The position numbers and the translations under genes are program-made. From Rubripirellula tenax (GTDB lineage: Bacteria > Planctomycetota > Planctomycetia > Pirellulales > Pirellulaceae), in NCBI RefSeq assembly GCF_007860125.1, contig NZ_SJPW01000002.1, positions 1,031,768 through 1,095,767 on the forward strand: 64,000 bases of DNA, given 5' to 3'. Positions 1-64,000 of this stretch are shown here, in pieces. Numbering within the stretch: the first letter of the stretch is position 1; each line of letters opens with the position of its first letter. The notes below the pieces were generated by a model. The model was not told the DNA's origin. It searched no databases and saw only the letters and a list, made by a program, of their open reading frames with translations.

Positions 1-1074
1 CCTTCGGACACTCCCAACGAACACATCATGATTCACAAGGTTCCCTACGGCGTCACCGTGGGAATCGCGGCGTGGAATTTCCCGTTGGCGTTGGCGTGCC
101 GCAAGATCGGCCCCGCATTGACGACGGGCAACGTCATGGTGGTCAAGCCACCGTCGGTCACACCGGTCGCTGTTTTGGCGTTGGGTGAACTTGCACAGCA
201 AGCCGGCATCCCCGCAGGTGTCTTGAACCTCGTCACCGGTGGCGGTTCAACGATGGGTGAAGAACTTGTCACCAACAAGATCACGCGATTGGTGACCATG
301 ACCGGATCGACCCCGACCGGCCAAGAGATTTTTCGGAAAGCGGCCGAGCGACTGACGGCGGTGCGATTGGAATTGGGCGGCAAGGCTCCGTTCATCCTGT
401 TGGACGATGGCGATGTGGACAAAGCTGTCGAAGCGGCCGTGATTTCGCGTCACCTCAACAGCGGCCAGGTTTGCACGTGTCCGGAACGGTTCTATATCCA
501 AGCCGGCGTGTACGACGAGTTCCTGAAGAAGTACGTCGCGGCCGTGGGCAAGTTGAAAATCGGCGACCCGATGGACCCGAGTACCGACATCGGTCCCAAG
601 GTCAATGCTCACGAGACCGACCAGCTTGAAAAGGTTGTCCAGGGTGCCGTGAAGGCGGGCGCGAAAGTCGCGTTAGGCGGGAAACGTCCCGCAGGTGACC
701 GATTCAAGAAGGGCCATTGGTACGAACCCACGATTCTTACCCAGTGCACCAATGACATGGCCGTGATGCGAGACGAAGTCTTTGGCGTGGTCAGCCCCAT
801 CATGCGGGTCAATAGCTACGACGAGGCACTGGAACTGGCCAACGACAGCGATTTCGGCCTCGCCGCTTTTTTGTTCACGCGGAACATGCGACTGATCCAA
901 CGAGCGGTGCTGGAACTGGAATTCGGCGAAATCTATGTCAACCGCCCGATGGGCGAGCAACGCCAGGGCTTCCACAACGGCCACAAACTGAGCGGCACGG
1001 GTGGAGAAGACGGCAAGTACGGGATGGACAACTACCTGGAAAAGAAGACGATGTATGTCAACTTCAGTGAATAG
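1..1074 (+). CDS. Aldehyde dehydrogenase, 5'-truncated by window edge (candidate 3,6-anhydrogalactose or lactaldehyde dehydrogenase)
   Basis: The reading frame is open from base 1, so the N-terminal part (about 120 residues of a usual 480) lies outside the window; the ATG at 28 is internal. The visible part carries the ALDH core: the PWNFP-type loop (AAWNFPLAL), the LELGGKAP motif with the general-base Glu (codon 370-372), and the catalytic Cys in [12 protein letters not shown] (codon 472-474). Overall it resembles the E. coli AldA/lactaldehyde dehydrogenase group. The enzyme oxidises an aldehyde to an acid with NAD(P)+ in the cytoplasm. It overlaps the following enolase-superfamily gene, and GH117 comes next; the same three activities occur together in 3,6-anhydrogalactose catabolism, so oxidation of anhydrogalactose to anhydrogalactonate is the favoured role. 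Lactaldehyde oxidation is the alternative. The family call is firm; the substrate is inferred. Confidence 0.9.
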
Positions 1075-2245
1075 GCTTGTCACTGATACCATTGCCTTGG
1101 CCAATGGCACCACCCAGGGTGGAGCCGCCATTTCATCATCGAAGATCCATTCCGCCGTGAAGATCAAATCCATTGTTGCACGTCTCTTTAGCGTGCCGCT
1201 TCCCGAAGTGCTGTCGGACGCCAAGCATGGCGACCACACCCATTTTCAATTGGTGACAACGACGATCACGCTTGAAGATGGCAGCGAAGGAACCGGCTAT
1301 ACCTACACGGGCGGCAAAGGTGGCCATGCGATCCTGGCGATGATCCAGCATGACCTTGCCCCGGTGCTGGTCGGCAAGGACTATGCAGACATCGACGGCA
1401 TCTATGACTTCATGGAGTGGCATATCCACTATGTCGGCCGTGGTGGCATTGCTTCGTTCGCGACATCAGCGATCGACATCGCGCTTTGGGACATTCGTTG
1501 CAAGCAGGCGGGCGAACCGCTGTGGAAGATGGCTGGTGGTGCAAGCGATCGCTGCAAAGCCTATTGCGGTGGCATCGATCTGATGTTCCCACTTCCAAAA
1601 TTGCTGGACCAGATCCGCGGCTATCTCGACAATGGTTTCAACGCCGTGAAGATCAAGATCGGGCGTGACGACCTTGACGAAGACATCGAGCGAATCAAGG
1701 CGGTTCGCGAGCTGATCGGATCGGAAACGACATTCATGGTCGACGCGAACTACTCGATGAGTGTCGAGAAAGCGATCGAAGCGGCGAAGCGATTCAAACC
1801 TTATGACATCACTTGGTTTGAAGAGCCAACGATTCCCGACGACTATCTCGGCTATGCCAGGATCGCCGATGCGACGGGAATGCCGCTGGCGATGGGCGAG
1901 AATCTTCACACGATCCATGAGTTTGGTTATGCCTTCGAGCAATCCAAACTCTCTTTCATTCAACCCGATGCATCGAATTGCGGCGGGATCACCGGATGGC
2001 TGGCCGCTGCCAAACTATCACGTCAATACAACATCCCGGTCTGCTCGCACGGCATGCAAGAACTTCACGTCAGCTTGGTTTCGTCACAATCCAACGGCGG
2101 GTGGTTGGAAGTACACAGCTTCCCGATCGACGAATACACGACACGACCGTTGGTTGTCGAAGACCGCCTTGCCGTGGCTTCGAACGAACCGGGGACAGGC
2201 GTTGTTTTTGACTGGAAAAAACTAGCACCGTTCGAAGTGAAGTAG
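1055..2245 (+). CDS. Mandelate racemase/muconate lactonizing enzyme family protein (candidate 3,6-anhydrogalactonate cycloisomerase)
   Basis: Enolase-superfamily enzyme of 396 residues from the ATG at 1055, which overlaps the aldehyde dehydrogenase end by 20 bases. The conserved domain only begins near residue 34, so a GTG at 1157 is a possible alternative start. Visible catalytic set: KxK pair K199/K201 in AVKIKIG, metal ligands D230 (VDANYS), E256 (WFEEP) and E282 (MGENLH), and an Asp305/His332 dyad ([16 protein letters not shown]). This dyad is the mandelate-racemase subgroup pattern. Such enzymes abstract a proton alpha to a carboxylate. In marine bacteria a member of this subgroup opens 3,6-anhydrogalactonate to 2-keto-3-deoxygalactonate, which fits the dehydrogenase upstream and GH117 downstream. 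A sugar-acid dehydratase is the alternative. Confidence 0.88.
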
Positions 2246-2318
2246 TCAGCGGCTTATCGATGTCATGAGCCGACGGGAACTTGGACTACGTCCAACGTAT
2301 ACACAAAGGTTAGACACC

Positions 2319-3593
2319 ATGATTCGCACGCTCGCATTGACCGCCGCACTCGTTTCATCATCGCTGGTAACCGGCTTTGCCGACGAGCCAACGGTGTTCC
2401 CCTACGGCAACGTCCCGAACCAAAAACCGGACATGCCGCTCAGTGCGGCAATGCAGCGAGTCTACGACAGCACGTACGGGGGCCCCGAAGCGGCACGCAA
2501 CGAACTGTTTTCGCGTTTCAAGTACACGCCGCTAGAAGGATTCGACTACCACGGCCACGACGGCACCGTTTCGCGACGCGACGCGACCAAGATCATCCGA
2601 GCCAACGGCAAGTACTACGTTTGGTACACCCATCGCCAAACGCCGACACCGCCCAACTATGACGGCGGCGCAGGCGAAACCATTCCGTCGCGCGACTGGG
2701 ACTTGTCGGAAATTTGGTATGCAACAAGCGACGATGGTTTTAAGTGGGAAGAACAAGGCGTTGCCATCACGCGAATGGAGAAACCCAACGCAGGATGGCG
2801 CAGCGTTTCAACGCCGGACATTCTGGTTTGGAAAGGCAAGTACTACATGTACTACCAAGCCTATCTCTTCATGCCTGGCAGTCGTGAATCGAGCGGAACA
2901 AACGGCGATGATTGCCCGGTATCGGCCTCTGTTGCCGATTCGCCCGACGGACCCTGGACACCCAGCAACAAGATCGTCGTTGAAAACGGACCGCCGGGAT
3001 CATGGGACCAATACGTGATCCACGACCCGTACGCGCTGGTACGCGATGGCAAGATCCATCTTTACTACAAAGGCGAAATGGGTGGCACTCCGCTTCCCGT
3101 TCGCGCTCAAGGCCTGGCCATCGGCGATCATCCGTTTGGCCCCTTCACCAAGCACCCACTCAACCCGGTGATCAACTCGGGTCACGAGACATCGTTGTTC
3201 CCGTTCAAGTCAGGACTCGCCGCACTGGTCAGCCGTCACGGCCTTGAGCACAACACGATTCAGTACTCGTCCGATGGCGTCAACTTCGAGATCGCCGCGA
3301 TCACCGGATTGATGCCGATCGCGCCGGGCGCCTACGTTCCAGACGCGTTTACCGACACCAAGAACGGACGCGGCATCACCTGGGGACTTTGTCATTTCCG
3401 CAACCTGGGTCGCGACGAGGGGAAGAGCCACAGCATGCTGGCTCGCTTCGATTGCGACCTCAGCCTGGACGTTGATGATGTCGAAATGAAAGAAACCGAC
3501 ATCTTCAATGACCCCGAAATCAATTTCAAGTTCGGATTGAGCGACGAACAGCGCAAACGCATCGAAGCGGCCGCAAAGAGCGACCCACGCTAA
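2319..3593 (+). CDS. GH117-like exo-glycosidase, secreted (candidate alpha-1,3-(3,6-anhydro)galactosidase)
   Basis: A 424-residue protein with an N-terminal export signal (MIRTLALTAALVSSSLVTGFA). The ATG at 2319 is chosen because it starts the signal peptide and follows AAAGG; an in-frame ATG at 2265 would add 18 unlikely residues. The body is a five-bladed propeller-like GH43/GH117 type sequence with DGTVSRRD, WYATSDDGFKWEEQG, GWRSVSTPDILVWKGKYY and SGHETSLFPF segments; I recognise this combination as GH117. GH117 enzymes release 3,6-anhydro-L-galactose from the non-reducing end of neoagaro-oligosaccharides. The gene lies 73 bases after the enolase-superfamily gene, and the trio reads as one operon. 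The family call is by recall of motifs; a neighbouring GH43-like family is possible. Confidence 0.78.
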   Translation: MIRTLALTAALVSSSLVTGFADEPTVFPYGNVPNQKPDMPLSAAMQRVYDSTYGGPEAARNELFSRFKYTPLEGFDYHGHDGTVSRRDATKIIRANGKYYVWYTHRQTPTPPNYDGGAGETIPSRDWDLSEIWYATSDDGFKWEEQGVAITRMEKPNAGWRSVSTPDILVWKGKYYMYYQAYLFMPGSRESSGTNGDDCPVSASVADSPDGPWTPSNKIVVENGPPGSWDQYVIHDPYALVRDGKIHLYYKGEMGGTPLPVRAQGLAIGDHPFGPFTKHPLNPVINSGHETSLFPFKSGLAALVSRHGLEHNTIQYSSDGVNFEIAAITGLMPIAPGAYVPDAFTDTKNGRGITWGLCHFRNLGRDEGKSHSMLARFDCDLSLDVDDVEMKETDIFNDPEINFKFGLSDEQRKRIEAAAKSDPR

Positions 3594-3925
3594 CAACGGC
3601 CGCTCCCCAACATGCGGGACACACCGCTTGGAGCGATGACCGCGTTGATCGGTTCGTCACGTTGTACCGGTACGGTCTCGGTTCGGTTGTTGGGATCTCG
3701 GATTCCCGGTTCGCCGAAGAACACGACTTCGGCACCACCGTTATCACCAAAATCACGAATCAGCCATTCGTTGTCCAAGCCATTGCGGAAGACACGAGTA
3801 TCTCGTGTCCAAAAAACTTCGTCTTGAACTTCGGCCGTGTGTCCAATACGGAAGGCGCCCCGAATGGGGGCCAGCGGCCATTTTGACGATTGAGCGAGTT
3901 GGGTCTGCCCGCAATTCCTGGTGCT
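3590..3925 (-). pseudogene. Possible decayed minus-strand coding remnant, family unknown
   Basis: An open minus-strand frame of 111 codons that ends in TAG, convergent with and overlapping the GH117 stop by 3 bases. It has no ATG or GTG start; only a TTG at 3778. Its translation looks protein-like (for example GLDNEWLIRDFGDNGGAEVV and FFGEPGIRDPNNR), suggesting the C-terminal part of a gene that lost its front. Opposite-strand frames over the same bases are also open, so a chance open frame cannot be excluded. No family recognised. Confidence 0.25.
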
Positions 3926-4203
3926 TTACAACCCTCGTCGCACACTTTGCTTCACACTTTGCTTTTTGAGTCGAAAAGTCGAAAAGACGACTGCTCGCGG
4001 CTCAATGCGACATCCGTCGATGGAAGGGGCCACGCTCAGCAGCGGATTTTCGGAAATAGTTTCGAAGCCGAAATACGACCGGAAATCTGTCGTATGGAGC
4101 CGCTTTAGGTGCAAGAGTTGTGCGGCCTGTTCCCGACAAGGAGAGTGCCGCCGGTCACTTATCCTGGCCGCTTGACCAACACAACCAAACGCAAGTTTCA
4201 AAA
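3926..4203. other. Intergenic leader upstream of the two-module protein
   Basis: With the remnant at 3590-3925 this forms a 610-base gap between GH117 and the next gene. I see a short direct repeat (CACACTTTGCTT followed by CACACTTTGCTTTTTGAG, about 3942-3970) and no convincing gene, RNA or terminator. A promoter for the gene at 4204 is presumably here but I cannot place it. Confidence 0.4.
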
Positions 4204-4848
4204 ATGAACATCTCCAATTCGACTTCGTCCTATGCCAGCCAGTCTTCGAATTCCCAGTCACGTCCGCAAGGCCCCCGGCCAGGAGGCAAAGAGCAGCTCT
4301 CGTCGGCGCTTCAGTCGATCGGCGTGGATGATTCGACGGCGGCCAGCGTGCTGGAGCAAATTGACGCTGCAATCTCGGCTTTGAATTCAGAGTCCTCGTC
4401 GGGGTCCTCCAGCCGCAACGCGATTCGATCCGTTGTCGACGAAGTTCTGGAAGCCAATGGCATCGATTCCGCAGAGGTTGGCGAAGCGATTCAATCGGCC
4501 GGCGCGTCGCGTGCGGGTGGCCCATCTCGCTCCGGTGGACCATCGGGCGCGGGTCGTCCAAACGGACCACCGCCACCTCGCAAAGAAGATGAAAGCGAAA
4601 CCAGCACGATCGAGTCGGCACTGCTTTCGGCGGGTGCGGACGAGGCATCGACGGATGAGTTGATTAGCCAGATTATCGGAACGATCCAGGAGCTGACGAC
4701 GGATGCGGGAAGCAATGTTTCTCAAGACGAACTTCGTTCGGTATTGACCAGCCTGCTGGAAGAGAACGGAGTTGATTTCGCTGCCTTTGAGCAGGCGATT
4801 GGCAGTTCTTTGGGCGACGCCGGTTCATTCCTAGACCTGCTGGCGTGA
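4204..4848 (+). CDS. Hypothetical protein with two internally repeated helical modules joined by a Gly/Pro linker
   Basis: A 214-residue protein, no family recognised. The ATG at 4204 is preferred to an upstream ATG at 4120 because the extra 28 residues look non-coding. The protein is acidic and Ser/Ala-rich, with no signal peptide or membrane segment. Residues 32-101 and 136-204 are two copies of one module: SALQSIGVDDSTAASVLEQI matches SALLSAGADEASTDELISQI, and RSVVDEVLEANGIDSAEVGE matches RSVLTSLLEENGVDFAAFEQ. A low-complexity Gly/Pro/Arg linker (about 102-131) separates them. Each module looks like a four-helix or EF-hand-like unit. It stands alone, followed by a hairpin at 4924-4942. The function is unknown. 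Confidence 0.7.
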   Translation: MNISNSTSSYASQSSNSQSRPQGPRPGGKEQLSSALQSIGVDDSTAASVLEQIDAAISALNSESSSGSSSRNAIRSVVDEVLEANGIDSAEVGEAIQSAGASRAGGPSRSGGPSGAGRPNGPPPPRKEDESETSTIESALLSAGADEASTDELISQIIGTIQELTTDAGSNVSQDELRSVLTSLLEENGVDFAAFEQAIGSSLGDAGSFLDLLA

Positions 4849-4923
4849 CATTCGGCAGTGGCGACAAAAATCGATACCGTTTGTTGTTTGAGTCCGCGTT
4901 TCGAAACGAAGAATGAGCCGCAG

Positions 4924-4942
4924 CCCCCAAAGGCATTGGGGG
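4924..4942. repeat. Perfect 7-bp inverted repeat (possible hairpin)
   Basis: CCCCCAA, a 5-base loop AGGCA, then TTGGGGG. It lies 75 bases downstream of the stop of the two-module protein. No T-run follows, so a rho-independent terminator is only a possibility. The rest of the 311-base gap 4849-5159 shows no gene. Confidence 0.5.
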
Positions 4943-5159
4943 TCGTCGACGAATCGGCCGCTCACGACATCAACAAACCGTTGGCGACTTGGGCTCCGCG
5001 ATTCCTGGAGTTGTGAACTTTTTTGGCCCCGCGTTTCACTCAATGGCGCATTGAAGACTACCGACGAAATGTCGGCCCCACTCGCGTTTCAGTTCACCCC
5101 TAGCTGAAACCCCTAATTCTGGGTGGGCTCTTCGACCATTGAAACGAGACCGTTACACC

Positions 5160-8100
5160 ATGCCAAAGCCCCAAGATTTTCTCAGCCGCGCGTTCTCACG
5201 ACTCAGCGGATCGCGTGACCGAAAAACAACCCGTCGGCGGCGTCCATCCCGTCGCCTGAGTGCCGAGGCTTTGGAAGCACGTCAACTGCTTGCCGGTGAC
5301 CTGTTCATCAACGAGATCATGGCCAGCAACACGACCACCATCGAAGATCCCGATGAAGCGGGGGCTTTCGAGGATTGGGTGGAAATCTACAACGCCGGCA
5401 CGACGGCAGTCGATCTGGGTGGCATGTATCTGACCGACGACGTGGATGCGCCCACCCAGTGGCAGTTCCCGACCGGATCGACCATTGCCGCTGGTGGCTT
5501 TCTTTTGATTTGGGCCGATAGCGAACCCGAACAGGGCGACAACCATGCTTCGTTCAAGTTGTCTGCCAGCGGTGAAACGGTCGCCCTTTACGACACCGAC
5601 GGCACAACGCTGGTCGACTCAATCGAGTTTGGTGAACAAGTAACCGATATCGCCTTTGGGCGTTCGCCCGACGGCAGCGAAACGCTTAGCGTATTGACGA
5701 CACCGACCCCCGGTGCTGCCAACTCGGTCGTCGGCGAAGCGAACCTGGCGCCGACTGCCAACGCGGGCGGACCCTATTTTGGCACAACGGCAGATACGAT
5801 TTCGCTTTCCGCTGCGTCTTCGTCCGATTCCGATGGAAGCATTGCGACGTACGCTTGGGACTTGGATCACGACGGCGAGTATGACGACGCTACGGGTGAA
5901 TCCGTAAGTTTTTCGTCGACGACCGTCGGAACGTTCGTCGTCGGTTTGCAAGTGACCGACGATGACGGCGCGACCAGTGTGGACACCGGTACGATCAAAA
6001 TCTCGCAAGTGGGCGAAGTTGCATCGCCGTGGGAAGCCGTCACCATCGACGACGAAGCGGCTGCGTTCTTTGACGACACCTATGTTCACGAACTCTCAAT
6101 CACGTTTGAGGATGACGACTGGTACAACACGCTGTTTACGTCGCACGACACCGATGCAGCCGACCCCTATTTCCAGGCCAACTTTGTCGCGGACGGGGTC
6201 GCACTGGACAACGTCGGTGTTCGCTTCAAAGGGAACTCGTCGTTTAGCGGTTCCGGCGTCAAGAAGTCGATCAAGATTGACTTCAACGAGTACGAAGATC
6301 TGACGTTCATGGGGATGAAGAAGCTGAACCTGAACAACAACTTCAACGACCCGACGATGCTGCGGGAAAAGCTGTTCTACGACTACGCTTCGAACTTTGT
6401 CGAAGGGGTCGGCCGCGCGGTGTTCACCAGGGTCACGATCAACGGCGAATTCTACGGGCTGTACACCGCGGTTGAACAAGTGGATTCGACGTTCACGCAA
6501 AGCCGATTTGGCGACGATGAAGACGGCAATTTGTACAAAGGAACGGCGTCCGATGACGCCGTGCTTTCGGATCCGCAGGCCGACTTTGGTTCTGATTTGA
6601 CGTATTTGGGAACGGATCAAGCTGCTTACGAAGCCTTCTATGAACTGAAGACGAACGAAGCCGCGAACGATTACTCGCAGTTGATCGAGATGATCGATGT
6701 GCTCAACAATACTCCGTCGGCCGAGTTGGCGGATGCGATCGAACCGCTGCTGGACGTTCAGGACACGCTTGCTTCGCTGGCGCTGAACAACCTGTTCGTG
6801 AACTTGGATTCGTACTCGGGCGCGGCTCACAACTATTACTTGTATGACCGTGACGACACGGGCCAATTCACACACTTGTTGTGGGATGCAAACGAATCGT
6901 TCGGCACGTTCACCCAGTTTGTTGATCGAGGAACCAACGTTGTCCAACTCGATCCGTTTTTTCTGCCGGTGGGTACGGGGGGGCGTCCCGGACAGCCCGT
7001 TGAGGAAGAACTGCGTCCGCTAGCTGAAAACCTGTGGGCGGTCGATGAGTACAGCACCGACTACCTGCGTGATCTGCAACAAATGTTGGAACAGGGTTTC
7101 GACGTCACGTCGGCCACTGCTCGGATCAACAAACTGGCCGATCTGATTCGCGCGGACGTTTCCGAGGATCCGAACAAACAATTCACGACTGCGCAGTTTG
7201 AATTGAACTTGACGAACAACGTGACGGCGGGAAATCGAACGCTCTACGGATTGACTAGCTTCATCGGGAACCGGTCATCCTATTTGACGTCCGCTCTCTC
7301 GCAATACGATCTGGAACCGGAGTCTGTCGGGGTCTACATCAATGAGATCATGGCCGATAACGACGCAACGATCGAAGACCCAGACGAAGCAGGCGCATTT
7401 GAGGATTGGATCGAACTATACAACCCCGGTACGACTCCTGTTGATCTCAGCGGGCTGTACTTAACGGATGACGCCACTGATCCGACGCAGTGGGAATTCC
7501 CCAGAGGATCAACGATCGACGCGGGCGGCTACCTGATCATTTGGGCCGATGGCGATACCGATCAAGGCGACAATCACGCTTCGTTCAAGCTGTCAGCCGG
7601 TGGCGAGTCTGTCTTGCTGTACAACAATGACGGATCCACATTGGTTGACTCGATCACTTTTGGCCAGCAAACCACGGACGTTTCGTACGGTCGATTCCCC
7701 GACGGATCGTCGACATTGAACGTGCTGTCGGCTGCTACGCCGGGTGCGTCCAACACCAACGACACGACGCCCAATAACGTCGCACCAACCGCCGAAGCCG
7801 GTGGCCCGTACACCGGAACTGTTGGCGGAACCATAAACTTGAGCGGCGCAACGTCGACCGATTCGGACGGCACGATCGCGTCCTATGCTTGGGATCTCGA
7901 TAACGACGGCCTGTACGACGACGCCATCACAGCCACCGCAACTTTTAACGCGGCCGCGACAGGAACGTTCACGGTTGGCCTTCAAGTCACCGACGACGAC
8001 GGTGCCACCAGCACTGACACCGCGACAGTGACCGTTAACATTGAATCGGCTGCGATCTTCATCAATGAAATCATGGCCGACAACGACGCCACGATCGAAG

Positions 8101-10664
8101 ATCCCGACGAAGCGGGAGCGTTCGAGGACTGGATCGAACTGTACAACCCTGGCACGACGTCGGTTGACCTTAGCGGGTTCTATCTGACCGATGACGCGGC
8201 CGACTCGACGCAGTGGCAATTCCCTGCCGGTTCAACGATCGACGCGGGTGGCTATCTGATCATCTGGGCCGATGACGAAATCGATCAAGGTGACAACCAC
8301 GCTTCATTCAAACTGTCGGCCGGTGGTGAATCAGTGTTACTCTATAACGTTGACGGAACCACCTTGGTTGACTCCGTTACATTTGGCGAGCAAACGACCG
8401 ATATCTCTTACGGTCGTTTCCCAGACGGCTCGTCAACCTTGACCGTGTTGTCGGCCGCTAGTCCAGGTGCCACGAATACCAACGAAGTCATTGAGAATAT
8501 CGCCCCGACTGCTGAAGCTGGTGGCCCCTACACAGGAACGGTCGGCGAAATGATCACGCTCAGCGGCGCGACTTCAACGGATCCCGATGGCACGATCACG
8601 AGCTACGCTTGGGACTTGGACAACGATGGCCAGTACGATGACGCAACTGGCGTAACGGCGATGTTTACGGCGACTGCAACCGGCACGTTCACGGTCGGTC
8701 TGCAAGTCACGGACGACGACGGAGCCACCAACGCCAACACGGCTTCGGTAACGGTGACTGCCGATGCGTCTGTGATCTTCATCAACGAGATCATGGCCGA
8801 CAATGACACGACGATCGAAGATCCCGATGAAACGGGCGCGTTCGAAGATTGGATCGAACTGTTTAACTCCGGCACGGACTCCGTCGACCTCAGCGGATAC
8901 TACCTGACCGATGACGCCGCCGATGCGACGCAGTGGCAATTCCCCGTCGGATCAACCATTGCCGCAGGCGGTTACCTGATCATTTGGGCCGATGGCGATA
9001 CGGACCAAGGCAACAGTCATGCTTCGTTTAAACTGTCTGCCGGTGGAGAGTCCGTGCTGCTCTACAATGTCGACGGAACAACCCTGGTCGACTCGGTTAC
9101 GTTTGGTGAACAAACAACCGACATATCGTATGGTCGATTCCCTGACGGTTCGGCGACCCTAACGGTATTGTCAGCCGCGACTCCCGGTGCAACCAACACC
9201 AACGATGTCATTGCAAATATTGCCCCAACCGCCGAAGCCGGTGGTCCCTACTCAGGAACCGTCGGCGATACGATCACACTCAGCGGTGCGACATCGACCG
9301 ACACCGATGGCACGATCGAAACGTACGCATGGGATCTCGATAACGACGGCCTGTACGATGACGCAACCGGCGTGACGGCAAGCTACTCGGCTGCCGCGGC
9401 GGGTACGTTCACGGTCGGATTGCAAGTCACCGACGACGCAGGTGCAACCAGCACCGACACAGCGACAATCGCCGTGGGCGTGGCCACGACGCCTGGGCTT
9501 GTTTTGACACAAACCAATGGTTCAACGATCGTCAGTGAATCGGGATTGACCGATACGATCAGCGTTTCGTTATCGAGTCAACCGGCAGCTAGCGTTACGG
9601 TCGGTATCGTTAGTAAAGACACCGGCGAGGTAACCGTGTCAATCAGTCAACTGACGTTTACGCCAGAAAACTGGAGTGTCCCGCAAGAGATAACGCTCAG
9701 TGCTGCCGACGACCAACTTGACGATGGAAGTCAGAGCACAACCGTTACCTTCTCCATCACAAGCACCGATGCGGACTATGGGGCGTTGGCGAATGTCGAC
9801 GTCGATGTCACCACCCATGACGTTTCTACATCGAATTCGCCGACGCGAATCTACACACCAGACTTCGTTACTCGAATTCATGTCATTCCCGGCGACAGCA
9901 TCCCGACGGCCATCCTTTTCCAAGCCGTAGCAGATGCCGAAATCTCGGTAATCCCCATCAACACCGCTAGCGTCGGGCAAACGATCCGCATCGTCGATCA
10001 AAGTGTCTCGCAAGTGGACTTTTTCGCCGAAGGTGTAACACGAGCTACCATTACGGCAGGCGGTCTTTACGCGATCATTTTCGAATCACACGAGGAAAGC
10101 CGCAGCTATACCGTGCAATCGACCGCCGGTACGGATGCATTCATTCCTTCGGCTCCCACCAACTTCCTGCAGTCGACTGACACCAACGGCGACAGTCGAA
10201 CCACAGCAATTGATGCGTTGGTCATCATCAACCAGCTAAGCCGACTGGAAACCGCCGAAAGTGAAGAACTGCCAAGTGCTTTGATGTATGACGTCAACCA
10301 CGACGGCAACACGACTGCGCTGGATGCCCTCCTGGTCATCAACCAACTCAGTCATCAAAGTCTCGCACCCAGCGAAGGGGAGTTCGTGCCGTCGGTGGTA
10401 CAGCAGATCTTGCCCTTGTCGAATTCGTTGACCACCACGATCGCGGATGACGAGTGTGATTCAATCGCGCTGGACGACGAATCCTTGTCAGCTGATTCCA
10501 CGACGTTGTCCGAAATGACGTCGTTTCAGTCACGATCGTCCGCGGTTGCCCAACTCGTTGAAGAAGGCGAATCCGCCGTATCGGAAGACGACTTGGACCT
10601 GCTTGCCAGTGACTTGCAACAAACGTTGGGTCTGAGGCAGCTATTGGCGAGTCAGCGATCGTGA
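5160..10664 (+). CDS. Giant surface protein: lamin-tail / PKD / CotH modules with C-terminal dockerin-like repeats
   Basis: An 1834-residue protein from the ATG at 5160 (a TTG at 5139 is in frame but less likely). The Arg-rich start followed by LSAEALEARQLLAG is the planctomycete LEPxxLL-type surface/export signal. Order of modules: lamin-tail domain plus PKD (about nt 5300-6010), a CotH-kinase-like domain (about 6070-7310; VRFKGNSSFSG, KLNLNNNFNDPTMLREKL, HLLWDANESFG), three further lamin-tail/PKD units in tandem (7330-9480), a Calx-beta-like domain with LTFTPENWSVPQEITLSA, a beta-sandwich region, and two dockerin-type calcium loops (DTNGDSRTTAIDALVIINQL and DVNHDGNTTALDALLVINQL). It is probably extracellular. 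Whether CotH acts as a protein kinase here is unknown. It stands alone on the plus strand. Confidence 0.9.
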   Translation: MPKPQDFLSRAFSRLSGSRDRKTTRRRRPSRRLSAEALEARQLLAGDLFINEIMASNTTTIEDPDEAGAFEDWVEIYNAGTTAVDLGGMYLTDDVDAPTQWQFPTGSTIAAGGFLLIWADSEPEQGDNHASFKLSASGETVALYDTDGTTLVDSIEFGEQVTDIAFGRSPDGSETLSVLTTPTPGAANSVVGEANLAPTANAGGPYFGTTADTISLSAASSSDSDGSIATYAWDLDHDGEYDDATGESVSFSSTTVGTFVVGLQVTDDDGATSVDTGTIKISQVGEVASPWEAVTIDDEAAAFFDDTYVHELSITFEDDDWYNTLFTSHDTDAADPYFQANFVADGVALDNVGVRFKGNSSFSGSGVKKSIKIDFNEYEDLTFMGMKKLNLNNNFNDPTMLREKLFYDYASNFVEGVGRAVFTRVTINGEFYGLYTAVEQVDSTFTQSRFGDDEDGNLYKGTASDDAVLSDPQADFGSDLTYLGTDQAAYEAFYELKTNEAANDYSQLIEMIDVLNNTPSAELADAIEPLLDVQDTLASLALNNLFVNLDSYSGAAHNYYLYDRDDTGQFTHLLWDANESFGTFTQFVDRGTNVVQLDPFFLPVGTGGRPGQPVEEELRPLAENLWAVDEYSTDYLRDLQQMLEQGFDVTSATARINKLADLIRADVSEDPNKQFTTAQFELNLTNNVTAGNRTLYGLTSFIGNRSSYLTSALSQYDLEPESVGVYINEIMADNDATIEDPDEAGAFEDWIELYNPGTTPVDLSGLYLTDDATDPTQWEFPRGSTIDAGGYLIIWADGDTDQGDNHASFKLSAGGESVLLYNNDGSTLVDSITFGQQTTDVSYGRFPDGSSTLNVLSAATPGASNTNDTTPNNVAPTAEAGGPYTGTVGGTINLSGATSTDSDGTIASYAWDLDNDGLYDDAITATATFNAAATGTFTVGLQVTDDDGATSTDTATVTVNIESAAIFINEIMADNDATIEDPDEAGAFEDWIELYNPGTTSVDLSGFYLTDDAADSTQWQFPAGSTIDAGGYLIIWADDEIDQGDNHASFKLSAGGESVLLYNVDGTTLVDSVTFGEQTTDISYGRFPDGSSTLTVLSAASPGATNTNEVIENIAPTAEAGGPYTGTVGEMITLSGATSTDPDGTITSYAWDLDNDGQYDDATGVTAMFTATATGTFTVGLQVTDDDGATNANTASVTVTADASVIFINEIMADNDTTIEDPDETGAFEDWIELFNSGTDSVDLSGYYLTDDAADATQWQFPVGSTIAAGGYLIIWADGDTDQGNSHASFKLSAGGESVLLYNVDGTTLVDSVTFGEQTTDISYGRFPDGSATLTVLSAATPGATNTNDVIANIAPTAEAGGPYSGTVGDTITLSGATSTDTDGTIETYAWDLDNDGLYDDATGVTASYSAAAAGTFTVGLQVTDDAGATSTDTATIAVGVATTPGLVLTQTNGSTIVSESGLTDTISVSLSSQPAASVTVGIVSKDTGEVTVSISQLTFTPENWSVPQEITLSAADDQLDDGSQSTTVTFSITSTDADYGALANVDVDVTTHDVSTSNSPTRIYTPDFVTRIHVIPGDSIPTAILFQAVADAEISVIPINTASVGQTIRIVDQSVSQVDFFAEGVTRATITAGGLYAIIFESHEESRSYTVQSTAGTDAFIPSAPTNFLQSTDTNGDSRTTAIDALVIINQLSRLETAESEELPSALMYDVNHDGNTTALDALLVINQLSHQSLAPSEGEFVPSVVQQILPLSNSLTTTIADDECDSIALDDESLSADSTTLSEMTSFQSRSSAVAQLVEEGESAVSEDDLDLLASDLQQTLGLRQLLASQRS
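7338..9480 (+). repeat. Three tandem ~720-bp in-frame repeats encoding lamin-tail + PKD modules
   Basis: The codon run for INEIMADN recurs at about 7338, 8061 and 8781, spacings of 723 and 720 bases, all in frame. A fourth, more diverged copy begins at 5307, separated from the others by the CotH domain. Each unit encodes about 240 residues: a lamin-tail domain (EDPDEAGAFEDWIELYN) and a PKD domain (AEAGGPYTGTVG, SYAWDLDNDG). The high similarity suggests recent duplication or ongoing recombination. Confidence 0.9.
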
Positions 10665-11348
10665 TCTGTCGAACGGCAACACGTTGCCAGGTCCTAATCG
10701 GAGGCCGTTGCCCGCATCGATGTTTGCCCGGCCCAACAGGGCTGTTACAATCGTGATAGCACTAGCCCGACAGTTCTACTGCCCATGCGGTTCCGACCCT
10801 GTTCATCAAGACCTTGTTATTTCGATTTGAACGCCCCAGCAATATGATGCCTGTCGTCATGGCGTTGTTGCTTTCGTTGCCAAGTCTTGGAATCACGACC
10901 TTGGTTTCCCGTTCACTGTTCAGCAGCGAACGGCTGATGGAGATAGAAGAAGTCGAGGAGTTCTTTTCGTGCTCGTTCAGAAAGCTTGCACAATCAAACC
11001 AGAGATCGAACAGGTACACGTCAAACGAACTGAATTGTTTTTCGCATGGTTCTCCCGCCCGCAAGGTGACATCACCTCGCGATTTCATTCCGGCGTGCTT
11101 CTTTGACGGACACCGTCTTGCGAACGGATCTCTTGCGCCGATGCGCTGTTAGGCCGCCCCGTCGGTCGGTCCTTCTTTCGCCGAGATACTGCCACATTCC
11201 GTGTTGTGTTTTCGTTTCGACTTGCTGATTGGCAGGGCGAGAGATCGCGCGACCCATCGTTGATTTCGGCGTACTGCTTAGGAATCGGCGCTGTTGAGTA
11301 GTTTTACGACGCATTCCATTTCGCACATTTATTCTAAATCAAACCCAA
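10665..11348. other. 684-base gap with no convincing gene
   Basis: A short inverted repeat GGCAAC-ACG-(G)TTGCC lies about 10 bases after the giant-protein stop (near 10675-10690) but has no T-run. Open frames exist on both strands (plus 10814-11152, 112 codons; minus 11088-10762, 108 codons) and overlap each other. Neither has a recognisable domain, signal peptide or convincing ribosome site, so I do not call a gene. Confidence 0.4.
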
Positions 11349-13586
11349 ATGAACCAATCCGATATATCGCTTTCGCCAAGTTCGCTGTTTCGGGACATCC
11401 TCGCCGGATTGGTGGTTTTTCTCGTCGCATTGCCACTTTGCCTTGGCATCGCGCTCGCGTCCGGCGCCGACTTGTTTTCCGGATTGCTTGCCGGCATCGT
11501 CGGCGGCTTGGTAGTCGGGGCGATCAGCGGTTCGCATACCAGCGTTAGTGGGCCGGCCGCCGGTTTGACGGCGATCGTTGCGGCACAGATCGCGTTACTT
11601 GGATCTTTCAGGGCATTCTTGTTGGCCGTCATGATCGCCGGCGTGATTCAAATCGGCTTTGGAATTGCCAAGGGCGGAGCGCTATCAGCGTTCTTTCCCT
11701 CAAGCGTGATCAAAGGATTGCTCGTCGCAATCGGTGTGATTCTGATTCTGAAACAGATACCACACATTTTCGGGCACGATACAGACCCCGAAGGCGAGAT
11801 GTCGTTCCAGCAACCGGATCATGAAAACACTTTGACGGAACTGTTCACAGTGATCGCTGGTGAAATTCACGTCGGTGCGATGGCGATCGGATTGTTATCA
11901 GTTGCGTTATTGGTGCTCTGGGATCGAATTCCCGCGTTGAAGAAATCGCTCGTTCCCGCACCGCTTATTGTCGTGCTATTCGGCGTTGCACTTAGCGTTT
12001 GCTTTCGCGGATTGGGTGAGAATTGGATCATCGAAGCGACGCATTTGGTTCAGATCCCGACTGCCGCGAATTTCTCTGAATTTGTTGGATTCCTTCGCCT
12101 GCCGGACTTTTCGCAAGTGAGCAATCCGGCGGTCTACCTCGCCGCCGTCACCATCGCGGTCGTTGCCTCGCTAGAAACGCTTTTGAATCTGGAAGCTGTC
12201 GATAAGCTGGACTCTTCCAAACGGAATTCACCGCCCAGTCGCGAGCTTGTCGCCCAAGGCTGCGGAAACGTGGTCTGCGGATTGATCGGCGGCCTGCCGA
12301 TCACGTCGGTCATTGTCCGTGGTTCCGTCAACGTCGGAGCCGGCGCCAAGTCCAAGTTCTCGGCGATATTTCATGGTGCGTTGTTGCTCGTCAGCGTGGC
12401 GATTTTGCCGCGATACATGAACATGATTCCGCTCTCTGCGCTGGCTGCGATTCTGTTCGTGACGGGCTTCAAGCTAGCCAGCCCCAAAATCTTCAAACAG
12501 ATGTGGAGCCAGGGGCGGTATCAATTTGTGCCCTTCATCATCACGGTCGTCGCCATTGTCTTCACCGATCTGTTGGTGGGAATTTTGATCGGTTTGGGAA
12601 CGAGCGTTCTGTTCATTCTTAATAGCAACCTGAGACGACCCATCCGGCGAATTATCGAGACCCGGGTGGCCGGCGAAGTGATGCACATTGAACTGGCAAG
12701 TCAGGTGAGTTTCCTGAATCGCGCAGCGATTGACCAAATCTTCAGCGAAGCAAAACGCGGAAGCAATCTGGTAATTGATGCGACGCACACGGATTACATC
12801 GACCCGGATGTCTTGAGCCTGATTCGGGACTTTCGAGATGAGATCGCCCCTGCGCGAGGCATTGCGGTCAATCTTCGGGGCTTCAAGCCAAAGTACCAAT
12901 TGAAAGACGAAGTTCAGTTTGCAGACTATTCGACTCGTGAAGTTCAGGGGCAGCTTTCCGCAGACCAAGTGATCGACATCCTGCGCGAAGGAAACCGTCG
13001 ATTCACAAGCGGAAAGCGGTTGAATCGCGATCTCGGAAGCCAGGTACAAGCAACCGCCGATGGGCAAAGTCCTTTGGCCGCCATCCTTAGCTGCATCGAT
13101 TCTCGCGTGCCGGCGGAGATCGTCTTCGACTTAGGCGTCGGAGACATCTTCAGCGTCCGAGTCGCGGGCAACGTGATTGGCACAAAGTCGTTGGGAAGTC
13201 TTGAGTTTGCCGTCGGCGTATCGGGCGTCAAAACGGTGGTGGTTCTTGGCCACACCCGATGCGGCGCTGTAACAAACTCCGTCAAGCTCGTTGTCGATCA
13301 GAAGAGTGCTCAGGCCGTCACTGGTTGCGAGCATTTGCAATCGATTGTCGACGAAATCAAACCGAGCGTACCCGGCTTGGCCGTCGGAGCATTGGATCAG
13401 CTTTCAACCGTGGCGTTTGAAGAGATGGTGGACCAGGTTTCTAAGCAAAATGTCCGGCACACCGTCGAGCAGGTCATCAACCGTAGCACGGTGATACGCG
13501 AGGCCGTCCATCAAGGGCGCGTAAAAGTGATCGGGGCGTTGTACGACGTCAAATCCGGCAACATCGAATTCTTTGACCCCAAATGA
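11349..13586 (+). CDS. SulP (SLC26-type) anion transporter fused to a beta-carbonic anhydrase
   Basis: A 745-residue inner-membrane protein. Residues 1 to about 430 form the SulP transport core with repeated hydrophobic helices and the LFRDILAGLVVFLVALPLCL start and GLPITSVIVRGSVNVGAGAK loop typical of SLC26/BicA proteins. Residues of about 435-540 form a STAS-like cytoplasmic domain. From about 545 to the end is a beta-carbonic anhydrase with zinc/active-site residues C582-x-D584-x-R586 (SCIDSR) and H635-x-x-C638 (HTRC). SulP-carbonic anhydrase fusions are a known architecture and suggest bicarbonate transport coupled to CO2 hydration; sulfate transport is also possible and would be relevant next to so many sulfatases. 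It is a single gene, convergent with the beta-helix gene. Confidence 0.93.
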   Translation: MNQSDISLSPSSLFRDILAGLVVFLVALPLCLGIALASGADLFSGLLAGIVGGLVVGAISGSHTSVSGPAAGLTAIVAAQIALLGSFRAFLLAVMIAGVIQIGFGIAKGGALSAFFPSSVIKGLLVAIGVILILKQIPHIFGHDTDPEGEMSFQQPDHENTLTELFTVIAGEIHVGAMAIGLLSVALLVLWDRIPALKKSLVPAPLIVVLFGVALSVCFRGLGENWIIEATHLVQIPTAANFSEFVGFLRLPDFSQVSNPAVYLAAVTIAVVASLETLLNLEAVDKLDSSKRNSPPSRELVAQGCGNVVCGLIGGLPITSVIVRGSVNVGAGAKSKFSAIFHGALLLVSVAILPRYMNMIPLSALAAILFVTGFKLASPKIFKQMWSQGRYQFVPFIITVVAIVFTDLLVGILIGLGTSVLFILNSNLRRPIRRIIETRVAGEVMHIELASQVSFLNRAAIDQIFSEAKRGSNLVIDATHTDYIDPDVLSLIRDFRDEIAPARGIAVNLRGFKPKYQLKDEVQFADYSTREVQGQLSADQVIDILREGNRRFTSGKRLNRDLGSQVQATADGQSPLAAILSCIDSRVPAEIVFDLGVGDIFSVRVAGNVIGTKSLGSLEFAVGVSGVKTVVVLGHTRCGAVTNSVKLVVDQKSAQAVTGCEHLQSIVDEIKPSVPGLAVGALDQLSTVAFEEMVDQVSKQNVRHTVEQVINRSTVIREAVHQGRVKVIGALYDVKSGNIEFFDPK

Positions 13587-13639
13587 ACGCAATCGGACAT
13601 TTCCAACGAGCGATTTACTTTTGCGGATCACGACTGCGT

Positions 13640-15793
13640 TCACTCGATTAAGCCGACTTTTGACAAATCGATCGGCTCGAAGCCTAGTTTCAAAGCGGGC
13701 GAGTTCGGTTGCAATCGAAAGTCACCCTGGGCTGGATCAACGAATAGCGGATCAACGGCTAGGCTGTGCAAATCGACTCCGTCAGCCTTTTGTTTTTCCA
13801 ACATTTGATTGCCCAGGCCCTGTTCGGCAGCACAGTAGTAAATGTTGAAGTCCGTTTCGGCATCTTTTGCATTCGCCAAAGATCTGCCGCGGCGGTCCTC
13901 GCTGACGCGGTCGTTACGAGCCGGCAGCTCGTCAATGAAGGTACATTCATTCGACGATGAATAGAAAATGTTTCGCTGAATCGTGGCACCGGTCAATGGC
14001 CCTTCCCGGAGGGACAAATAGTATCCACGGGGCGGTGCGATGATGTCGGCGACGATGTTGTTTTCGCAACGATTGTTCAACTTCAACAGGATTCCCTGCG
14101 ACGTACATTTGTAGATCAAATTCTCGGCGATCAACGTATCCATCTGCCCGCCATCGGTGCGAATGGCCGCCTGCATGATCATCGGTGCAACCAGATGATG
14201 GACGTAGTTCCGGCGGATTTCGTTGCCAGCACCTGCGCCGCGAATGTAGATCGCATTGCCGTCGCCCAACATTTCCATTGCGTGATGGATCTCGTTGGCT
14301 TCGATCGCATTCTTCCGCGTGTGAAGGTAGGGACGCACATCCTCAAGAGTCGGCTTCTTGGGCAAGTCCAAGATTTCATGTCGGCGGATGGTTCGCCCGA
14401 GTTCTCGGCCGCTTTTCACAAAAAAATCCGTCATGCAACCCGAAAGAATGATCGCGGTGTACGGCGTGTGATGTATTAGGTTGTTCGCCACGCGATTTTC
14501 GCCGCTTTGCCACACCATGATGCCGGGCGAATGTGAATAGATTTTCCCGATATGGTGAATGTGATTGTTGTAGACGAGATTGTTTTTGTTCACGTCCTTG
14601 GCTCCCGGCCCGTATCCACAAAGCAGAATGCCGGCGCCTCCCATATGCTCGATCAAGTTACCGACGATCTTGTTGTGCTGGCCGTGCAGGTCGACACGGA
14701 TCGCGCCACCGCCACTGTGGGCGAATCGACATTTTTCGATCGTGCAGTTTTCTGTCCCGCGAAGGCGAACGAGCGCGTTAGGTTTGTCGTGCATGTCCCA
14801 GTCGTGCTGTAGTCCGGCATCGTCCTGTTCCAATCGATACCGTTCACCGTGACCGAAGGTCAGTCCGCGAAAACAGAGGTTTCGTACCGGCGTATCCTGC
14901 GGGCCTTGCTTGTCGATTTCCCCTTCGACGCGGATCATTTCCGTCAATGTCGGAGCAACGACGGGCGACTTGATTCGAGGCCAGAGGTACACTTTTCCTT
15001 CTTTGGAATCCAAAACCCACTCGCCCGGTTCGTCGAGTTCTTCCAACACGTTTTCGACCCAGCAAGAGTCGGTCGTCTTTAAGAAGTGAAGTTCGTTCAT
15101 GGCATAGGTCGCGTCGATCGAAGTGTCCGCCGTCTGTGCTTCTTCATCGACGGACTTCAACGGCAAAATATTCACGATCCAGGCGTGATGGGGTCGAACG
15201 ACGATTTCGACGTCTTCGACGTTCGACCAGCTCTTCAGCTTGCCGGCCGGAAAATGAAGCTGGTTGCGACTGCTGCCTTTGAGTGGAATGAAGCCAGCTG
15301 ATCGCGCGCGAGGCAGCAAACCGTCGGCATCGAAGAGCGTGCGAAATTTGCGAGTGACATCAGCGACGTACACCTTCCCTCGCGCCTGCTCGGACAAGCC
15401 CGGAACGTCGTCGGTTACGCGTTCCCAACCATTGACTTCCTCGCCCGCGCTGAATGCCGGCGTCTCGCCGGGCCAGGCAGCGTAGGTGATCTTTGCCTCA
15501 CCGCTGGGCGAATCCTGAACCCCGAACACGACCGTTTGCTTCAGTCGGTAAGTTCCGCCACGAATCAGGACAACGATATCCGTTGCTTTGGTTTTCTTCA
15601 GATCGCGAACCGCATCGCGAGCTTTTTCCAAGGTAGCAAACGGGCCGTCACTGCCAGCGGCATTCGGTTCCGCCAATGTGCCCGACCATTGATCCGAACC
15701 GTCAACGGCCACGATAAAGTCGGCCTGTTCGGCACCCACCGAAGACGAGAGAAACACTAACGAGAACAAAAAAAGCGGCAGTATCGATTTCAC
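13640..15793 (-). CDS. Secreted right-handed parallel beta-helix protein (putative polysaccharide-active enzyme)
   Basis: A 717-residue protein with a signal peptide (MKSILPLFLFSLVFLSSSVGA). The start is GTG at 15793, with GAAGG in the leader about 9 bases upstream. The N-terminal part (FIVAVDGSDQWSGT, FATLEKARDAVRDLK, IRGGTYRL) is the usual beginning of pectate-lyase-like or GH141-like beta-helix enzymes. The middle repeats N/H-rich coils (NNLVYNNHIHHIGKIYSHS, NRVANNLIHHTPYTAI, NLIYKCTSQGILL) typical of PbH1 repeats. It is probably a glycoside hydrolase or lyase acting outside the cytoplasm; I cannot assign the family reliably (GH141, GH110 or a lyase are candidates). It lies just downstream of, and convergent with, the SulP gene. 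Confidence 0.8.
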   Translation of the reverse strand: MKSILPLFLFSLVFLSSSVGAEQADFIVAVDGSDQWSGTLAEPNAAGSDGPFATLEKARDAVRDLKKTKATDIVVLIRGGTYRLKQTVVFGVQDSPSGEAKITYAAWPGETPAFSAGEEVNGWERVTDDVPGLSEQARGKVYVADVTRKFRTLFDADGLLPRARSAGFIPLKGSSRNQLHFPAGKLKSWSNVEDVEIVVRPHHAWIVNILPLKSVDEEAQTADTSIDATYAMNELHFLKTTDSCWVENVLEELDEPGEWVLDSKEGKVYLWPRIKSPVVAPTLTEMIRVEGEIDKQGPQDTPVRNLCFRGLTFGHGERYRLEQDDAGLQHDWDMHDKPNALVRLRGTENCTIEKCRFAHSGGGAIRVDLHGQHNKIVGNLIEHMGGAGILLCGYGPGAKDVNKNNLVYNNHIHHIGKIYSHSPGIMVWQSGENRVANNLIHHTPYTAIILSGCMTDFFVKSGRELGRTIRRHEILDLPKKPTLEDVRPYLHTRKNAIEANEIHHAMEMLGDGNAIYIRGAGAGNEIRRNYVHHLVAPMIMQAAIRTDGGQMDTLIAENLIYKCTSQGILLKLNNRCENNIVADIIAPPRGYYLSLREGPLTGATIQRNIFYSSSNECTFIDELPARNDRVSEDRRGRSLANAKDAETDFNIYYCAAEQGLGNQMLEKQKADGVDLHSLAVDPLFVDPAQGDFRLQPNSPALKLGFEPIDLSKVGLIE

Positions 15794-16149
15794 GTTGGTA
15801 TACCTTCGATGTTTCTCAAACTTGAATGGTGCAAAGCAAATCTAACTGATTCGCTTCTAACGGACTCACGTTTCGAGCGAACTTGCTTTGGGTGGAGGGA
15901 ATCGGGGGCATCCCAATCGCTCAGCGCCATGATGGTTTCGACCGGATTGAAAACCGACAACCGATTTGCGGGGACGCGTTTTGCACGACTAGGTCTTCAA
16001 ACACCGCATCCTAATCATGGAAGACCCGATCGTCTGTCGCCCGTTTGGATGACAAGCCGTCTCGCATTTTCGGTTTGTCGATGAACGTCGCCCAATGCTC
16101 CGCGGTCGGAGACATAGCAAACGATCGCAGAGCGTTCGTCCACACTTTT
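15794..16149. other. 356-base gap between minus-strand genes
   Basis: It contains the leader of the beta-helix gene (GAAGGTATACC box close to its start) and the 3' flank of the J-like gene. A plus-strand open frame (15809-16084) has no recognisable features and is not called. Confidence 0.35.
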
Positions 16150-16923
16150 TCACTTTTCAGCATTCTGCATTGCTTCGACTTCCTTCTTCCTTTTCGCCGC
16201 CGCCGCTCGACGCTTTGCACGTCTGATTTTTACAGCTTGAGCGGCTTTTGCTTGTTGCTCTGTTTGTTGCTCTGTTTGTTGCTTTGCTGTTTGCTCTGGT
16301 ACTTTCTCTGGTGCTTGCTTCGCAAGTTCTGCTTGTTGGATCGGTTTACCCAGTCGTTCCAAAACTTGGGTCCGCTGAGCTTCGATTCCTGCGGGACTTG
16401 ATGGCCCGGGCTCGGCTGTAAGCGACGAAGATCCGATTCGGCTCATCAAGATGTAGGCCAGAAAGATGACGACGATGAGCATCGTTCCCGTCATGACCGC
16501 AGTCCAATGGCGCGCCAGACCGCGTGGCGGTTGTCGCGGACGTGCAACTGACTTGGTGTTCGCTGCGGAAGTACCCGTTGAGATGGCGATCGGTGAAACG
16601 GCGGCAGCATCCCTATTTCCCGCATCCACGTGCGCGGTCGGGTTTCTCAGTTGTGCGTCATACTTACGCTTCTGGTCGGGATTGGTGAGCGAACGACGCG
16701 CCACCGCGACTCGGCCCATCAGTTCTTGAATCGTCGCGCGGTCCGGTCCGCTGGCCAATTGGTGCAGACGGGCCGCCTGCTGCTTTGCGGCCTGGTCGAT
16801 CTTCGCAACATCCGATTCAAAGCGTTCGAGCCCCAACAACGCATAGTGATCGGGAGGAACAGAGTCGGAAACGATGCCAAGGAATTTGGCGTAGTGATTT
16901 CCGGCGGGCTGACGATCGGCCAT
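16150..16923 (-). CDS. Membrane protein with degenerate J-like N-terminus
   Basis: A 257-residue protein. Residues 26-92 resemble a J domain: DHYALLGLERFESD at the start and SLTNPDQKRKYDAQL at the end, but the HPD tripeptide that stimulates Hsp70 is absent (SGPDRATIQ occupies the region). A single membrane helix follows (about 140-160), then a region rich in Gln, Lys, Arg and Ala with a QTAKQQTEQQTEQQAK repeat, probably a coiled coil. It is the last gene of a minus-strand set with Hsp70, vWA and TPR-like proteins; the 52-base gap to the preceding gene fits co-transcription. I infer a membrane-tethered partner of that Hsp70, but loss of HPD means it may not act as a classical co-chaperone. Confidence 0.75.
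   Translation of the reverse strand: MADRQPAGNHYAKFLGIVSDSVPPDHYALLGLERFESDVAKIDQAAKQQAARLHQLASGPDRATIQELMGRVAVARRSLTNPDQKRKYDAQLRNPTAHVDAGNRDAAAVSPIAISTGTSAANTKSVARPRQPPRGLARHWTAVMTGTMLIVVIFLAYILMSRIGSSSLTAEPGPSSPAGIEAQRTQVLERLGKPIQQAELAKQAPEKVPEQTAKQQTEQQTEQQAKAAQAVKIRRAKRRAAAAKRKKEVEAMQNAEK
16253..16288. repeat. 12-bp tandem repeat within the J-like gene
   Basis: TTGTTGCTCTGT occurs twice in tandem, followed by a third imperfect copy. It encodes the Gln/Glu-rich repeat of the J-like protein and is a possible site of slippage. Confidence 0.8.
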
Positions 16924-16975
16924 AGAAATTCAAGCGAAACGGATCGAGTAAAGAATGCTGTGACGACACATCAAC

Positions 16976-19576
16976 TTACTCGATCTTCGCAAGCAATGTC
17001 TCCAGCCCAGTCTGCCAGACATCTCCTTGCCCCGTTTCCACGCCGGAAAGGGCTATCCTGCGAGTGAGTTGTGACTTGAGTTTCATGAATTGGCTTTCTC
17101 GCTGCGAAGGGTCGTTGGTAACGTTCGCCAACAACCATTGGCACCTCGCCAGATAGAAATTCGCTTCATGGGATTGTTGGCGATGTTCCTCCGTCCCTTT
17201 GTCCGAATAGCTGAGTTGGTGCAAGGCATTGGAAAGCTTCACCCATCCCCAAATTGGTGAAGCTTCGCCGTCGTCCGTTGTTTCCGAAGGACCATTAATG
17301 GCATCGAGAAGTCCGCCCACCTTGTCCTGCTGAAATGCGATCTCTTGAAGCAGTTTCGCTGCTCGCATTTGAAACGCGATCGCAGTGGGAGACGTCTGCA
17401 ATACTTCGCGGATCATTTCCAGTGATGCGGTTGGGTTCCCAGATCGCAGAAACAAGTCTGCTCGCAGCATCGCTACCGACAACCGCGATGACTCGGGAAA
17501 GTCCGGTTGCTTCAGGGCTCGAACGAAGGCACTCTCGGCATGGTCGAAACAGGCTTTCGACAGCTCGTCCGACGCCGCTTTCATACCGAAGGTCGCCCAA
17601 GACTGTCCGATCCAAACTTGTATGGCTTCCCATCGCTCGGCATCGTGGGTTTCCACCGATTTGAGCAGATCGGTGAGAAGAGTCACTTGCCACGGGCTCA
17701 CTTTGTTAGCCTGTACCAGGTTTTCGACCAGCCCTTTCGCCAACGCCGTGTACCGCGATCCCAGTTCCGGATGCGACTTGGCATCAAGTTTGGCGAGCGA
17801 TTGATACGCCTCTTTCCAATTCCCCTTGGAAGTTTTGATTCGGTACAACGTATCGAAAACGGCGTCGGCGGTGCTCTTGTCAACAAGCACCATGCCTTTC
17901 TTCTTTTTCGAATCGGTGGTGATCTTTCTGGTAACCGCCATCGGGTCTGCCTCAAGCCACTGAAGTGCATCGTCCAGATTCCCTAGTCGCTCAGCAATCT
18001 TTGCGAGCAGAAGTTTTGCCGAAACCAGATTCAATGTCGGCGACGCAACATCGCCCTGCATCGACTCGACAGCGACTCGCAGATGCTTATCTGCCGACTT
18101 CAGCAGCGACACCATCTCCTTCGGATCCGGATCGCCGCCACTCGCTTGATCGACAAAGTGAGACCAGTACGCATTCCCGGCCGCCAACTGAGATGACTCA
18201 AACTGACCGGATTCCTTGTCGATTTTTAAAAACGTCTCGGCTGCCAATAGAGGTTTTCCAAATGCGAAATAGGATTGAGCCAGATGCATCCAGATGGCAT
18301 CCAGTTTCGGATCACTCGGCCATCGCTGTTGGACAATCTCGGCAACCGATTTCAATTGATCCAGTTCCCCAACTTGATCACGGATTCCCCAATGAGAAGC
18401 GTTGGCTTCTTGGCAGGCGGCAATCGCGATCATAGCGGCCTCACGTGTCGCCGCTTCCTTGGGGTCTCCCCATCGGGCCGCCATTTCGCCGTAGACGCTT
18501 GCTTCGACAAGTTGTCCCGCGGTGTAGGAAAGATACGCCAGAAGATAGGTCAGTTCGTTGACCTTGATTTCGTCTTTTTCCTTCTGAGCAATCCGAAATG
18601 CATGACGGCAAAGAAAAATCGTTTCGCCGAGCGTCTTTCGGTAGTCTTCGCTCAATTCGTCTTTTTCTTTCTCGTCCAACGCACCCAGCACTTCATAGCT
18701 ATCGAACATGTCTTGATAGGCGGCTGACAGAAGTACGCGAGGCCGATCCACCGGCACCTCATCAATTCGCTGACGCGGTTCAGTGGCCGCAGGCGGTTGC
18801 ACGTTACGTTTCGCGACGGCACCACGATAGGGCGATCGTTCTTCCGCTTTGACTGTCGCTTCTTTGGATCCGGTTCGCTTCGTAGTCTTGGAAAGACTGG
18901 CGGCGACACTGCTTGATGACTCGGTGCTGCTATCGGACAGTACCTGCGGATCGGGAACTTCGCTTAACAGTTTCAACAACCGTTGGCGGTCTATCTTTTG
19001 ATCCGCAAACGGCTGTACAGCCCTGGAAGGCGAAGCGACTTGCTTCCTCGTGCTTTCCTTTGCAGTCTGCTCCTCAGCACGGCGACTGAGGGCGAATGCA
19101 CCGACGGAGAGAAGGAAAAATCCAATCACCCCTACGAGACCGCCGATCAAAAACCAGTTCTGTTTGCGACCAGACGGCTTCGCCTCGTTACCCGGACCAG
19201 AGTCCTCATCGGCCGCGTTGGATCTTTGTCGTGATGATCGATGACTGCTCGAGCGTTCGCCGCCGCTATCCTGTGTTTCGTCACTTTCGAGTTGCTCGAC
19301 CGTTTTCATCGGAGCGCGCATCACGGCTCCGAAAACTTCGATCTCGGCGCCGCATTCGCATTCGACCCACTCGCCAATGTCCTCGGGTCCGACAAGGTAG
19401 GAGTCTTTGCACGCCGCACAGTGAACCGGGACCTCGGCCATGCTGGCGGCGCGCAGTGCGATTAGCTTAGTTCCGCAATCACATTGAACGGAACTTGGCA
19501 GCCGGTCGGACGCAAATTCAACGACCGAAAAACATATCGGACACTGTCCACGTTGTTTCATTCTTGGACGGCTCAC
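16976..19576 (-). CDS. Zinc-ribbon membrane protein with TPR-like repeats
   Basis: An 866-residue protein with no single family recognised. The N-terminus has two zinc-ribbon-like cysteine clusters (C12, C15, C32, C34 and C53, C56, C73, C75). A Ser/Arg-rich linker and one membrane helix (about 141-164) follow. The long C-terminal part is alpha-helical and TPR-like, with repeated Ala/Leu-rich pairs of helices (for example AAETFLKIDKESGQFESSQL and ARCQWLLANVTNDPSQRES). The cytoplasmic zinc ribbons and the TPR-like region suggest a scaffold. Its start lies 25 bases from the end of the vWA gene, supporting one transcription unit with the Hsp70, vWA and J-like genes. Confidence 0.75.
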   Translation of the reverse strand: MSRPRMKQRGQCPICFSVVEFASDRLPSSVQCDCGTKLIALRAASMAEVPVHCAACKDSYLVGPEDIGEWVECECGAEIEVFGAVMRAPMKTVEQLESDETQDSGGERSSSHRSSRQRSNAADEDSGPGNEAKPSGRKQNWFLIGGLVGVIGFFLLSVGAFALSRRAEEQTAKESTRKQVASPSRAVQPFADQKIDRQRLLKLLSEVPDPQVLSDSSTESSSSVAASLSKTTKRTGSKEATVKAEERSPYRGAVAKRNVQPPAATEPRQRIDEVPVDRPRVLLSAAYQDMFDSYEVLGALDEKEKDELSEDYRKTLGETIFLCRHAFRIAQKEKDEIKVNELTYLLAYLSYTAGQLVEASVYGEMAARWGDPKEAATREAAMIAIAACQEANASHWGIRDQVGELDQLKSVAEIVQQRWPSDPKLDAIWMHLAQSYFAFGKPLLAAETFLKIDKESGQFESSQLAAGNAYWSHFVDQASGGDPDPKEMVSLLKSADKHLRVAVESMQGDVASPTLNLVSAKLLLAKIAERLGNLDDALQWLEADPMAVTRKITTDSKKKKGMVLVDKSTADAVFDTLYRIKTSKGNWKEAYQSLAKLDAKSHPELGSRYTALAKGLVENLVQANKVSPWQVTLLTDLLKSVETHDAERWEAIQVWIGQSWATFGMKAASDELSKACFDHAESAFVRALKQPDFPESSRLSVAMLRADLFLRSGNPTASLEMIREVLQTSPTAIAFQMRAAKLLQEIAFQQDKVGGLLDAINGPSETTDDGEASPIWGWVKLSNALHQLSYSDKGTEEHRQQSHEANFYLARCQWLLANVTNDPSQRESQFMKLKSQLTRRIALSGVETGQGDVWQTGLETLLAKIE

Positions 19577-19601
19577 GTTGGCTCGATCGGCGGCGTTTGA
19601 A

Positions 19602-20993
19602 TCATTTCGGTTTGGCCGTTACTGGAAGCGTGAGTCCCCAAACCGGTCCTCGTAAATTGTTTCGTGGGCGCGGATACTGCTTCGCCATCTGGACCCCTTC
19701 GGGCGAAACGCCGACATCCTTGTACGTTCCACGATGCGTGCTGGCAAGTTTCTTGAACTCTACCGAGTCCGATGGTTTCACTTCCATCCCGCGCGTGTGA
19801 ACAATGACGCGCGGGTTCGGTCGGGCTGCATAGAACTGAGCCGCCTTGTCGGTGAAGGCTCCATCGCCAAGGACATAGATCACGTCTGGCTGCAACTGAA
19901 ACGCAGCCCCAATCGCTTCCATCCCGTTTGTCTTCAAACACAACGGCACCGTTTGCAACCACTGAAACAGAAACTGCTTGTTGCGGTCAGTTGCGGGAAC
20001 CAACTTCAACACCGCATTGGGATGCATCATGGGGTAGGCCGTGTCGCTGTAGAAGATGACATAGAACCGCTGTTTCGGTGTCAATCGATTGATCGTCAAC
20101 ACCAATTCGTGAAGTGCCGTCTCGAATCGCCCCCTCGTCATACTGTTGGAGTTGTCGATCACGAACACGTAGTTGGTCGCCGCCATTTGGCTGCCGAACA
20201 CTGTCGGCTTGGCGGGCTTCGCCATTGCCTTGGCCTCTGGTTTGGCCGGTGGCTTGATCGAATCACCGACGATCGCGCCCGACAAGTCGGGTACGACGTC
20301 CGCCAACTCCATCGGCACCTCGCTTGTTTCGGGCTGGGCTTCGAGGTCCGTCACCTCGGTCGGTTCTGCGACATCGATCGGTGTCATATCGACGACGACG
20401 TCGTCAATGACATCATCGACCGATGATGTCGTAGCAACAAACCCAAGCATCTCGGGCTTTTCTTCGATGAAAACAATACTTGCCAGCAGCAAGATCACGG
20501 CGACGTGAATCAAGATGCTGATGCCGGTGCCACCCAATTGCCTAGTAAGCTGAGCTTGTCTCTCGCGTATCCAAAACTGGAACCGCAAAAGACGCCGTCG
20601 CCAACCTACGGACTCTTCCAACAAACGCTCTTGTTCTTCCTCTTCCACACTCGGGTCGGTCAGGTGTTGAAGGTCGTCGCGGATCGATTCGATGACATGA
20701 TCAGCAATGACCGGCGGGACAAAGGTTGCGGAAGTTTGGCTTGCCTGAGGTCGAGTGGCGGCGTTGAGCAGGTCATGAAATCCGTTTGCTTGGGCCCATT
20801 CCAATTCCGTTGATGGAATCTCAAACGGATTTTCGCCGTCGCTGATGATCGTCATCCCACGGTCTGCGGGCCGATAGAATCCATCGGCCTGCGCCGCAGC
20901 CAAATCGTCGCTAGGAATGCGAAACAGCTCGCTGCCGTTGGAGACGACAATGAAATTGTCTGGCAAATCCATCGATGGAACGATACCCGTCAT
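19602..20993 (-). CDS. vWA-domain membrane protein
   Basis: A 463-residue protein. Residues 10-80 contain two similar short segments (FIVVSNGSELFRIPSDDLAA and MTIISDGENPFEIPSTELEW). A membrane helix runs about 156-176, then an acidic Asp/Glu/Val/Pro-rich stretch, then a von Willebrand A domain from about 274 with a complete MIDAS start (D280-x-S282-x-S284 in VIDNSNSM) and the later YVLGDGAF strand. It is probably a metal-dependent protein-binding domain on the far side of the membrane from the N-terminus. The start codon overlaps the stop of the Hsp70 gene by one base (TAATG), so the two are almost certainly translated together. Confidence 0.85.
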   Translation of the reverse strand: MTGIVPSMDLPDNFIVVSNGSELFRIPSDDLAAAQADGFYRPADRGMTIISDGENPFEIPSTELEWAQANGFHDLLNAATRPQASQTSATFVPPVIADHVIESIRDDLQHLTDPSVEEEEQERLLEESVGWRRRLLRFQFWIRERQAQLTRQLGGTGISILIHVAVILLLASIVFIEEKPEMLGFVATTSSVDDVIDDVVVDMTPIDVAEPTEVTDLEAQPETSEVPMELADVVPDLSGAIVGDSIKPPAKPEAKAMAKPAKPTVFGSQMAATNYVFVIDNSNSMTRGRFETALHELVLTINRLTPKQRFYVIFYSDTAYPMMHPNAVLKLVPATDRNKQFLFQWLQTVPLCLKTNGMEAIGAAFQLQPDVIYVLGDGAFTDKAAQFYAARPNPRVIVHTRGMEVKPSDSVEFKKLASTHRGTYKDVGVSPEGVQMAKQYPRPRNNLRGPVWGLTLPVTAKPK

Positions 20994-22843
20994 TATGAAA
21001 TCCCCCTACGCCGATTTTTCCAATCACTGGTGTCGATTGTAGGCGGCGCTTTTATGTTCGGCGCCGTTTTTTCCTCCGCATCTATTTCTATCGACGTCGC
21101 TGTTTTCTTGGCAACCCGATTCGAATCGCCCGCCTTACGTGTGACTCGTTTGAGTTTCTTTCGCGGTGAAGGGCCGGACGCGGCTTTTGTTGACTTGGCT
21201 GCCGTCACAATGACCGGAGCATCATTTTCGTAGTCGTCCGAATCGGCCGGCGATGCCTCGCTGGGTTGATCGTTCGACGTCGGTGTCGCAACATCCGTTC
21301 CCAGATCGTCAAGACCATTTGCGATTCGCCGTGCCCACAGTTCAAACAGCTCAGCGTTAAGTCCCTGCCCGCGCTGGAGCAACGTGGTTGCTTGACAATT
21401 CAATTTGGGCAGCGAAGCACCGACGGTCAGCCGACCATCCTGGGCATAGTCAAAACGGACGACAATGTCGGTTCCTTTGGGAGTATCGGGCGGCAACGGA
21501 TCGACATAACACTTTCCCACCATCGTCGCGTTCGTTCCCAAGTCATCTCCCCCTTCGACGACCTGGATTTTCACGTTGGGTTGGTTCTTTTTATGAGTTC
21601 GAAATCGCACCGACATCGACGCGGGCAGTGGCGAATTGCGAGCGATCATGATTTTGCGTCGCGGTTGTCCCGTCATCGGGTCGACCGCCAACACGCCAAG
21701 GTCATGCGAGTTGACGTTGGTCACCGATACACCGGCAAAAGCACTTGCATCATGATTCAATCGAACGCCTGCGTAAATCGCCGCGCCATGACAAATGGCT
21801 TCGTCGGGTGAAAGCGATCGGTCCACCTTCAAGCCAGACAAATGCTCTAGCTCAGATTGAATCATCGGCATCCGAGTCGAACCGCCGACCAGCAGCAGCC
21901 TGGTCAATTGTTTGAAATCAAGTTTCGCTTCGTCCATCGCAATTCGGGTTGTCAACAACGTCCGCTCGACCAGGTCTTCGGTCATTTTTGCGTAGACGGA
22001 TTGCGACAGTTCCGTGCGCAACCGCATTCCTTCAAAGTTGAAACCGATGATGAACGACTCGCGCTGAGTCAGCGCGTGCTTTACCTGATTGGCTTTTTGC
22101 ATAAGTTCCTGCTGTCCGAAGACGTTTTGCCGAGGATCGACACCGTGTTCCTTCACAAATGCTTCGGCGATAAAGTCAACGATGCGGCGATCCCAATCGA
22201 CGCCGCCAAGATAAACGTCGCCTGCGGTCGCAACGGTGTTGAAGTCTCGACCGTCGATCTCCATGACGGTTACGTCAAAGGTGCCGCCGCCGAGATCGTA
22301 CACAAGCACGCGTTCCAGTTCGCGACTTCCACCTTGGGGCGTCAAAAATCCTTGCCCAACACCGTAAGTGATCGCTGCGGCGGTGGGTTCATTGATGATA
22401 TCGATGACATCTAACCCAGCCAAACGCCCAGCGTCCTGAGTCGCTTTGCGACAGGGTTCGTTGAAAAAAGCGGGCACCGTGACGACAGCCTTCTCGAAGG
22501 GTCCGATCACCAACTCGGCATCTTCCTTCAGCTTCTTCAGAACCAAAGCCTCCAGCACTTCCGGAGGCAACGAGTGACCAAGCACTTTGTTGCGAAAAGC
22601 AACTTCACCGACGTCTCGTTTGGCGAACAAAGCCAGTCGTTCGGGTTCGAGCATTCCCGCCTCGATCGCTTCGGCACCCACGACGGGTCCCGATCGATCG
22701 AGGAAAACGGCGCTGGGCGTCGTCAAACTTCCCTCAGCGTTTTGAATCGTACGCGGTCGTCCCGAGTCATCTAGACATGCGACCGCTGAAAAAGTCGTAC
22801 CTAGATCGATCCCAACAGCGAGCGGCTTGAATCCCTTGCTCAT
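20993..22843 (-). CDS. Hsp70-family (DnaK-like) chaperone
   Basis: A 616-residue Hsp70. The ATG at 22843 places the canonical phosphate-1 loop near the N-terminus (AVGIDLGTTFSAVACLDD); upstream in-frame codons are unlikely coding. Phosphate-2 (VLVYDLGGGTFDVTVM), the adenosine motif (LLLVGGSTRMPMI) and the NEPTAAAITYG segment are intact, so the ATPase domain should be active. The substrate-binding part is short, and the tail is unusual: Lys/Arg/Ala-rich (SPRKKLKRVTRK) rather than the acidic end of housekeeping DnaK. It heads a four-gene minus-strand set with vWA, zinc-ribbon/TPR-like and J-like membrane proteins, so it is a specialised Hsp70 rather than the general DnaK. Confidence 0.93.
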   Translation of the reverse strand: MSKGFKPLAVGIDLGTTFSAVACLDDSGRPRTIQNAEGSLTTPSAVFLDRSGPVVGAEAIEAGMLEPERLALFAKRDVGEVAFRNKVLGHSLPPEVLEALVLKKLKEDAELVIGPFEKAVVTVPAFFNEPCRKATQDAGRLAGLDVIDIINEPTAAAITYGVGQGFLTPQGGSRELERVLVYDLGGGTFDVTVMEIDGRDFNTVATAGDVYLGGVDWDRRIVDFIAEAFVKEHGVDPRQNVFGQQELMQKANQVKHALTQRESFIIGFNFEGMRLRTELSQSVYAKMTEDLVERTLLTTRIAMDEAKLDFKQLTRLLLVGGSTRMPMIQSELEHLSGLKVDRSLSPDEAICHGAAIYAGVRLNHDASAFAGVSVTNVNSHDLGVLAVDPMTGQPRRKIMIARNSPLPASMSVRFRTHKKNQPNVKIQVVEGGDDLGTNATMVGKCYVDPLPPDTPKGTDIVVRFDYAQDGRLTVGASLPKLNCQATTLLQRGQGLNAELFELWARRIANGLDDLGTDVATPTSNDQPSEASPADSDDYENDAPVIVTAAKSTKAASGPSPRKKLKRVTRKAGDSNRVAKKTATSIEIDAEEKTAPNIKAPPTIDTSDWKNRRRGIS

Positions 22844-22989
22844 ACGACTTCCAAAAACTGCATTCGCGGGTGCAAAAACGGTGGCCAAGACAAACGATCC
22901 GCTAAGAACTTCGTGTGATGGCGGGTGGCCGACATGCAACGAAAGGCGAAACGAGTTTTCCAATGTCACCATTATAGTGAAAAAAAAGG

Positions 22990-23357
22990 AACACGATGTC
23001 GCTCAAAAGGATCGCTTCTGGCCGTTACCGCCACCGGCGGCCAGCGACACGAATCGACGGAGTTTGAAAACTTGATCGCAAACTGTGATTTGAGCCTCCA
23101 TCGCTACGACCGTCGGCCCAACGCGATGGCCGGTGACAAGGGCTACAGCGCTGGGGCGATTCGCGAAAGCATCCAAGAGCGAGCGGTCGAGTCGATCCCA
23201 TGAGACGCAAGACGATCACTTCGACCGCGAAGGATACCGAGGCAGAAACATCGCCGAACGCCTCATCGGCTGGCTCAAAGAGTCGCATCGTATGGTAACG
23301 CGATCCGATAGACTGACCTGTTCCTACACGAACTTCGCGCCACTCGCTGCCATGTGA
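22990..23357 (+). pseudogene. Frameshifted C-terminal relic of an IS5-type transposase
   Basis: Only the last ~115 residues are recognisable. In one frame the relic reads LLAVTATGGQRHESTEFENL and MAGDKGYSAGAIRESIQER. After a frameshift near 23200 it continues as DDHFDREGYRGRNIAERLIG and WLKESHRMVTRSDRL, ending with TGA at 23357. These match the DKGY and the Y-x-x-R-N-x-x-E-R-x-I-x-x-L-K parts of IS5/IS427-group DDE transposases. The N-terminal catalytic part is missing, and I could not find terminal repeats. It sits in the gap between the Hsp70 operon and the first sulfatase. Confidence 0.85.
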
Positions 23358-23510
23358 CGGGTCATTCAAATACGCTGCTAGACCGTACCCCGAGCCAATC
23401 ATGTTTTTTCACCATCGACGCAATAGCAATGAAACGCAAAACGACACACCGAGAAGAGTCGTAGTGTAACCTCCAACTTCCTCACCGGAAGAAAAAACAA
23501 AGGCAGCTAA

Positions 23511-25331
23511 GTGAACAAGTTCATCGCATTCTGTATTTCGCTGGTTTGGCTTTCGACAATGTTTGCCAACGCCGCAGAATCACGCCCCAACATCATCGTG
23601 TTCTACACGGACGACCATGGCCACGCCGATCTTTCTTGCCAAGGAGTTCTTGATGACATCAAGACGCCCAATGTCGACGCGCTGGCAAAAAATGGTGTGC
23701 TCGCCCGGCATGGATACAGCACCGCGCCACAGTGCGTGCCGTCTCGGGCTGGACTGCTGATCGGAAAGTTCCAATCAAAATTCGGTGTTGAAGCCAACGG
23801 CAAGACGCTGAAAGGTTTTGACCGCGAGTTGACGATTGCCCAGCGATTGCAGAAAGCGGGTTACATGACCGCGCAATTCGGAAAATGGCACCTTGGCCCG
23901 GGGCCGCAAATCACCGAGCACGGATTCAAGCACGTTTTCAACCAGAACTCCGGCGCCCCCTTTGCGGCCAACGTCGGTCTTGATGGTACCGATCGCGAGA
24001 TGTCGAACGTACGGCCGGAAATGTATCACGTTGACGGATGCAGCAGAGCTGCGGCCTCGCTAATCGAACGATACAAGGACGATCCCTTCTTTCTGTATGT
24101 CGCTTATCGCGCGCCCCACGTCCCGTTGGACGCGCCGCAAAAGTACCTCGATCGATTTCCGGGAAAAATGCCTCAGCGACGTCGGCAGGCTTTGGCAATG
24201 CTGTCCGCAGTGGATGATGGCGTAGGACTGATCACCGAGACGCTATCTCAGAACAATCTGACTGAAAGAACGCTGATCTTCTACATCGGCGACAACGGTG
24301 CGCCTTTGAAGATTCACAAACGAGACGCGCCGGGCGGCGGCCCAGGCTGGGACGGTTCCTTGAACGATCCGCTCAACGGCGAAAAGGGAATGCTCTCCGA
24401 AGGCGGCATGCACGTGCCATTCGTGATCTCTTGGCCTGGCACGATTCCCGCAGGTCAAGTGTTCGATCACCCGGTGAGCGCACTTGACGTCGCAGCAACG
24501 GCTGCCGAACTGGCGGAGATCGAATCGAAACCTGGGGACTTCGACGGCGTCAATTTAATTCCGTATCTATCTGGTGAAAAGAAAGAAGCCCCCCATGAAT
24601 TTCTCGCCTGGCGTTGGGTTGCCCAATCGGCCATTCGTGAAGGCGACTGGAAACTGCTGCGTGGCGGTGACCGTGAGTACCTGTACAATCTGAAGAGTGA
24701 TCTCGAAGAGCAACATAATCTCGCCGGCGAGCATCCAGAGATTGCCGATCGTCTGCGCCAAAGACTATCGCGTTGGGCCAACGAGCTTGATCCGCCGGGT
24801 CTGGCCAATGGTGACATGTCCAAAGCGGCCACGGACTATTTTGACTTCTATCTCGACGGCAAACCGGTTGCCCCCCTGCGTGAAGTGATCGTGCCGAAAT
24901 CCGACTCGGCAAACGCCGAGCCAAAACCGAAGAGTTCAGCGTCTCCATGGACCATTCGCAGCGGTAAAATGAATGTCACGAGCGAAGGCTTGCAGATAAC
25001 TCCGCAAAAGCCGGCCGAGAAGCAAACACCGTTCATTACCCGAAATGGCTTGAGTCTTGTCGGTCCGGTTTCCGTCAACCTTGTTGTGAAGACGGCAACG
25101 TCTGGCGCGATCGGTCTTTCCTGGCGAGACTCAGCGGACAAAGATTTTGCCGCAGCAAATCGAGTGAACGTCGCAGTCGAAAAGTCGGAACAGTGGCAAA
25201 CCATCCAGACCAGCCTGCCCGGCGGATCGAAGATCATTCACGTCCGCATCCTAGTCCCGGCCGGAACCACGTCGATCAAGAGCATCGAACTGAAACCCGC
25301 CAGCGGACAAACGGTAACGCTAACGCAATAG
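23511..25331 (+). CDS. Secreted S1-family sulfatase with extra C-terminal beta-sandwich
   Basis: A 606-residue protein starting at GTG 23511 (AAAGGCAGC leader), giving the signal peptide MNKFIAFCISLVWLSTMFANA. The S1 sulfatase fold shows the metal-binding YTDDHGHAD, formylglycine motif C75-V-P-S-R, GKWHLGPGP, and the GDNGAPLK and GEKGMLSEGGMH segments. It hydrolyses a sulfate ester, probably on a polysaccharide, after conversion of C75 to formylglycine. Residues of about 485-606 form an additional domain (ITRNGLSLVGPVSVNLVVKT) that may bind carbohydrate. It is a close paralogue of the sulfatase at 39651, which lacks this tail. It may be co-transcribed with the next sulfatase (65-base gap). 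Confidence 0.93.
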   Translation: MNKFIAFCISLVWLSTMFANAAESRPNIIVFYTDDHGHADLSCQGVLDDIKTPNVDALAKNGVLARHGYSTAPQCVPSRAGLLIGKFQSKFGVEANGKTLKGFDRELTIAQRLQKAGYMTAQFGKWHLGPGPQITEHGFKHVFNQNSGAPFAANVGLDGTDREMSNVRPEMYHVDGCSRAAASLIERYKDDPFFLYVAYRAPHVPLDAPQKYLDRFPGKMPQRRRQALAMLSAVDDGVGLITETLSQNNLTERTLIFYIGDNGAPLKIHKRDAPGGGPGWDGSLNDPLNGEKGMLSEGGMHVPFVISWPGTIPAGQVFDHPVSALDVAATAAELAEIESKPGDFDGVNLIPYLSGEKKEAPHEFLAWRWVAQSAIREGDWKLLRGGDREYLYNLKSDLEEQHNLAGEHPEIADRLRQRLSRWANELDPPGLANGDMSKAATDYFDFYLDGKPVAPLREVIVPKSDSANAEPKPKSSASPWTIRSGKMNVTSEGLQITPQKPAEKQTPFITRNGLSLVGPVSVNLVVKTATSGAIGLSWRDSADKDFAAANRVNVAVEKSEQWQTIQTSLPGGSKIIHVRILVPAGTTSIKSIELKPASGQTVTLTQ

Positions 25332-25396
25332 CGATGCCTACTGATTTTGAAGCAACCCGGACCGTTCGAAAAACAAAACACCACTCAGACTTCACC

Positions 25397-27160
25397 ATGA
25401 ACCGACTCTTCTTTTTTGCGTGCCTCGCCGCCGCTGCATCCGCGTCCGTCGTCCATGCATCGAAACCGAATGTGATTGTGATTCTGGCCGACGATCTTGG
25501 GATGGTGGACATGAACGCCTACGCGTCGAAGTTCACCGGCGCAAAAGCATCCCAAATGTACTACGAGACGCCCAATTTAGATCGACTGACGAAGGAAGGA
25601 TTGGCGTTCTCACAAGCCTACGCCTGCCATCTCTGTTCGCCGGCGCGGGCAAGCCTCTTGACGGGCAAGTACGCCGCTCGGACTGGTTTCACGACGGCGG
25701 TCGGCGGCAATGTGCGAACGTTCTACAACCAAGCGATCGAACCGCCGCAGGGCTACGTCGCTCAGGACGCATTGGCTTGGGAAGACAAAATCGATATTCA
25801 ACAGGCGCTCATCAACGGCACGACACGCGATGGACTAGCGTCGGGGCATCCGCTGGACAATGGGCAAAACGAAACGACGCTTGCCGAAGCCATGCCTGAT
25901 CACGATTCCGCTTTCATTGGCAAGTGGCACCTGGGCGGACACGGTTCAGAAGGCTGGCAACCGACCGATCAGGGGTTCGAAGAGATATCGTATCTCGACG
26001 AAGGTGGATCGCCATACTTCGATTGGCGAGACCTTTGGGACAGCGGTGACAAACTGCACCCGAAAACTCCTCAAGAGAAACTACTGCGTGGAAAATCAGG
26101 CGGCGACTTGGGACAGGAGTATCTGACGGATGAATTGACGCAGCATGCGATCAAGTACTTGCAACGCAAGGCCACTGCGAAGGGAACGGATTCACCGACA
26201 TCGGGCAACAAGCCGTTCTTCCTCCACTTCTGTCACTTCGCCGTGCACACGCCGTTTCAGGGACGAGCCGACGATGTCGCTCACTTTGAAAAGAAGGCGA
26301 CGCGTGGTTGGAATGGCCATGACAATGCCGTGTACGCGGCGATGCTGAAACGTTTGGATCTTTCGGTCGGTCAAATTCTCGATGCGCTCGAAGAAACCGG
26401 TCTGGACGAAAACACGCTGATTGTGTTCATGAGTGATAATGGCGGCGTGATGTATACCGATCCGCTCGCGACCAACAATGCTCCCTTCAAAAGTGGCAAG
26501 GGAACCCATTTTGAAGGTGGCATTCGCGTGCCATTGGTGATTCGCTGGAAAGACCATGTTGACGGAGATCGCTGGAGCAATGTGCCGGTCGACTGCAACG
26601 ATATTTTCCCGACGGTCTTGGAACTGGCCGGCTACGATGCGTCACAGTACACCAAGCCAGGCGGCATCGACGGGCGCAGCATCGCATCGCTGCTTGACGA
26701 TCCAACCAATGCGAACGGCGAGTACCCACGCGACACGTTCTTTCAGCACTACCCGCTGAATGTGATCGTTAAGAGCCCCGAAGACGGATTCCCATCGGCT
26801 CCATCATCTGCCATTCGAAGCGGGGATTGGAAATTGATCTTTGATTGGTCGGGTGAACTGCGTCTCTACAACATCGCTAACGATCCGTTCGAGACGAACG
26901 ATTTGTCTGCGACGATGCCAGATAAGGCCCGCGATTTGTTTATTGAACTGAACGATTGGATTGATGAAAACGTCGATGTCAAATACACCCCCGCCATCAA
27001 CCCCAACTACGACGCGACGAAAGAGTCTCGCAAACGTCCGTTCGTCGATCTGCGCCGTAAATTCCTCGGCAACGATCGAGCGATTCGCACGGTCGAAAGC
27101 GATCAGCGGTTCGCATTGATTCCCGCTGACAACCAACCTCACGTCAACACATCGAAGTAG
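25397..27160 (+). CDS. Secreted S1-family sulfatase
   Basis: A 587-residue protein; the ATG at 25397 is chosen because it begins the signal peptide (MNRLFFFACLAAAASASVVHA); the frame is open upstream but that part overlaps the preceding gene. It shows the DD metal motif (ILADDLGMVDMN), formylglycine motif C80-S-P-A-R, IGKWHLGGHG, MSDNGGVMYTD and HFEGGIRVP. An insertion between the Cys motif and GKWH, and the sequence ASQMYYETPNLDRL, place it apart from the neighbouring paralogues. It is the last gene of the first sulfatase pair, convergent with the FecR/LamG gene. Confidence 0.93.
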   Translation: MNRLFFFACLAAAASASVVHASKPNVIVILADDLGMVDMNAYASKFTGAKASQMYYETPNLDRLTKEGLAFSQAYACHLCSPARASLLTGKYAARTGFTTAVGGNVRTFYNQAIEPPQGYVAQDALAWEDKIDIQQALINGTTRDGLASGHPLDNGQNETTLAEAMPDHDSAFIGKWHLGGHGSEGWQPTDQGFEEISYLDEGGSPYFDWRDLWDSGDKLHPKTPQEKLLRGKSGGDLGQEYLTDELTQHAIKYLQRKATAKGTDSPTSGNKPFFLHFCHFAVHTPFQGRADDVAHFEKKATRGWNGHDNAVYAAMLKRLDLSVGQILDALEETGLDENTLIVFMSDNGGVMYTDPLATNNAPFKSGKGTHFEGGIRVPLVIRWKDHVDGDRWSNVPVDCNDIFPTVLELAGYDASQYTKPGGIDGRSIASLLDDPTNANGEYPRDTFFQHYPLNVIVKSPEDGFPSAPSSAIRSGDWKLIFDWSGELRLYNIANDPFETNDLSATMPDKARDLFIELNDWIDENVDVKYTPAINPNYDATKESRKRPFVDLRRKFLGNDRAIRTVESDQRFALIPADNQPHVNTSK

Positions 27161-27226
27161 GAATTACGTATTGCGACGATCCTTGGCTGCGATCACTCAC
27201 TCAGGTGCAAAGGATGGCGATACCGT

Positions 27227-29005
27227 TCAAGGAATCCCTGCTTCCCAGAACGCTTTGATCTCCGCTGCCTCGAACACTCGGTCGGCGATCAACACTTCAT
27301 CAATCGCGCCGTAGAATCGACGCTGGGCAGCGCCGCTCGTGTGCTCCAGTTCTTCGGTGGTTGTGCCAAAATTTCCTAGCTCCATGAAATCCAACAAGAG
27401 TGGTACGGCACGTTCAAAATGCCCGGTTCCAATGGGATCGCCGTTGAGATAGTGAGTCACTTCACGTTTATTCACATCACAAGTGACGCCCATGCACGCC
27501 CAGTTTCCCCAGCGATCTGAGCGAGTGTATGGATGGTCGACGGCCAACTCGTCGTATTCGCTTCGCTGCATACCGTGCCCGACACTGAACATCACGTTGT
27601 GGGTGTATTGCGACAATTCCCAACGGACTGTCTCAACGGTGGATTCGCGTCGCCGTTGCATTGCCATGCCTAGAGACTGATTGTCGGTTGCCAAAAACAT
27701 CGCTCTTCTAACCGGATGCTCCGTCATCAAAAGGGATGTCGTGTCCTGGGTCATCGCATCAACGCGTGCCCAGACTAAGAAAGTTACGGCGTCAACCGCG
27801 CCAGGCACCTGGAACAAAACTCGGTCGCCCGCATTCCGATAGACAAGAGCTCGCTTAGACGGCCATCGGCCTCGGTCCCATTGGCACCCAATCACCACTC
27901 CGTTGGTCGCTCGCGTTGGGTCTTTCGCGACATTTCCCAACTCCAAAGCACTGGGGTCCGTCTCTTCAAATGTGTAGTGCAGCATGACAGATGGGTCCGC
28001 GCCAAGTACGACTGCGTTTGCTTTCCAGCTTTCGTACCGCAGCTGAGCGATCTTATGCTGGCGACCTCGTAAGTCGGACGTTTTTGGGAATCGATCCGGT
28101 GAATACTCGACGTCCTCTGGGCCATCATTACCCATTCGAATCGCGTGCATTTCCTTCAGCTCCAACGTCTCACCTTGGGGTGACTTGATTTCAACCGAAC
28201 CATCCAACACATGGACTTCGGGTTGGCCATCGCGTTTGACGTCGATACTAAACGCAGTCCCAAGATCGATGACCTCCATTTCCTTGGTCAATACACGGAA
28301 ACCGCGTCCCATTTCCGTTACGAAGCAACTTGCCGACCCATGCCGAATCAGAACCTCATCGGCCGCCCGTATTTGGATATCTGCGGGAGCCTGTAGCAAC
28401 AACCGCACCCCAGCAAGAAATTCGATTTGAATGGTGCCATGTTCAAGAATTAAGTCGCCGGCTTCCAGATTGTCACCTGGGACCGGTCGATGATCACCGC
28501 CCCATTGAGCATTAACGGACTGGCTTAGAACAGCAACAGGGGACTTTCCCAGCCCGGCAACTAGCTCAATCTTGACCGCGGTGTCTGCGTCCTGGATTGC
28601 AACCGCTTGATCACCGGGCGCGCCAAGGTTGGCAAAGTCGAAACGTGAGAAAACCAGAGCGACAACGACTGCCGCCGCAAGCACGAATGCGGGTGAAAAC
28701 AATTTTCGCATTGACGAAGTGAGGCCGGACTGATTTTCCTCGGCTAAGCCGGCCATCACTCGAGATTCAAAGTCTTCTCCACGTGCATCGGTCTGTTCTT
28801 CAACGCTCAACGCATCTTCGAGCTTTAGCCATTTAGGCTCGCTCGATTGGACGGCTCTGGCCTGGCTCAAGATCGCAAGCTCGTCAGCAAGCGATTTGCG
28901 CAGAGACTCATCGGTCCGCAACCTCTTGAGCGCTGGCTCAAGTTCAGAGTCGTCCCACTCACTTGATAGCCAAGCGGCCAGCAACGTTTTTAGGTCGTTA
29001 TCCAT
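27227..29005 (-). CDS. FecR-like membrane protein with LamG/concanavalin-like domain (putative anti-sigma partner)
   Basis: A 592-residue protein; the ATG at 29005 overlaps the TAA of the sigma gene (TAATG), so the two are translationally coupled. The N-terminal ~120 residues are acidic and helical and probably bind the sigma factor (LKTLLAAWLSSEWDDSELEP). One membrane helix follows (SPAFVLAAAVVVALVFSRF), then a FecR domain (AGDLILEHGTIQIEF, VIDLGTAFSIDV, VHVLDGSVEIKSPQG), then a LamG-like jelly-roll (VMLHYTFEETDPSAL, ALVYRNAGDRVLFQVPGAV, RFYGAIDEVLIADRVF). The outer LamG domain could sense a glycan. The architecture is common in planctomycetes; the ligand is unknown. Confidence 0.88.
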   Translation of the reverse strand: MDNDLKTLLAAWLSSEWDDSELEPALKRLRTDESLRKSLADELAILSQARAVQSSEPKWLKLEDALSVEEQTDARGEDFESRVMAGLAEENQSGLTSSMRKLFSPAFVLAAAVVVALVFSRFDFANLGAPGDQAVAIQDADTAVKIELVAGLGKSPVAVLSQSVNAQWGGDHRPVPGDNLEAGDLILEHGTIQIEFLAGVRLLLQAPADIQIRAADEVLIRHGSASCFVTEMGRGFRVLTKEMEVIDLGTAFSIDVKRDGQPEVHVLDGSVEIKSPQGETLELKEMHAIRMGNDGPEDVEYSPDRFPKTSDLRGRQHKIAQLRYESWKANAVVLGADPSVMLHYTFEETDPSALELGNVAKDPTRATNGVVIGCQWDRGRWPSKRALVYRNAGDRVLFQVPGAVDAVTFLVWARVDAMTQDTTSLLMTEHPVRRAMFLATDNQSLGMAMQRRRESTVETVRWELSQYTHNVMFSVGHGMQRSEYDELAVDHPYTRSDRWGNWACMGVTCDVNKREVTHYLNGDPIGTGHFERAVPLLLDFMELGNFGTTTEELEHTSGAAQRRFYGAIDEVLIADRVFEAAEIKAFWEAGIP

Positions 29006-29562
29006 TATCCAATCTCCTCTTCGACACATTGGCGAAGCATGCTGTTGGCGCGATAATTCAGGTTGTAAATAGCACCTAGCGATGTCGATAACTCTGCCGC
29101 AAGTGAAGCAGCCTTGGTCCCGTCGAGTCCTGCTCGAACAACATACCTCATTCGATCCGGCAGCTTGCCGATGCAACGGAGCAAAGCTGCGATGGCGAAA
29201 TCGCTTTGGCTTGCGAAGATTTTTTCCAGGTCGTGCTCGAGCAATCGAGTGACTTCCTCGCGGAACTCGTTTTCCCGCTGTCTGCGCCGCTGAGTCGTTC
29301 GAAAATGCATTAGCATTTTATTCCTTGCGATCCCTCGAAGCCAAGCTCCGAAGTCAGCGTTTGCGTCGAACTGATCGAGGCTTCGATAGGCGTTCATAAA
29401 CACCTCCTGCGATAGGTCTTCGGTCTCGTCGCTACGGTGCAATTGGCTGCCGACATAGCTTCGAACCATTAGCCGATATTCTCGCACCAACACTCGGAAT
29501 GCGTCGCGATCTCCCGCAAGCACTTGGCGTATTGCCTGTTTAGTCGTTTCTGAATCGGGCAC
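29005..29562 (-). CDS. ECF-type RNA polymerase sigma factor
   Basis: A 185-residue sigma-70 family protein. The start is GTG at 29562, with AGGAG about 9 bases upstream (minus-strand reading, 29572-29576). Region 2 is clear (YVGSQLHRSDETEDLSQEVF, FGAWLRGIARNKMLMHFR) and region 4 is a weaker HTH (SLAAELSTSLGAIYNLNYRA). It belongs to the planctomycete 'Rhodopirellula-type' ECF group by motif. Its stop overlaps the FecR/LamG start. Placed between two sulfatase blocks, it is the best candidate for controlling the sulfatase genes, but I see no defined target promoter motif. Confidence 0.92.
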   Translation of the reverse strand: MPDSETTKQAIRQVLAGDRDAFRVLVREYRLMVRSYVGSQLHRSDETEDLSQEVFMNAYRSLDQFDANADFGAWLRGIARNKMLMHFRTTQRRRQRENEFREEVTRLLEHDLEKIFASQSDFAIAALLRCIGKLPDRMRYVVRAGLDGTKAASLAAELSTSLGAIYNLNYRANSMLRQCVEEEIG

Positions 29563-29863
29563 AGTTCATTTCTCCTGTAACCCGTATTTGCCTATCCGGG
29601 ACATTTCTCACTGCAAGAATGACTGCTTGCCAGTTGTTGGGAAACTCTGGGCGACCCTATTCGCCGGCGGCTGCCCGTGGAGATCGGCAACAGAGGAATC
29701 AACACCGCTGTGACGATCGGACTCGTTAGAAAAAATTGAGGATTTTCGCACAGTTTCATGTGAGAAGTTGCCATCGACGGCACCCTTCTGACGGCTGCGG
29801 TCATGTTTCGTTGCGGGGAGCCCCGTTGCGAATGTTCGACTACATCATTGGAAGGATAACGAG
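29563..29863. promoter_or_regulatory. 301-base divergent intergenic region
   Basis: It lies between the ECF sigma gene (leftward) and the small lipoprotein (rightward) and must hold promoters for both. I see the two ribosome sites (AGGAG for sigma; AAGGATAACG for the lipoprotein) but cannot place -35/-10 boxes with confidence. Confidence 0.4.
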
Positions 29864-30040
29864 ATGAGAGAATTCCGGCTTGTGGCACTGCTCCTATCGA
29901 TATGCGTCGGGTGTGGAGGAGGAGGGGGGAATAATGAAGTCATTGCCGAGCAAGATGAGCTTGCAGCTTACGTTGCGGAGAATCCAAGTCCGACGGATGA
30001 GGAATTGATGGCAGGCATGGCTGACGACCAAGAGGAATGA
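29864..30040 (+). CDS. Small lipoprotein
   Basis: A 58-residue protein with start ATG at 29864 preceded by GAAGGATAACG. The N-terminus is a lipoprotein signal (MREFRLVALLLSICVGCGGG) with a plausible lipobox ending at C17, then a Gly run. The remaining ~36 residues are acidic and end in MADDQEE. No family recognised. Planctomycetes often have such short lipoproteins next to DUF1559 genes, as here (150-base gap), so a paired function at the cell surface is likely but unproven. Confidence 0.7.
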   Translation: MREFRLVALLLSICVGCGGGGGNNEVIAEQDELAAYVAENPSPTDEELMAGMADDQEE

Positions 30041-30190
30041 TTGACGCTTCTTGGGACTTCTTATTTTTCAGATTACCAACGAAATGGTTTTTCCTTGCTG
30101 TGTTTCGCAATGCCGTTGCGACAGTGTACTTGAGTCAACCTGCGCTGACTTTTTGCGTAGTGATATTTTCGTTTTTTAGGTGTAAGTGTT

Positions 30191-31438
30191 ATGAGAAAAG
30201 TAAAAGTGCGAAGGGCGTTCACACTCGTTGAGCTTCTCGTCGTCATCGCGATCATTGGTGTATTGGTGGGCTTGCTGCTGCCAGCCGTTCAAGCCGCGCG
30301 TGAGGCGGCTCGCCGGATGAGTTGCAGCAATAATTTCAAGCAGATGGGACTGGGCGTTCACAACTACCATTCTGCTTACAAGCGAATGCCCAGGCACATG
30401 GCTGGAACGTTTGGCTTCGGTGGCCCGGTTTCGTTCGGAAGCACAGGGAATGTGGAACGATCGAGCAACTATTTCGACCTGAGTTGGCTTGTGGGGCTTA
30501 CCCCATTTGTTGAACAGCAAAGCCTTTGGGAACAGATCAGCAACCCGCTTCAGTCACCCACCAGCGGCGACATCTTTCCTGCAATGGGGCCGAACCCTCA
30601 ACGTACGTTAGGTCATCATGCTAACGAGCCTTATCAGCCTTGGCTAACCAACATCCCGACATTGCGTTGTCCATCCGATCCTGGTGTCGGGCTGCCGTCA
30701 CAAGGGCGGACCAATTACGCGGCATGCATGGGTGATGGGATGGATCGAACGGACTCGGGAGCCTACGGAAGTAGCGGACAGCCAAGTTCGCCCGTGAACG
30801 GCCCGTTCGCAGGCAACCCGACTCGTCATGCTGAACAGACTCGCGTCGGGTGTCGTGGGATGTTCGTTCCTCGCCAAGCGATCAGGTTCCGAGACGTTCT
30901 CGATGGCTTGTCCAACACAGTCATGGCCGGCGAGATCGTCACCGACCTCGGGGATAGTGATGTGCGCACCCGGCCGGTTGGTCGATCCGCGGCTCCTCGC
31001 CCGCTCAATAATCCCGATCTTTGCGATGTTGGACGCGATCCCGAACGGCCCCAATTTTGGCAGACACCACTGCCAGCGGGCCTCGCATTCACCGCCAACG
31101 CGGAAAACGGGCGAGGCTACAAATGGGCATATGGACGTCCAATTTTCACGGGCATGTATACGATTGGGCCACCCAACAGCGAGATCTGTCTTCACACACA
31201 GAACTCGCCCAATCAGATGGGCAATCTCCCTGCGGGCAGTCGCCACCAAGGTGGTTGCCATGTTTTGATGGGCGATGGCGCGGTGAAGTTTGTCACCGAT
31301 TCCATCGAAGCCGGAAATCAGACCAGTCCGACGCCAAGGCTCGGTGGTCCCGTTGGTGCCGGTGCGCAGAGTCCCTACGGATTATGGGGAGCCCTCGGGT
31401 CCCGCGCATCCATGGAAGTAATCGACCAAGAGATATAG
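30191..31438 (+). CDS. DUF1559 protein with type IV prepilin-like N-terminus
   Basis: A 415-residue protein. The N-terminus is a prepilin cleavage/methylation signal ([20 protein letters not shown]), followed by [20 protein letters not shown] and the DUF1559 body. The C-terminal H-x9-DG box is present ([20 protein letters not shown]). It is exported and anchored as a pseudopilin; the precise role of this very large planctomycete family is unknown. Downstream is a strong terminator, so this gene and the lipoprotein form their own unit within the sulfatase region. Confidence 0.93.
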
Positions 31439-31471
31439 ACGCTCTTTGATCTTTTGCCTTTGACTACCTAG

Positions 31472-31508
31472 CCTTGGGCCGTCTCGGATGGCCCAAGGTC
31501 TTTCCCTT
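31472..31508 (+). terminator. Rho-independent terminator after the DUF1559 gene
   Basis: A perfect 9-bp stem: CCTTGGGCC (31472-31480), a 9-base loop, GGCCCAAGG (31490-31498), followed by a pyrimidine-rich TCTTTCCCTT. It separates the DUF1559 unit from the sulfatase run that begins at 31558. Confidence 0.85.
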
Positions 31509-31557
31509 ATCATTTTTGATCAGCCATCAAACTCGCCCTCTTTGCACTTGAGCTTCC

Positions 31558-33063
31558 ATGAAATTTTTCGCGTTTCTGATTATCGCAACTGCAGGTGGGT
31601 TGAGCGGATGGGCTTTGGCGGATGAGCAGCCCAACGTTGTTTTCATCCTGGCTGATGATCTGGGTTGGAGCGACACGACGCTGCATGGGACGACACAGTT
31701 TTACAAAACACCCAACATTCAGCGACTGGCAAAACGTGGAATGATGTTCACGCACGCGTACTCAGCCAGCCCGCTATGCTCGCCAACTCGTTCGGCCATC
31801 TTGACCGGACTCAGTCCGGCCAGGACGGGACTGACGACGCCTAACTGCCACTTGCCCCAAGTCGTTTTGGAAGCGACCGTGGGAACCAACGCTCCACCCC
31901 ACAAACACGCGATCCAGCCAACGCCGATCACACGCTTGAAGACGGACTACCCGACGATTGTCAAGTCGCTGAAGAAAGCAGGATATGCAAGTGGGCATTT
32001 TGGCAAATGGCATCTGGGGCCCGAACCCTATTCGCCGATCGAGCACGGCTTTGATGTCGACGTCCCGCATTGGCCAGGGCCGGGGCCAGCCGGCAGCTAT
32101 GTCGCGCCTTGGAAATTCAAGGATTTTGACCACGACCCCGATGTCCCCGATCAACACATCGAAGATCGCATGGCCAGCGAAGCGGTTTCGTTCCTGGAAG
32201 CACACAAAGACGAGCCGTTCTTTTTGAACTACTGGATGTTCAGCGTCCATGCTCCATTTGACGCCAAAGCATCGCTGATCGAAGAGTACAGCAAGACGGT
32301 CAATAAGGACGATCCTCAGCGCTGCCCGACTTATGCGGCGATGGTTCAAAGCATGGATGATGCTGTTGGAACATTGATGGACACGCTGGACCGATTGGAC
32401 CTAACCGACAACACGATCATCATCTTCACATCCGACAACGGTGGGAACATGTACAACGAAGTTGAAGGAGAAACGCCCACCAGCAATGCACCGCTTCGAG
32501 GCGGGAAAGCGTCGATGTTCGAAGGTGGCACACGAGTGCCGTGCGTCATCGTATGGCCAGGCAAGACAACCGCGGATGCCTCGACAGATGCGTTGATTCA
32601 AAGCGAAGACTTCTACCCGACACTGCTCGACGGACTCGGACTGACGCCGGAACCTGACCAGCGGTTTGATGGAATCAGTATTCTTCCAGCGCTACAGGGA
32701 AAAGAAATAGCACGTGAAGCAGTGTTTCAATATTTTCCACACGATCCGCCCGTGCCAGATTGGATTCCACCATCGGTGTCTGTCCACCAGAACGATTGGA
32801 AACTGATTCGCGTCTTTCATGCTGGCGAAGATGGCGGTCATCGATACCATCTGTTCAACCTAGCCAACGACATCGGCGAACAGCAAAACTTGGCGAGCGT
32901 AAATCCGACGAAGGTCGAGCAGATGGATGCGTTGATCACGGACTTCTTAGCGAACACCGGCGCGGTCACACCGGTAGTCAATCCGAATTTTGATCCGGCT
33001 CGTTATCGCCACGAATTGGAAGGCATCCGTCCAGCCGCCAAAAAGAACAAACCGAAGAAGTAA
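31558..33063 (+). CDS. Secreted S1-family sulfatase
   Basis: A 501-residue protein with signal peptide [22 protein letters not shown]1 features: [14 protein letters not shown], formylglycine motif C74-[26 protein letters not shown] and [10 protein letters not shown]-terminal organisation resembles general arylsulfatase A-like enzymes. It is the first gene of the long plus-strand run and follows the terminator at 31472-31508, so a promoter should lie in the ~50 bases between. Confidence 0.92.
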
Positions 33064-33116
33064 CAGCTCAGCCAATCAATACCTACGAGAATGACTTGAA
33101 TCTAAGAACGAATTCC

Positions 33117-34589
33117 ATGGCGATGGTCGGTCGACTACTTTGGGTCTTCCTGCTGACGTCGCTGAGCGCCGTTCAGGCTGAAGACCCAGCCAAGCCGAAC
33201 ATCATTTTCATCTTCGCTGACGATTGGGGATACGGTGACCTAGGGGCCCATGGGCATCTGACCGACGTCAAGACACCACATCTCGATGCGATGTCTGAGC
33301 AGGGCGTGCTGTTTACGGATGCCTACATCACGGCGCCGCAGTGCTCCCCGTCACGTGCCGGATTGGTCACCGGTCGGTACCAGCAACGTTTCGGTTTCGA
33401 TCACATACCCGATGGTCCCTTGCCGCTGGATCAAACAACGATTGCCGAAAGGCTGAGAGACGCCGGATACAGAACGGGCATGGTCGGCAAATGGCATCTC
33501 GAACCGAATCCTGTTTGCCTTGAGTGGGCCAAGAAGCACCAGCCCGCCGGCATCAAAAATAATCGAGTCGTTGTGCGGCAAGATCTGTCCCGACGCTACT
33601 GGCCTCAGGCTCGAGGTTTTGACGAGTTCTTTACGGGCGAAATGAATCGTTACTGGAGCAACTACGCTCTCGATGGAAGCGACTTGGATTCGGATGGCGA
33701 ATGGTTGGATGATCCGCGTTTCCGCGTCGAAGTTCAAACCGAAGCCGGCTTGGCGTTCATTAATCGAAACGCGGACCAACCCTTCTTTCTGTATCTCGCA
33801 CACTTCGCGCCGCACGTTCCCTTGGAAGCGACCGAGAAATACCTCAGCCGGTTTCCTGGCGAAATGCCCGAGCGTCGTCGAACGGGACTGGCAATGATTA
33901 ACGCCGTCGACGAGGGCATTGGCCGCATCATGAAGTTGCTGCGTGAAAAAGGCATCGCCGAAAACACGCTCGTCATTTTTACCAGCGACAACGGTGCACC
34001 GCTGAAGATCCACAAGCTAGACGCGCCCGGGGGAGGCCCCGGGTGGGACGGGTCTCTGAACGAACCGTTGACCGGCGAAAAGGGAATGGTCGCCGAAGGC
34101 GGAATTCGGGTACCAATGATCTGGTCTTGGCCCGCCCGGTTGCCCCGAGGAAAGATGATCAGCCAGCCCGTGATCAGCTTGGACATGACAGCATCGGCGG
34201 TTGCCGCAGCCGGCGTGAAAGTCGACTCGACAACGAAGCTCGACGGGGTGGATTTAATTCCATGGCTCACGGGCGACCAGACTGCAATACCTCAGCGAAA
34301 CCTGTTCTGGAGATTCTGGAGCCAGAGTGCGGTCCGTAGTGGTGATTGGAAATTCATTGTTACCAGTGACGGTCGCGAGTTGTTGTTCAACCTGCGCGAC
34401 GACAAAGAAGAACAGCACAATCTTTGTGCCCAGCACGTCGAAAAAGCGATGCAGCTAAAATCGGAATTGCTGCAGTGGAATGACCAATTGCAGCCCATGG
34501 GACTTCCCTCAAAACCACTCAACGCTGAGGAGCTTGGTTGGTATGACCACTACTTTGAATCCACGGCCCCCGCATCATTGAAGCGATAA
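33117..34589 (+). CDS. Secreted S1-family sulfatase
   Basis: A 490-residue protein; the ATG at 33117 gives a good signal peptide (MAMVGRLLWVFLLTSLSAVQA), while an in-frame TTG at 33096 adds seven residues. Motifs: FADDWGYGDLG, C76-S-P-S-R, VGKWHLEPNP, TSDNGAPLKIHKLDAPGGG and GEKGMVAEGG. The DAPGGGPGWDGSLN segment is shared with the sulfatases at 23511 and 39651, marking one subfamily (possibly S1_19, by recall only). It lies 53 bases after the previous sulfatase. Confidence 0.92.
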   Translation: MAMVGRLLWVFLLTSLSAVQAEDPAKPNIIFIFADDWGYGDLGAHGHLTDVKTPHLDAMSEQGVLFTDAYITAPQCSPSRAGLVTGRYQQRFGFDHIPDGPLPLDQTTIAERLRDAGYRTGMVGKWHLEPNPVCLEWAKKHQPAGIKNNRVVVRQDLSRRYWPQARGFDEFFTGEMNRYWSNYALDGSDLDSDGEWLDDPRFRVEVQTEAGLAFINRNADQPFFLYLAHFAPHVPLEATEKYLSRFPGEMPERRRTGLAMINAVDEGIGRIMKLLREKGIAENTLVIFTSDNGAPLKIHKLDAPGGGPGWDGSLNEPLTGEKGMVAEGGIRVPMIWSWPARLPRGKMISQPVISLDMTASAVAAAGVKVDSTTKLDGVDLIPWLTGDQTAIPQRNLFWRFWSQSAVRSGDWKFIVTSDGRELLFNLRDDKEEQHNLCAQHVEKAMQLKSELLQWNDQLQPMGLPSKPLNAEELGWYDHYFESTAPASLKR

Positions 34590-34614
34590 AATCGCTAGCC
34601 CCCGGAATCGCTCG

Positions 34615-36570
34615 ATGAACAACGACACTCGTCACTTCAGCATCAGTGCCATCGCCGTTAGCTGCGTTGGATGCTTGTTGTTAGCTGCGTTGGCATGCGC
34701 AGCAGAAAACCATGGGGACCGCCCTGACCGTCCCAACATTCTCTGGATCGTTGCCGAGGACCATGGTCCGCACATGGGATGCTACGGCGACAATTTTGCG
34801 ACGACGCCCAACGTCGACAAACTTGCCCGTCGCGGAATGTGCTTCGATTTCGCTTGGTCAAACGCTCCCGTTTGCGCTTCGGCCAGAACGACGCTATGGT
34901 CGGGACTCTATGGAACCAGCACCGGCGGCGAGCACATGCGTAGCATGGTGGAGATGCCGGCGAACAAGAAGATGTTCCCGCAGCTTCTGCGAGAGGTCGG
35001 ATACTACTGCGTGGGCAACGGCAAAGAAGACTACAATTTTGCGAAGCCGGATGAGATGTGGGACGAGTCACCTCATCGTGCCCATTGGAATCAATGCCCG
35101 GATGGAAGGCCGTTTTTCGCGTACTTCAACCACACCGAAAGTCATGAAGGCAAGATCCACGATATCAAGGATCAGTCGGATCACGATCGCAGCAAGGTCC
35201 GTGTGCCGGCCTATCACCCCGATCATCCGGCCGTGCGCGGCGAGTGGGCTCGTTACTACGACAGTGTTACAGCAGTGGATACTGAGGCAGGAAAACGTCT
35301 CGCGGAACTTACGAAGTCGGGACTGAACGAAGACACGATCGTGTTCTACTTTGCCGATCATGGGGCTGGGCTGGCTCGCAATAAACGCTGGCCCAACAAT
35401 GCCGGCCTGCATGTTCCCGTGGTTGTCTACTTTCCGGAAAAACACCAGCATCTGGCTCCTCCGGAATACCAACCCGGTGGTCGCTCGGACCGTCTGATCT
35501 CGTTTGTCGATTTCGCGCCAACGATGCTCAGCATTGCAGGCATCCAACCGCCCGACTGGATGCAGGGACACGCGTTTGCCGGCGAGCGTCCGGCTCCGGC
35601 GCAACCGTTTGTTCACGGATTCCGGGGACGGATGGATGAGCGAATCGACCTTGTGCGAAGCGTTTTTGACGGGCGATATGTCTATCTACGCAACTACATG
35701 CCGCATCTGTCGCAAGGCCAACGGGTGGAATCGCAGATCCGGCTCAGTCATTCCTCGACGCACGCTTGGCGAAAGCTCTACGATGCTGGGAAATTGAACG
35801 CAACACAGAGTCTATTCTGGACCGCTCCTAAGGCACCCGAGGAGCTGTACGATCTGAAAAGCGATCCAGATGAAGTCCACAACCTTGCCGATTCGCCACA
35901 ACATCAGGATGCCTTGCTGAAACTGCGAACGGCTCAGCGGAATCACGCTGCACGCATTCGCGATGTCGGGTTCATCCCCGAGCAAGAACGATTCCAACTC
36001 GCCGAATCCCCGTACGACTTTGGGCATGATGAGCAGCGGTACGCGTTTACACGCGTGCTGGAGACCGCAGAGCTTGCATCAATGTTAAAAAACGAAGCCG
36101 TGCCGCAGCTTCGCGATCGCCTGAGTGATGCCGATCCAATCGTGCGATTCTGGGCTGCGATGGGGTTGGTGATGCGAGGCGACAATGCCATTGCCGCATC
36201 AGAATCCGAATTGCTCAATGCCCTCACCGATGCCTCGCCAGACGTTCAAATCGCCGCCGCATGGGCGATCGTTAAACATGGTTCCGATTCGGTTGCTACG
36301 CGGGGACTCAACATTCTCGCCGAGTACGCTCCCCGCGATCGCAACAACACTTTGCTGTCGATGGCTGCCCTAACGGCGCTGGACGATTGCGGAACGAAAG
36401 CCGAAGGACTGCGTGAGAATTTCGCCAAGTGGCCGACGTCCGGTACAGCCACAGACGACTTGGATGATGGCCGTTTCAACTCGAACCCATGGAAGCTGAT
36501 GAAGAGCATCCTATTGCGTTTCGGCGTGAAGGTGCCACCAGCCAACAATCAAATGCGTGCGAAAAAGTGA
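34615..36570 (+). CDS. S1-family sulfatase with unusual CASAR motif and C-terminal HEAT-like domain
   Basis: A 651-residue protein with an N-terminal hydrophobic signal (ISAIAVSCVGCLLLAALACAA). Motifs: WIVAEDHGPHMGCYGD, C87-A-S-A-R, NGKEDYNF in place of GKWH, and YFADHGAGLARNKRW. The formylglycine consensus is C-x-(P/A)-x-R; here the third position is Ser, which may slow or prevent maturation. Residues from about 490 form HEAT-like helical repeats (LSDADPIVRFWAAMGLVMRG, LTDASPDVQIAAAWAIVKHG), probably for protein interaction. Part of the same HEAT sequence survives as a relic at 42769-42954. Confidence 0.9.
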   Translation: MNNDTRHFSISAIAVSCVGCLLLAALACAAENHGDRPDRPNILWIVAEDHGPHMGCYGDNFATTPNVDKLARRGMCFDFAWSNAPVCASARTTLWSGLYGTSTGGEHMRSMVEMPANKKMFPQLLREVGYYCVGNGKEDYNFAKPDEMWDESPHRAHWNQCPDGRPFFAYFNHTESHEGKIHDIKDQSDHDRSKVRVPAYHPDHPAVRGEWARYYDSVTAVDTEAGKRLAELTKSGLNEDTIVFYFADHGAGLARNKRWPNNAGLHVPVVVYFPEKHQHLAPPEYQPGGRSDRLISFVDFAPTMLSIAGIQPPDWMQGHAFAGERPAPAQPFVHGFRGRMDERIDLVRSVFDGRYVYLRNYMPHLSQGQRVESQIRLSHSSTHAWRKLYDAGKLNATQSLFWTAPKAPEELYDLKSDPDEVHNLADSPQHQDALLKLRTAQRNHAARIRDVGFIPEQERFQLAESPYDFGHDEQRYAFTRVLETAELASMLKNEAVPQLRDRLSDADPIVRFWAAMGLVMRGDNAIAASESELLNALTDASPDVQIAAAWAIVKHGSDSVATRGLNILAEYAPRDRNNTLLSMAALTALDDCGTKAEGLRENFAKWPTSGTATDDLDDGRFNSNPWKLMKSILLRFGVKVPPANNQMRAKK

Positions 36571-36614
36571 CTGGCTCGTTCATTCCACAAGTACCCGTCA
36601 AACGAAGCGCCATC

Positions 36615-36677
36615 ATGTCTCTCAGTGCGGTAATCGGCATTTTCCTGTTGCCCGGATCGGTGTTGGCCGTCGACTAG
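36615..36677 (+). pseudogene. Orphan signal-peptide relic
   Basis: A 20-codon frame that reads as a complete export signal (MSLSAVIGIFLLPGSVLAVD) and then stops at TAG. Nothing recognisable follows within the 234-base gap before the BNR_4 gene. I read it as the surviving 5' end of a lost secreted-protein gene; a chance frame is possible given its length. Confidence 0.4.
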
Positions 36678-36804
36678 AATCCGGTCAACTCGCTTTCGCA
36701 TCGGCGATTCACCGCAGTGTTACGGCAATCACTGAGTTTCACTATTGGAAAATGTTGCTCGGTGTGAGCACGATTTCGACACTGACACGCTCCATTGAAC
36801 ACGT

Positions 36805-38127
36805 ATGAACACAAATCATCTTCTCATAATATTCTTCGTCATTGCGAGTGTGTCTCACTGCGAAGCACGCTGCCAATCTGCCTTTGCCGCGAAGTTCGAG
36901 GTTTCGACCGTCTCTGACGAAGGAATGCCCAAAACAATCGTACGGCCGGGTGCGCTCTGGAATTTTGGCGCCGGAGCGTTGCAGACGTATCGAGGTTGGC
37001 AGTACGCAGCATTCTGGGATGCCAGCAAACAAGTAACAGTTGCGCGTCGCGAACTGCCACAGGGAACTTGGGAATGTGCATCGCTGGGTGGCTATCAACG
37101 CACGTCCAACATCAACCGTGGTAGTGCGGGACCAAAGGCCCGAGGTTTTGGTGACGGTCATGAAAAGGTTGCAATGGGAATCTCAAGTGACGGCGTGATT
37201 CATCTGGCTTTCGACCATCATGTGTCAACGTTGCACTATCGATGCAGCCGCCCGGGCCTCGCGAATAAGCCGAAGGAGTTCACATGGACAGAAGCACTCT
37301 TCGGAGCCGCTGAGGACAATCTGGGTGGACCGAAGCTGGAAACCGTCACGTATCCGAGTTTTGTTCGCGACGGTGATCGACTTTCTTTGTACCTGCGACT
37401 CAACGTCGGTTCCGGTAGCGCCGATTCCCATCTATTCGAATACCATGCCGGCTGCTGGATCATCAATGATCCAGGTTCCAGCAAGCTCATCGACAAGCAT
37501 TGGTCTGGGGGCAACGGAACCGTCAACGCCTATCCGCACACGATGGTTGTCCACAAGGGACGCCGACACCTAACGTGGTGCTGGAGAGACACACCCGATG
37601 CACGCACCTGCCATGACCTTTGCTACGCGTACAGTGATGACCACGGCCAAATCTGGAAAAATAGTACGGGCACGGAAATCGCTGTGCGAGGTTCCAAGTT
37701 TATCTCTGCCGATTCACCAGGGATCGCGGTGCTGGACATCCCACCCGGTTCTTTCTACGTCAATGGCGGATCGATGTCAGTCGACGATGCCGGTGACATC
37801 CACGTCCTAATGAAAGGTCCAAGTGGTCGCCCCATGACTGCCGTTCGGAAGGCTTCGACGGGAGAGTGGATTCGCGGAGAAGGATCCATTCTTGGAGTGC
37901 TGATCGCACGCCCAGAACCACGATTGGTCGTCGCCGAAAGTGGACTCTACCGACAGAGCAGCGGCAAAGAGGGGCTCACCCGGATCAGCACGCCGATCGA
38001 AGATCTTTGCAGAGACAGCCGCTACGTCGTCGACCGCCATCGATGGCAACACGATAGAGTGGTTTCCGTCATCGGTCAAAACGGAACCAAGGTAAGCGTG
38101 ATCGACTTCGCCACAGAGGATCAATAA
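36805..38127 (+). CDS. BNR_4-type beta-propeller protein (candidate polysaccharide lyase)
   Basis: A 440-residue protein with an N-terminal hydrophobic segment (LLIIFFVIASVSHCEA). The body is a BNR_4 propeller: the hallmark GISSDGVIHLAFDHHVSTLH is present, with an upstream GDGHEKVAMG, and AYPHTMVVHKGRRHLTWCWR and YAYSDDHGQIWKN later. Ulvan lyases of families PL24/PL25 and relatives have this fold and use conserved His/Arg/Tyr residues; the DGH and FDHH segments are where they would lie. A sialidase-like or simple binding role is possible. It is placed between two sulfatases in the run (9 bases before the next gene), supporting a glycan role. Confidence 0.8.
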   Translation: MNTNHLLIIFFVIASVSHCEARCQSAFAAKFEVSTVSDEGMPKTIVRPGALWNFGAGALQTYRGWQYAAFWDASKQVTVARRELPQGTWECASLGGYQRTSNINRGSAGPKARGFGDGHEKVAMGISSDGVIHLAFDHHVSTLHYRCSRPGLANKPKEFTWTEALFGAAEDNLGGPKLETVTYPSFVRDGDRLSLYLRLNVGSGSADSHLFEYHAGCWIINDPGSSKLIDKHWSGGNGTVNAYPHTMVVHKGRRHLTWCWRDTPDARTCHDLCYAYSDDHGQIWKNSTGTEIAVRGSKFISADSPGIAVLDIPPGSFYVNGGSMSVDDAGDIHVLMKGPSGRPMTAVRKASTGEWIRGEGSILGVLIARPEPRLVVAESGLYRQSSGKEGLTRISTPIEDLCRDSRYVVDRHRWQHDRVVSVIGQNGTKVSVIDFATEDQ

Positions 38128-38136
38128 AGAAAAACT

Positions 38137-39642
38137 ATGTCACGATTCTACTTCACTCTATTCTTGGTTCTGCTGTCGCCGATTTCGGTTTGGGCCGAAG
38201 AACGTCCAACCAGCAACCCGAAACCGAACGTTTTGTTCATCGCCGTCGATGACCTGAACGACTACATCTCGCCGCTGGACAATCATCCCGGTGTAAGTAG
38301 CCCCAACTTTGATCGGCTGGCTCGACATAGTGTGAGCTTTGCCAACGCTCACTGTGCCGCGCCCGCTTGCCACGCTTCGCGTGTGGCGATGATGACAGGC
38401 GTGCACCCGGTGACGTCTGGCATCTACAAAAATCTGTTCGGTGCTCATGGGCCACGCTGGCGTGATGAATCACCAGCACTGAAAGATGCCGTTGTCTTGT
38501 CTCAGCATTTTCGTGATCACGGCTATCACGCTGTGGGTGGTGGAAAAATTTTTCATGCGTTGCAGTGGACGCCTGGCGATTCGCAAAACGATCCTGGCGC
38601 CTGGGATGAATACCGTGGCGACCCACTCGATCCGATCTCGAAAGACTGGCCACGGCCCAAGTTGATTCCCGATGCCAAAGCCGGATTGACGCCGGGACGG
38701 CCGCTCGGTCCACAGCAACTTTTCGGGGCGCAACCACTACCGGTGTCCGATGAAGAAACCGGGGACCACATGGTGGTCAATTGGGCGAACGAGCAACTTG
38801 CCAAACCACACGACAAGCCGTTGTTCTTGGCTGTGGGTCTGTTTCGACCGCACATTCCATTCGAGGTGCCGCAGAAGTACTTCGATATGCATCCACTGGA
38901 ATCGATTAAACTCCCCGAAGTCGTCGAGAACGACCTTGTTGATTCGCGACCGCCCGAGCGTCAGCCGTGGCACCACTGGGTCGTAAAGAACCAGCAATGG
39001 GAAAAGCTGATGCAAGGCTATCTGGCCAGCATCAGCTACACCGATCATCAGCTCGGGCGTTTGCTGGACGCCCTTGACGCTTCACCAATGAACGACAACA
39101 CGATTGTGGTGCTGTGGAGCGACCACGGTTTTCACATTGGCGAAAAAGACAACTGGGAAAAGTTCTGTCTTTGGGATCAAACCACACGCGTTCCGCTGTT
39201 CATCCATGTTCCCGGCGTAAGTGCAGATGGCACAAGCACGCGTCAACCTGCAACACTCACCGACGTCTATCCCACACTCTGCGAACTTGCAGGGCTGCCG
39301 ATTCCAGCTCAATGCGATGGCCATTCGTTAGTTGCGCAGATCAAAGCCCCAACTACCGAACACGACCGTCTTTCGTTGACATCGTTCGTATTCGCAGAGG
39401 AACCATCACACGCCGTGTCAGATAATCGCTATCGATACATTCGGTATCACGATGGCTTTGAAGAACTGTACGATTTGGAAAACGACCCCAACGAGTTCAC
39501 CAATCTGGCGAGCGATTCAAAGATGGCGAACACAAAAGCTCGACTCGCCAATGGGCTGCCCAAGCAAGCGGCTCCACCCAGACAGATCCCCAAAGACTCG
39601 AAGTACAACCTCAATCGCCTTCGCAACGCCACTTCACCTTGA
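38137..39642 (+). CDS. Iduronate-2-sulfatase-like S1 sulfatase
   Basis: A 501-residue protein with signal peptide MSRFYFTLFLVLLSPISVWA. Motifs: FIAVDDLNDYISPLDNHPGV, formylglycine motif C78-H-A-S-R (Ala variant), AVGGGKIFHAL, FLAVGLFRPHIPFEVPQKYF, SDHGFHIGEKDNWEKF. These are the marks of the iduronate-2-sulfatase-like group (S1_7 by recall). Members act on 2-O- or 4-O-sulfated uronic acids or galactose in marine glycans. It lies only 9 bases after the BNR_4 gene and 8 bases before the next sulfatase start. Confidence 0.92.
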   Translation: MSRFYFTLFLVLLSPISVWAEERPTSNPKPNVLFIAVDDLNDYISPLDNHPGVSSPNFDRLARHSVSFANAHCAAPACHASRVAMMTGVHPVTSGIYKNLFGAHGPRWRDESPALKDAVVLSQHFRDHGYHAVGGGKIFHALQWTPGDSQNDPGAWDEYRGDPLDPISKDWPRPKLIPDAKAGLTPGRPLGPQQLFGAQPLPVSDEETGDHMVVNWANEQLAKPHDKPLFLAVGLFRPHIPFEVPQKYFDMHPLESIKLPEVVENDLVDSRPPERQPWHHWVVKNQQWEKLMQGYLASISYTDHQLGRLLDALDASPMNDNTIVVLWSDHGFHIGEKDNWEKFCLWDQTTRVPLFIHVPGVSADGTSTRQPATLTDVYPTLCELAGLPIPAQCDGHSLVAQIKAPTTEHDRLSLTSFVFAEEPSHAVSDNRYRYIRYHDGFEELYDLENDPNEFTNLASDSKMANTKARLANGLPKQAAPPRQIPKDSKYNLNRLRNATSP

Positions 39643-39650
39643 GTATCCAA

Positions 39651-41030
39651 TTGAACAAGTTTCTCACTATCTGTCTTTCTTTGCTTTGGCTTTCGCCATC
39701 ATCGGTTCATGCCGCAGATGATCGGCCAAATATCATCGTGTTCTACACGGACGACCACGGCCACGCCGACTTGTCTTGTCAAGGATTTCTTACTGACATC
39801 AAGACGCCCAATGTTGATGCGTTGGCACGGAGCGGTGTCTTGGCGAGAAATGGATACAGCACCGCGCCGCAGTGCATTCCGTCGCGGGCGGGGTTGCTGG
39901 TCGGTAAGTTTCTGTCCAAGTTCGGTGTGGAAGCAAACGGCGCGTCATTGAAAGGTTTCGACGACGAACTTACCATCGCCGAGCGACTGCAATCGGCAGG
40001 TTACGTTACGGCACAATTCGGCAAATGGCATCTCGGCCCCGGACCTCGGATCACCGATCATGGTTTCAAGCATGTCTTCAACCAGAATTCGCAACAACCG
40101 TTTTCATCAAACATCACTTTGGATGGCGAGGATCGCGAGATGTCGAGCCTGCCACCAGAGATGTATCACGTTGATGGATGCAGCCGCGCCGCCGCGTCAC
40201 TGATCCATCGCTACAAAGACAATCCGTTCTTCTTGTACGTGGCCTATCGAGCTCCGCACGTTCCGCTTGATGCGACTCGAAAGTACCTCGATCGATTTCC
40301 TGGGAAGATGCCCGAACGCAGACGTCAAGCCCTCGCGATGTTGTCAGCCGTCGATGACGGGGTTGGACTGATCACCGCAACGCTCGCCGAACACAACCTG
40401 ACTGAGAAAACTTTGATCTTTTACATCGGCGACAATGGAGCGCCATTGAAAATCTACAAACGTGATGCGCCCGGCGGTGGCCCCGGTTGGGACGGTTCGC
40501 TCAACGATCCACTTAACGGAGAGAAGGGGATGCTAGCCGAAGGCGGCATGCACACACCGTTCGTTGTCTCGTGGCCGGGAACGATCACCGCTGGCCAAGT
40601 TTACGAACACCCAATCAGTGCCTTGGACGTGGCCGCTACGACTGCGGCGCTGGCCAAAATTCAAACCAAACCAGGTGATCTGGACGGCGTTAACTTAATT
40701 CCGTTCTTGAGTGGCAAAAACACGGCCGCGCCGCACAATTTCCTAACGTGGCGCTGGGGTGCCCAGTCCGCCATCCGCGAAGGTAACTGGAAACTTCTGC
40801 GGGGCGGCGATCGCGAGTACTTGTATGACTTGGATGCGGACATCGAAGAGCAACACAATTTGGCAGCGAAGCATCCAACGATCGCGTCGGCTCTGCGTAA
40901 AAAGCTTTCCGCCTGGGCGGAACAACTCAATCCGCCGGGGCTAGATGCAAGCCGCATGACGCAAGCGGCCACAAACTACTTCGACTTTTACCTCGATGGA
41001 AAAGAGCCGACCCTCCGAAAGAACCCATGA
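39651..41030 (+). CDS. Secreted S1-family sulfatase, paralogue of the 23511 gene
   Basis: A 459-residue protein. The start is inferred as TTG at 39651 because the paralogue at 23511 begins at the corresponding codon (MNKF...); an earlier in-frame TTG at 39639 overlaps the previous stop. Motifs: YTDDHGHADLSCQGFL, C75-I-P-S-R, GKWHLGPGP, GDNGAPLKIYKRDAPGGG, GEKGMLAEGGMH. It is very similar to the 23511 protein along its whole length but ends at about residue 459, lacking the extra C-terminal domain. Its stop overlaps the start of the GH43 gene (ATGA), indicating translational coupling. Confidence 0.92.
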   Translation: MNKFLTICLSLLWLSPSSVHAADDRPNIIVFYTDDHGHADLSCQGFLTDIKTPNVDALARSGVLARNGYSTAPQCIPSRAGLLVGKFLSKFGVEANGASLKGFDDELTIAERLQSAGYVTAQFGKWHLGPGPRITDHGFKHVFNQNSQQPFSSNITLDGEDREMSSLPPEMYHVDGCSRAAASLIHRYKDNPFFLYVAYRAPHVPLDATRKYLDRFPGKMPERRRQALAMLSAVDDGVGLITATLAEHNLTEKTLIFYIGDNGAPLKIYKRDAPGGGPGWDGSLNDPLNGEKGMLAEGGMHTPFVVSWPGTITAGQVYEHPISALDVAATTAALAKIQTKPGDLDGVNLIPFLSGKNTAAPHNFLTWRWGAQSAIREGNWKLLRGGDREYLYDLDADIEEQHNLAAKHPTIASALRKKLSAWAEQLNPPGLDASRMTQAATNYFDFYLDGKEPTLRKNP

Positions 41031-42772
41031 ATCATTTCAAACGCGTCCTTCAAGCCGGACTCTTGCTGGCGATTGCCATTCCGTCAGCGATCGCTGCTGA
41101 GAAACCGAATGTTGCCACCGCCAGCGATGAGAACCAGGGCGTTGTCGATCCGTCGCGGACCGGCAACTGGGGGGACCAGGGAGACGGCACCTACCGCAAC
41201 CCGGTCTTGGAATCCAACTATCCAGACAACGATGTGATTCGCGTTGGCGATACGTTCTACATGATGTCTTCGACAAATCATCAAACGCCTGGCATGATCA
41301 TCCTCAAGTCGAAGGATTTGGTGAGCTGGGAGTTTTCAAGCACGATTATGCCGGCACCCATCACGTACAGCGATCAGTTTGACATGGGGCACAAGAAGTC
41401 GATGGAGAATCGTGGTACTTGGGCAGGTTCATTTGGTTTCAATGGCGAACACTATTTTGCCTACTGGTGTTTTAACCAACTGCACCGCGCCGCTGACAGA
41501 AAAGACAGACGTCAGCTCTTAACAATCGTCTATTCCAAAGCGGACAGTATGGAGGGAAAATGGTCGGAGCCCAAAGAAATTCGATTCAAGGATGGCGCGT
41601 CGATCGACAGTACTGATCCAGGCGTCTTCTGGGATCAGGAAACGAACAAAGCCTATCTCGCAGCGCACGGTAAATACATTTACGAAATGTCCTGGGACGG
41701 CACTCGACTACTGGATAATCGGAACGAAGGAATTTTGGTTGAAGGCGATTTGCACGGTGAGGCGGTGAAACTGTACAAGTTCGACGGTTGGTACTACTAC
41801 ATGAACGCTCACTGGCACGATCACGAGGGTGTCCGCCAACGGATGGCCACGTTCGGGCGAGCCAAACAAATGTCAGGCCCCTGGGAAGTTCGTTTGGCAA
41901 TGGAAAACGGAAACGGGACCGACCGCTGTCCCTCGCAAGGGACATTACTGAAGCTGGATGACGGATCATGGTGGTTCATTCACCAGCTCGCACGAGGCAG
42001 CGATGAAGAACGCTATACCGGTCGGCCCCAAATGCTTGAGCCGGTAGCCTGGAAAGACGGCTGGCCACTGATTGGTGTCGACACCGATGGCGACGGAATC
42101 GGTGAAGTCGTCTGGAAGCACAAGAAACCGATCGATGGGTTTCCGGTAACAGCGCCAGCATCGGACGATGATTTCGACGGCCCGCTATTGGGGCTGCAAT
42201 GGCTGTGGCGTTTCAACCCACACGTCGAGCGATACTCTTTGACCGAGCGGCCCGGCTATCTGCGTTTGAAGTCTTGCGTACGCAGTCTTCAAGGCACGCC
42301 CGAGAGCCTGAACCATTTGCCGAATTTATTGGGCCAACGATTGATGGGGCAGAAAGCCAACGTGATCACCGCCAAGTTTGATCTATCAGGCATGGTTGCT
42401 GGGCAAGAAAGCGGATTTCATGTATCGGCGAAAGAGAACAACAGCATCGGTGTCAAGAAACCACAAGACGGAAACCTACAGCTGTTCTTCAAGCACGGTG
42501 ATCCCGCGCAGCCCAAGGTTGTTAAGGGACCGCGCATCGAGCAGTCGGAAATTTGGTTCCGCAGCACCATCGACGACGGCCTCGCTGATTTCTCCTACAG
42601 CCTCGACGGCGAAACATTCCTGCCGCTTGGAAGCCAAGTACGGCTACGTTTTTCAGGCTTCACGCCCAACTTGGTAGGCTTTTACTCGCTAAACGCAATC
42701 GAAGCAGGCCACGTTGATGTTGACTGGTTTACCTTCGACTACGACGGTCCCAAAGCAGCGGTAAAACAATGA
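41027..42772 (+). CDS. GH43-type glycoside hydrolase with C-terminal beta-sandwich
   Basis: A 581-residue protein with signal peptide (LQAGLLLAIAIPSAIAAE). The N-terminal five-bladed propeller shows GH43 features: GTYRNPVLESNYPDNDVIRV with the likely base D67, STDPGVFWDQETNKAYLAAH with the pKa-modulating Asp, and DLHGEAVKLYKFDGWYYYMN with the likely acid Glu. Residues of about 375-575 form the C-terminal jelly-roll seen in xylosidase/arabinofuranosidase-type GH43 subfamilies (FDGPLLGLQWLWRFNP). GH43 enzymes remove arabinose, xylose or galactose units. It overlaps the preceding sulfatase by 4 bases; the next frame (a relic) also overlaps by ATGA. Confidence 0.9.
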   Translation: MNHFKRVLQAGLLLAIAIPSAIAAEKPNVATASDENQGVVDPSRTGNWGDQGDGTYRNPVLESNYPDNDVIRVGDTFYMMSSTNHQTPGMIILKSKDLVSWEFSSTIMPAPITYSDQFDMGHKKSMENRGTWAGSFGFNGEHYFAYWCFNQLHRAADRKDRRQLLTIVYSKADSMEGKWSEPKEIRFKDGASIDSTDPGVFWDQETNKAYLAAHGKYIYEMSWDGTRLLDNRNEGILVEGDLHGEAVKLYKFDGWYYYMNAHWHDHEGVRQRMATFGRAKQMSGPWEVRLAMENGNGTDRCPSQGTLLKLDDGSWWFIHQLARGSDEERYTGRPQMLEPVAWKDGWPLIGVDTDGDGIGEVVWKHKKPIDGFPVTAPASDDDFDGPLLGLQWLWRFNPHVERYSLTERPGYLRLKSCVRSLQGTPESLNHLPNLLGQRLMGQKANVITAKFDLSGMVAGQESGFHVSAKENNSIGVKKPQDGNLQLFFKHGDPAQPKVVKGPRIEQSEIWFRSTIDDGLADFSYSLDGETFLPLGSQVRLRFSGFTPNLVGFYSLNAIEAGHVDVDWFTFDYDGPKAAVKQ

Positions 42773-42954
42773 AGATAAAAAACAACGCACCTCATCAAAC
42801 AATTTTCGTTGTGCTCTTTTGCTGGCTTGGTTTGACAGCGATGGTGTCGCGAGTTCAGGCAGTCGCCCAGTCGCAGCCCGAGTAATTGCAAGCACTTTCC
42901 GATTCCTCACCAGAGTTTCAGATCGCCGCAGCCTGGGCGTTGGCGAAAAAGTGA
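42769..42954 (+). pseudogene. Relic of a HEAT-containing sulfatase (signal peptide joined to a HEAT fragment)
   Basis: It begins with an ATG overlapping the GH43 stop (ATGA). The 38-codon frame encodes a signal peptide (TIFVVLFCWLGLTAMVSRVQ) and ends at TAA 42883. In the same frame, immediately after this stop, the sequence reads LQALSDSSPEFQIAAAWALA then KK and a stop. This matches LLNALTDASPDVQIAAAWAI of the sulfatase at 34615; a single T-to-A change (TTA to TAA) explains the internal stop. The whole catalytic domain between signal and HEAT repeat is missing. It is best explained as an internally deleted sulfatase gene. Confidence 0.75.
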
Positions 42955-43019
42955 TCGACTGTTCCCTTCATAAAATTGCAATAAAACGAACCATCACCGT
43001 GCTTTCCTTCATCACCGCA

Positions 43020-44750
43020 ATGACAAACCGCTGTCTGTTCATCCATGGCATTGTTGGCGCGTACTTGGTTTTGCTGATGACTGGATCGGCATCGGCCACT
43101 GATCCCCAACGGCCGAACATCTTGCTGTTTTACGTGGACGACTTGGCCTACAACGACATCGGCTGCTATCGATACCCTGGTGATTTGGTCGAAGGTCAGC
43201 TTGCCGAAGACGATGCACCCGCGCCCTATCCCGAAAAGAGCGCCTACGCAGCCGCCAATCAAGCGTCTGAGATCATCAAAGGGAAGCTTATCTCAATCAC
43301 GCCGAACTTGGATGCCCTGGCCCAACAAGGCGTCAAGCTGACCTGCTATCACTCGCCCTCGTCTGTTTGTTCTCCCTCTCGTCTCGCCTTGTTGACCGGA
43401 AGAACACCTTCGCGATTTGGGCTCGGGGGCATCATCAGCAATAAGATGGACGCGGGAATCCCCAGTCGAGAAAACACGATTCCGGAAATGCTCAAGAGCG
43501 TTGGCTATCGCACGGCCGCATTTGGGAAGTGGCATCTTGGGAAAGCAGAACAGCATCAGCCGACGCTGCATGGCTTTGATCTCTACGAACCGAGTTCGGG
43601 GCAGCGTGAGACGGAGTTGTTGCGACTGACGCAGAAAACGATGGCGTTCATCGAAAAACCTCACGACGATCCGTTCTTCGTTTACTTTGCTTGCCATCAG
43701 CCACACTATCGTAACGTTGCTCATCCTGATTTCGTGGGCAGCGTCGACAAGTTGCTTGGCAAACGTCGTTACCTGAAAGGCGATCGCACGACCGACACCG
43801 TTGAGATTTCGAGCGACTACCACGATGTCGTTCACGAACTCGATCATCGCATCGGACAGATGCTCAAGCATCTCGATGAACTTGGCATTGCCGACCAAAC
43901 TCTGGTCGTCTTCACGTCGGACAATGGATCATGGTCGAATCATCCCAAAGCACGACAAGGCGTTCCCGGCATCTCGGGCACCGGCTATCCCTACCGCGGC
44001 GCGAAATTTGAAGCTTACGAAGGAAGCACTCGAGTCCCTGCAATCGTGCGGTTTCCGGGCGTCGTTCCAAAGAATGCGATTTCATCCGAACCGGTCACCG
44101 GGCTGGACTGGTGGAAAACGTTCGCGGACATTGCCGGTGCCGAAATCCCCAGTGACCGTGAACTGGACGGTTTCAATGTCTGGCCGTTCCTGACGGGGCT
44201 TCCTGCGGTGACTTCACCACGTCCCTTTGTTCCTCACGATCGAGGCAAAGGAATTGTCGCGATTAGCGACCGAGGTCTCAAACAGTTTTCAAACCGATTG
44301 ATTGATATCGGAAAAGATCAAAGCGAGCTTAATGATGTCAGCGACTCGCATCCGGAACGATCCATTGCGATGAAGCAACAAATGGACAAAACCAATGCAA
44401 GAATCCGTTCGGATTCACCGATGCTGGAGCCCGCGACGCGGCAGTCGATCATCACATCAATTGACCAGCCCTATCTGAACATCGCTTCTGGCGAAACGAG
44501 CAGTTTTACGATTGCCATGAATGTGGCTCCGGATGGGCCGTTGACGGTCAATTTCCACAAGCGAAGCGGTGTCGAGAGCATCGAACTGGCACCCACGTCA
44601 CTCACATTCACGCCAACCAATTGGCGTTCGCCACAGCGAGTGACGGTCACGGCGAAAATTGACGACCTCGATGGATGTGCCGTCTATGTTGCCGAAGCGG
44701 CGAACGACATTCCTATACGCGAGATCTTTTTGCGTCATCGCAATCATTGA
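43020..44750 (+). CDS. Secreted S1-family sulfatase with Calx-beta-like C-terminal domain
   Basis: A 576-residue protein; the ATG at 43020 starts the signal region (LFIHGIVGAYLVLLMTGSAS). Longer in-frame upstream codons overlap the relic and are rejected. Motifs: FYVDDLAYNDIGCYRYPGDL, C117-S-P-S-R, FGKWHLGKAEQHQ, TSDNGSWSNHP, YEGSTRVP. About 45 residues are inserted between the DD motif and the Cys motif, unlike its neighbours. From about residue 480 a beta-sandwich domain is added, with TSLTFTPTNWRSPQRVTVTA, the same signature as in the giant surface protein (LTFTPENWSVPQEITLSA). Confidence 0.9.
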   Translation: MTNRCLFIHGIVGAYLVLLMTGSASATDPQRPNILLFYVDDLAYNDIGCYRYPGDLVEGQLAEDDAPAPYPEKSAYAAANQASEIIKGKLISITPNLDALAQQGVKLTCYHSPSSVCSPSRLALLTGRTPSRFGLGGIISNKMDAGIPSRENTIPEMLKSVGYRTAAFGKWHLGKAEQHQPTLHGFDLYEPSSGQRETELLRLTQKTMAFIEKPHDDPFFVYFACHQPHYRNVAHPDFVGSVDKLLGKRRYLKGDRTTDTVEISSDYHDVVHELDHRIGQMLKHLDELGIADQTLVVFTSDNGSWSNHPKARQGVPGISGTGYPYRGAKFEAYEGSTRVPAIVRFPGVVPKNAISSEPVTGLDWWKTFADIAGAEIPSDRELDGFNVWPFLTGLPAVTSPRPFVPHDRGKGIVAISDRGLKQFSNRLIDIGKDQSELNDVSDSHPERSIAMKQQMDKTNARIRSDSPMLEPATRQSIITSIDQPYLNIASGETSSFTIAMNVAPDGPLTVNFHKRSGVESIELAPTSLTFTPTNWRSPQRVTVTAKIDDLDGCAVYVAEAANDIPIREIFLRHRNH

Positions 44751-44787
44751 CATTCACCACCCCTCTACCTGATCCATTGTGCCGACC

Positions 44788-46152
44788 ATGCGGAATTTCA
44801 TTCTTACAGCACTGCTTGCCTGCGGGTTGTCTGTTCAAGCAGCCGAACGTCCGAACATTGTCCTCATCTTCATTGACGATATGGGGTACGGCGACGTCAG
44901 CCCGTTCGACAACGAAATTCTTCGCACACCGAACATTGAGGCGATGGCACAGCGGGGGCGAACGTTTACCGAATTCTACGCCAGTCCCGTTTGCACGATG
45001 TCGCGGGCGAGTTTGTTGACGGGATGCTATCACGCTCGTATTTCAATGCCATCGGTCTTGCAGCCGACTTCAGAGATCGGACTCAACCCAGACGAAACGA
45101 ACCTCGCCAATTTGTTGAAAGCCAAAGGTTATGCAACGGCCTGCATTGGAAAATGGCATCTCGGACATCAAACCGAATTCCTTCCCAATCAGCAAGGATT
45201 CGATACGTACTTCGGCATTCCGTACAGCAACAACATGACGGACGACTACATGAAGGGAAAAGCTCCGCCGCTTCCCCTTTATGAAAACGACAGGATCGCC
45301 GAAACCGAACCCGACCAATCGCAATTCACCAAACGGTTTACCGAGCGTGCCATTCGTTTCATCACCGACCATCAAGACGAACCATTCTTCGTCTACTTGC
45401 CGCACCCGATGATTCACACGCCCTTGTTTGCGTCGGAAGAATTCAAAGGCAAAAGCACGATGGGAATCTTGGGCGACGCGATCGAAGAAATTGATTGGTC
45501 AGTGGGGCAGATCAACGACACGATCGACCGACTAGGACTTGCCGAAAACACTCTGGTCATTTTCACCTCCGACAACGGTCCCGCCCATCATCCCGCTGGA
45601 AAGTTGCGTGGCGTCAAAGGAAGCACTCACGAGGGCGGTGTTCGCGTCCCCACTGTGATGAGTTGGCCGGGAAAAATCCGGCCAGGAACGACCTGTCGTC
45701 AGATCACAGGCACCATCGATATCTTGCCAACGGTCGCAAACTTGGCATCGGCGGACTTGGATCCGGCACGACCGATTGATGGGTCTGACATTTCAAGTCT
45801 GTTGTTTGACGCCCATCCCGCTCCGGTACGTGAGACCCAACTGTACTACGGATGGAGCCAAACGGGGCGACTGGACGCAATTCGACAGGGCAAATGGAAA
45901 CTGTTCTTGGGATCCGGTGACCAACCTCCCAAGCGATACGACAATCGTCCGACGAACCATCGAACCCGTCCGGTCGGCGAATTCGAAACCGCGCTCTTTG
46001 ACCTCGAGGCGGATCCCTACGAAACGACCGACGTCCGGGAAAAACATCCCGAAATCGCAGCACGACTAAAGGCGGAAGCTGCGAAACGCGGTGCCGAAAT
46101 TTCGACCAACGCACGTCCTGTTGGAAAACTCAACCAGGCGGAATCCAACTGA
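44788..46152 (+). CDS. Secreted S1-family sulfatase with atypical CTMSR motif
   Basis: A 454-residue protein; the ATG at 44788 starts the signal peptide (MRNFILTALLACGLSVQAAE); a GTG at 44779 is also in frame. Motifs: FIDDMGYGDVSPFDNE, C69-T-M-S-R, IGKWHLGHQTEF, PHPMIHTPLF, TSDNGPAHHPAGK and STHEGGVRVP. All other active-site elements are intact, but the third formylglycine position is Met instead of Pro/Ala. Maturation may be altered, or a different modifying enzyme or specialised function may be involved. The protein resembles the arylsulfatase A group. It lies 37 bases after the previous sulfatase. Confidence 0.9.
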   Translation: MRNFILTALLACGLSVQAAERPNIVLIFIDDMGYGDVSPFDNEILRTPNIEAMAQRGRTFTEFYASPVCTMSRASLLTGCYHARISMPSVLQPTSEIGLNPDETNLANLLKAKGYATACIGKWHLGHQTEFLPNQQGFDTYFGIPYSNNMTDDYMKGKAPPLPLYENDRIAETEPDQSQFTKRFTERAIRFITDHQDEPFFVYLPHPMIHTPLFASEEFKGKSTMGILGDAIEEIDWSVGQINDTIDRLGLAENTLVIFTSDNGPAHHPAGKLRGVKGSTHEGGVRVPTVMSWPGKIRPGTTCRQITGTIDILPTVANLASADLDPARPIDGSDISSLLFDAHPAPVRETQLYYGWSQTGRLDAIRQGKWKLFLGSGDQPPKRYDNRPTNHRTRPVGEFETALFDLEADPYETTDVREKHPEIAARLKAEAAKRGAEISTNARPVGKLNQAESN

Positions 46153-46157
46153 ATTCA

Positions 46158-47642
46158 ATGAACCGCATCTCCCAACGACAATCACTGTTTCCGCTGGTGT
46201 TTTTTGGCCTGATGGTCTCGGCGACCATCTGTGTTGCCAAGCCGCCGGACTTCGTGATCACGATCGCGGACGATCACGGCTTCCATCATTCGTCTGTTTA
46301 TGGATCGCCTGAATTCCAGACTCCCCACATGCAACAACTGGCTGCCGACGGCATTCGGTTTGACAATGCGTACGTGGCCTCGCCGGCATGTGGGCCAAGC
46401 CGAGCGGCTTTGTTCACTGGACTGATGCCCTACCGCAACGGGATCGTCGGCAATCACGAGACTGAACTGAAACCCGGCGTTGAATCGTTGTTGCCACAAC
46501 TGATCGCACAGGGCTATGAAGTCGCATTCCATGGAAAAGTCGGCCACGGTCGGCTGATGCATCACGGGGCCTATGTTCCCGACGAAGTGAAGCGACTGGA
46601 CAAAGACGAACGTCGCCCCATCCGAACGTTGACGAGTGTCGAAGCGTTCTTGCGAGATCGGCCGAAAGACGCCAAGCCGCTGGCACTGTTCCTGGGTTGG
46701 ACCGACACGCATTCAGTTTGGCCGCCTCAGCGGGAAGCTCGCGTCGAACCCGCCAATGTTGTGATTCCACCTCGCATCTACGACACGCCCCAGGCTCGGG
46801 CCGAAATGTCGCGGTACGTCGAAGCGGCCGAACGGATCGACCGCCGACTTGGAGAAACGCGGGAACTGATCGCGAAGTACTTGGATGCCGACAACACCTT
46901 GGTTATGTACACATCCGACCATGGTTTCTGTTGGCCATTCGCCAAATGGTCGCTTTACGAAACCGGAATTCGCACACCGATGATCGTCGCTTGGCCCGGT
47001 AAAATTCGACCGGGAACGACGACTGATGCGATGGTCAGTTGGATCGATCTTATGCCGACATTGATCGACCTAGCAGGTGGCGGACTTCCCAAGGATATCG
47101 ATGGCAAATCGTTTGCCGATGTTCTGTACGGCAAGTCCGATCAACATCGCGACGCAATCTTTGCCACGCACAAGGGCGACAAGGGCATGAACGTGTATCC
47201 GATTCGCTCGGTGCGTGTTGGCCATTGGAAGTACATTTTGAACCTGCATCCCGAGTTCGCATTTACGACTCATACTGATGTGCTCGGCACAGCCGGGCCA
47301 CGCAAGCCGGGAGCTCCCAGCCACGGCGGCAAGCACTGGCCGTCCTACCTCGAAGCCGCCAAGACCGCCCCAGCCGCCGCGGCGTTCCTGCACGACTATC
47401 ACAGTAATCCCGCCGAAGAACTCTATCAAATCGCGGATGACCCGTTCGAGCAAAACAACCTTGCGGCATCGCCCGAACACGCCGAGCAGTTGGCGGAACT
47501 GCGAGCCATGGTTTCCAAACGAATGCGGGAAGTCGGCGATGACCAATCCCTCAGCGGCAAGCCACGTTTCCTGAAAGACTTCCCGTTGCCTGTTGTACTT
47601 GATGTGTCCAAGCCCACCGACAAGATGAGTCCCTCTCGATAA
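46158..47642 (+). CDS. Secreted S1-family sulfatase (paralogue of the fused enzyme)
   Basis: A 494-residue protein with signal region (LFPLVFFGLMVSATICVA), starting 5 bases after the previous stop. Motifs: VITIADDHGFHHSSVYGS, C78-G-P-S-R, FHGKVGHGRLMHH in place of GKWH, YTSDHGFCWPFAKWSLYETG, and the C-terminal HDYHSNPAEELYQIADDPFE. It is closely similar to the sulfatase half of the 50675 gene over its full length, so the two arose by duplication and flank the GH106 gene. By motif (no GKWH, SDHG) it may belong to S1_8, but this is recall only. Confidence 0.92.
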   Translation: MNRISQRQSLFPLVFFGLMVSATICVAKPPDFVITIADDHGFHHSSVYGSPEFQTPHMQQLAADGIRFDNAYVASPACGPSRAALFTGLMPYRNGIVGNHETELKPGVESLLPQLIAQGYEVAFHGKVGHGRLMHHGAYVPDEVKRLDKDERRPIRTLTSVEAFLRDRPKDAKPLALFLGWTDTHSVWPPQREARVEPANVVIPPRIYDTPQARAEMSRYVEAAERIDRRLGETRELIAKYLDADNTLVMYTSDHGFCWPFAKWSLYETGIRTPMIVAWPGKIRPGTTTDAMVSWIDLMPTLIDLAGGGLPKDIDGKSFADVLYGKSDQHRDAIFATHKGDKGMNVYPIRSVRVGHWKYILNLHPEFAFTTHTDVLGTAGPRKPGAPSHGGKHWPSYLEAAKTAPAAAAFLHDYHSNPAEELYQIADDPFEQNNLAASPEHAEQLAELRAMVSKRMREVGDDQSLSGKPRFLKDFPLPVVLDVSKPTDKMSPSR

Positions 47643-47682
47643 CAAGAGAGTCCAAACCATTTCCACAGCTAAAGACCATACG

Positions 47683-50571
47683 ATGATGAAACTCTCCGGC
47701 GCGCTCGCGTTTGTCTTGGCGATTCATGTCGCCTTGAGCGCATCGGCAATCGCACAGTCCCCGATCGCACAGTCCCCGGTCGAAGCGACTTTCCGCAATC
47801 CGCCCGATGCCGCTCGCCCCTACACTTGGTGGCACTGGATGAACGGGCATGTGTCCAAAGCCGGAATCACAAAAGACCTCGAAGCGATGAAGGCGGTCGG
47901 TCTTGGTGGCTATCAGCAATTTGATGTGGGTGCCGCGATGCCCGCCGGACCGATCGTTTACAACTCGCCGAAGTATCACGAACTGCTGAAGTTTGCGTTT
48001 GCAGAAGCCGATCGTCTGGGGCTGGACGCGGGTTTCAACAATGCGTCGGGGTGGTCCAGCAGTGGCGGCCCCTGGGTCACGCCGGAGGACTCGATGAAAA
48101 CGCTCGTTTGGAGCGAAGCGACGGTTGCCGCCGCAGCCAAAGATCGCACACCCAACATTCAACTGGCGACGCCCGAACTTCGCGAGTCACAACGCAAAGA
48201 TGCCAAGGGAAAGCCAAACGATTTCTATCGCGACATCGCAGTGCTGGCGTTTCCCGCACCGGCGAACCTGAAGTATCGAATTGCGAATTGGGAAGAAAAG
48301 GCACTCCTGGTATCGAAAGCCAAAGCGGAAGATTTTTCCCCCGATCATCGCGAAGCTCCCACCAGGGCGATCATCCGGCGTGATTCCATTGTCAATCTGA
48401 CCAGCAAAATGGACGAATCCGGAAAGCTCGACTGGAATCCGCCCGCCGGCGAATGGATCATCATGCGAGTGGGCTACGCGTCGACTCGAGCGATGAACAA
48501 GCCGGGGTCTCGCGGCGGGGTCGGACTGGAAATCGACAAACTCAGTCGAGCAGCGGCAGAGGTTCATTGGGATGCGTTGATTGAAAAAGTCATTGCCGAC
48601 GCCAGTCGACTCCCAGCCTTCACGACCATTCTGATCGACAGCTATGAAGTCGGAATGCAAAACTGGACGGATGCGATGGCGGATGAATTTGCATCGCGCC
48701 GAGGCTACGACATCACACCGTACCTCGTCTGTCTGTCGGGGCGCCCGATCGACGATAGCACCACCACCGAACGCGTCCTGTGGGACCTTCGCAAGACGGT
48801 GGCCGAGTTGATGCACGAAAACTACTTTGGCTACTACGCCGAGAAGTGTCATGACCACGGGTTGCAGTTGGCGATTGAGCCGTATGGAAGCGGATCGTTC
48901 GACGCCACCGCCACCACGCTGCTTGCGGACGTGCCCATGACTGAATTTTGGCGGGGCCCCGTCCGCAATTTGTGGCAATGGACAAGTCAAGTCGTTCCCG
49001 GCGGCGCGCATCTTTCAGGTCGGCATGTGGTCGGCGCGGAAGCGTTCACGAGTTTGAAAGGTGATTGGACCGCGCACCCCTACACGCTGAAGAAATACGG
49101 TGACTGGGCCATGGCACAAGGAGTCAACCGCTATTACTTGCATACCTTCGCGCACCAACCGTTCGATGACGATGTGTTGCCCGGAATGTCCATGGGACGT
49201 TTCGGCGGCAACTTCCATCGCAACAACACCTGGTTCATGAAATCACGCTCGTGGATGGACTCGATCGCTCGATGCCAAGCATTGATGCAGGCGGGAACCT
49301 TCCAAGCCGATGTGCTCGCACTCTACGGCGATGAACGGGGATTCAATAATTTCCTAGGCCCAGTCGAGCGACCGGATATCAAGCCGATTCCGGGTTTGAA
49401 GGTCGACCTGGGCGGCATGGGTTCACTGGGCCGACTGTCGGTCGACGAAACCGGCGATATTCGTGTGACCTACGAAGGCACGCTCTTGGATACTCGGTAC
49501 AAAATGCTGGTGCTTAAGCGTGCCGATTTAATGACCGCGGATCACGTTGCGACGTTGGGGCGTCTCGCCGACGATGGTGCCGCGATCTTTGCACCGCGAC
49601 CACTGCGGTCTCCCTCCCTAGAAGACCATGCCGAGGAAGACGAAACCATCGAGTCCCTCGCCAAACAGTATTGGGACACGCACTTGATTCGCGCGTCGAA
49701 TGAATTCACAGAGGCGGCTACCTCGCTGGTTGCCGATTGTGAATTGCCAGAAGACATGGTTTTTAACCGGCACCGAATCGACGCCGACGACTATTACTTT
49801 GTTGCCAACCAGCTAGACAGCCAGCGGGAAATTGAAGCAACGTTTCGAGTCACTGGCAAAGGCCCCGAACTCTGGAATCCGATCACCGGAGGCGTCATTG
49901 AGGCACCGAACTGGAAGCTCACTTCCGATGGCCGCACGCAAGTTCAAATGACACTGGCACCCCTGGAATCACTGTTTGTCGTTTTCCGAGAACCAACCAC
50001 GCAAAAGAGCCGATCGACTCGCTATTCAACATTCAAAACACTCCAAACCTTGAACGAGTGGACGATCCGGTTTGATCCGGAATGGGGACCGCAGGAACCG
50101 ATCTCGGTTGACTCATTGCAGTCTTGGCACGAAAACGCCGACGAAAAAATCAAATACTATTCGGGCTCCGCAACGTATCAAACTTCATTCGATCTCGCTT
50201 CGATGGAATCTCGCATTGTTTTGGACCTTGGCGAGGTCGGCGTCATTGCAAAAACATCTCTCAACGGGAAATCGATGGGGTCGGTGTGGAAGCCGCCATT
50301 TCAAGTTGATGTGACCGAAGGTGCCAAAACGGGAACCAACCTGCTTGAGATCGAAGTCACGAATCTTTGGGTCAACCGGCTGATCGGCGACGAGCGGTTT
50401 CCCTCGCACGGGAATCCATGGCCAAAGTGGTTGAGCGACACAATTCCGACGCCAGCGGACGTGGCACGGAAAACGTTTGTCGTTCACTCGCATTGGAAAC
50501 CGACTGATCCGCTGCTGCCCTCGGGTCTGATCGGCCCGGTAACGCTCCGCTTAAAAAAGTCCCCCGAATAA
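47683..50571 (+). CDS. GH106-type alpha-L-rhamnosidase
   Basis: A 962-residue protein with signal peptide (LAFVLAIHVALSASAIAQ). The N-terminus has GH106 hallmarks: YTWWHWMNGHVSKAGITKDL, LGGYQQFDVGAAMP and FAEADRLGLDAGFNNASGWS; ILIDSYEVGMQNWTDAMADE and QLAIEPYGSGSFDA follow in the catalytic barrel; the C-terminus has a beta-galactosidase-like jelly-roll (LDLGEVGVIAKTSLNGKSMG). GH106 enzymes release terminal L-rhamnose from complex glycans. It lies between the two paralogous sulfatases and upstream of an HpcH/HpaI aldolase that could process rhamnose-derived acids. Confidence 0.9.
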   Translation: MMKLSGALAFVLAIHVALSASAIAQSPIAQSPVEATFRNPPDAARPYTWWHWMNGHVSKAGITKDLEAMKAVGLGGYQQFDVGAAMPAGPIVYNSPKYHELLKFAFAEADRLGLDAGFNNASGWSSSGGPWVTPEDSMKTLVWSEATVAAAAKDRTPNIQLATPELRESQRKDAKGKPNDFYRDIAVLAFPAPANLKYRIANWEEKALLVSKAKAEDFSPDHREAPTRAIIRRDSIVNLTSKMDESGKLDWNPPAGEWIIMRVGYASTRAMNKPGSRGGVGLEIDKLSRAAAEVHWDALIEKVIADASRLPAFTTILIDSYEVGMQNWTDAMADEFASRRGYDITPYLVCLSGRPIDDSTTTERVLWDLRKTVAELMHENYFGYYAEKCHDHGLQLAIEPYGSGSFDATATTLLADVPMTEFWRGPVRNLWQWTSQVVPGGAHLSGRHVVGAEAFTSLKGDWTAHPYTLKKYGDWAMAQGVNRYYLHTFAHQPFDDDVLPGMSMGRFGGNFHRNNTWFMKSRSWMDSIARCQALMQAGTFQADVLALYGDERGFNNFLGPVERPDIKPIPGLKVDLGGMGSLGRLSVDETGDIRVTYEGTLLDTRYKMLVLKRADLMTADHVATLGRLADDGAAIFAPRPLRSPSLEDHAEEDETIESLAKQYWDTHLIRASNEFTEAATSLVADCELPEDMVFNRHRIDADDYYFVANQLDSQREIEATFRVTGKGPELWNPITGGVIEAPNWKLTSDGRTQVQMTLAPLESLFVVFREPTTQKSRSTRYSTFKTLQTLNEWTIRFDPEWGPQEPISVDSLQSWHENADEKIKYYSGSATYQTSFDLASMESRIVLDLGEVGVIAKTSLNGKSMGSVWKPPFQVDVTEGAKTGTNLLEIEVTNLWVNRLIGDERFPSHGNPWPKWLSDTIPTPADVARKTFVVHSHWKPTDPLLPSGLIGPVTLRLKKSPE

Positions 50572-50674
50572 ACACGCATCGAAAAAGACATTCGTTGCTG
50601 CGACAAACGCGGTGAACGCAGACTTCCAACTGAACCATCTACGGCGATAGACGCCAGTTTCAAAAGTGCCCCCT

Positions 50675-53600
50675 ATGAATTCAACCGTTTTGAGAAAATC
50701 GTTTCTTCCGCTGATGCTCTTCAGCTTGATCATCCATGCGACCATTTGCGTCGCAAAACCGCCTAACTTCGTGATCACCATTGCGGACGATCATGGTGTG
50801 TATCACTCATCCGTCTATGGCGCGAACGAGTTTCAAACGCCCAACCTTCAGCGATTGGCGGAAGAAGGAATCCGATTCGACAATGCCTATGTCGCGTCGC
50901 CGGCATGTGCGCCCAGCCGCGCGGCTTTATTCACCGGACGTATGCCGTACAGCAATGGCATCGTTGGCAACCACGAGTTTGAACTCAAGCCCGGTGTCCG
51001 CTCGCTGTTGCCGACGCTTTTGGAACAAGGTTACGAAGTGGTCTTTCATGGCAAAGTCGGGCACTCCGGTCCGAAGCACTATGGGCAGTACGTTCCCGAC
51101 GGTGTCAAGTTTCTCGGCGGTGGCGGTTTGCAACAAACCATGACCCTGGATCAGGTGGAATCGTTTCTCGAGCAGCGTCCCGAAGACGCCCCGCCGTTGG
51201 CACTGTTCCTGGGCTGGACCGACACTCACACCGCATGGCCGCCCAAAGAAGAAGCCCGAATCGCTCCCGAAGACGTTGTCATTCCGCCGAAGATCTTTGA
51301 TACGCCCGAAGCCCGAGTGGAAATGACGCGATACGTCGAAGGAGCCGAGGACATTGACCGTCGCGTCGGAGAAACTCGAGAGCTGATCGCCAAATACCTG
51401 GACGTGGACAATACCGTGGTCGTTTACACGTCTGATCATGGGATGCCGTGGCCGTTCGCGAAATGGTCGCTTTACGAAACGGGAATCCGTACTCCGTTGA
51501 TTGCCGTCTGGCCTGGAAAGATCAAACCCAGCACAACGACCGATGCGATGGTCAGTTGGATTGACCTGATGCCGACACTGATCGACTTGGCCGGTGGGAC
51601 GTCGCCCGCAGGAATCGACGGACGGTCGTTCTCCAAGGTGCTGTTGGGGGAAACCGACAAGCATCGCGACGTGATCTTCGCGACGCACAAAGGTGATAAG
51701 GACAAGAACGTCTACCCGATTCGCAGTGTCCGCGTGGGCAAGTGGAAATACATCCGCAACCTGCACCCCGAGTTCGCCTACACCACCCACACGGACGTTT
51801 GGGCCAAAGAATCCCCGCGGATCGACGGTCATTGGGCGCACGCCGGCCACCACTGGCAATCGTACATCGACGCAGCCAAAACGGACCCGAAGGCGGCCGC
51901 ATTCCTGCACGACTATCACAGCAGTCCTGCAGAAGAGCTTTATCAGGTTGAAGCGGACCCATTCGAGCAGAAAAATCTTGCGGGCTTGCCGGACCATGCG
52001 GCGAAACTGGCAGAATTGCGAGCGATGGTTTCTGAGCGAATGAAAGAAATCGGAGATGACGAATCGCTCAGCGGACCGCCGCAATTGCTGAAAGATTTTG
52101 CACTTCCACCTGCTGAATCCAAAGTTTTTGACGAGGTCGACGGAACCGTCATCATCGAAATGGAAAGCACATCGTCGCCTCTCGGTGAATGGAAAAATCG
52201 CACGACACTGACACCATTCACTGGCACCAGCTATCTGGAATTCATGGGCAACAACCCCGGCGTCGGTGCTCCGAATTCACCCTTGAACTACGACTTTCGC
52301 ATCAACACGCCGGGCGATTATTGGATCTCGATTCGATCCCACAAACGATTGACGGGAGAGGATGGAGTCACCGCACGCAGTGATATGTGTAATGACTGCT
52401 ACTTTCGAGTCGAAGGTGACTACGAATCCGCTGACGCGACGCTGCCGCTGGATTGGCTCAAGAAAGACACGAAGTTTTGGGGGAATGCCGCCGAACTGGA
52501 TTGGAAAAACTGGTCTAGCAAGGTGGTTGGCGACCACGATGCCATCAAGACGGTTCGCTACAAGTTCAAGGCGGGCGAGCAATATCGATTGGTCGTTTCT
52601 GGACGGGCACAGCGTTTCAGTCTGGATCGGATCGTTATCACTCGCGTACCCGACCAGCGCTTCAACGCGATTGCCGAGGAATCCCGATTGGTGACTACCA
52701 AACCGCTGGCGGACGTTCAGAAAGTCGGTCGCGATAAGTTCGTGGCGTGGCAACCGCTGTCCCTCTCGTTCAGTGGACCGAAGGCTTCCGAAACCGACAA
52801 CGAACCAAACCCTTTCCTCGACTATCGACTTCAGGTTCGATTCACCGGTCCATCCCACCAGATCTATGATGTTCCCGGCTACTTCGATGGTGATGGAAAC
52901 GGTGGTGAATCAGGGAACCAGTGGACAGTCATGTTCACTCCGGATGAGCAAGGCGTCTGGAACTACAAGACCTCGCTCCGACATGGCCCCAATGTTGCCG
53001 TCTCGCTGGCGGACGACGCTGGCCAAGCAGTCAAACTGGATGGCGACCGCGGAACAATCGTGGTCCAGCCTAGTGATGCATCGGCGCCCGGCTTTTTGAA
53101 GTGGGGCCGTCTGGAGTACGTCGGTGGTCACTACCTAAAATTTCGCGATGGACCGCATTGGATTCGCGGCGGTGTCGACAGCCCCGAGAACTTCCTTGCC
53201 TACGCTGGATTCGACAACACACCCGCAAATCATCGCTACGCCGACCACGCTTCCGATTGGAAAGATGGCGATCCTGACTGGAACAACGGTAGTGGCAAAG
53301 CAATCATCGGTGCCCTGAACAGCCTCTCTGATCAGAGGGTCAACAGTCTGTACTTCCTGACGATGAACATCGGTGGCGATGGCGACGACGTGTGGCCTTG
53401 GACCGGAAAGCCAGCTCGGAAAGGAAGCCCAACGGACGACAACCGTCACTTCGACTTGAGCAAGCTACGGCAATGGGAAGCGGTCTTCTCGCACGCTCAG
53501 CGACAAGGGATCAATTTGCACTTCGTCTTCAATGAAGCCGAAGAAGCCAATAAAAGCGAGCTCGATGACGGTGAGCTTGGCATTGAACGGAAACTGTACT

Positions 53601-54469
53601 ATCGCGAAATGATCGCCCGGTTCGGCCATCACAATGCGCTCGGCTGGAACTTGTGCGAGGAATACAATGTTGACTTCGACCTGGGTCCCGAACGAATTCG
53701 TTCGTTTGCTGACTATGTCGGCGCGGTGGATTCCTACGGTCATCCGATCACCGTTCACTCAGCCCACGATCCACTGAAGGCTTTGGAATTCATATTCGGT
53801 GACAAACGCTTTGGGATGACGTCGATCCAGCTGAATCAACGTCGCATCGATACGCTGGTGGAGGACTTCCGTAAGGCGACCGCCGCCGCTGGTCGTCCTT
53901 TGCCAATATCAATGGATGAGTTCACGCTCGACGTCGGACAAAACGCCTCCTGGAAACCATTCAACCGGCCCGAATTGCATCGCAAACAAAAACTCTGGCC
54001 CACCCTGCTGTCGGGAGGTCAAATCGAATTCATCCTCGAAGACCTGCTCGGAACAGAATCATTCAAGACGCCCGACCTGCAGGCTTTGTGGAAGTCCGTC
54101 GCGATCGCACGAACGTTCATAGAGAATCACCTGCCGTTCTGGGAGATGTCACCGGCAGATGAGTTGGTCGAAGGTGAATCGACACTGGAAGTCGGACTGG
54201 GCTCGGGAAAATCTTTTCAGCTGGGTGCTCAAGTATTTCATAAGCCCAATGTGGTCTACGCCATCTACTTTCCATCCGCGACCAGCACAGGACGGCTCGA
54301 TATGCGCGCAGCGCGTGGCGAGTTTCAAGCACGCTGGTTCAACCCGCGCACCGGCGACTTTGACGGGCCGTTCATTATGCAAACGGCAGGCGACTGGAGC
54401 AAACTGGGGGACCCTCCTTCGGAACGCGAGGAAGATTGGGTACTGATCTTGAAACGTACAGATAGTTAA
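50675..54469 (+). CDS. Fused sulfatase - carbohydrate-binding - DUF5060/TIM-barrel glycosidase
   Basis: A 1264-residue protein in one uninterrupted frame (ATG 50675; an in-frame GTG at 50666 is also possible). Residues 1 to about 480: S1 sulfatase with C78-A-P-S-R, FHGKVGHSGPKHY and YTSDHGMPWPFAKWSLYE. About 487-665: a carbohydrate-binding-like beta-sandwich (VIIEMESTSSPLGEW, YFRVEGDYESADATLPL). About 690-800: a DUF5060-like domain (DYRLQVRFTGPSHQIYDVPG). About 810-1150: a TIM-barrel glycosidase with likely catalytic E995/E996 (NLCEEYNVDFD) and E1082 (PISMDEFTLDVG). The end (from about 1155) is a collagen-binding-like jelly-roll. Desulfation and backbone cleavage thus occur on one polypeptide. 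The family of the barrel is not assigned. Confidence 0.88.
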   Translation: MNSTVLRKSFLPLMLFSLIIHATICVAKPPNFVITIADDHGVYHSSVYGANEFQTPNLQRLAEEGIRFDNAYVASPACAPSRAALFTGRMPYSNGIVGNHEFELKPGVRSLLPTLLEQGYEVVFHGKVGHSGPKHYGQYVPDGVKFLGGGGLQQTMTLDQVESFLEQRPEDAPPLALFLGWTDTHTAWPPKEEARIAPEDVVIPPKIFDTPEARVEMTRYVEGAEDIDRRVGETRELIAKYLDVDNTVVVYTSDHGMPWPFAKWSLYETGIRTPLIAVWPGKIKPSTTTDAMVSWIDLMPTLIDLAGGTSPAGIDGRSFSKVLLGETDKHRDVIFATHKGDKDKNVYPIRSVRVGKWKYIRNLHPEFAYTTHTDVWAKESPRIDGHWAHAGHHWQSYIDAAKTDPKAAAFLHDYHSSPAEELYQVEADPFEQKNLAGLPDHAAKLAELRAMVSERMKEIGDDESLSGPPQLLKDFALPPAESKVFDEVDGTVIIEMESTSSPLGEWKNRTTLTPFTGTSYLEFMGNNPGVGAPNSPLNYDFRINTPGDYWISIRSHKRLTGEDGVTARSDMCNDCYFRVEGDYESADATLPLDWLKKDTKFWGNAAELDWKNWSSKVVGDHDAIKTVRYKFKAGEQYRLVVSGRAQRFSLDRIVITRVPDQRFNAIAEESRLVTTKPLADVQKVGRDKFVAWQPLSLSFSGPKASETDNEPNPFLDYRLQVRFTGPSHQIYDVPGYFDGDGNGGESGNQWTVMFTPDEQGVWNYKTSLRHGPNVAVSLADDAGQAVKLDGDRGTIVVQPSDASAPGFLKWGRLEYVGGHYLKFRDGPHWIRGGVDSPENFLAYAGFDNTPANHRYADHASDWKDGDPDWNNGSGKAIIGALNSLSDQRVNSLYFLTMNIGGDGDDVWPWTGKPARKGSPTDDNRHFDLSKLRQWEAVFSHAQRQGINLHFVFNEAEEANKSELDDGELGIERKLYYREMIARFGHHNALGWNLCEEYNVDFDLGPERIRSFADYVGAVDSYGHPITVHSAHDPLKALEFIFGDKRFGMTSIQLNQRRIDTLVEDFRKATAAAGRPLPISMDEFTLDVGQNASWKPFNRPELHRKQKLWPTLLSGGQIEFILEDLLGTESFKTPDLQALWKSVAIARTFIENHLPFWEMSPADELVEGESTLEVGLGSGKSFQLGAQVFHKPNVVYAIYFPSATSTGRLDMRAARGEFQARWFNPRTGDFDGPFIMQTAGDWSKLGDPPSEREEDWVLILKRTDS

Positions 54470-54493
54470 CCATTACAACGGACAAAAACAACG

Positions 54494-55243
54494 ATGACAA
54501 ATTCTTTCCGATCGCGTCTGATCGACCACAAGAAACTGATCGGCACCATGATCACGCTGCCCAACGCTGCAACAGCCGAAATTATTGCTGACTGTGGATT
54601 CGATTGGTTGTTCCTCGATAGTGAACATGCTCCGCTAGAGACTCCGGATATTTTGGCGATTCTGCAAGCAGTGGGGCACCGCATCCCTTGTGTTGTACGT
54701 GTGCCTTCCTGCGATGAGGTTCCCATTAAGAAGGTTCTGGATCTTGGCGCTCAAGGAATCGTTGTTCCCTTGGTCAACACAGCGGAGCAGGCGCGAGATG
54801 TCGTTCGCTTCGCGCGCTATGCGCCAGAAGGCCGACGCGGTATCGGTCTCGGACGCGCTCAGGGATACGGAGCGAGATTTCAAGAGTACCTAGCGTCCGC
54901 CAATGATGAAGTTGCAGTGATCGTCCAAGCGGAGCATGCCGAAGCGGTCGAAAACATTGATGAGATCGTAAGAGTTCCCGGAATCGACGCGGTCTTTCTC
55001 GGCCCCTACGACCTTTCAGCCAGCCTTGGGAAAGTGGGCTTGTTCGACGATTCAACTGTAACAGATGCGATCAATCGTGTGACCACTTCATGCCTATCGG
55101 CCAACATGCCGCTTGGGGTTTTTGGAGTGTCCGCGCGTGCAGTACAGCCGTTTCTTGAACAGAACTACACACTGATCACCGTCGGCACAGACACGCTGTT
55201 CCTCGGCACAGCGGCCAAGGATGCGTTGATGCATCTTAGGTAG
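54494..55243 (+). CDS. HpcH/HpaI-family aldolase (2-keto-3-deoxy-sugar-acid aldolase type)
   Basis: A 249-residue cytoplasmic class II aldolase. Conserved features: WLFLDSEHAPLE with the catalytic His, CVVRVP with the substrate Arg, LGAQGIVVPLVNTAEQA, VQAEHAEAVENIDEI with the metal-binding Glu, and DAVFLGPYDLSASLG with the metal-binding Asp. The family cleaves 2-keto-3-deoxy sugar acids to pyruvate and an aldehyde; E. coli YfaU (2-keto-3-deoxy-L-rhamnonate aldolase) is an example. In this context rhamnonate from GH106 products or keto-deoxygalactonate from anhydrogalactose are both plausible substrates. It is the only clearly cytoplasmic enzyme in the 25-kb run, 24 bases after the fused enzyme. 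Confidence 0.9.
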   Translation: MTNSFRSRLIDHKKLIGTMITLPNAATAEIIADCGFDWLFLDSEHAPLETPDILAILQAVGHRIPCVVRVPSCDEVPIKKVLDLGAQGIVVPLVNTAEQARDVVRFARYAPEGRRGIGLGRAQGYGARFQEYLASANDEVAVIVQAEHAEAVENIDEIVRVPGIDAVFLGPYDLSASLGKVGLFDDSTVTDAINRVTTSCLSANMPLGVFGVSARAVQPFLEQNYTLITVGTDTLFLGTAAKDALMHLR

Positions 55244-55490
55244 GAAGCGTCATCCCTTTCGATGAACGAACCGACTTCGATCACGGGTACCGAAGCCAAG
55301 CAGATTCTAAGTCGTAACCGGAGATTGTACGGGCGGATTTAGACTTGCCATGAACAAGAAGCTCAAGTCCCATTCCCCATACATGATTGCCAACAGCGCC
55401 AGTTGACAGCAATTGCTGCAAATGGACATTGCGTCCATGTTGCTGAAAAAGGAATGAGTCTCTCCCATTCAATCGAAAAGAAAGCAAAAG

Positions 55491-56957
55491 ATGAAAACGA
55501 TCTGCCTGACAATCTTTACCCTGATTGCAACGACACTGATTCCGCAACGACCGGCATGTGCTGAGAAGCCGAACGTCCTGTTCCTGATTGCCGATGACCT
55601 GAATACCGCTCTGAGTGGTTTTGGGCACAAGCAATGCAAAACACCGAACCTCGATCGCCTCGCCCAGCGCGGTGTCAAGTTTGAGAACATGCACTGTCAG
55701 TATCCGGTCTGTGGCGCGTCGCGTGCGTCGATCATGTCCGGCCTCTATCCGTATTCGAATTTGACGCTGGGCAATGAAGGCACCTTGCGAGGCAGCATGC
55801 CCAATGTAGTAACGCTGTCTCAGACGTTTCGCAACAACGGCTACTACGCGGGACGAGTCAGCAAGATTTATCACATGCGGATTCCGTCTGAGATCATCGC
55901 CGGAACAGCGGAAAGCGATGACCCCTTCTCATGGGACGAAGCGATCAACGTCAAAGCTCTGGAGCAAACCGCTCCAGGTGAACTGACAAATTGGTCGCCG
56001 AAAGACAGAGGATCGCAAACCTTCACTGGAGTTGTTGCATCCGACGGAGACAGCGAACACGCCGATGGTATGGCAGCAGATCGCGCCATCGAGATCCTTG
56101 ACCAAGTGAAAGACGATCCGTTTTTTCTGGCCGTGGGATTCGTGCGACCGCACGTTCCGCTCGTGGCACCAAAGAAGTACTTCGACCAGTACAATCGCAA
56201 CGCAATGGAAACGCCGGTTGTGCCAGAGAATGACCTGGACGACGTGCCGGGAATCATCCGCGACTACAAAAGAAACAGCACAACGTACGGAGTGACGCCG
56301 GAACTGCACCAAGGGCTGCTACAGGCTTACTACGCCAGCGTTTCCTACATGGACGCCCAGGTCGGACGCGTCCTGGATGCTCTGGAGGAAAAAGGTTTGG
56401 CGGAGAATACGATTGTCGTCTTCACCAGCGACCACGGCTACCTCCTGGGGCATCACCACAAATTCCAGAAGCAGCACCTGTTCGAAGAGGCCACGCGCGT
56501 GCCGTTTATCATCAGTGTGCCGTGGCTCAACGATCAGCACGGCCGTGGCACTACCAAGATCACGGAACTGGTCGATCTTTATCCGACTCTGGCCGAACTG
56601 GCAGAACTTACCGCTCCGGATACCCTTCAGGGAACGAGCCTGAAACCGCTGCTCGTTGATACTGAGTCACCCACTTGGACAAAGGAGCAGGCTTTCACGA
56701 TTAGCCGCAGCGGCGGGGAATCCATTCGCACAGCGAATTGGCGTTTCACACAGTGGGGCTTTGGCGAGAAAGGTCTGGAGTTGTACGACCTGAAAAACGA
56801 CCCGGACGAATTCACGAACCAGGCAAAAAATCCTGAGCATGCCTCGGTCGTGAAGATGCTACTGGCGCAACTGATCGCCAAGCGTGATGCGGCAGGTTTC
56901 AAACAGAACAGGACGGCGATTGTCGGCAAACCTGGCAAGGGCAAACCGAAGAAGTAA
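55491..56957 (+). CDS. Iduronate-2-sulfatase-like S1 sulfatase
   Basis: A 488-residue protein with signal region (TICLTIFTLIATTLIPQRPA). Motifs: FLIADDLNTALSGFGHKQCK, C74-G-A-S-R (Ala variant), GRVSKIYHMRIP, FLAVGFVRPHVPLVAPKKYF, TSDHGYLLGHHHKFQKQHLF. This is the same group as the 38137 sulfatase. It ends the plus-strand run and is convergent with the diheme gene. The 247-base gap before it is the longest between genes after 43020, so it may have its own promoter. Confidence 0.92.
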   Translation: MKTICLTIFTLIATTLIPQRPACAEKPNVLFLIADDLNTALSGFGHKQCKTPNLDRLAQRGVKFENMHCQYPVCGASRASIMSGLYPYSNLTLGNEGTLRGSMPNVVTLSQTFRNNGYYAGRVSKIYHMRIPSEIIAGTAESDDPFSWDEAINVKALEQTAPGELTNWSPKDRGSQTFTGVVASDGDSEHADGMAADRAIEILDQVKDDPFFLAVGFVRPHVPLVAPKKYFDQYNRNAMETPVVPENDLDDVPGIIRDYKRNSTTYGVTPELHQGLLQAYYASVSYMDAQVGRVLDALEEKGLAENTIVVFTSDHGYLLGHHHKFQKQHLFEEATRVPFIISVPWLNDQHGRGTTKITELVDLYPTLAELAELTAPDTLQGTSLKPLLVDTESPTWTKEQAFTISRSGGESIRTANWRFTQWGFGEKGLELYDLKNDPDEFTNQAKNPEHASVVKMLLAQLIAKRDAAGFKQNRTAIVGKPGKGKPKK

Positions 56958-57019
56958 GCGGGGCTTCCAGCCTATCATTTCTAAATCGACGAGCCTAGAA
57001 CACTCTCCCACATTGAAGT

Positions 57020-60000
57020 CTAACGCCTGGCGTTCGGTGCAGCGACGCTGTGAATGGTCCAGTAAATGTCTTCGCTGAACGTTGCCCCGGACTCATCCTT
57101 GACATTCACTTGCAAACGCAGCTGATTGACGGGGCGCAGCCTCGGGATCTTCAATAGCACCGACTTGCGATCATCCGATAGTTCGACGTTCGAAATTACC
57201 ACTGACTGTTCACCCGGCTCTCGGGTTTCGGGGTGGTAGTGGTCCGATCCATAATTCTCGGTCCACTTATAGTTCCACTGCTGGGCGACGTACGAGGCAA
57301 CATCGGTTGCTGAGGATGAATCGACGGGGAAGTTGAATTGAATGCGAAGACCGCCCGATTCAACTTGGCAGTTCTCGATCATACGAAGCGGCTTGCCCGT
57401 GTACCGGACGCGGTAGATCCCTTTGTCGGCGAGTCCCGCGCGACCGTTGTCGTTCCATCCGTTGAGTCCTGTGACATAGAGTTGACCATCGACGGGATTC
57501 ACACGGCCGCGCATGATTCCGGTGTCGAAGTCGTGCGGAAACTTGACGAGTGAGGCTTGTTCAACGCCACCGATTTCCTGCTTCATCAGATAGAACAAAC
57601 TTCCTTGTCCAAAGCTCGTGTGCAGAAGACGTCCCGCCAACGGCCCCCAGCGAGAGTCATCGACAAACACTTGGCCGCCCGACGAGTTGTCGACCTCTTG
57701 TGGCATCCAAATCAGTGGCTGATCGAACGTTTTCGGTGGCACAACTTTCTTGACGTCGATGCGACCTCCATCAGGCGCCCACGCGCCACCCTTCTTATTT
57801 TGAACGTAGCCATAGAATCCACCCGGCTTCACCAAGTTGACCTTCGACGCCGGCATCCAAGTGCCCTGATTGTCACTAACGGTTAGCCGGTCATCGGGAA
57901 GAATGCCCATCCCGTTTGGCGTCCGCAGTCCGGTACAAACGATACTACGCGTCTTGCCATCCGGTGAGACTTTCACGATCGCGCCGGCCAATTTGTAGTC
58001 CGTGTACTGACCAGCCTTTGCATAGTAAAAATTGCCTTGGCTGTCGGTTTGCAAATCAAAGTTGAACGCATGAAAGTAGGTCGACACATCCGTGTCCGCA
58101 CTGAAGTTCTCATAGAAATCGGCCTCTCCATCGTTGTTCAAATCGTGCAAACGCGTCAGCCGGTCTCGGCATGTCACGTAGATCAGTCCATCAACAACCT
58201 TGATCCCGAACGGTTCGTACATACCACCGGCAAACCGCTTCCACCTCAGGTTCATCAATTCGTCGTCAACACCCGAAACGATCCAAACATCTCCACCGAC
58301 GGTGGCAACGGCGAGTCGGCCGTCCGGAAAGAAGTCGATCGCCGATGTGCGAAACCAAGTGTTCCAAGGCGACGACTCAGGAATGGAAATCGTATCGACG
58401 GCATAGGCGCTGTCTTGAAAGCCGCGGTATCCGACCGTTTCGAGCGTTTGTGGCCACCGCAAGTCGCCGCCTTCGATCATCTTGGCCGGATCGACCCGCT
58501 CCAGGTTAAGATCCCTGCGCGTTGAGGAATCCGATTCGGCGTCGGCAAACCGTACGATGTCGATCACACGAGCATCTTTGTCGCGGGGAATTCGCACCAC
58601 CCATCGCTGCTGCTCATCAAGTGTTGATGTGACGCCTGTGGTGTCTCCGGTGATTTGAGGTTGCTGCGGGCCGATGGCCAAAACGAGAGACTTGCCAGGG
58701 CTGATTCGCAGCGTCTGACGTACGGCGGTTTCACCGTCGATCGCGGAAGGAACTTCTAGTATTTCGCGTCCATCAATCGCATAGGAAAGAACAATCTGAT
58801 CACCGTGCAGATGGTGACCGTGATAGTCCAGCCAGCGATTTGGCAGCGGACCGCGTGGCAGCAAGTCATCGGTCGGGTAGTCGAGCGATGCGTCATGGCC
58901 CCACTGCCAAGTCGCCAATGCGGGCACCGGATTCCCCTTGGGCTGCGCATAACCTTCTCCACGGCCCCGTTTGTGCTGAGTTTGATCCACGTCTAGAAAA
59001 CCACCTGCCCATAGGCCCGCTTGGTCCATCGTGTGCAAGTTGTAGGCGATCGTCTGGTCGCCCAGACTGACGGTGAGGGCACTGTTGACGTCACGCCCCA
59101 ATTGAGACGCCAGCGCCGGGCCATAGTCACGATCTGGATCCGGTTTGAAGTCTCCCATGTCCGTCCCGGTTGGCAGTGATTTCAGATAGTCGTCTGTGAT
59201 CGGCTTATATTCGGGATTCGAGTCTTTCATGAAGCGATTGCGAATGTAGCCAATGACTTCGTAACGTTCGATCGGCGACAGCGCAGTGGTCGCTGCCATC
59301 AAGCCGTTGCCATTGGACAGCGTCTTAAACATGCTGTAGGGATCAGCACCAAACTTCAGTTTTTGTTTGCCAAATGCCCTTGCTGTGGCCAGCGACGGCG
59401 TATTCCCGTCTGCTCCGTGGCATTGCACGCACGACGCCTCGAAAATCTGCTTTCCGCCTTTGGCGTTGGACTTTTCGACGCGCCGTAAGATGCCAGCGTG
59501 GTTCAGGTTGGCAGCGTCGTCCACGACAATCAATTGATCTTCGTTTGGCTTCAGCTCATGGGCGCGATCAGGACCGCCCGCCTGAATTGCAAACAAGTAA
59601 CTGAACAGGTCAAGGATGTCTCGCTGTGAACCGAGTGTCGCCATCAGTCCGCCGGGCATCATCGATACCGTCTTCTCGCTGCGCACTTCGATATCGTGCT
59701 TCGCGATCACAATTTCGGCCTGCAAGTTTCCGGCATCACGAAGCACAAGTGTCTCGTCGTCTTCACGAACGAACATACCGGACTTGATATCACCATCGAA
59801 TGTCAAAATTTGAACGGTCCCAAATCCCTTGCGGATGGACTTGGACGGATGCAGCAACGCCTCCACCAAATGAACGTCCGTGATTCCTTCGCCAAGTCGC
59901 GATAGATCTGGACCGAGTGGTGAATTCTGACCAGCGGTACCCTGATGACATTGAACGCAGCCGGCAGCCGATTTGAAATAGACCAAGGCACCGCGATTCG

Positions 60001-60142
60001 GATTGCCACGGAGACGAGCCTCCGCCGCGATATTGGCCGGGTCAGCTCGTTCAAGCAGTTGATGCAACGCTGGCGTCTCACCCCACGCCGACGCCATTAC
60101 TAGAAACATGAGAAGAGTAGCTAGGGATCGAATGCAGAGCAT
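57020..60142 (-). CDS. Diheme cytochrome / DUF6797-type protein with glucose-dehydrogenase-like propeller
   Basis: A 1040-residue protein; the ATG at 60142 gives a signal peptide (LCIRSLATLLMFLVMASAWG). Two c-type heme sites are seen, CVQCH at residues 62-66 and at 238-242. The middle (VSLGDQTIAYNLHTMDQAGL, WLDYHGHHLHGDQIVLSY) is DUF6797-like. The following region is a sugar-dehydrogenase-type propeller (AVATVGGDVWIVSGVDDE, LRTPNGMGILPDDRLTVSDN). It is probably a periplasmic oxidoreductase passing electrons via two hemes; such proteins are abundant in planctomycetes. Its substrate is unknown, and any link to sulfated glycans is by location only. Confidence 0.85.
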   Translation of the reverse strand: MLCIRSLATLLMFLVMASAWGETPALHQLLERADPANIAAEARLRGNPNRGALVYFKSAAGCVQCHQGTAGQNSPLGPDLSRLGEGITDVHLVEALLHPSKSIRKGFGTVQILTFDGDIKSGMFVREDDETLVLRDAGNLQAEIVIAKHDIEVRSEKTVSMMPGGLMATLGSQRDILDLFSYLFAIQAGGPDRAHELKPNEDQLIVVDDAANLNHAGILRRVEKSNAKGGKQIFEASCVQCHGADGNTPSLATARAFGKQKLKFGADPYSMFKTLSNGNGLMAATTALSPIERYEVIGYIRNRFMKDSNPEYKPITDDYLKSLPTGTDMGDFKPDPDRDYGPALASQLGRDVNSALTVSLGDQTIAYNLHTMDQAGLWAGGFLDVDQTQHKRGRGEGYAQPKGNPVPALATWQWGHDASLDYPTDDLLPRGPLPNRWLDYHGHHLHGDQIVLSYAIDGREILEVPSAIDGETAVRQTLRISPGKSLVLAIGPQQPQITGDTTGVTSTLDEQQRWVVRIPRDKDARVIDIVRFADAESDSSTRRDLNLERVDPAKMIEGGDLRWPQTLETVGYRGFQDSAYAVDTISIPESSPWNTWFRTSAIDFFPDGRLAVATVGGDVWIVSGVDDELMNLRWKRFAGGMYEPFGIKVVDGLIYVTCRDRLTRLHDLNNDGEADFYENFSADTDVSTYFHAFNFDLQTDSQGNFYYAKAGQYTDYKLAGAIVKVSPDGKTRSIVCTGLRTPNGMGILPDDRLTVSDNQGTWMPASKVNLVKPGGFYGYVQNKKGGAWAPDGGRIDVKKVVPPKTFDQPLIWMPQEVDNSSGGQVFVDDSRWGPLAGRLLHTSFGQGSLFYLMKQEIGGVEQASLVKFPHDFDTGIMRGRVNPVDGQLYVTGLNGWNDNGRAGLADKGIYRVRYTGKPLRMIENCQVESGGLRIQFNFPVDSSSATDVASYVAQQWNYKWTENYGSDHYHPETREPGEQSVVISNVELSDDRKSVLLKIPRLRPVNQLRLQVNVKDESGATFSEDIYWTIHSVAAPNARR

Positions 60143-60474
60143 CGGTGCGTCAACAACTAGGTGGATGATTTTTGAAGGCGGTATACCACTACGCACGGAA
60201 TCGCCTAGAACTGCGCGCTCTTTGCATTTTTCCGCGTGAAATATGCCGGGCTGCAAGCTTAACTGCCACAGCGGATTGCGTATACGGTTTCGTCACATGC
60301 ATTCACCTGCGATCGGCGAAATCACCTTCCACATCCGAGTTTGAAATAGGGTTCAGAAGTGATCTGCTTGCTAAGTAGTGTGGATCATCAGGGGATGATT
60401 GGCGATCCGAAACGTGTCATCCGTTTCAACTCACTTGATGAATGTATGGGTGAGATCTAATTGCAATTCGCCTA
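60143..60474. other. 332-base gap between minus-strand genes
   Basis: It holds the 3' flank of the RND pump and the leader of the diheme gene. A short palindrome (ATCATC-AGGG-GATGAT, about 60387-60402) lies here without a T-run. A GGTATACC box (about 60181) resembles one near the start of the beta-helix gene (about 15796). No gene seen. Confidence 0.4.
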
Positions 60475-63400
60475 TCAGGTGGCGTTGTGGCCACTCAGCT
60501 TGAACGAAAGAGAGTAACCGACAGGAGCGAGAATCAACACGATTGCCGTTCCAAAGATCAGGCCAAAGCTTAGACTGGTGGCCATGGGGATCAGGACTTG
60601 AGCTTGGCGTGAAGTTTCCAACAGGATGGGGAGCATGCCGCCGATGGTGGTAAAGGACGTTAGGAGAACGGGTCGACAGCGGCGACGACCGGCGTCGATT
60701 ATGGCTTCTTGAAGGGAGAGGCCGTCGGCGATGCGGCGGTTGATGAAGTCGATCAGGACGATGGAGTCGTTGACGACGATTCCGGACAGCGCGACGAGCC
60801 CGTAGATACTGAACAGTGTGAACGGTAGGCCCTGGATGACGTGGCCAAAGATCGCTCCGCATGCTCCGAACGGGATGATAGATAGGACCAGCAGCGGTTG
60901 CAGGTACGATTTGAATTCGATCGTGAACAGCAAATACATACAGATCATCACCGCAATGAATCCGTACAACATGCTGTTCATCGAATCGTTGGTTTGTTCT
61001 TGTTGGCCTTCCCATAGCACTCGTAGACTGGGGTAGTCTTCGGCCAGCTTCGGCATCAATGTTTTTTGCAGATCGGCAGTGATTTGAAACGCGTTGCCAA
61101 CGTCTTCGTCCACGTCGGCAGCGATCGTGATGCTGCGCATTTGATCGAGTCGGTGAATGGCGGAATAACTTCGTTGGATATCGATTTCGGCAAGCTCGGT
61201 GAGCGGACGTTGGTTTCCGGCGGGATCACGAACGCGGATTTCATCGAAGTCGGCCAGCGATTGCCGTTGCTCGCGAGGATAGCGGACTCGCAGTTCGACC
61301 TCGTGACGGCCACGCTGAAGTCGCATGGCCTCTTCGCCGTAGTACGACGCTCGCACGGTACTGGATAATTCGGCAAGCGAGACCCCCATCGCTTTGGCTT
61401 CGTCTTTGATCGTCAGCCGGTATTCCCATTTTCCGGGCCGCCCGCCCGCGATCACGTCATGGACACCGGGATACTTTTCGAGCTGATCGACGCACGTTTG
61501 CACGGCCGCTTCTAGTTTCGGAATGTCCTCGCTGCGTGCCAACAACGAAAACTCGATGGGAAGCCCCGCCAATCCTCGTGGGCCGGAACCGAAGGACACT
61601 AAATCGGCTCCTGTGAAACTACCGGCTTCTTTTCGCCAACGCTGCACCATTTCTTGGCTGGTGATTTCTCGGTCCCCGACGTCGATCAATTGCACGGTCA
61701 GGCTGCCTACATGGCTACCCGACGAGACATCGCCGTCAGTGCTTGCTCCATATCCCACCGACCGATGGATGGCACTCACGACACCATTCGGATTGGCGGT
61801 GAGACCTTCGTCGATGGTTTGTTGGTTGATGGCTTGGACGGCATCTTCGAGTCGTTTGGTTGCTTTGGCGGTGAAGTGCTCTGGCGTGCCATCAGGAAAA
61901 GCGATGATGACGGTACAAAAGTTGGAATCAATCTGTGGCAGCACGATGTACGGCACGGTGCCAGATCGTACGATTCCGACCGCAATCATCAAAAATGCGA
62001 TTGCGAGGCATACAACCAACAGCGGAAATCGGAGTGAGAATCGAAGCGTTGGCAGATACACCGTTTCGATGAACCACTCCAATCCTTTAGCGACACAGCC
62101 ATTGACGATTGCGATTGCTGAACCGACAAAGCGAAACGGTCCGAACAACCAACACATTGCCTTCATACCCGGTCCGTCATCGTGTGCGAGGTGCGATGGC
62201 AAAACGGTGAGTGCCTCGGTAAGCGAAAACAGCAAAATCGCGATGACCGCAAACGGCAACACTTCCGTGAACCGAGCCAATTGTCCGGTCATGAACATCA
62301 TCGGCAGAAACGCCAGCACCGTGGTCAGCACACTGGTCACGACCGAAGGCATGACCTCCAACGTTCCGTCGATCGCAGCATCACGTAGACTCTTGCCCAT
62401 CGAACGATGAACGTAGATGTTTTCGCCGATCACGATTGCGTCGTCGACCATGATGCCCAGCGCAATCAGGAAGGCGAACATCGAAGTCATGTTCAGTGTT
62501 TGGCCGGTGTAGTACATCAGCGCGCAGGCACCCGCAATGGAAAGCGGAATGCCCATCGAAACCCAGATCGCCAGACGCAGCTCTAAGAACAATGTGAGCA
62601 GCAGAAACACAAGCAGCAAACCCTGCCAGCCGTTCTTGACCAGCAGCATGAGTCGCGCAAGCACATCGTTCGTGCGGTCGCGAAAATAGATCAGTTCATA
62701 GCCATCGGGCGGCGAGTATTCGTTGACGAATTTCTGGACCGCTCGACCAACGTGAATGATGTCCTCGGTTTGCGTCGTGTCGACCTGAATGGCCAGTCCG
62801 GGTCGACCGTTGATTCGGCTGATCGCGGAGTCGTCGGTAAACTGATCACGAACACTGCCGAGGTCGCTGATCGTTAAGACAACACCGTTTTCGTTAGTCA
62901 CCAGCGGAATGTCGCCGATGTCCTTGCCGGTCGATTGACGGTTGCTGCCGCGAAGCAAAATGTCTTGCGAGGCCGTCTTCATCGTTCCACCGGGTACTTC
63001 GATGTTTTGTGATCGAACGTTCTCAGCGACTTGCGAAAGGGTCAAGTTGTACTGGCGCAGCGTTTCTTCGGGAATTTCGACGTCGATCTGGTAGCGTGGG
63101 ACACCGACGACTTCGGCCTGCGAGACTTCGTCCATCAGCAGAACTTCGTCACGAATCTGTTCGGCTAGATCGCGCAGCGCGAGACTTGCGGCAATCGTGT
63201 TCTCATCGGGGCCGATCACGCCGATGCTGAGTGCCGTTGTTCGCGGTTGTTGCCGCTGGACGACGGGCTGTTCGGCCAGTGCGGGAAAACTCGGAATGCC
63301 GTCGACCCGCGAGCGAACTTCGCCCAGAATTTCTTGCACTTCAGGCTCGCTGACGTCGGCTTCTAGTTCAATCGAGACGACACCCGATCCTTCGCGAGCA

Positions 63401-63651
63401 ACCGACGTGATTCGCCGTACGCCCTGAACGCTGCGGACTGCTTCTTCAATTCTCTGGCAGATGCCTTCTTCGACTTCTTCTGGACTTGCCCCGCGATACT
63501 CGACGCTGACTTGGATCACATCCAAATTAGAGTAGGGCCAGAACTCACGCTGCATGGATGCGGCGCACCAAGTCCCAAGGATCAGAATCGCAACGACCAG
63601 GGTGTTCGTCGCGGGACCGTTATCGACCGCCCAGCGAACAACCGACCTCAT
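60475..63651 (-). CDS. RND-family efflux permease (AcrB/HAE-like)
   Basis: A 1058-residue inner-membrane pump subunit. The N-terminal helix leads to VQVSVEYRGASPEEVEEGIC-type and RRITSVAREGSGVVSIELE sequences (periplasmic pore domain). The TM4 relay is present (FLIALGIMVDDAIVIGENIY) and the second-half counterpart too (GLVALSGIVVNDSIVLIDFI). It exports small molecules in exchange for protons, with an adaptor encoded just upstream (stop and start overlap, ATGA) and an outer-membrane channel not seen here. Its position next to the sulfatase region is probably incidental. Confidence 0.93.
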   Translation of the reverse strand: MRSVVRWAVDNGPATNTLVVAILILGTWCAASMQREFWPYSNLDVIQVSVEYRGASPEEVEEGICQRIEEAVRSVQGVRRITSVAREGSGVVSIELEADVSEPEVQEILGEVRSRVDGIPSFPALAEQPVVQRQQPRTTALSIGVIGPDENTIAASLALRDLAEQIRDEVLLMDEVSQAEVVGVPRYQIDVEIPEETLRQYNLTLSQVAENVRSQNIEVPGGTMKTASQDILLRGSNRQSTGKDIGDIPLVTNENGVVLTISDLGSVRDQFTDDSAISRINGRPGLAIQVDTTQTEDIIHVGRAVQKFVNEYSPPDGYELIYFRDRTNDVLARLMLLVKNGWQGLLLVFLLLTLFLELRLAIWVSMGIPLSIAGACALMYYTGQTLNMTSMFAFLIALGIMVDDAIVIGENIYVHRSMGKSLRDAAIDGTLEVMPSVVTSVLTTVLAFLPMMFMTGQLARFTEVLPFAVIAILLFSLTEALTVLPSHLAHDDGPGMKAMCWLFGPFRFVGSAIAIVNGCVAKGLEWFIETVYLPTLRFSLRFPLLVVCLAIAFLMIAVGIVRSGTVPYIVLPQIDSNFCTVIIAFPDGTPEHFTAKATKRLEDAVQAINQQTIDEGLTANPNGVVSAIHRSVGYGASTDGDVSSGSHVGSLTVQLIDVGDREITSQEMVQRWRKEAGSFTGADLVSFGSGPRGLAGLPIEFSLLARSEDIPKLEAAVQTCVDQLEKYPGVHDVIAGGRPGKWEYRLTIKDEAKAMGVSLAELSSTVRASYYGEEAMRLQRGRHEVELRVRYPREQRQSLADFDEIRVRDPAGNQRPLTELAEIDIQRSYSAIHRLDQMRSITIAADVDEDVGNAFQITADLQKTLMPKLAEDYPSLRVLWEGQQEQTNDSMNSMLYGFIAVMICMYLLFTIEFKSYLQPLLVLSIIPFGACGAIFGHVIQGLPFTLFSIYGLVALSGIVVNDSIVLIDFINRRIADGLSLQEAIIDAGRRRCRPVLLTSFTTIGGMLPILLETSRQAQVLIPMATSLSFGLIFGTAIVLILAPVGYSLSFKLSGHNAT

Positions 63652-64000
63652 GGTCGCGCGATCGCGGTTGCGGAACTGGTTAAGACTCTTTGTGCGTCAG
63701 GTCTTGATCCTTGTCGATTTCCGTTCGCGATTGCTCCGCGGCGAGGTTCGTTCGCGATCATTGAAACCGCGAGACCCGGCTTTGCATTCGGGACCGGCGA
63801 GCTGATGATCTGCTCGTTTCTATTGAGCGCGGAATCGTGCGTGTGGAGATAGGCGATTCCATTTCTGATACGAGCGACGCGAACCGGCTCGATCTGCAAT
63901 TCATCGCCCCGCATCACCCATACGTTTTTTCCCGGACGAATCACGGATTCCGGCACGACCAACAACGGCCGCTGAGGCTCGCAATGCAGACGCACGCGAA
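63648..64000 (-). CDS. RND periplasmic adaptor (HlyD/MFP family), truncated at window edge
   Basis: The C-terminal ~117 codons of an adaptor subunit; the start lies beyond the window. Visible: PLLVVPESVIRPGKNVWVMR, typical of the beta-barrel/membrane-proximal part of efflux adaptors, and a Pro/Arg-rich end. Its stop overlaps the start of the RND permease (ATGA), indicating one operon and translational coupling. Confidence 0.8.
   Translation of the reverse strand, partial: RVRLHCEPQRPLLVVPESVIRPGKNVWVMRGDELQIEPVRVARIRNGIAYLHTHDSALNRNEQIISSPVPNAKPGLAVSMIANEPRRGAIANGNRQGSRPDAQRVLTSSATAIARP

Follow-up and report, generated by a model that had tools for sequence, protein, structure and literature searches.

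Within the window, by which we mean the whole 64,000-nucleotide stretch of Rubripirellula tenax DNA analysed here, one gene encodes a single polypeptide made up of an S1-type sulfatase, a conserved module, a DUF5060 domain, a barrel resembling those of clan GH-A and a Collagen_bind_2-like end. The features on which the following discussion draws are these:

36805..38127, + strand: BNR_4 protein; among solved structures, its nearest relative is L-rhamnose-alpha-1,4-D-glucuronate lyase
46158..47642, + strand: twin sulfatase, unfused; shares 344 of 478 residues with the fused copy
47683..50571, + strand: GH106 alpha-L-rhamnosidase, directly upstream of the fusion (Pfam 4e-167)
50675..54469, + strand: whole fusion gene, 1264 residues
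50675..50752, + strand: likely signal peptide (hydrophobic N-terminus, residues 1-26), as read from the sequence
50762..52108, + strand: S1-type sulfatase, residues 30-478 (PF00884, PF16347)
50906..50920, + strand: C78-A-P-S-R, where the catalytic formylglycine forms; C and R unchanged across all 10 aligned sequences
52115..52654, + strand: linker module, residues 481-660, possibly carbohydrate-binding
52745..52978, + strand: DUF5060 domain, residues 691-768 (Pfam 6e-20)
53135..54124, + strand: TIM barrel, clan GH-A-like, about residues 821-1150 (AlphaFold2, Foldseek)
53660..53662, + strand: E996, which follows strand 4 (WNLCEEYN) and probably serves as acid/base
53918..53920, + strand: E1082, which follows strand 7 (MDEF) and probably serves as nucleophile
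54257..54451, + strand: C-terminal beta domain, Collagen_bind_2-like, residues 1195-1259 (Pfam 1.1e-6; strands in the model)
54494..55243, + strand: HpcH/HpaI-type aldolase, 24 nt past the fusion stop (Pfam 2.9e-40)

In the open reading frame listing, the frame spans 50666-54469 and opens with GTG, an in-frame ATG following 9 nt later at 50675, from which 1264 codons run without an internal stop. The G+C content by codon position (about 0.60/0.43/0.63) is even across the frame, with position 2 reaching up to 0.54 in the final 64 codons, and because of this evenness we see no hidden frameshift. The continuous frame described in the initial annotation therefore stands, all the more so as the same layout occurs in two other genomes. 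Namely, a junction query run over 241 genomes of the family, a check of relatives that had been proposed from the outset, recovered the full fusion in 2 of the 240 others, G763 (ORF 1311) and G750 (ORF 1299), at 83% over the junction; in both, the genes follow one another as cytochrome-c-type protein, sulfatase, fusion, sulfatase. Since these two assemblies carry the whole architecture, in frame throughout, an artefact of assembly or sequencing is so improbable as to be negligible. That the fusion is unique to R. tenax was a candidate reading that we rejected once the junction query had found the two genomes; in an earlier sample of 206 fetched loci the fusion was present solely in the window's gene, i.e. 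in 1 of 147 distinct barrels, and neither G763 nor G750 is among the matches listed in the order sample of 246.

The fusion is under purifying selection in the three genomes. In particular, dN/dS between the fused copies is about 0.11 for the sulfatase, 0.10 for the linker and 0.07 for the barrel, with 0.22-0.24 for the hinge, while the linker is 86% and the C-terminal domain 59% identical between fused relatives. One could nonetheless argue that the joining is transient and dispensable, i.e. that the halves are co-expressed and the fusion itself adds nothing. Indeed, its presence varies among close relatives, two of which carry remnants: a barrel-less DUF5060 frame beside the sulfatase in G756, and a linker remnant in another frame in G723. 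However, full-length copies persist in three genomes at pS of about 0.5-0.6, with dN/dS near 0.1 over the three large modules, and we regard such dispensability as unlikely.

The domain search suggested in the initial annotation, here a Pfam scan reported down to E 0.01, finds Sulfatase (residues 30-307, 7e-35, 121 bits against a cut-off of 25), SGSH_C (residues 261-362), DUF5060 and Collagen_bind_2 in the fusion protein. As had been claimed, the sulfatase is complete and its motifs are intact: besides C78-A-P-S-R, residues D38, D39, K127, H130, H185, D254, H255 and K263, which we take to be the metal and substrate-sulfate residues of S1 sulfatases, are invariant in all 10 aligned sequences, both sulfatases of the window included. 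Among solved structures, S1_8A comes first whether the search uses the single sequence or a profile, with SGSH and S1_8B/C also ranking high and 5g2v (N-acetylglucosamine-6-sulfatase) third; by profile, S1_8A scores 217 bits versus 161 bits for the sulfatase/GH78 structure 6hr5. As for maturation, FGE-family genes give 4 matches in the R. tenax genome and the sulfatase maturase TIGR03942 a single one, under its cut-off. The near twin at 46158 is likewise borne out, and Aporhodopirellula aestuarii has separate orthologues of both copies (413/480 and 395/480 residues identical, the latter for the twin). As each copy has its own orthologue there, the sulfatase had duplicated before the fusion took place. 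The proposed origin of the gene, by joining of a duplicated sulfatase to a glycosidase, holds as far as the two partners go, but the duplication came earlier and the linker module was joined as well.

The linker is a conserved module of about 180 residues rather than a spacer. Modules 42-46% identical to it occur in R. tenax's own 1871-residue proteins and in G024, G086, G091 and G127, and the viral-contig scan returned no relatives. Elsewhere it mostly adjoins DUF5060 barrels, although it also occurs without one; the possibility that it is exclusive to such barrels was rejected on account of barrel-less frames in L214, L215 and L230/L240, the L214 protein carrying the linker homologue beside a CBM6. 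The barrel-less cases come from a scan of 14 linker-bearing frames, of which two pairs are duplicate entries or one gene retrieved a second time. The earlier description of a carbohydrate-binding-like sandwich is thus upheld in so far as a conserved module is present, but not as regards the sandwich fold: the module has neither a Pfam match (E 0.01) nor a PDB match by profile (E 1), and its single-sequence structure model is poor (pLDDT 46). As a side observation, the linker also matches short frames in G754, G764 and G726.

The structure prediction proposed for the barrel yields a confident AlphaFold2 model (mean pLDDT 95.6), and its Foldseek neighbours have GH-A folds. The best matches are 4n0r (BVU_0362; 3e-28), which the DUF5060 part of the fusion also matches by profile, and the GH5 mannanase ManDH5 (3e-26), yet identities are 12-16%; the GH140 apiosidases 8t9w and BT_1012 follow at about 1e-16. 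The two glutamates regarded earlier as plausibly catalytic, E996 and E1082 (E311 and E397 of the model), follow strand 4 (residues 304-307 of the model) and strand 7 (393-396), as we count the strands, an arrangement characteristic of clan GH-A, and are invariant in 74 of 74 sequences, i.e. in 73 of 80 relative loci, shorter matches being left out, plus the window. At E 0.01, Pfam matches in the fusion protein include neither Cellulase (PF00150) of GH5, nor DUF4038, which we take to be the model for GH140, nor the six-hairpin rhamnosidase domain of GH78. GH140 enzymes presumably carry a C-terminal Collagen_bind_2 domain, much like the end of the R. tenax protein, which differs from them in having DUF5060 and no DUF4038 match. 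Relatives of the barrel, at 33-76% identity, range from Planctomycetes to Bacteroidetes; one of the 80 loci listed belongs to an archaeal bin. In the literature searched we found no activity for DUF5060 barrels, the word DUF5060 appearing in just one of 5.39 million papers, on Lactobacillus genomics, and we know of no activity in this clade.

In the barrel tree, all fused copies group together in one clade, with an ultrafast bootstrap of 100. In A. aestuarii, sulfatase and barrel are separate genes of one cluster, and the stand-alone barrel frame opens with its own hydrophobic N-terminus and has no linker; in the fusion sequence, no second signal peptide is seen ahead of the barrel half. The A. 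aestuarii barrel groups with the fused clade at an ultrafast bootstrap of 61, and pS for the R. tenax/A. aestuarii barrel pair is near saturation (0.71; three other gene pairs from the cluster give 0.47-0.59), so that vertical descent of the barrel from the stand-alone gene is a tentative reading. The fused sulfatases, on the other hand, are not one clade: those of G763, G750 and the broken G756 group with the unfused ones of G632, G765 and G723 (99), and the window's lies outside this group (79). Four relatives (A. aestuarii, G762, G765 and G632) have the sulfatase unfused, three of them with no barrel within 4.5 kb downstream and no close match in the genome. Taken together, the sulfatase and barrel trees fit either an old fusion that would have been lost several times or a transfer of the barrel part. 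The fused barrel probably arose once, from a sulfatase of the older duplicated pair, a module mostly found with DUF5060 barrels and a barrel whose ancestor may be represented by the one standing alone nearby in a relative.

Sulfatase-glycosidase fusions, which the initial annotation held to be rare, are in fact common in PVC bacteria. In the excerpts of the literature considered here, two planctomycetes are credited with 34 and 21 multi-domain sulfatase genes, as estimated by length, the commonest companions being glycoside hydrolase and hypothetical domains (Kim et al. 2016, PMC4807772), and S1_7+GH10, S1_7+GH32 and S1_15+GH29 are listed for Kiritimatiellales (PMC6388578). To these we can add sulfatase frames with GH2, GH43, GH78, GH12 and GH2+GH43, and two of the fusions found here are in R. 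tenax itself. A long-frame census comprised 56 stretches hand-picked among the matches listed, mostly with frames of at least 1000 residues. Of 11 long sulfatase frames fetched separately, 6 were scanned with Pfam and 5 with our own sulfatase profile, which gave two sulfatase domains in each of the 5; 8 further stretches were fetched, the long frames of 7 being scanned with Pfam, and the candidate survey scored 150 of 207, its figure of 153 referring to domain matches and not to genes. The planctomycete and Kiritimatiellales fusions are of the same general kind, but the excerpts name no DUF5060-barrel partner, and the novelty lies in this partner, the joining of a sulfatase to a glycosidase being already known.

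How might the two halves work together? We consider it probable that this is one secreted two-enzyme protein degrading a sulfated polysaccharide, probably containing rhamnose and uronate. Both enzymes would be exported on the sulfatase's signal peptide, the sulfatase, with formylglycine formed from C78, would remove a sulfate ester, the middle module would probably hold the glycan, and the DUF5060 barrel, as a clan GH-A-type glycosidase whose acid/base would be E996 and whose nucleophile E1082, would cut the same glycan. The nearest known system is P36 of Formosa agariphila, whose S1_25 sulfatase and GH78 act, according to the excerpted account, in consecutive steps of ulvan degradation (PMC8511951). 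Like the R. tenax protein, P36 combines an S1-type sulfatase with a glycosidase in one polypeptide encoded in a polysaccharide-degradation cluster; unlike it, P36 has GH78 instead of a predicted DUF5060 barrel and no extra module in between, and the R. tenax sulfatase is nearer to S1_8A than to 6hr5. By analogy, the sulfatase may desulfate a terminal sugar that the barrel then releases. Apart from P36, this agrees with S1_8A being the nearest solved sulfatase, S1_8 enzymes in lambda-carrageenan breakdown being described, in the excerpt, as taking off 2-sulfates and so letting the next glycosidase act (PMC12549532), and with the two partners sharing a cluster even when unfused. That said, the S1_8 assignment is putative, the barrel is missing beside the sulfatase in four relatives, and where the barrel's relatives have another hydrolase as fusion partner, this would strip off some other group. 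Such sequential action on one residue is a possible, though not a favoured, mode.

Somewhat closer to an even chance, in our view, is that the halves attack different residues of the same polymer while the middle module docks the protein. The linker matches the enzymes in conservation, and in another protein it lies next to a CBM6. What is more, within the closer clade of the barrel, 13 of 35 members are fused to a beta-lactamase-family hydrolase and 4 of 35 to a pectate lyase, so the partner looks exchangeable. Against this, the linker has no profile match to any solved structure.

Some points count against the two-enzyme reading as a whole: four relatives keep the sulfatase unfused, three of them with no barrel in the range searched, so the two activities need not be coupled, and the fusions to pectate lyase and beta-lactamase-family hydrolase point the wider barrel clade to a pectin-like target. 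A more far-reaching and rather doubtful proposal is that the barrel clade constitutes an undescribed glycoside hydrolase family, paired with a decoration-stripping partner that is swapped by lineage, and the linker a new binding-module family for the target sugar. If true, the swaps between beta-lactamase-family hydrolase, pectate lyase and sulfatase would follow the local polysaccharide. Sulfation protects algal polysaccharides, and their breakdown is often limited by sulfate removal. At the bench, the fused pair would be useful in that the sulfatase half narrows the barrel's target, and vice versa. The neighbourhood of the fusion gene speaks for the two-enzyme reading, with a GH43 in addition to the GH106, the BNR_4 protein and the aldolase; the last of these matches the NCBIfam HpaI, GarL and rhamnonate-aldolase models under their cut-offs. 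Around the barrel loci, where the scan covered 70 of 138 ORFs, just three families reach three members (Sulfatase, 5; MFS, 3; Beta-lactamase, 3), and the neighbours are for this reason too thin to name a substrate. Also in favour of that reading, two Bacteroidetes loci (L109 and L112) have a sulfatase+GH78 frame a short way upstream of a barrel relative.

The fusion of a sulfatase with a DUF5060/TIM-barrel protein is real and conserved, and its product is most likely, by prediction, a working two-enzyme protein. Sequential desulfation and cleavage of the same residue, which the initial annotation took the fusion to imply, is a hypothesis for how it might act. As the initial annotation had held, both halves lie in a single continuous frame (50666-54469, plus strand, ATG at 50675), which runs through 1264 codons without a stop in the open-frame listing and whose codon-position composition is even, except in the last 64 codons, where G+C at position 2 is higher. 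Pfam places the following domains within this one protein:

residues 30-307, Sulfatase (7e-35)
residues 261-362, SGSH_C
residues 691-768, DUF5060 (6e-20)
residues 1195-1259, Collagen_bind_2 (1e-6)

In a first survey, covering 147 distinct barrels at 206 loci, sulfatase and barrel occurred together only in the window's own gene. Confinement to this genome is ruled out by a junction-spanning query of the family (241 genomes, including that of the window), which showed that relatives keep the fusion. Namely, the whole architecture is found in G763, of the same genus (ORF 1311), and in G750, of another genus (ORF 1299), each at 83% over 376 residues across the junction, and the fusion is therefore present in three of the 241 genomes. 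A frame scan confirmed sulfatase, linker and barrel in each; the two copies agree at 1266 of 1299 residues and share the gene order cytochrome-c-type protein, sulfatase, fusion, sulfatase. Compared with the window copy, dN/dS is approximately 0.11 for the sulfatase, 0.10 for the linker, 0.13 for DUF5060 and 0.07 for the barrel, and 0.22-0.24 for a short hinge, while the C-terminal part is the least conserved (59% identity; saturated in one of the two comparisons).

The linker (residues 481-660), which matched no Pfam and no PDB family, is probably a binding module. Between the fused relatives it is 86% identical, a level of conservation equal to that of the enzymes. Among 246 genomes of the order, six contain it: R. 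tenax itself, in the fusion and in two near-identical 1871-aa proteins, and G024, G086, G091, G095 and G127, at seven places in all. Most linker frames from this search also carry the barrel, 5' or 3' of the linker, the exceptions being those of stretches L214 and L215; a linker frame in G741 (L230/L240) likewise lacks it. In particular, the barrel-less 652-aa frame of G091 (L214:1414-3369) has a CBM6 adjoining the linker, which offers a lead to linker function. The two 1871-aa genes, combining linker and DUF5060 barrel, stand in tandem on contig C3 of R. tenax (L146:3460-9072 and 9928-15540); 5575 of 5613 bases agree, pointing to a recent duplication, and a dockerin was seen in the one copy scanned.

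Sulfatase-glycosidase fusions are an established theme. The initial annotation had considered them rare, which is contradicted by the ulvan-degrading enzyme P36, with a pair of domains that work in consecutive steps (PMC8511951), and by the many such genes of planctomycetes (PMC4807772) and those of Kiritimatiellales (PMC6388578), as well as by further fused frames found here. Three of six long relatives of the fused sulfatase that were scanned carry GH2 or GH43, each after two sulfatase domains, and two of seven long sulfatase frames scanned in R. tenax contain glycosidase domains. DUF5060 was not found as a sulfatase partner in the accessible text of the open-licence papers searched. Individual composite frames noted are:

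L219:314-5230 (R. tenax), 1639 aa, sulfatase, GH2 and GH43
L217:3248-6688 (R. tenax), 1147 aa, FAD oxidoreductase, golvesin-like domain and sulfatase
L148:708-5453 (Aporhodopirellula aestuarii), 1582 aa, two sulfatases, GH12 and laminin-G domain
L205:8600-11821 (G117, same genus), sulfatase and BNR neuraminidase-like region, incomplete, as the stretch ends within the frame

The sulfatase motifs are indeed intact: C78-A-P-S-R is present, and its C and R, like D38, D39, K127, H130, H185, D254, H255 and K263, are invariant in all ten aligned sequences. S1_8A is the best solved relative (133 bits with a single sequence, 217 with a profile); SGSH and S1_8B/C also rank high, but N-acetylglucosamine-6-sulfatase comes third, and judged by sequence the enzyme may be termed S1_8-like, with no narrower subfamily label. 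In lambda-carrageenan breakdown, S1_8 enzymes act as 2-O-sulfatases that clear the path for the next glycosidase (PMC12549532). A relative of the fused sulfatase elsewhere in R. tenax (L147:3064-4635, contig C3) has C-A-V-S-R in place of C-x-P-S-R, and may be inactive or follow another maturation route.

The AlphaFold2 model of the barrel, built from 74 rows, is confident (mean pLDDT 95.6, pTM 0.94), and its Foldseek neighbours are 4n0r (E 3e-28), the GH5 mannanase ManDH5 (3e-26) and GH140 apiosidases (approximately 1e-16). The two plausible catalytic glutamates proposed earlier hold up, E996 lying after strand 4 and E1082 after strand 7, as we count the strands on the model, both invariant in 74 of 74 aligned barrels. 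Retaining clan GH-A enzymes have this layout. The Cellulase (GH5) and DUF4038 models of Pfam gave no match in the fusion protein. In the closer clade of the barrel, covered by 35 frames, a beta-lactamase-family hydrolase is the fusion partner in 13 and a pectate lyase in four.

As to origin, the sulfatase does have a near twin, unfused, at 46158 (344 of 478 positions identical). A. aestuarii (L060, L148) has a single cluster in which the counterparts of the sulfatase (86%), twin (82%), GH106 (75%) and barrel (75%) stand as separate genes, the barrel frame having a hydrophobic N-terminus of its own; because each of the two sulfatase copies is matched by a gene in that cluster, their duplication is older than the split. 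The tree unites the fused barrels in one clade (ultrafast bootstrap 100) but splits the fused sulfatases: the copies in G763, G750 and the broken G756 group with unfused ones of G632, G765 and G723 (99), and the window's falls outside this group (79). In G756, a 396-aa frame adjoining the sulfatase (L233:8018-9205) has DUF5060 and C-terminal-domain stretches, with no TIM-barrel match between them, and G723 has a linker remnant in another frame. An old fusion, followed by repeated loss, fits best, with transfer of the barrel part a possible alternative.

The setting of the fusion suggests a sulfated polymer with rhamnose and uronate as its target, given the following neighbours:

36805-38127, BNR_4 protein, nearest solved relative L-rhamnose-alpha-1,4-D-glucuronate lyase (E 8.5e-29)
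41027, GH43
47683, GH106
24 nt downstream of the fusion, HpaI-type aldolase

What is more, 11 further sulfatase genes lie between 23511 and 56957, and the R. tenax genome (8 Mb, 42 contigs) has four FGE-family matches and 153 sulfatase-domain matches, with certain frames counted twice and part of the candidates unscored. A sulfatase frame is present at 21 of the 116 loci with a barrel or DUF5060, own-genome loci counted, and in two Bacteroidetes stretches (L109, L112) a sulfatase-GH78 frame lies immediately upstream of the barrel gene. Close to the sulfatase cluster, 11349-13586 encodes a 745-aa protein with sulfate permease and carbonic anhydrase domains, and the 1841-aa frame at 5139-10664 combines a CotH kinase and a dockerin with lamin-tail and PKD stretches, four of each.
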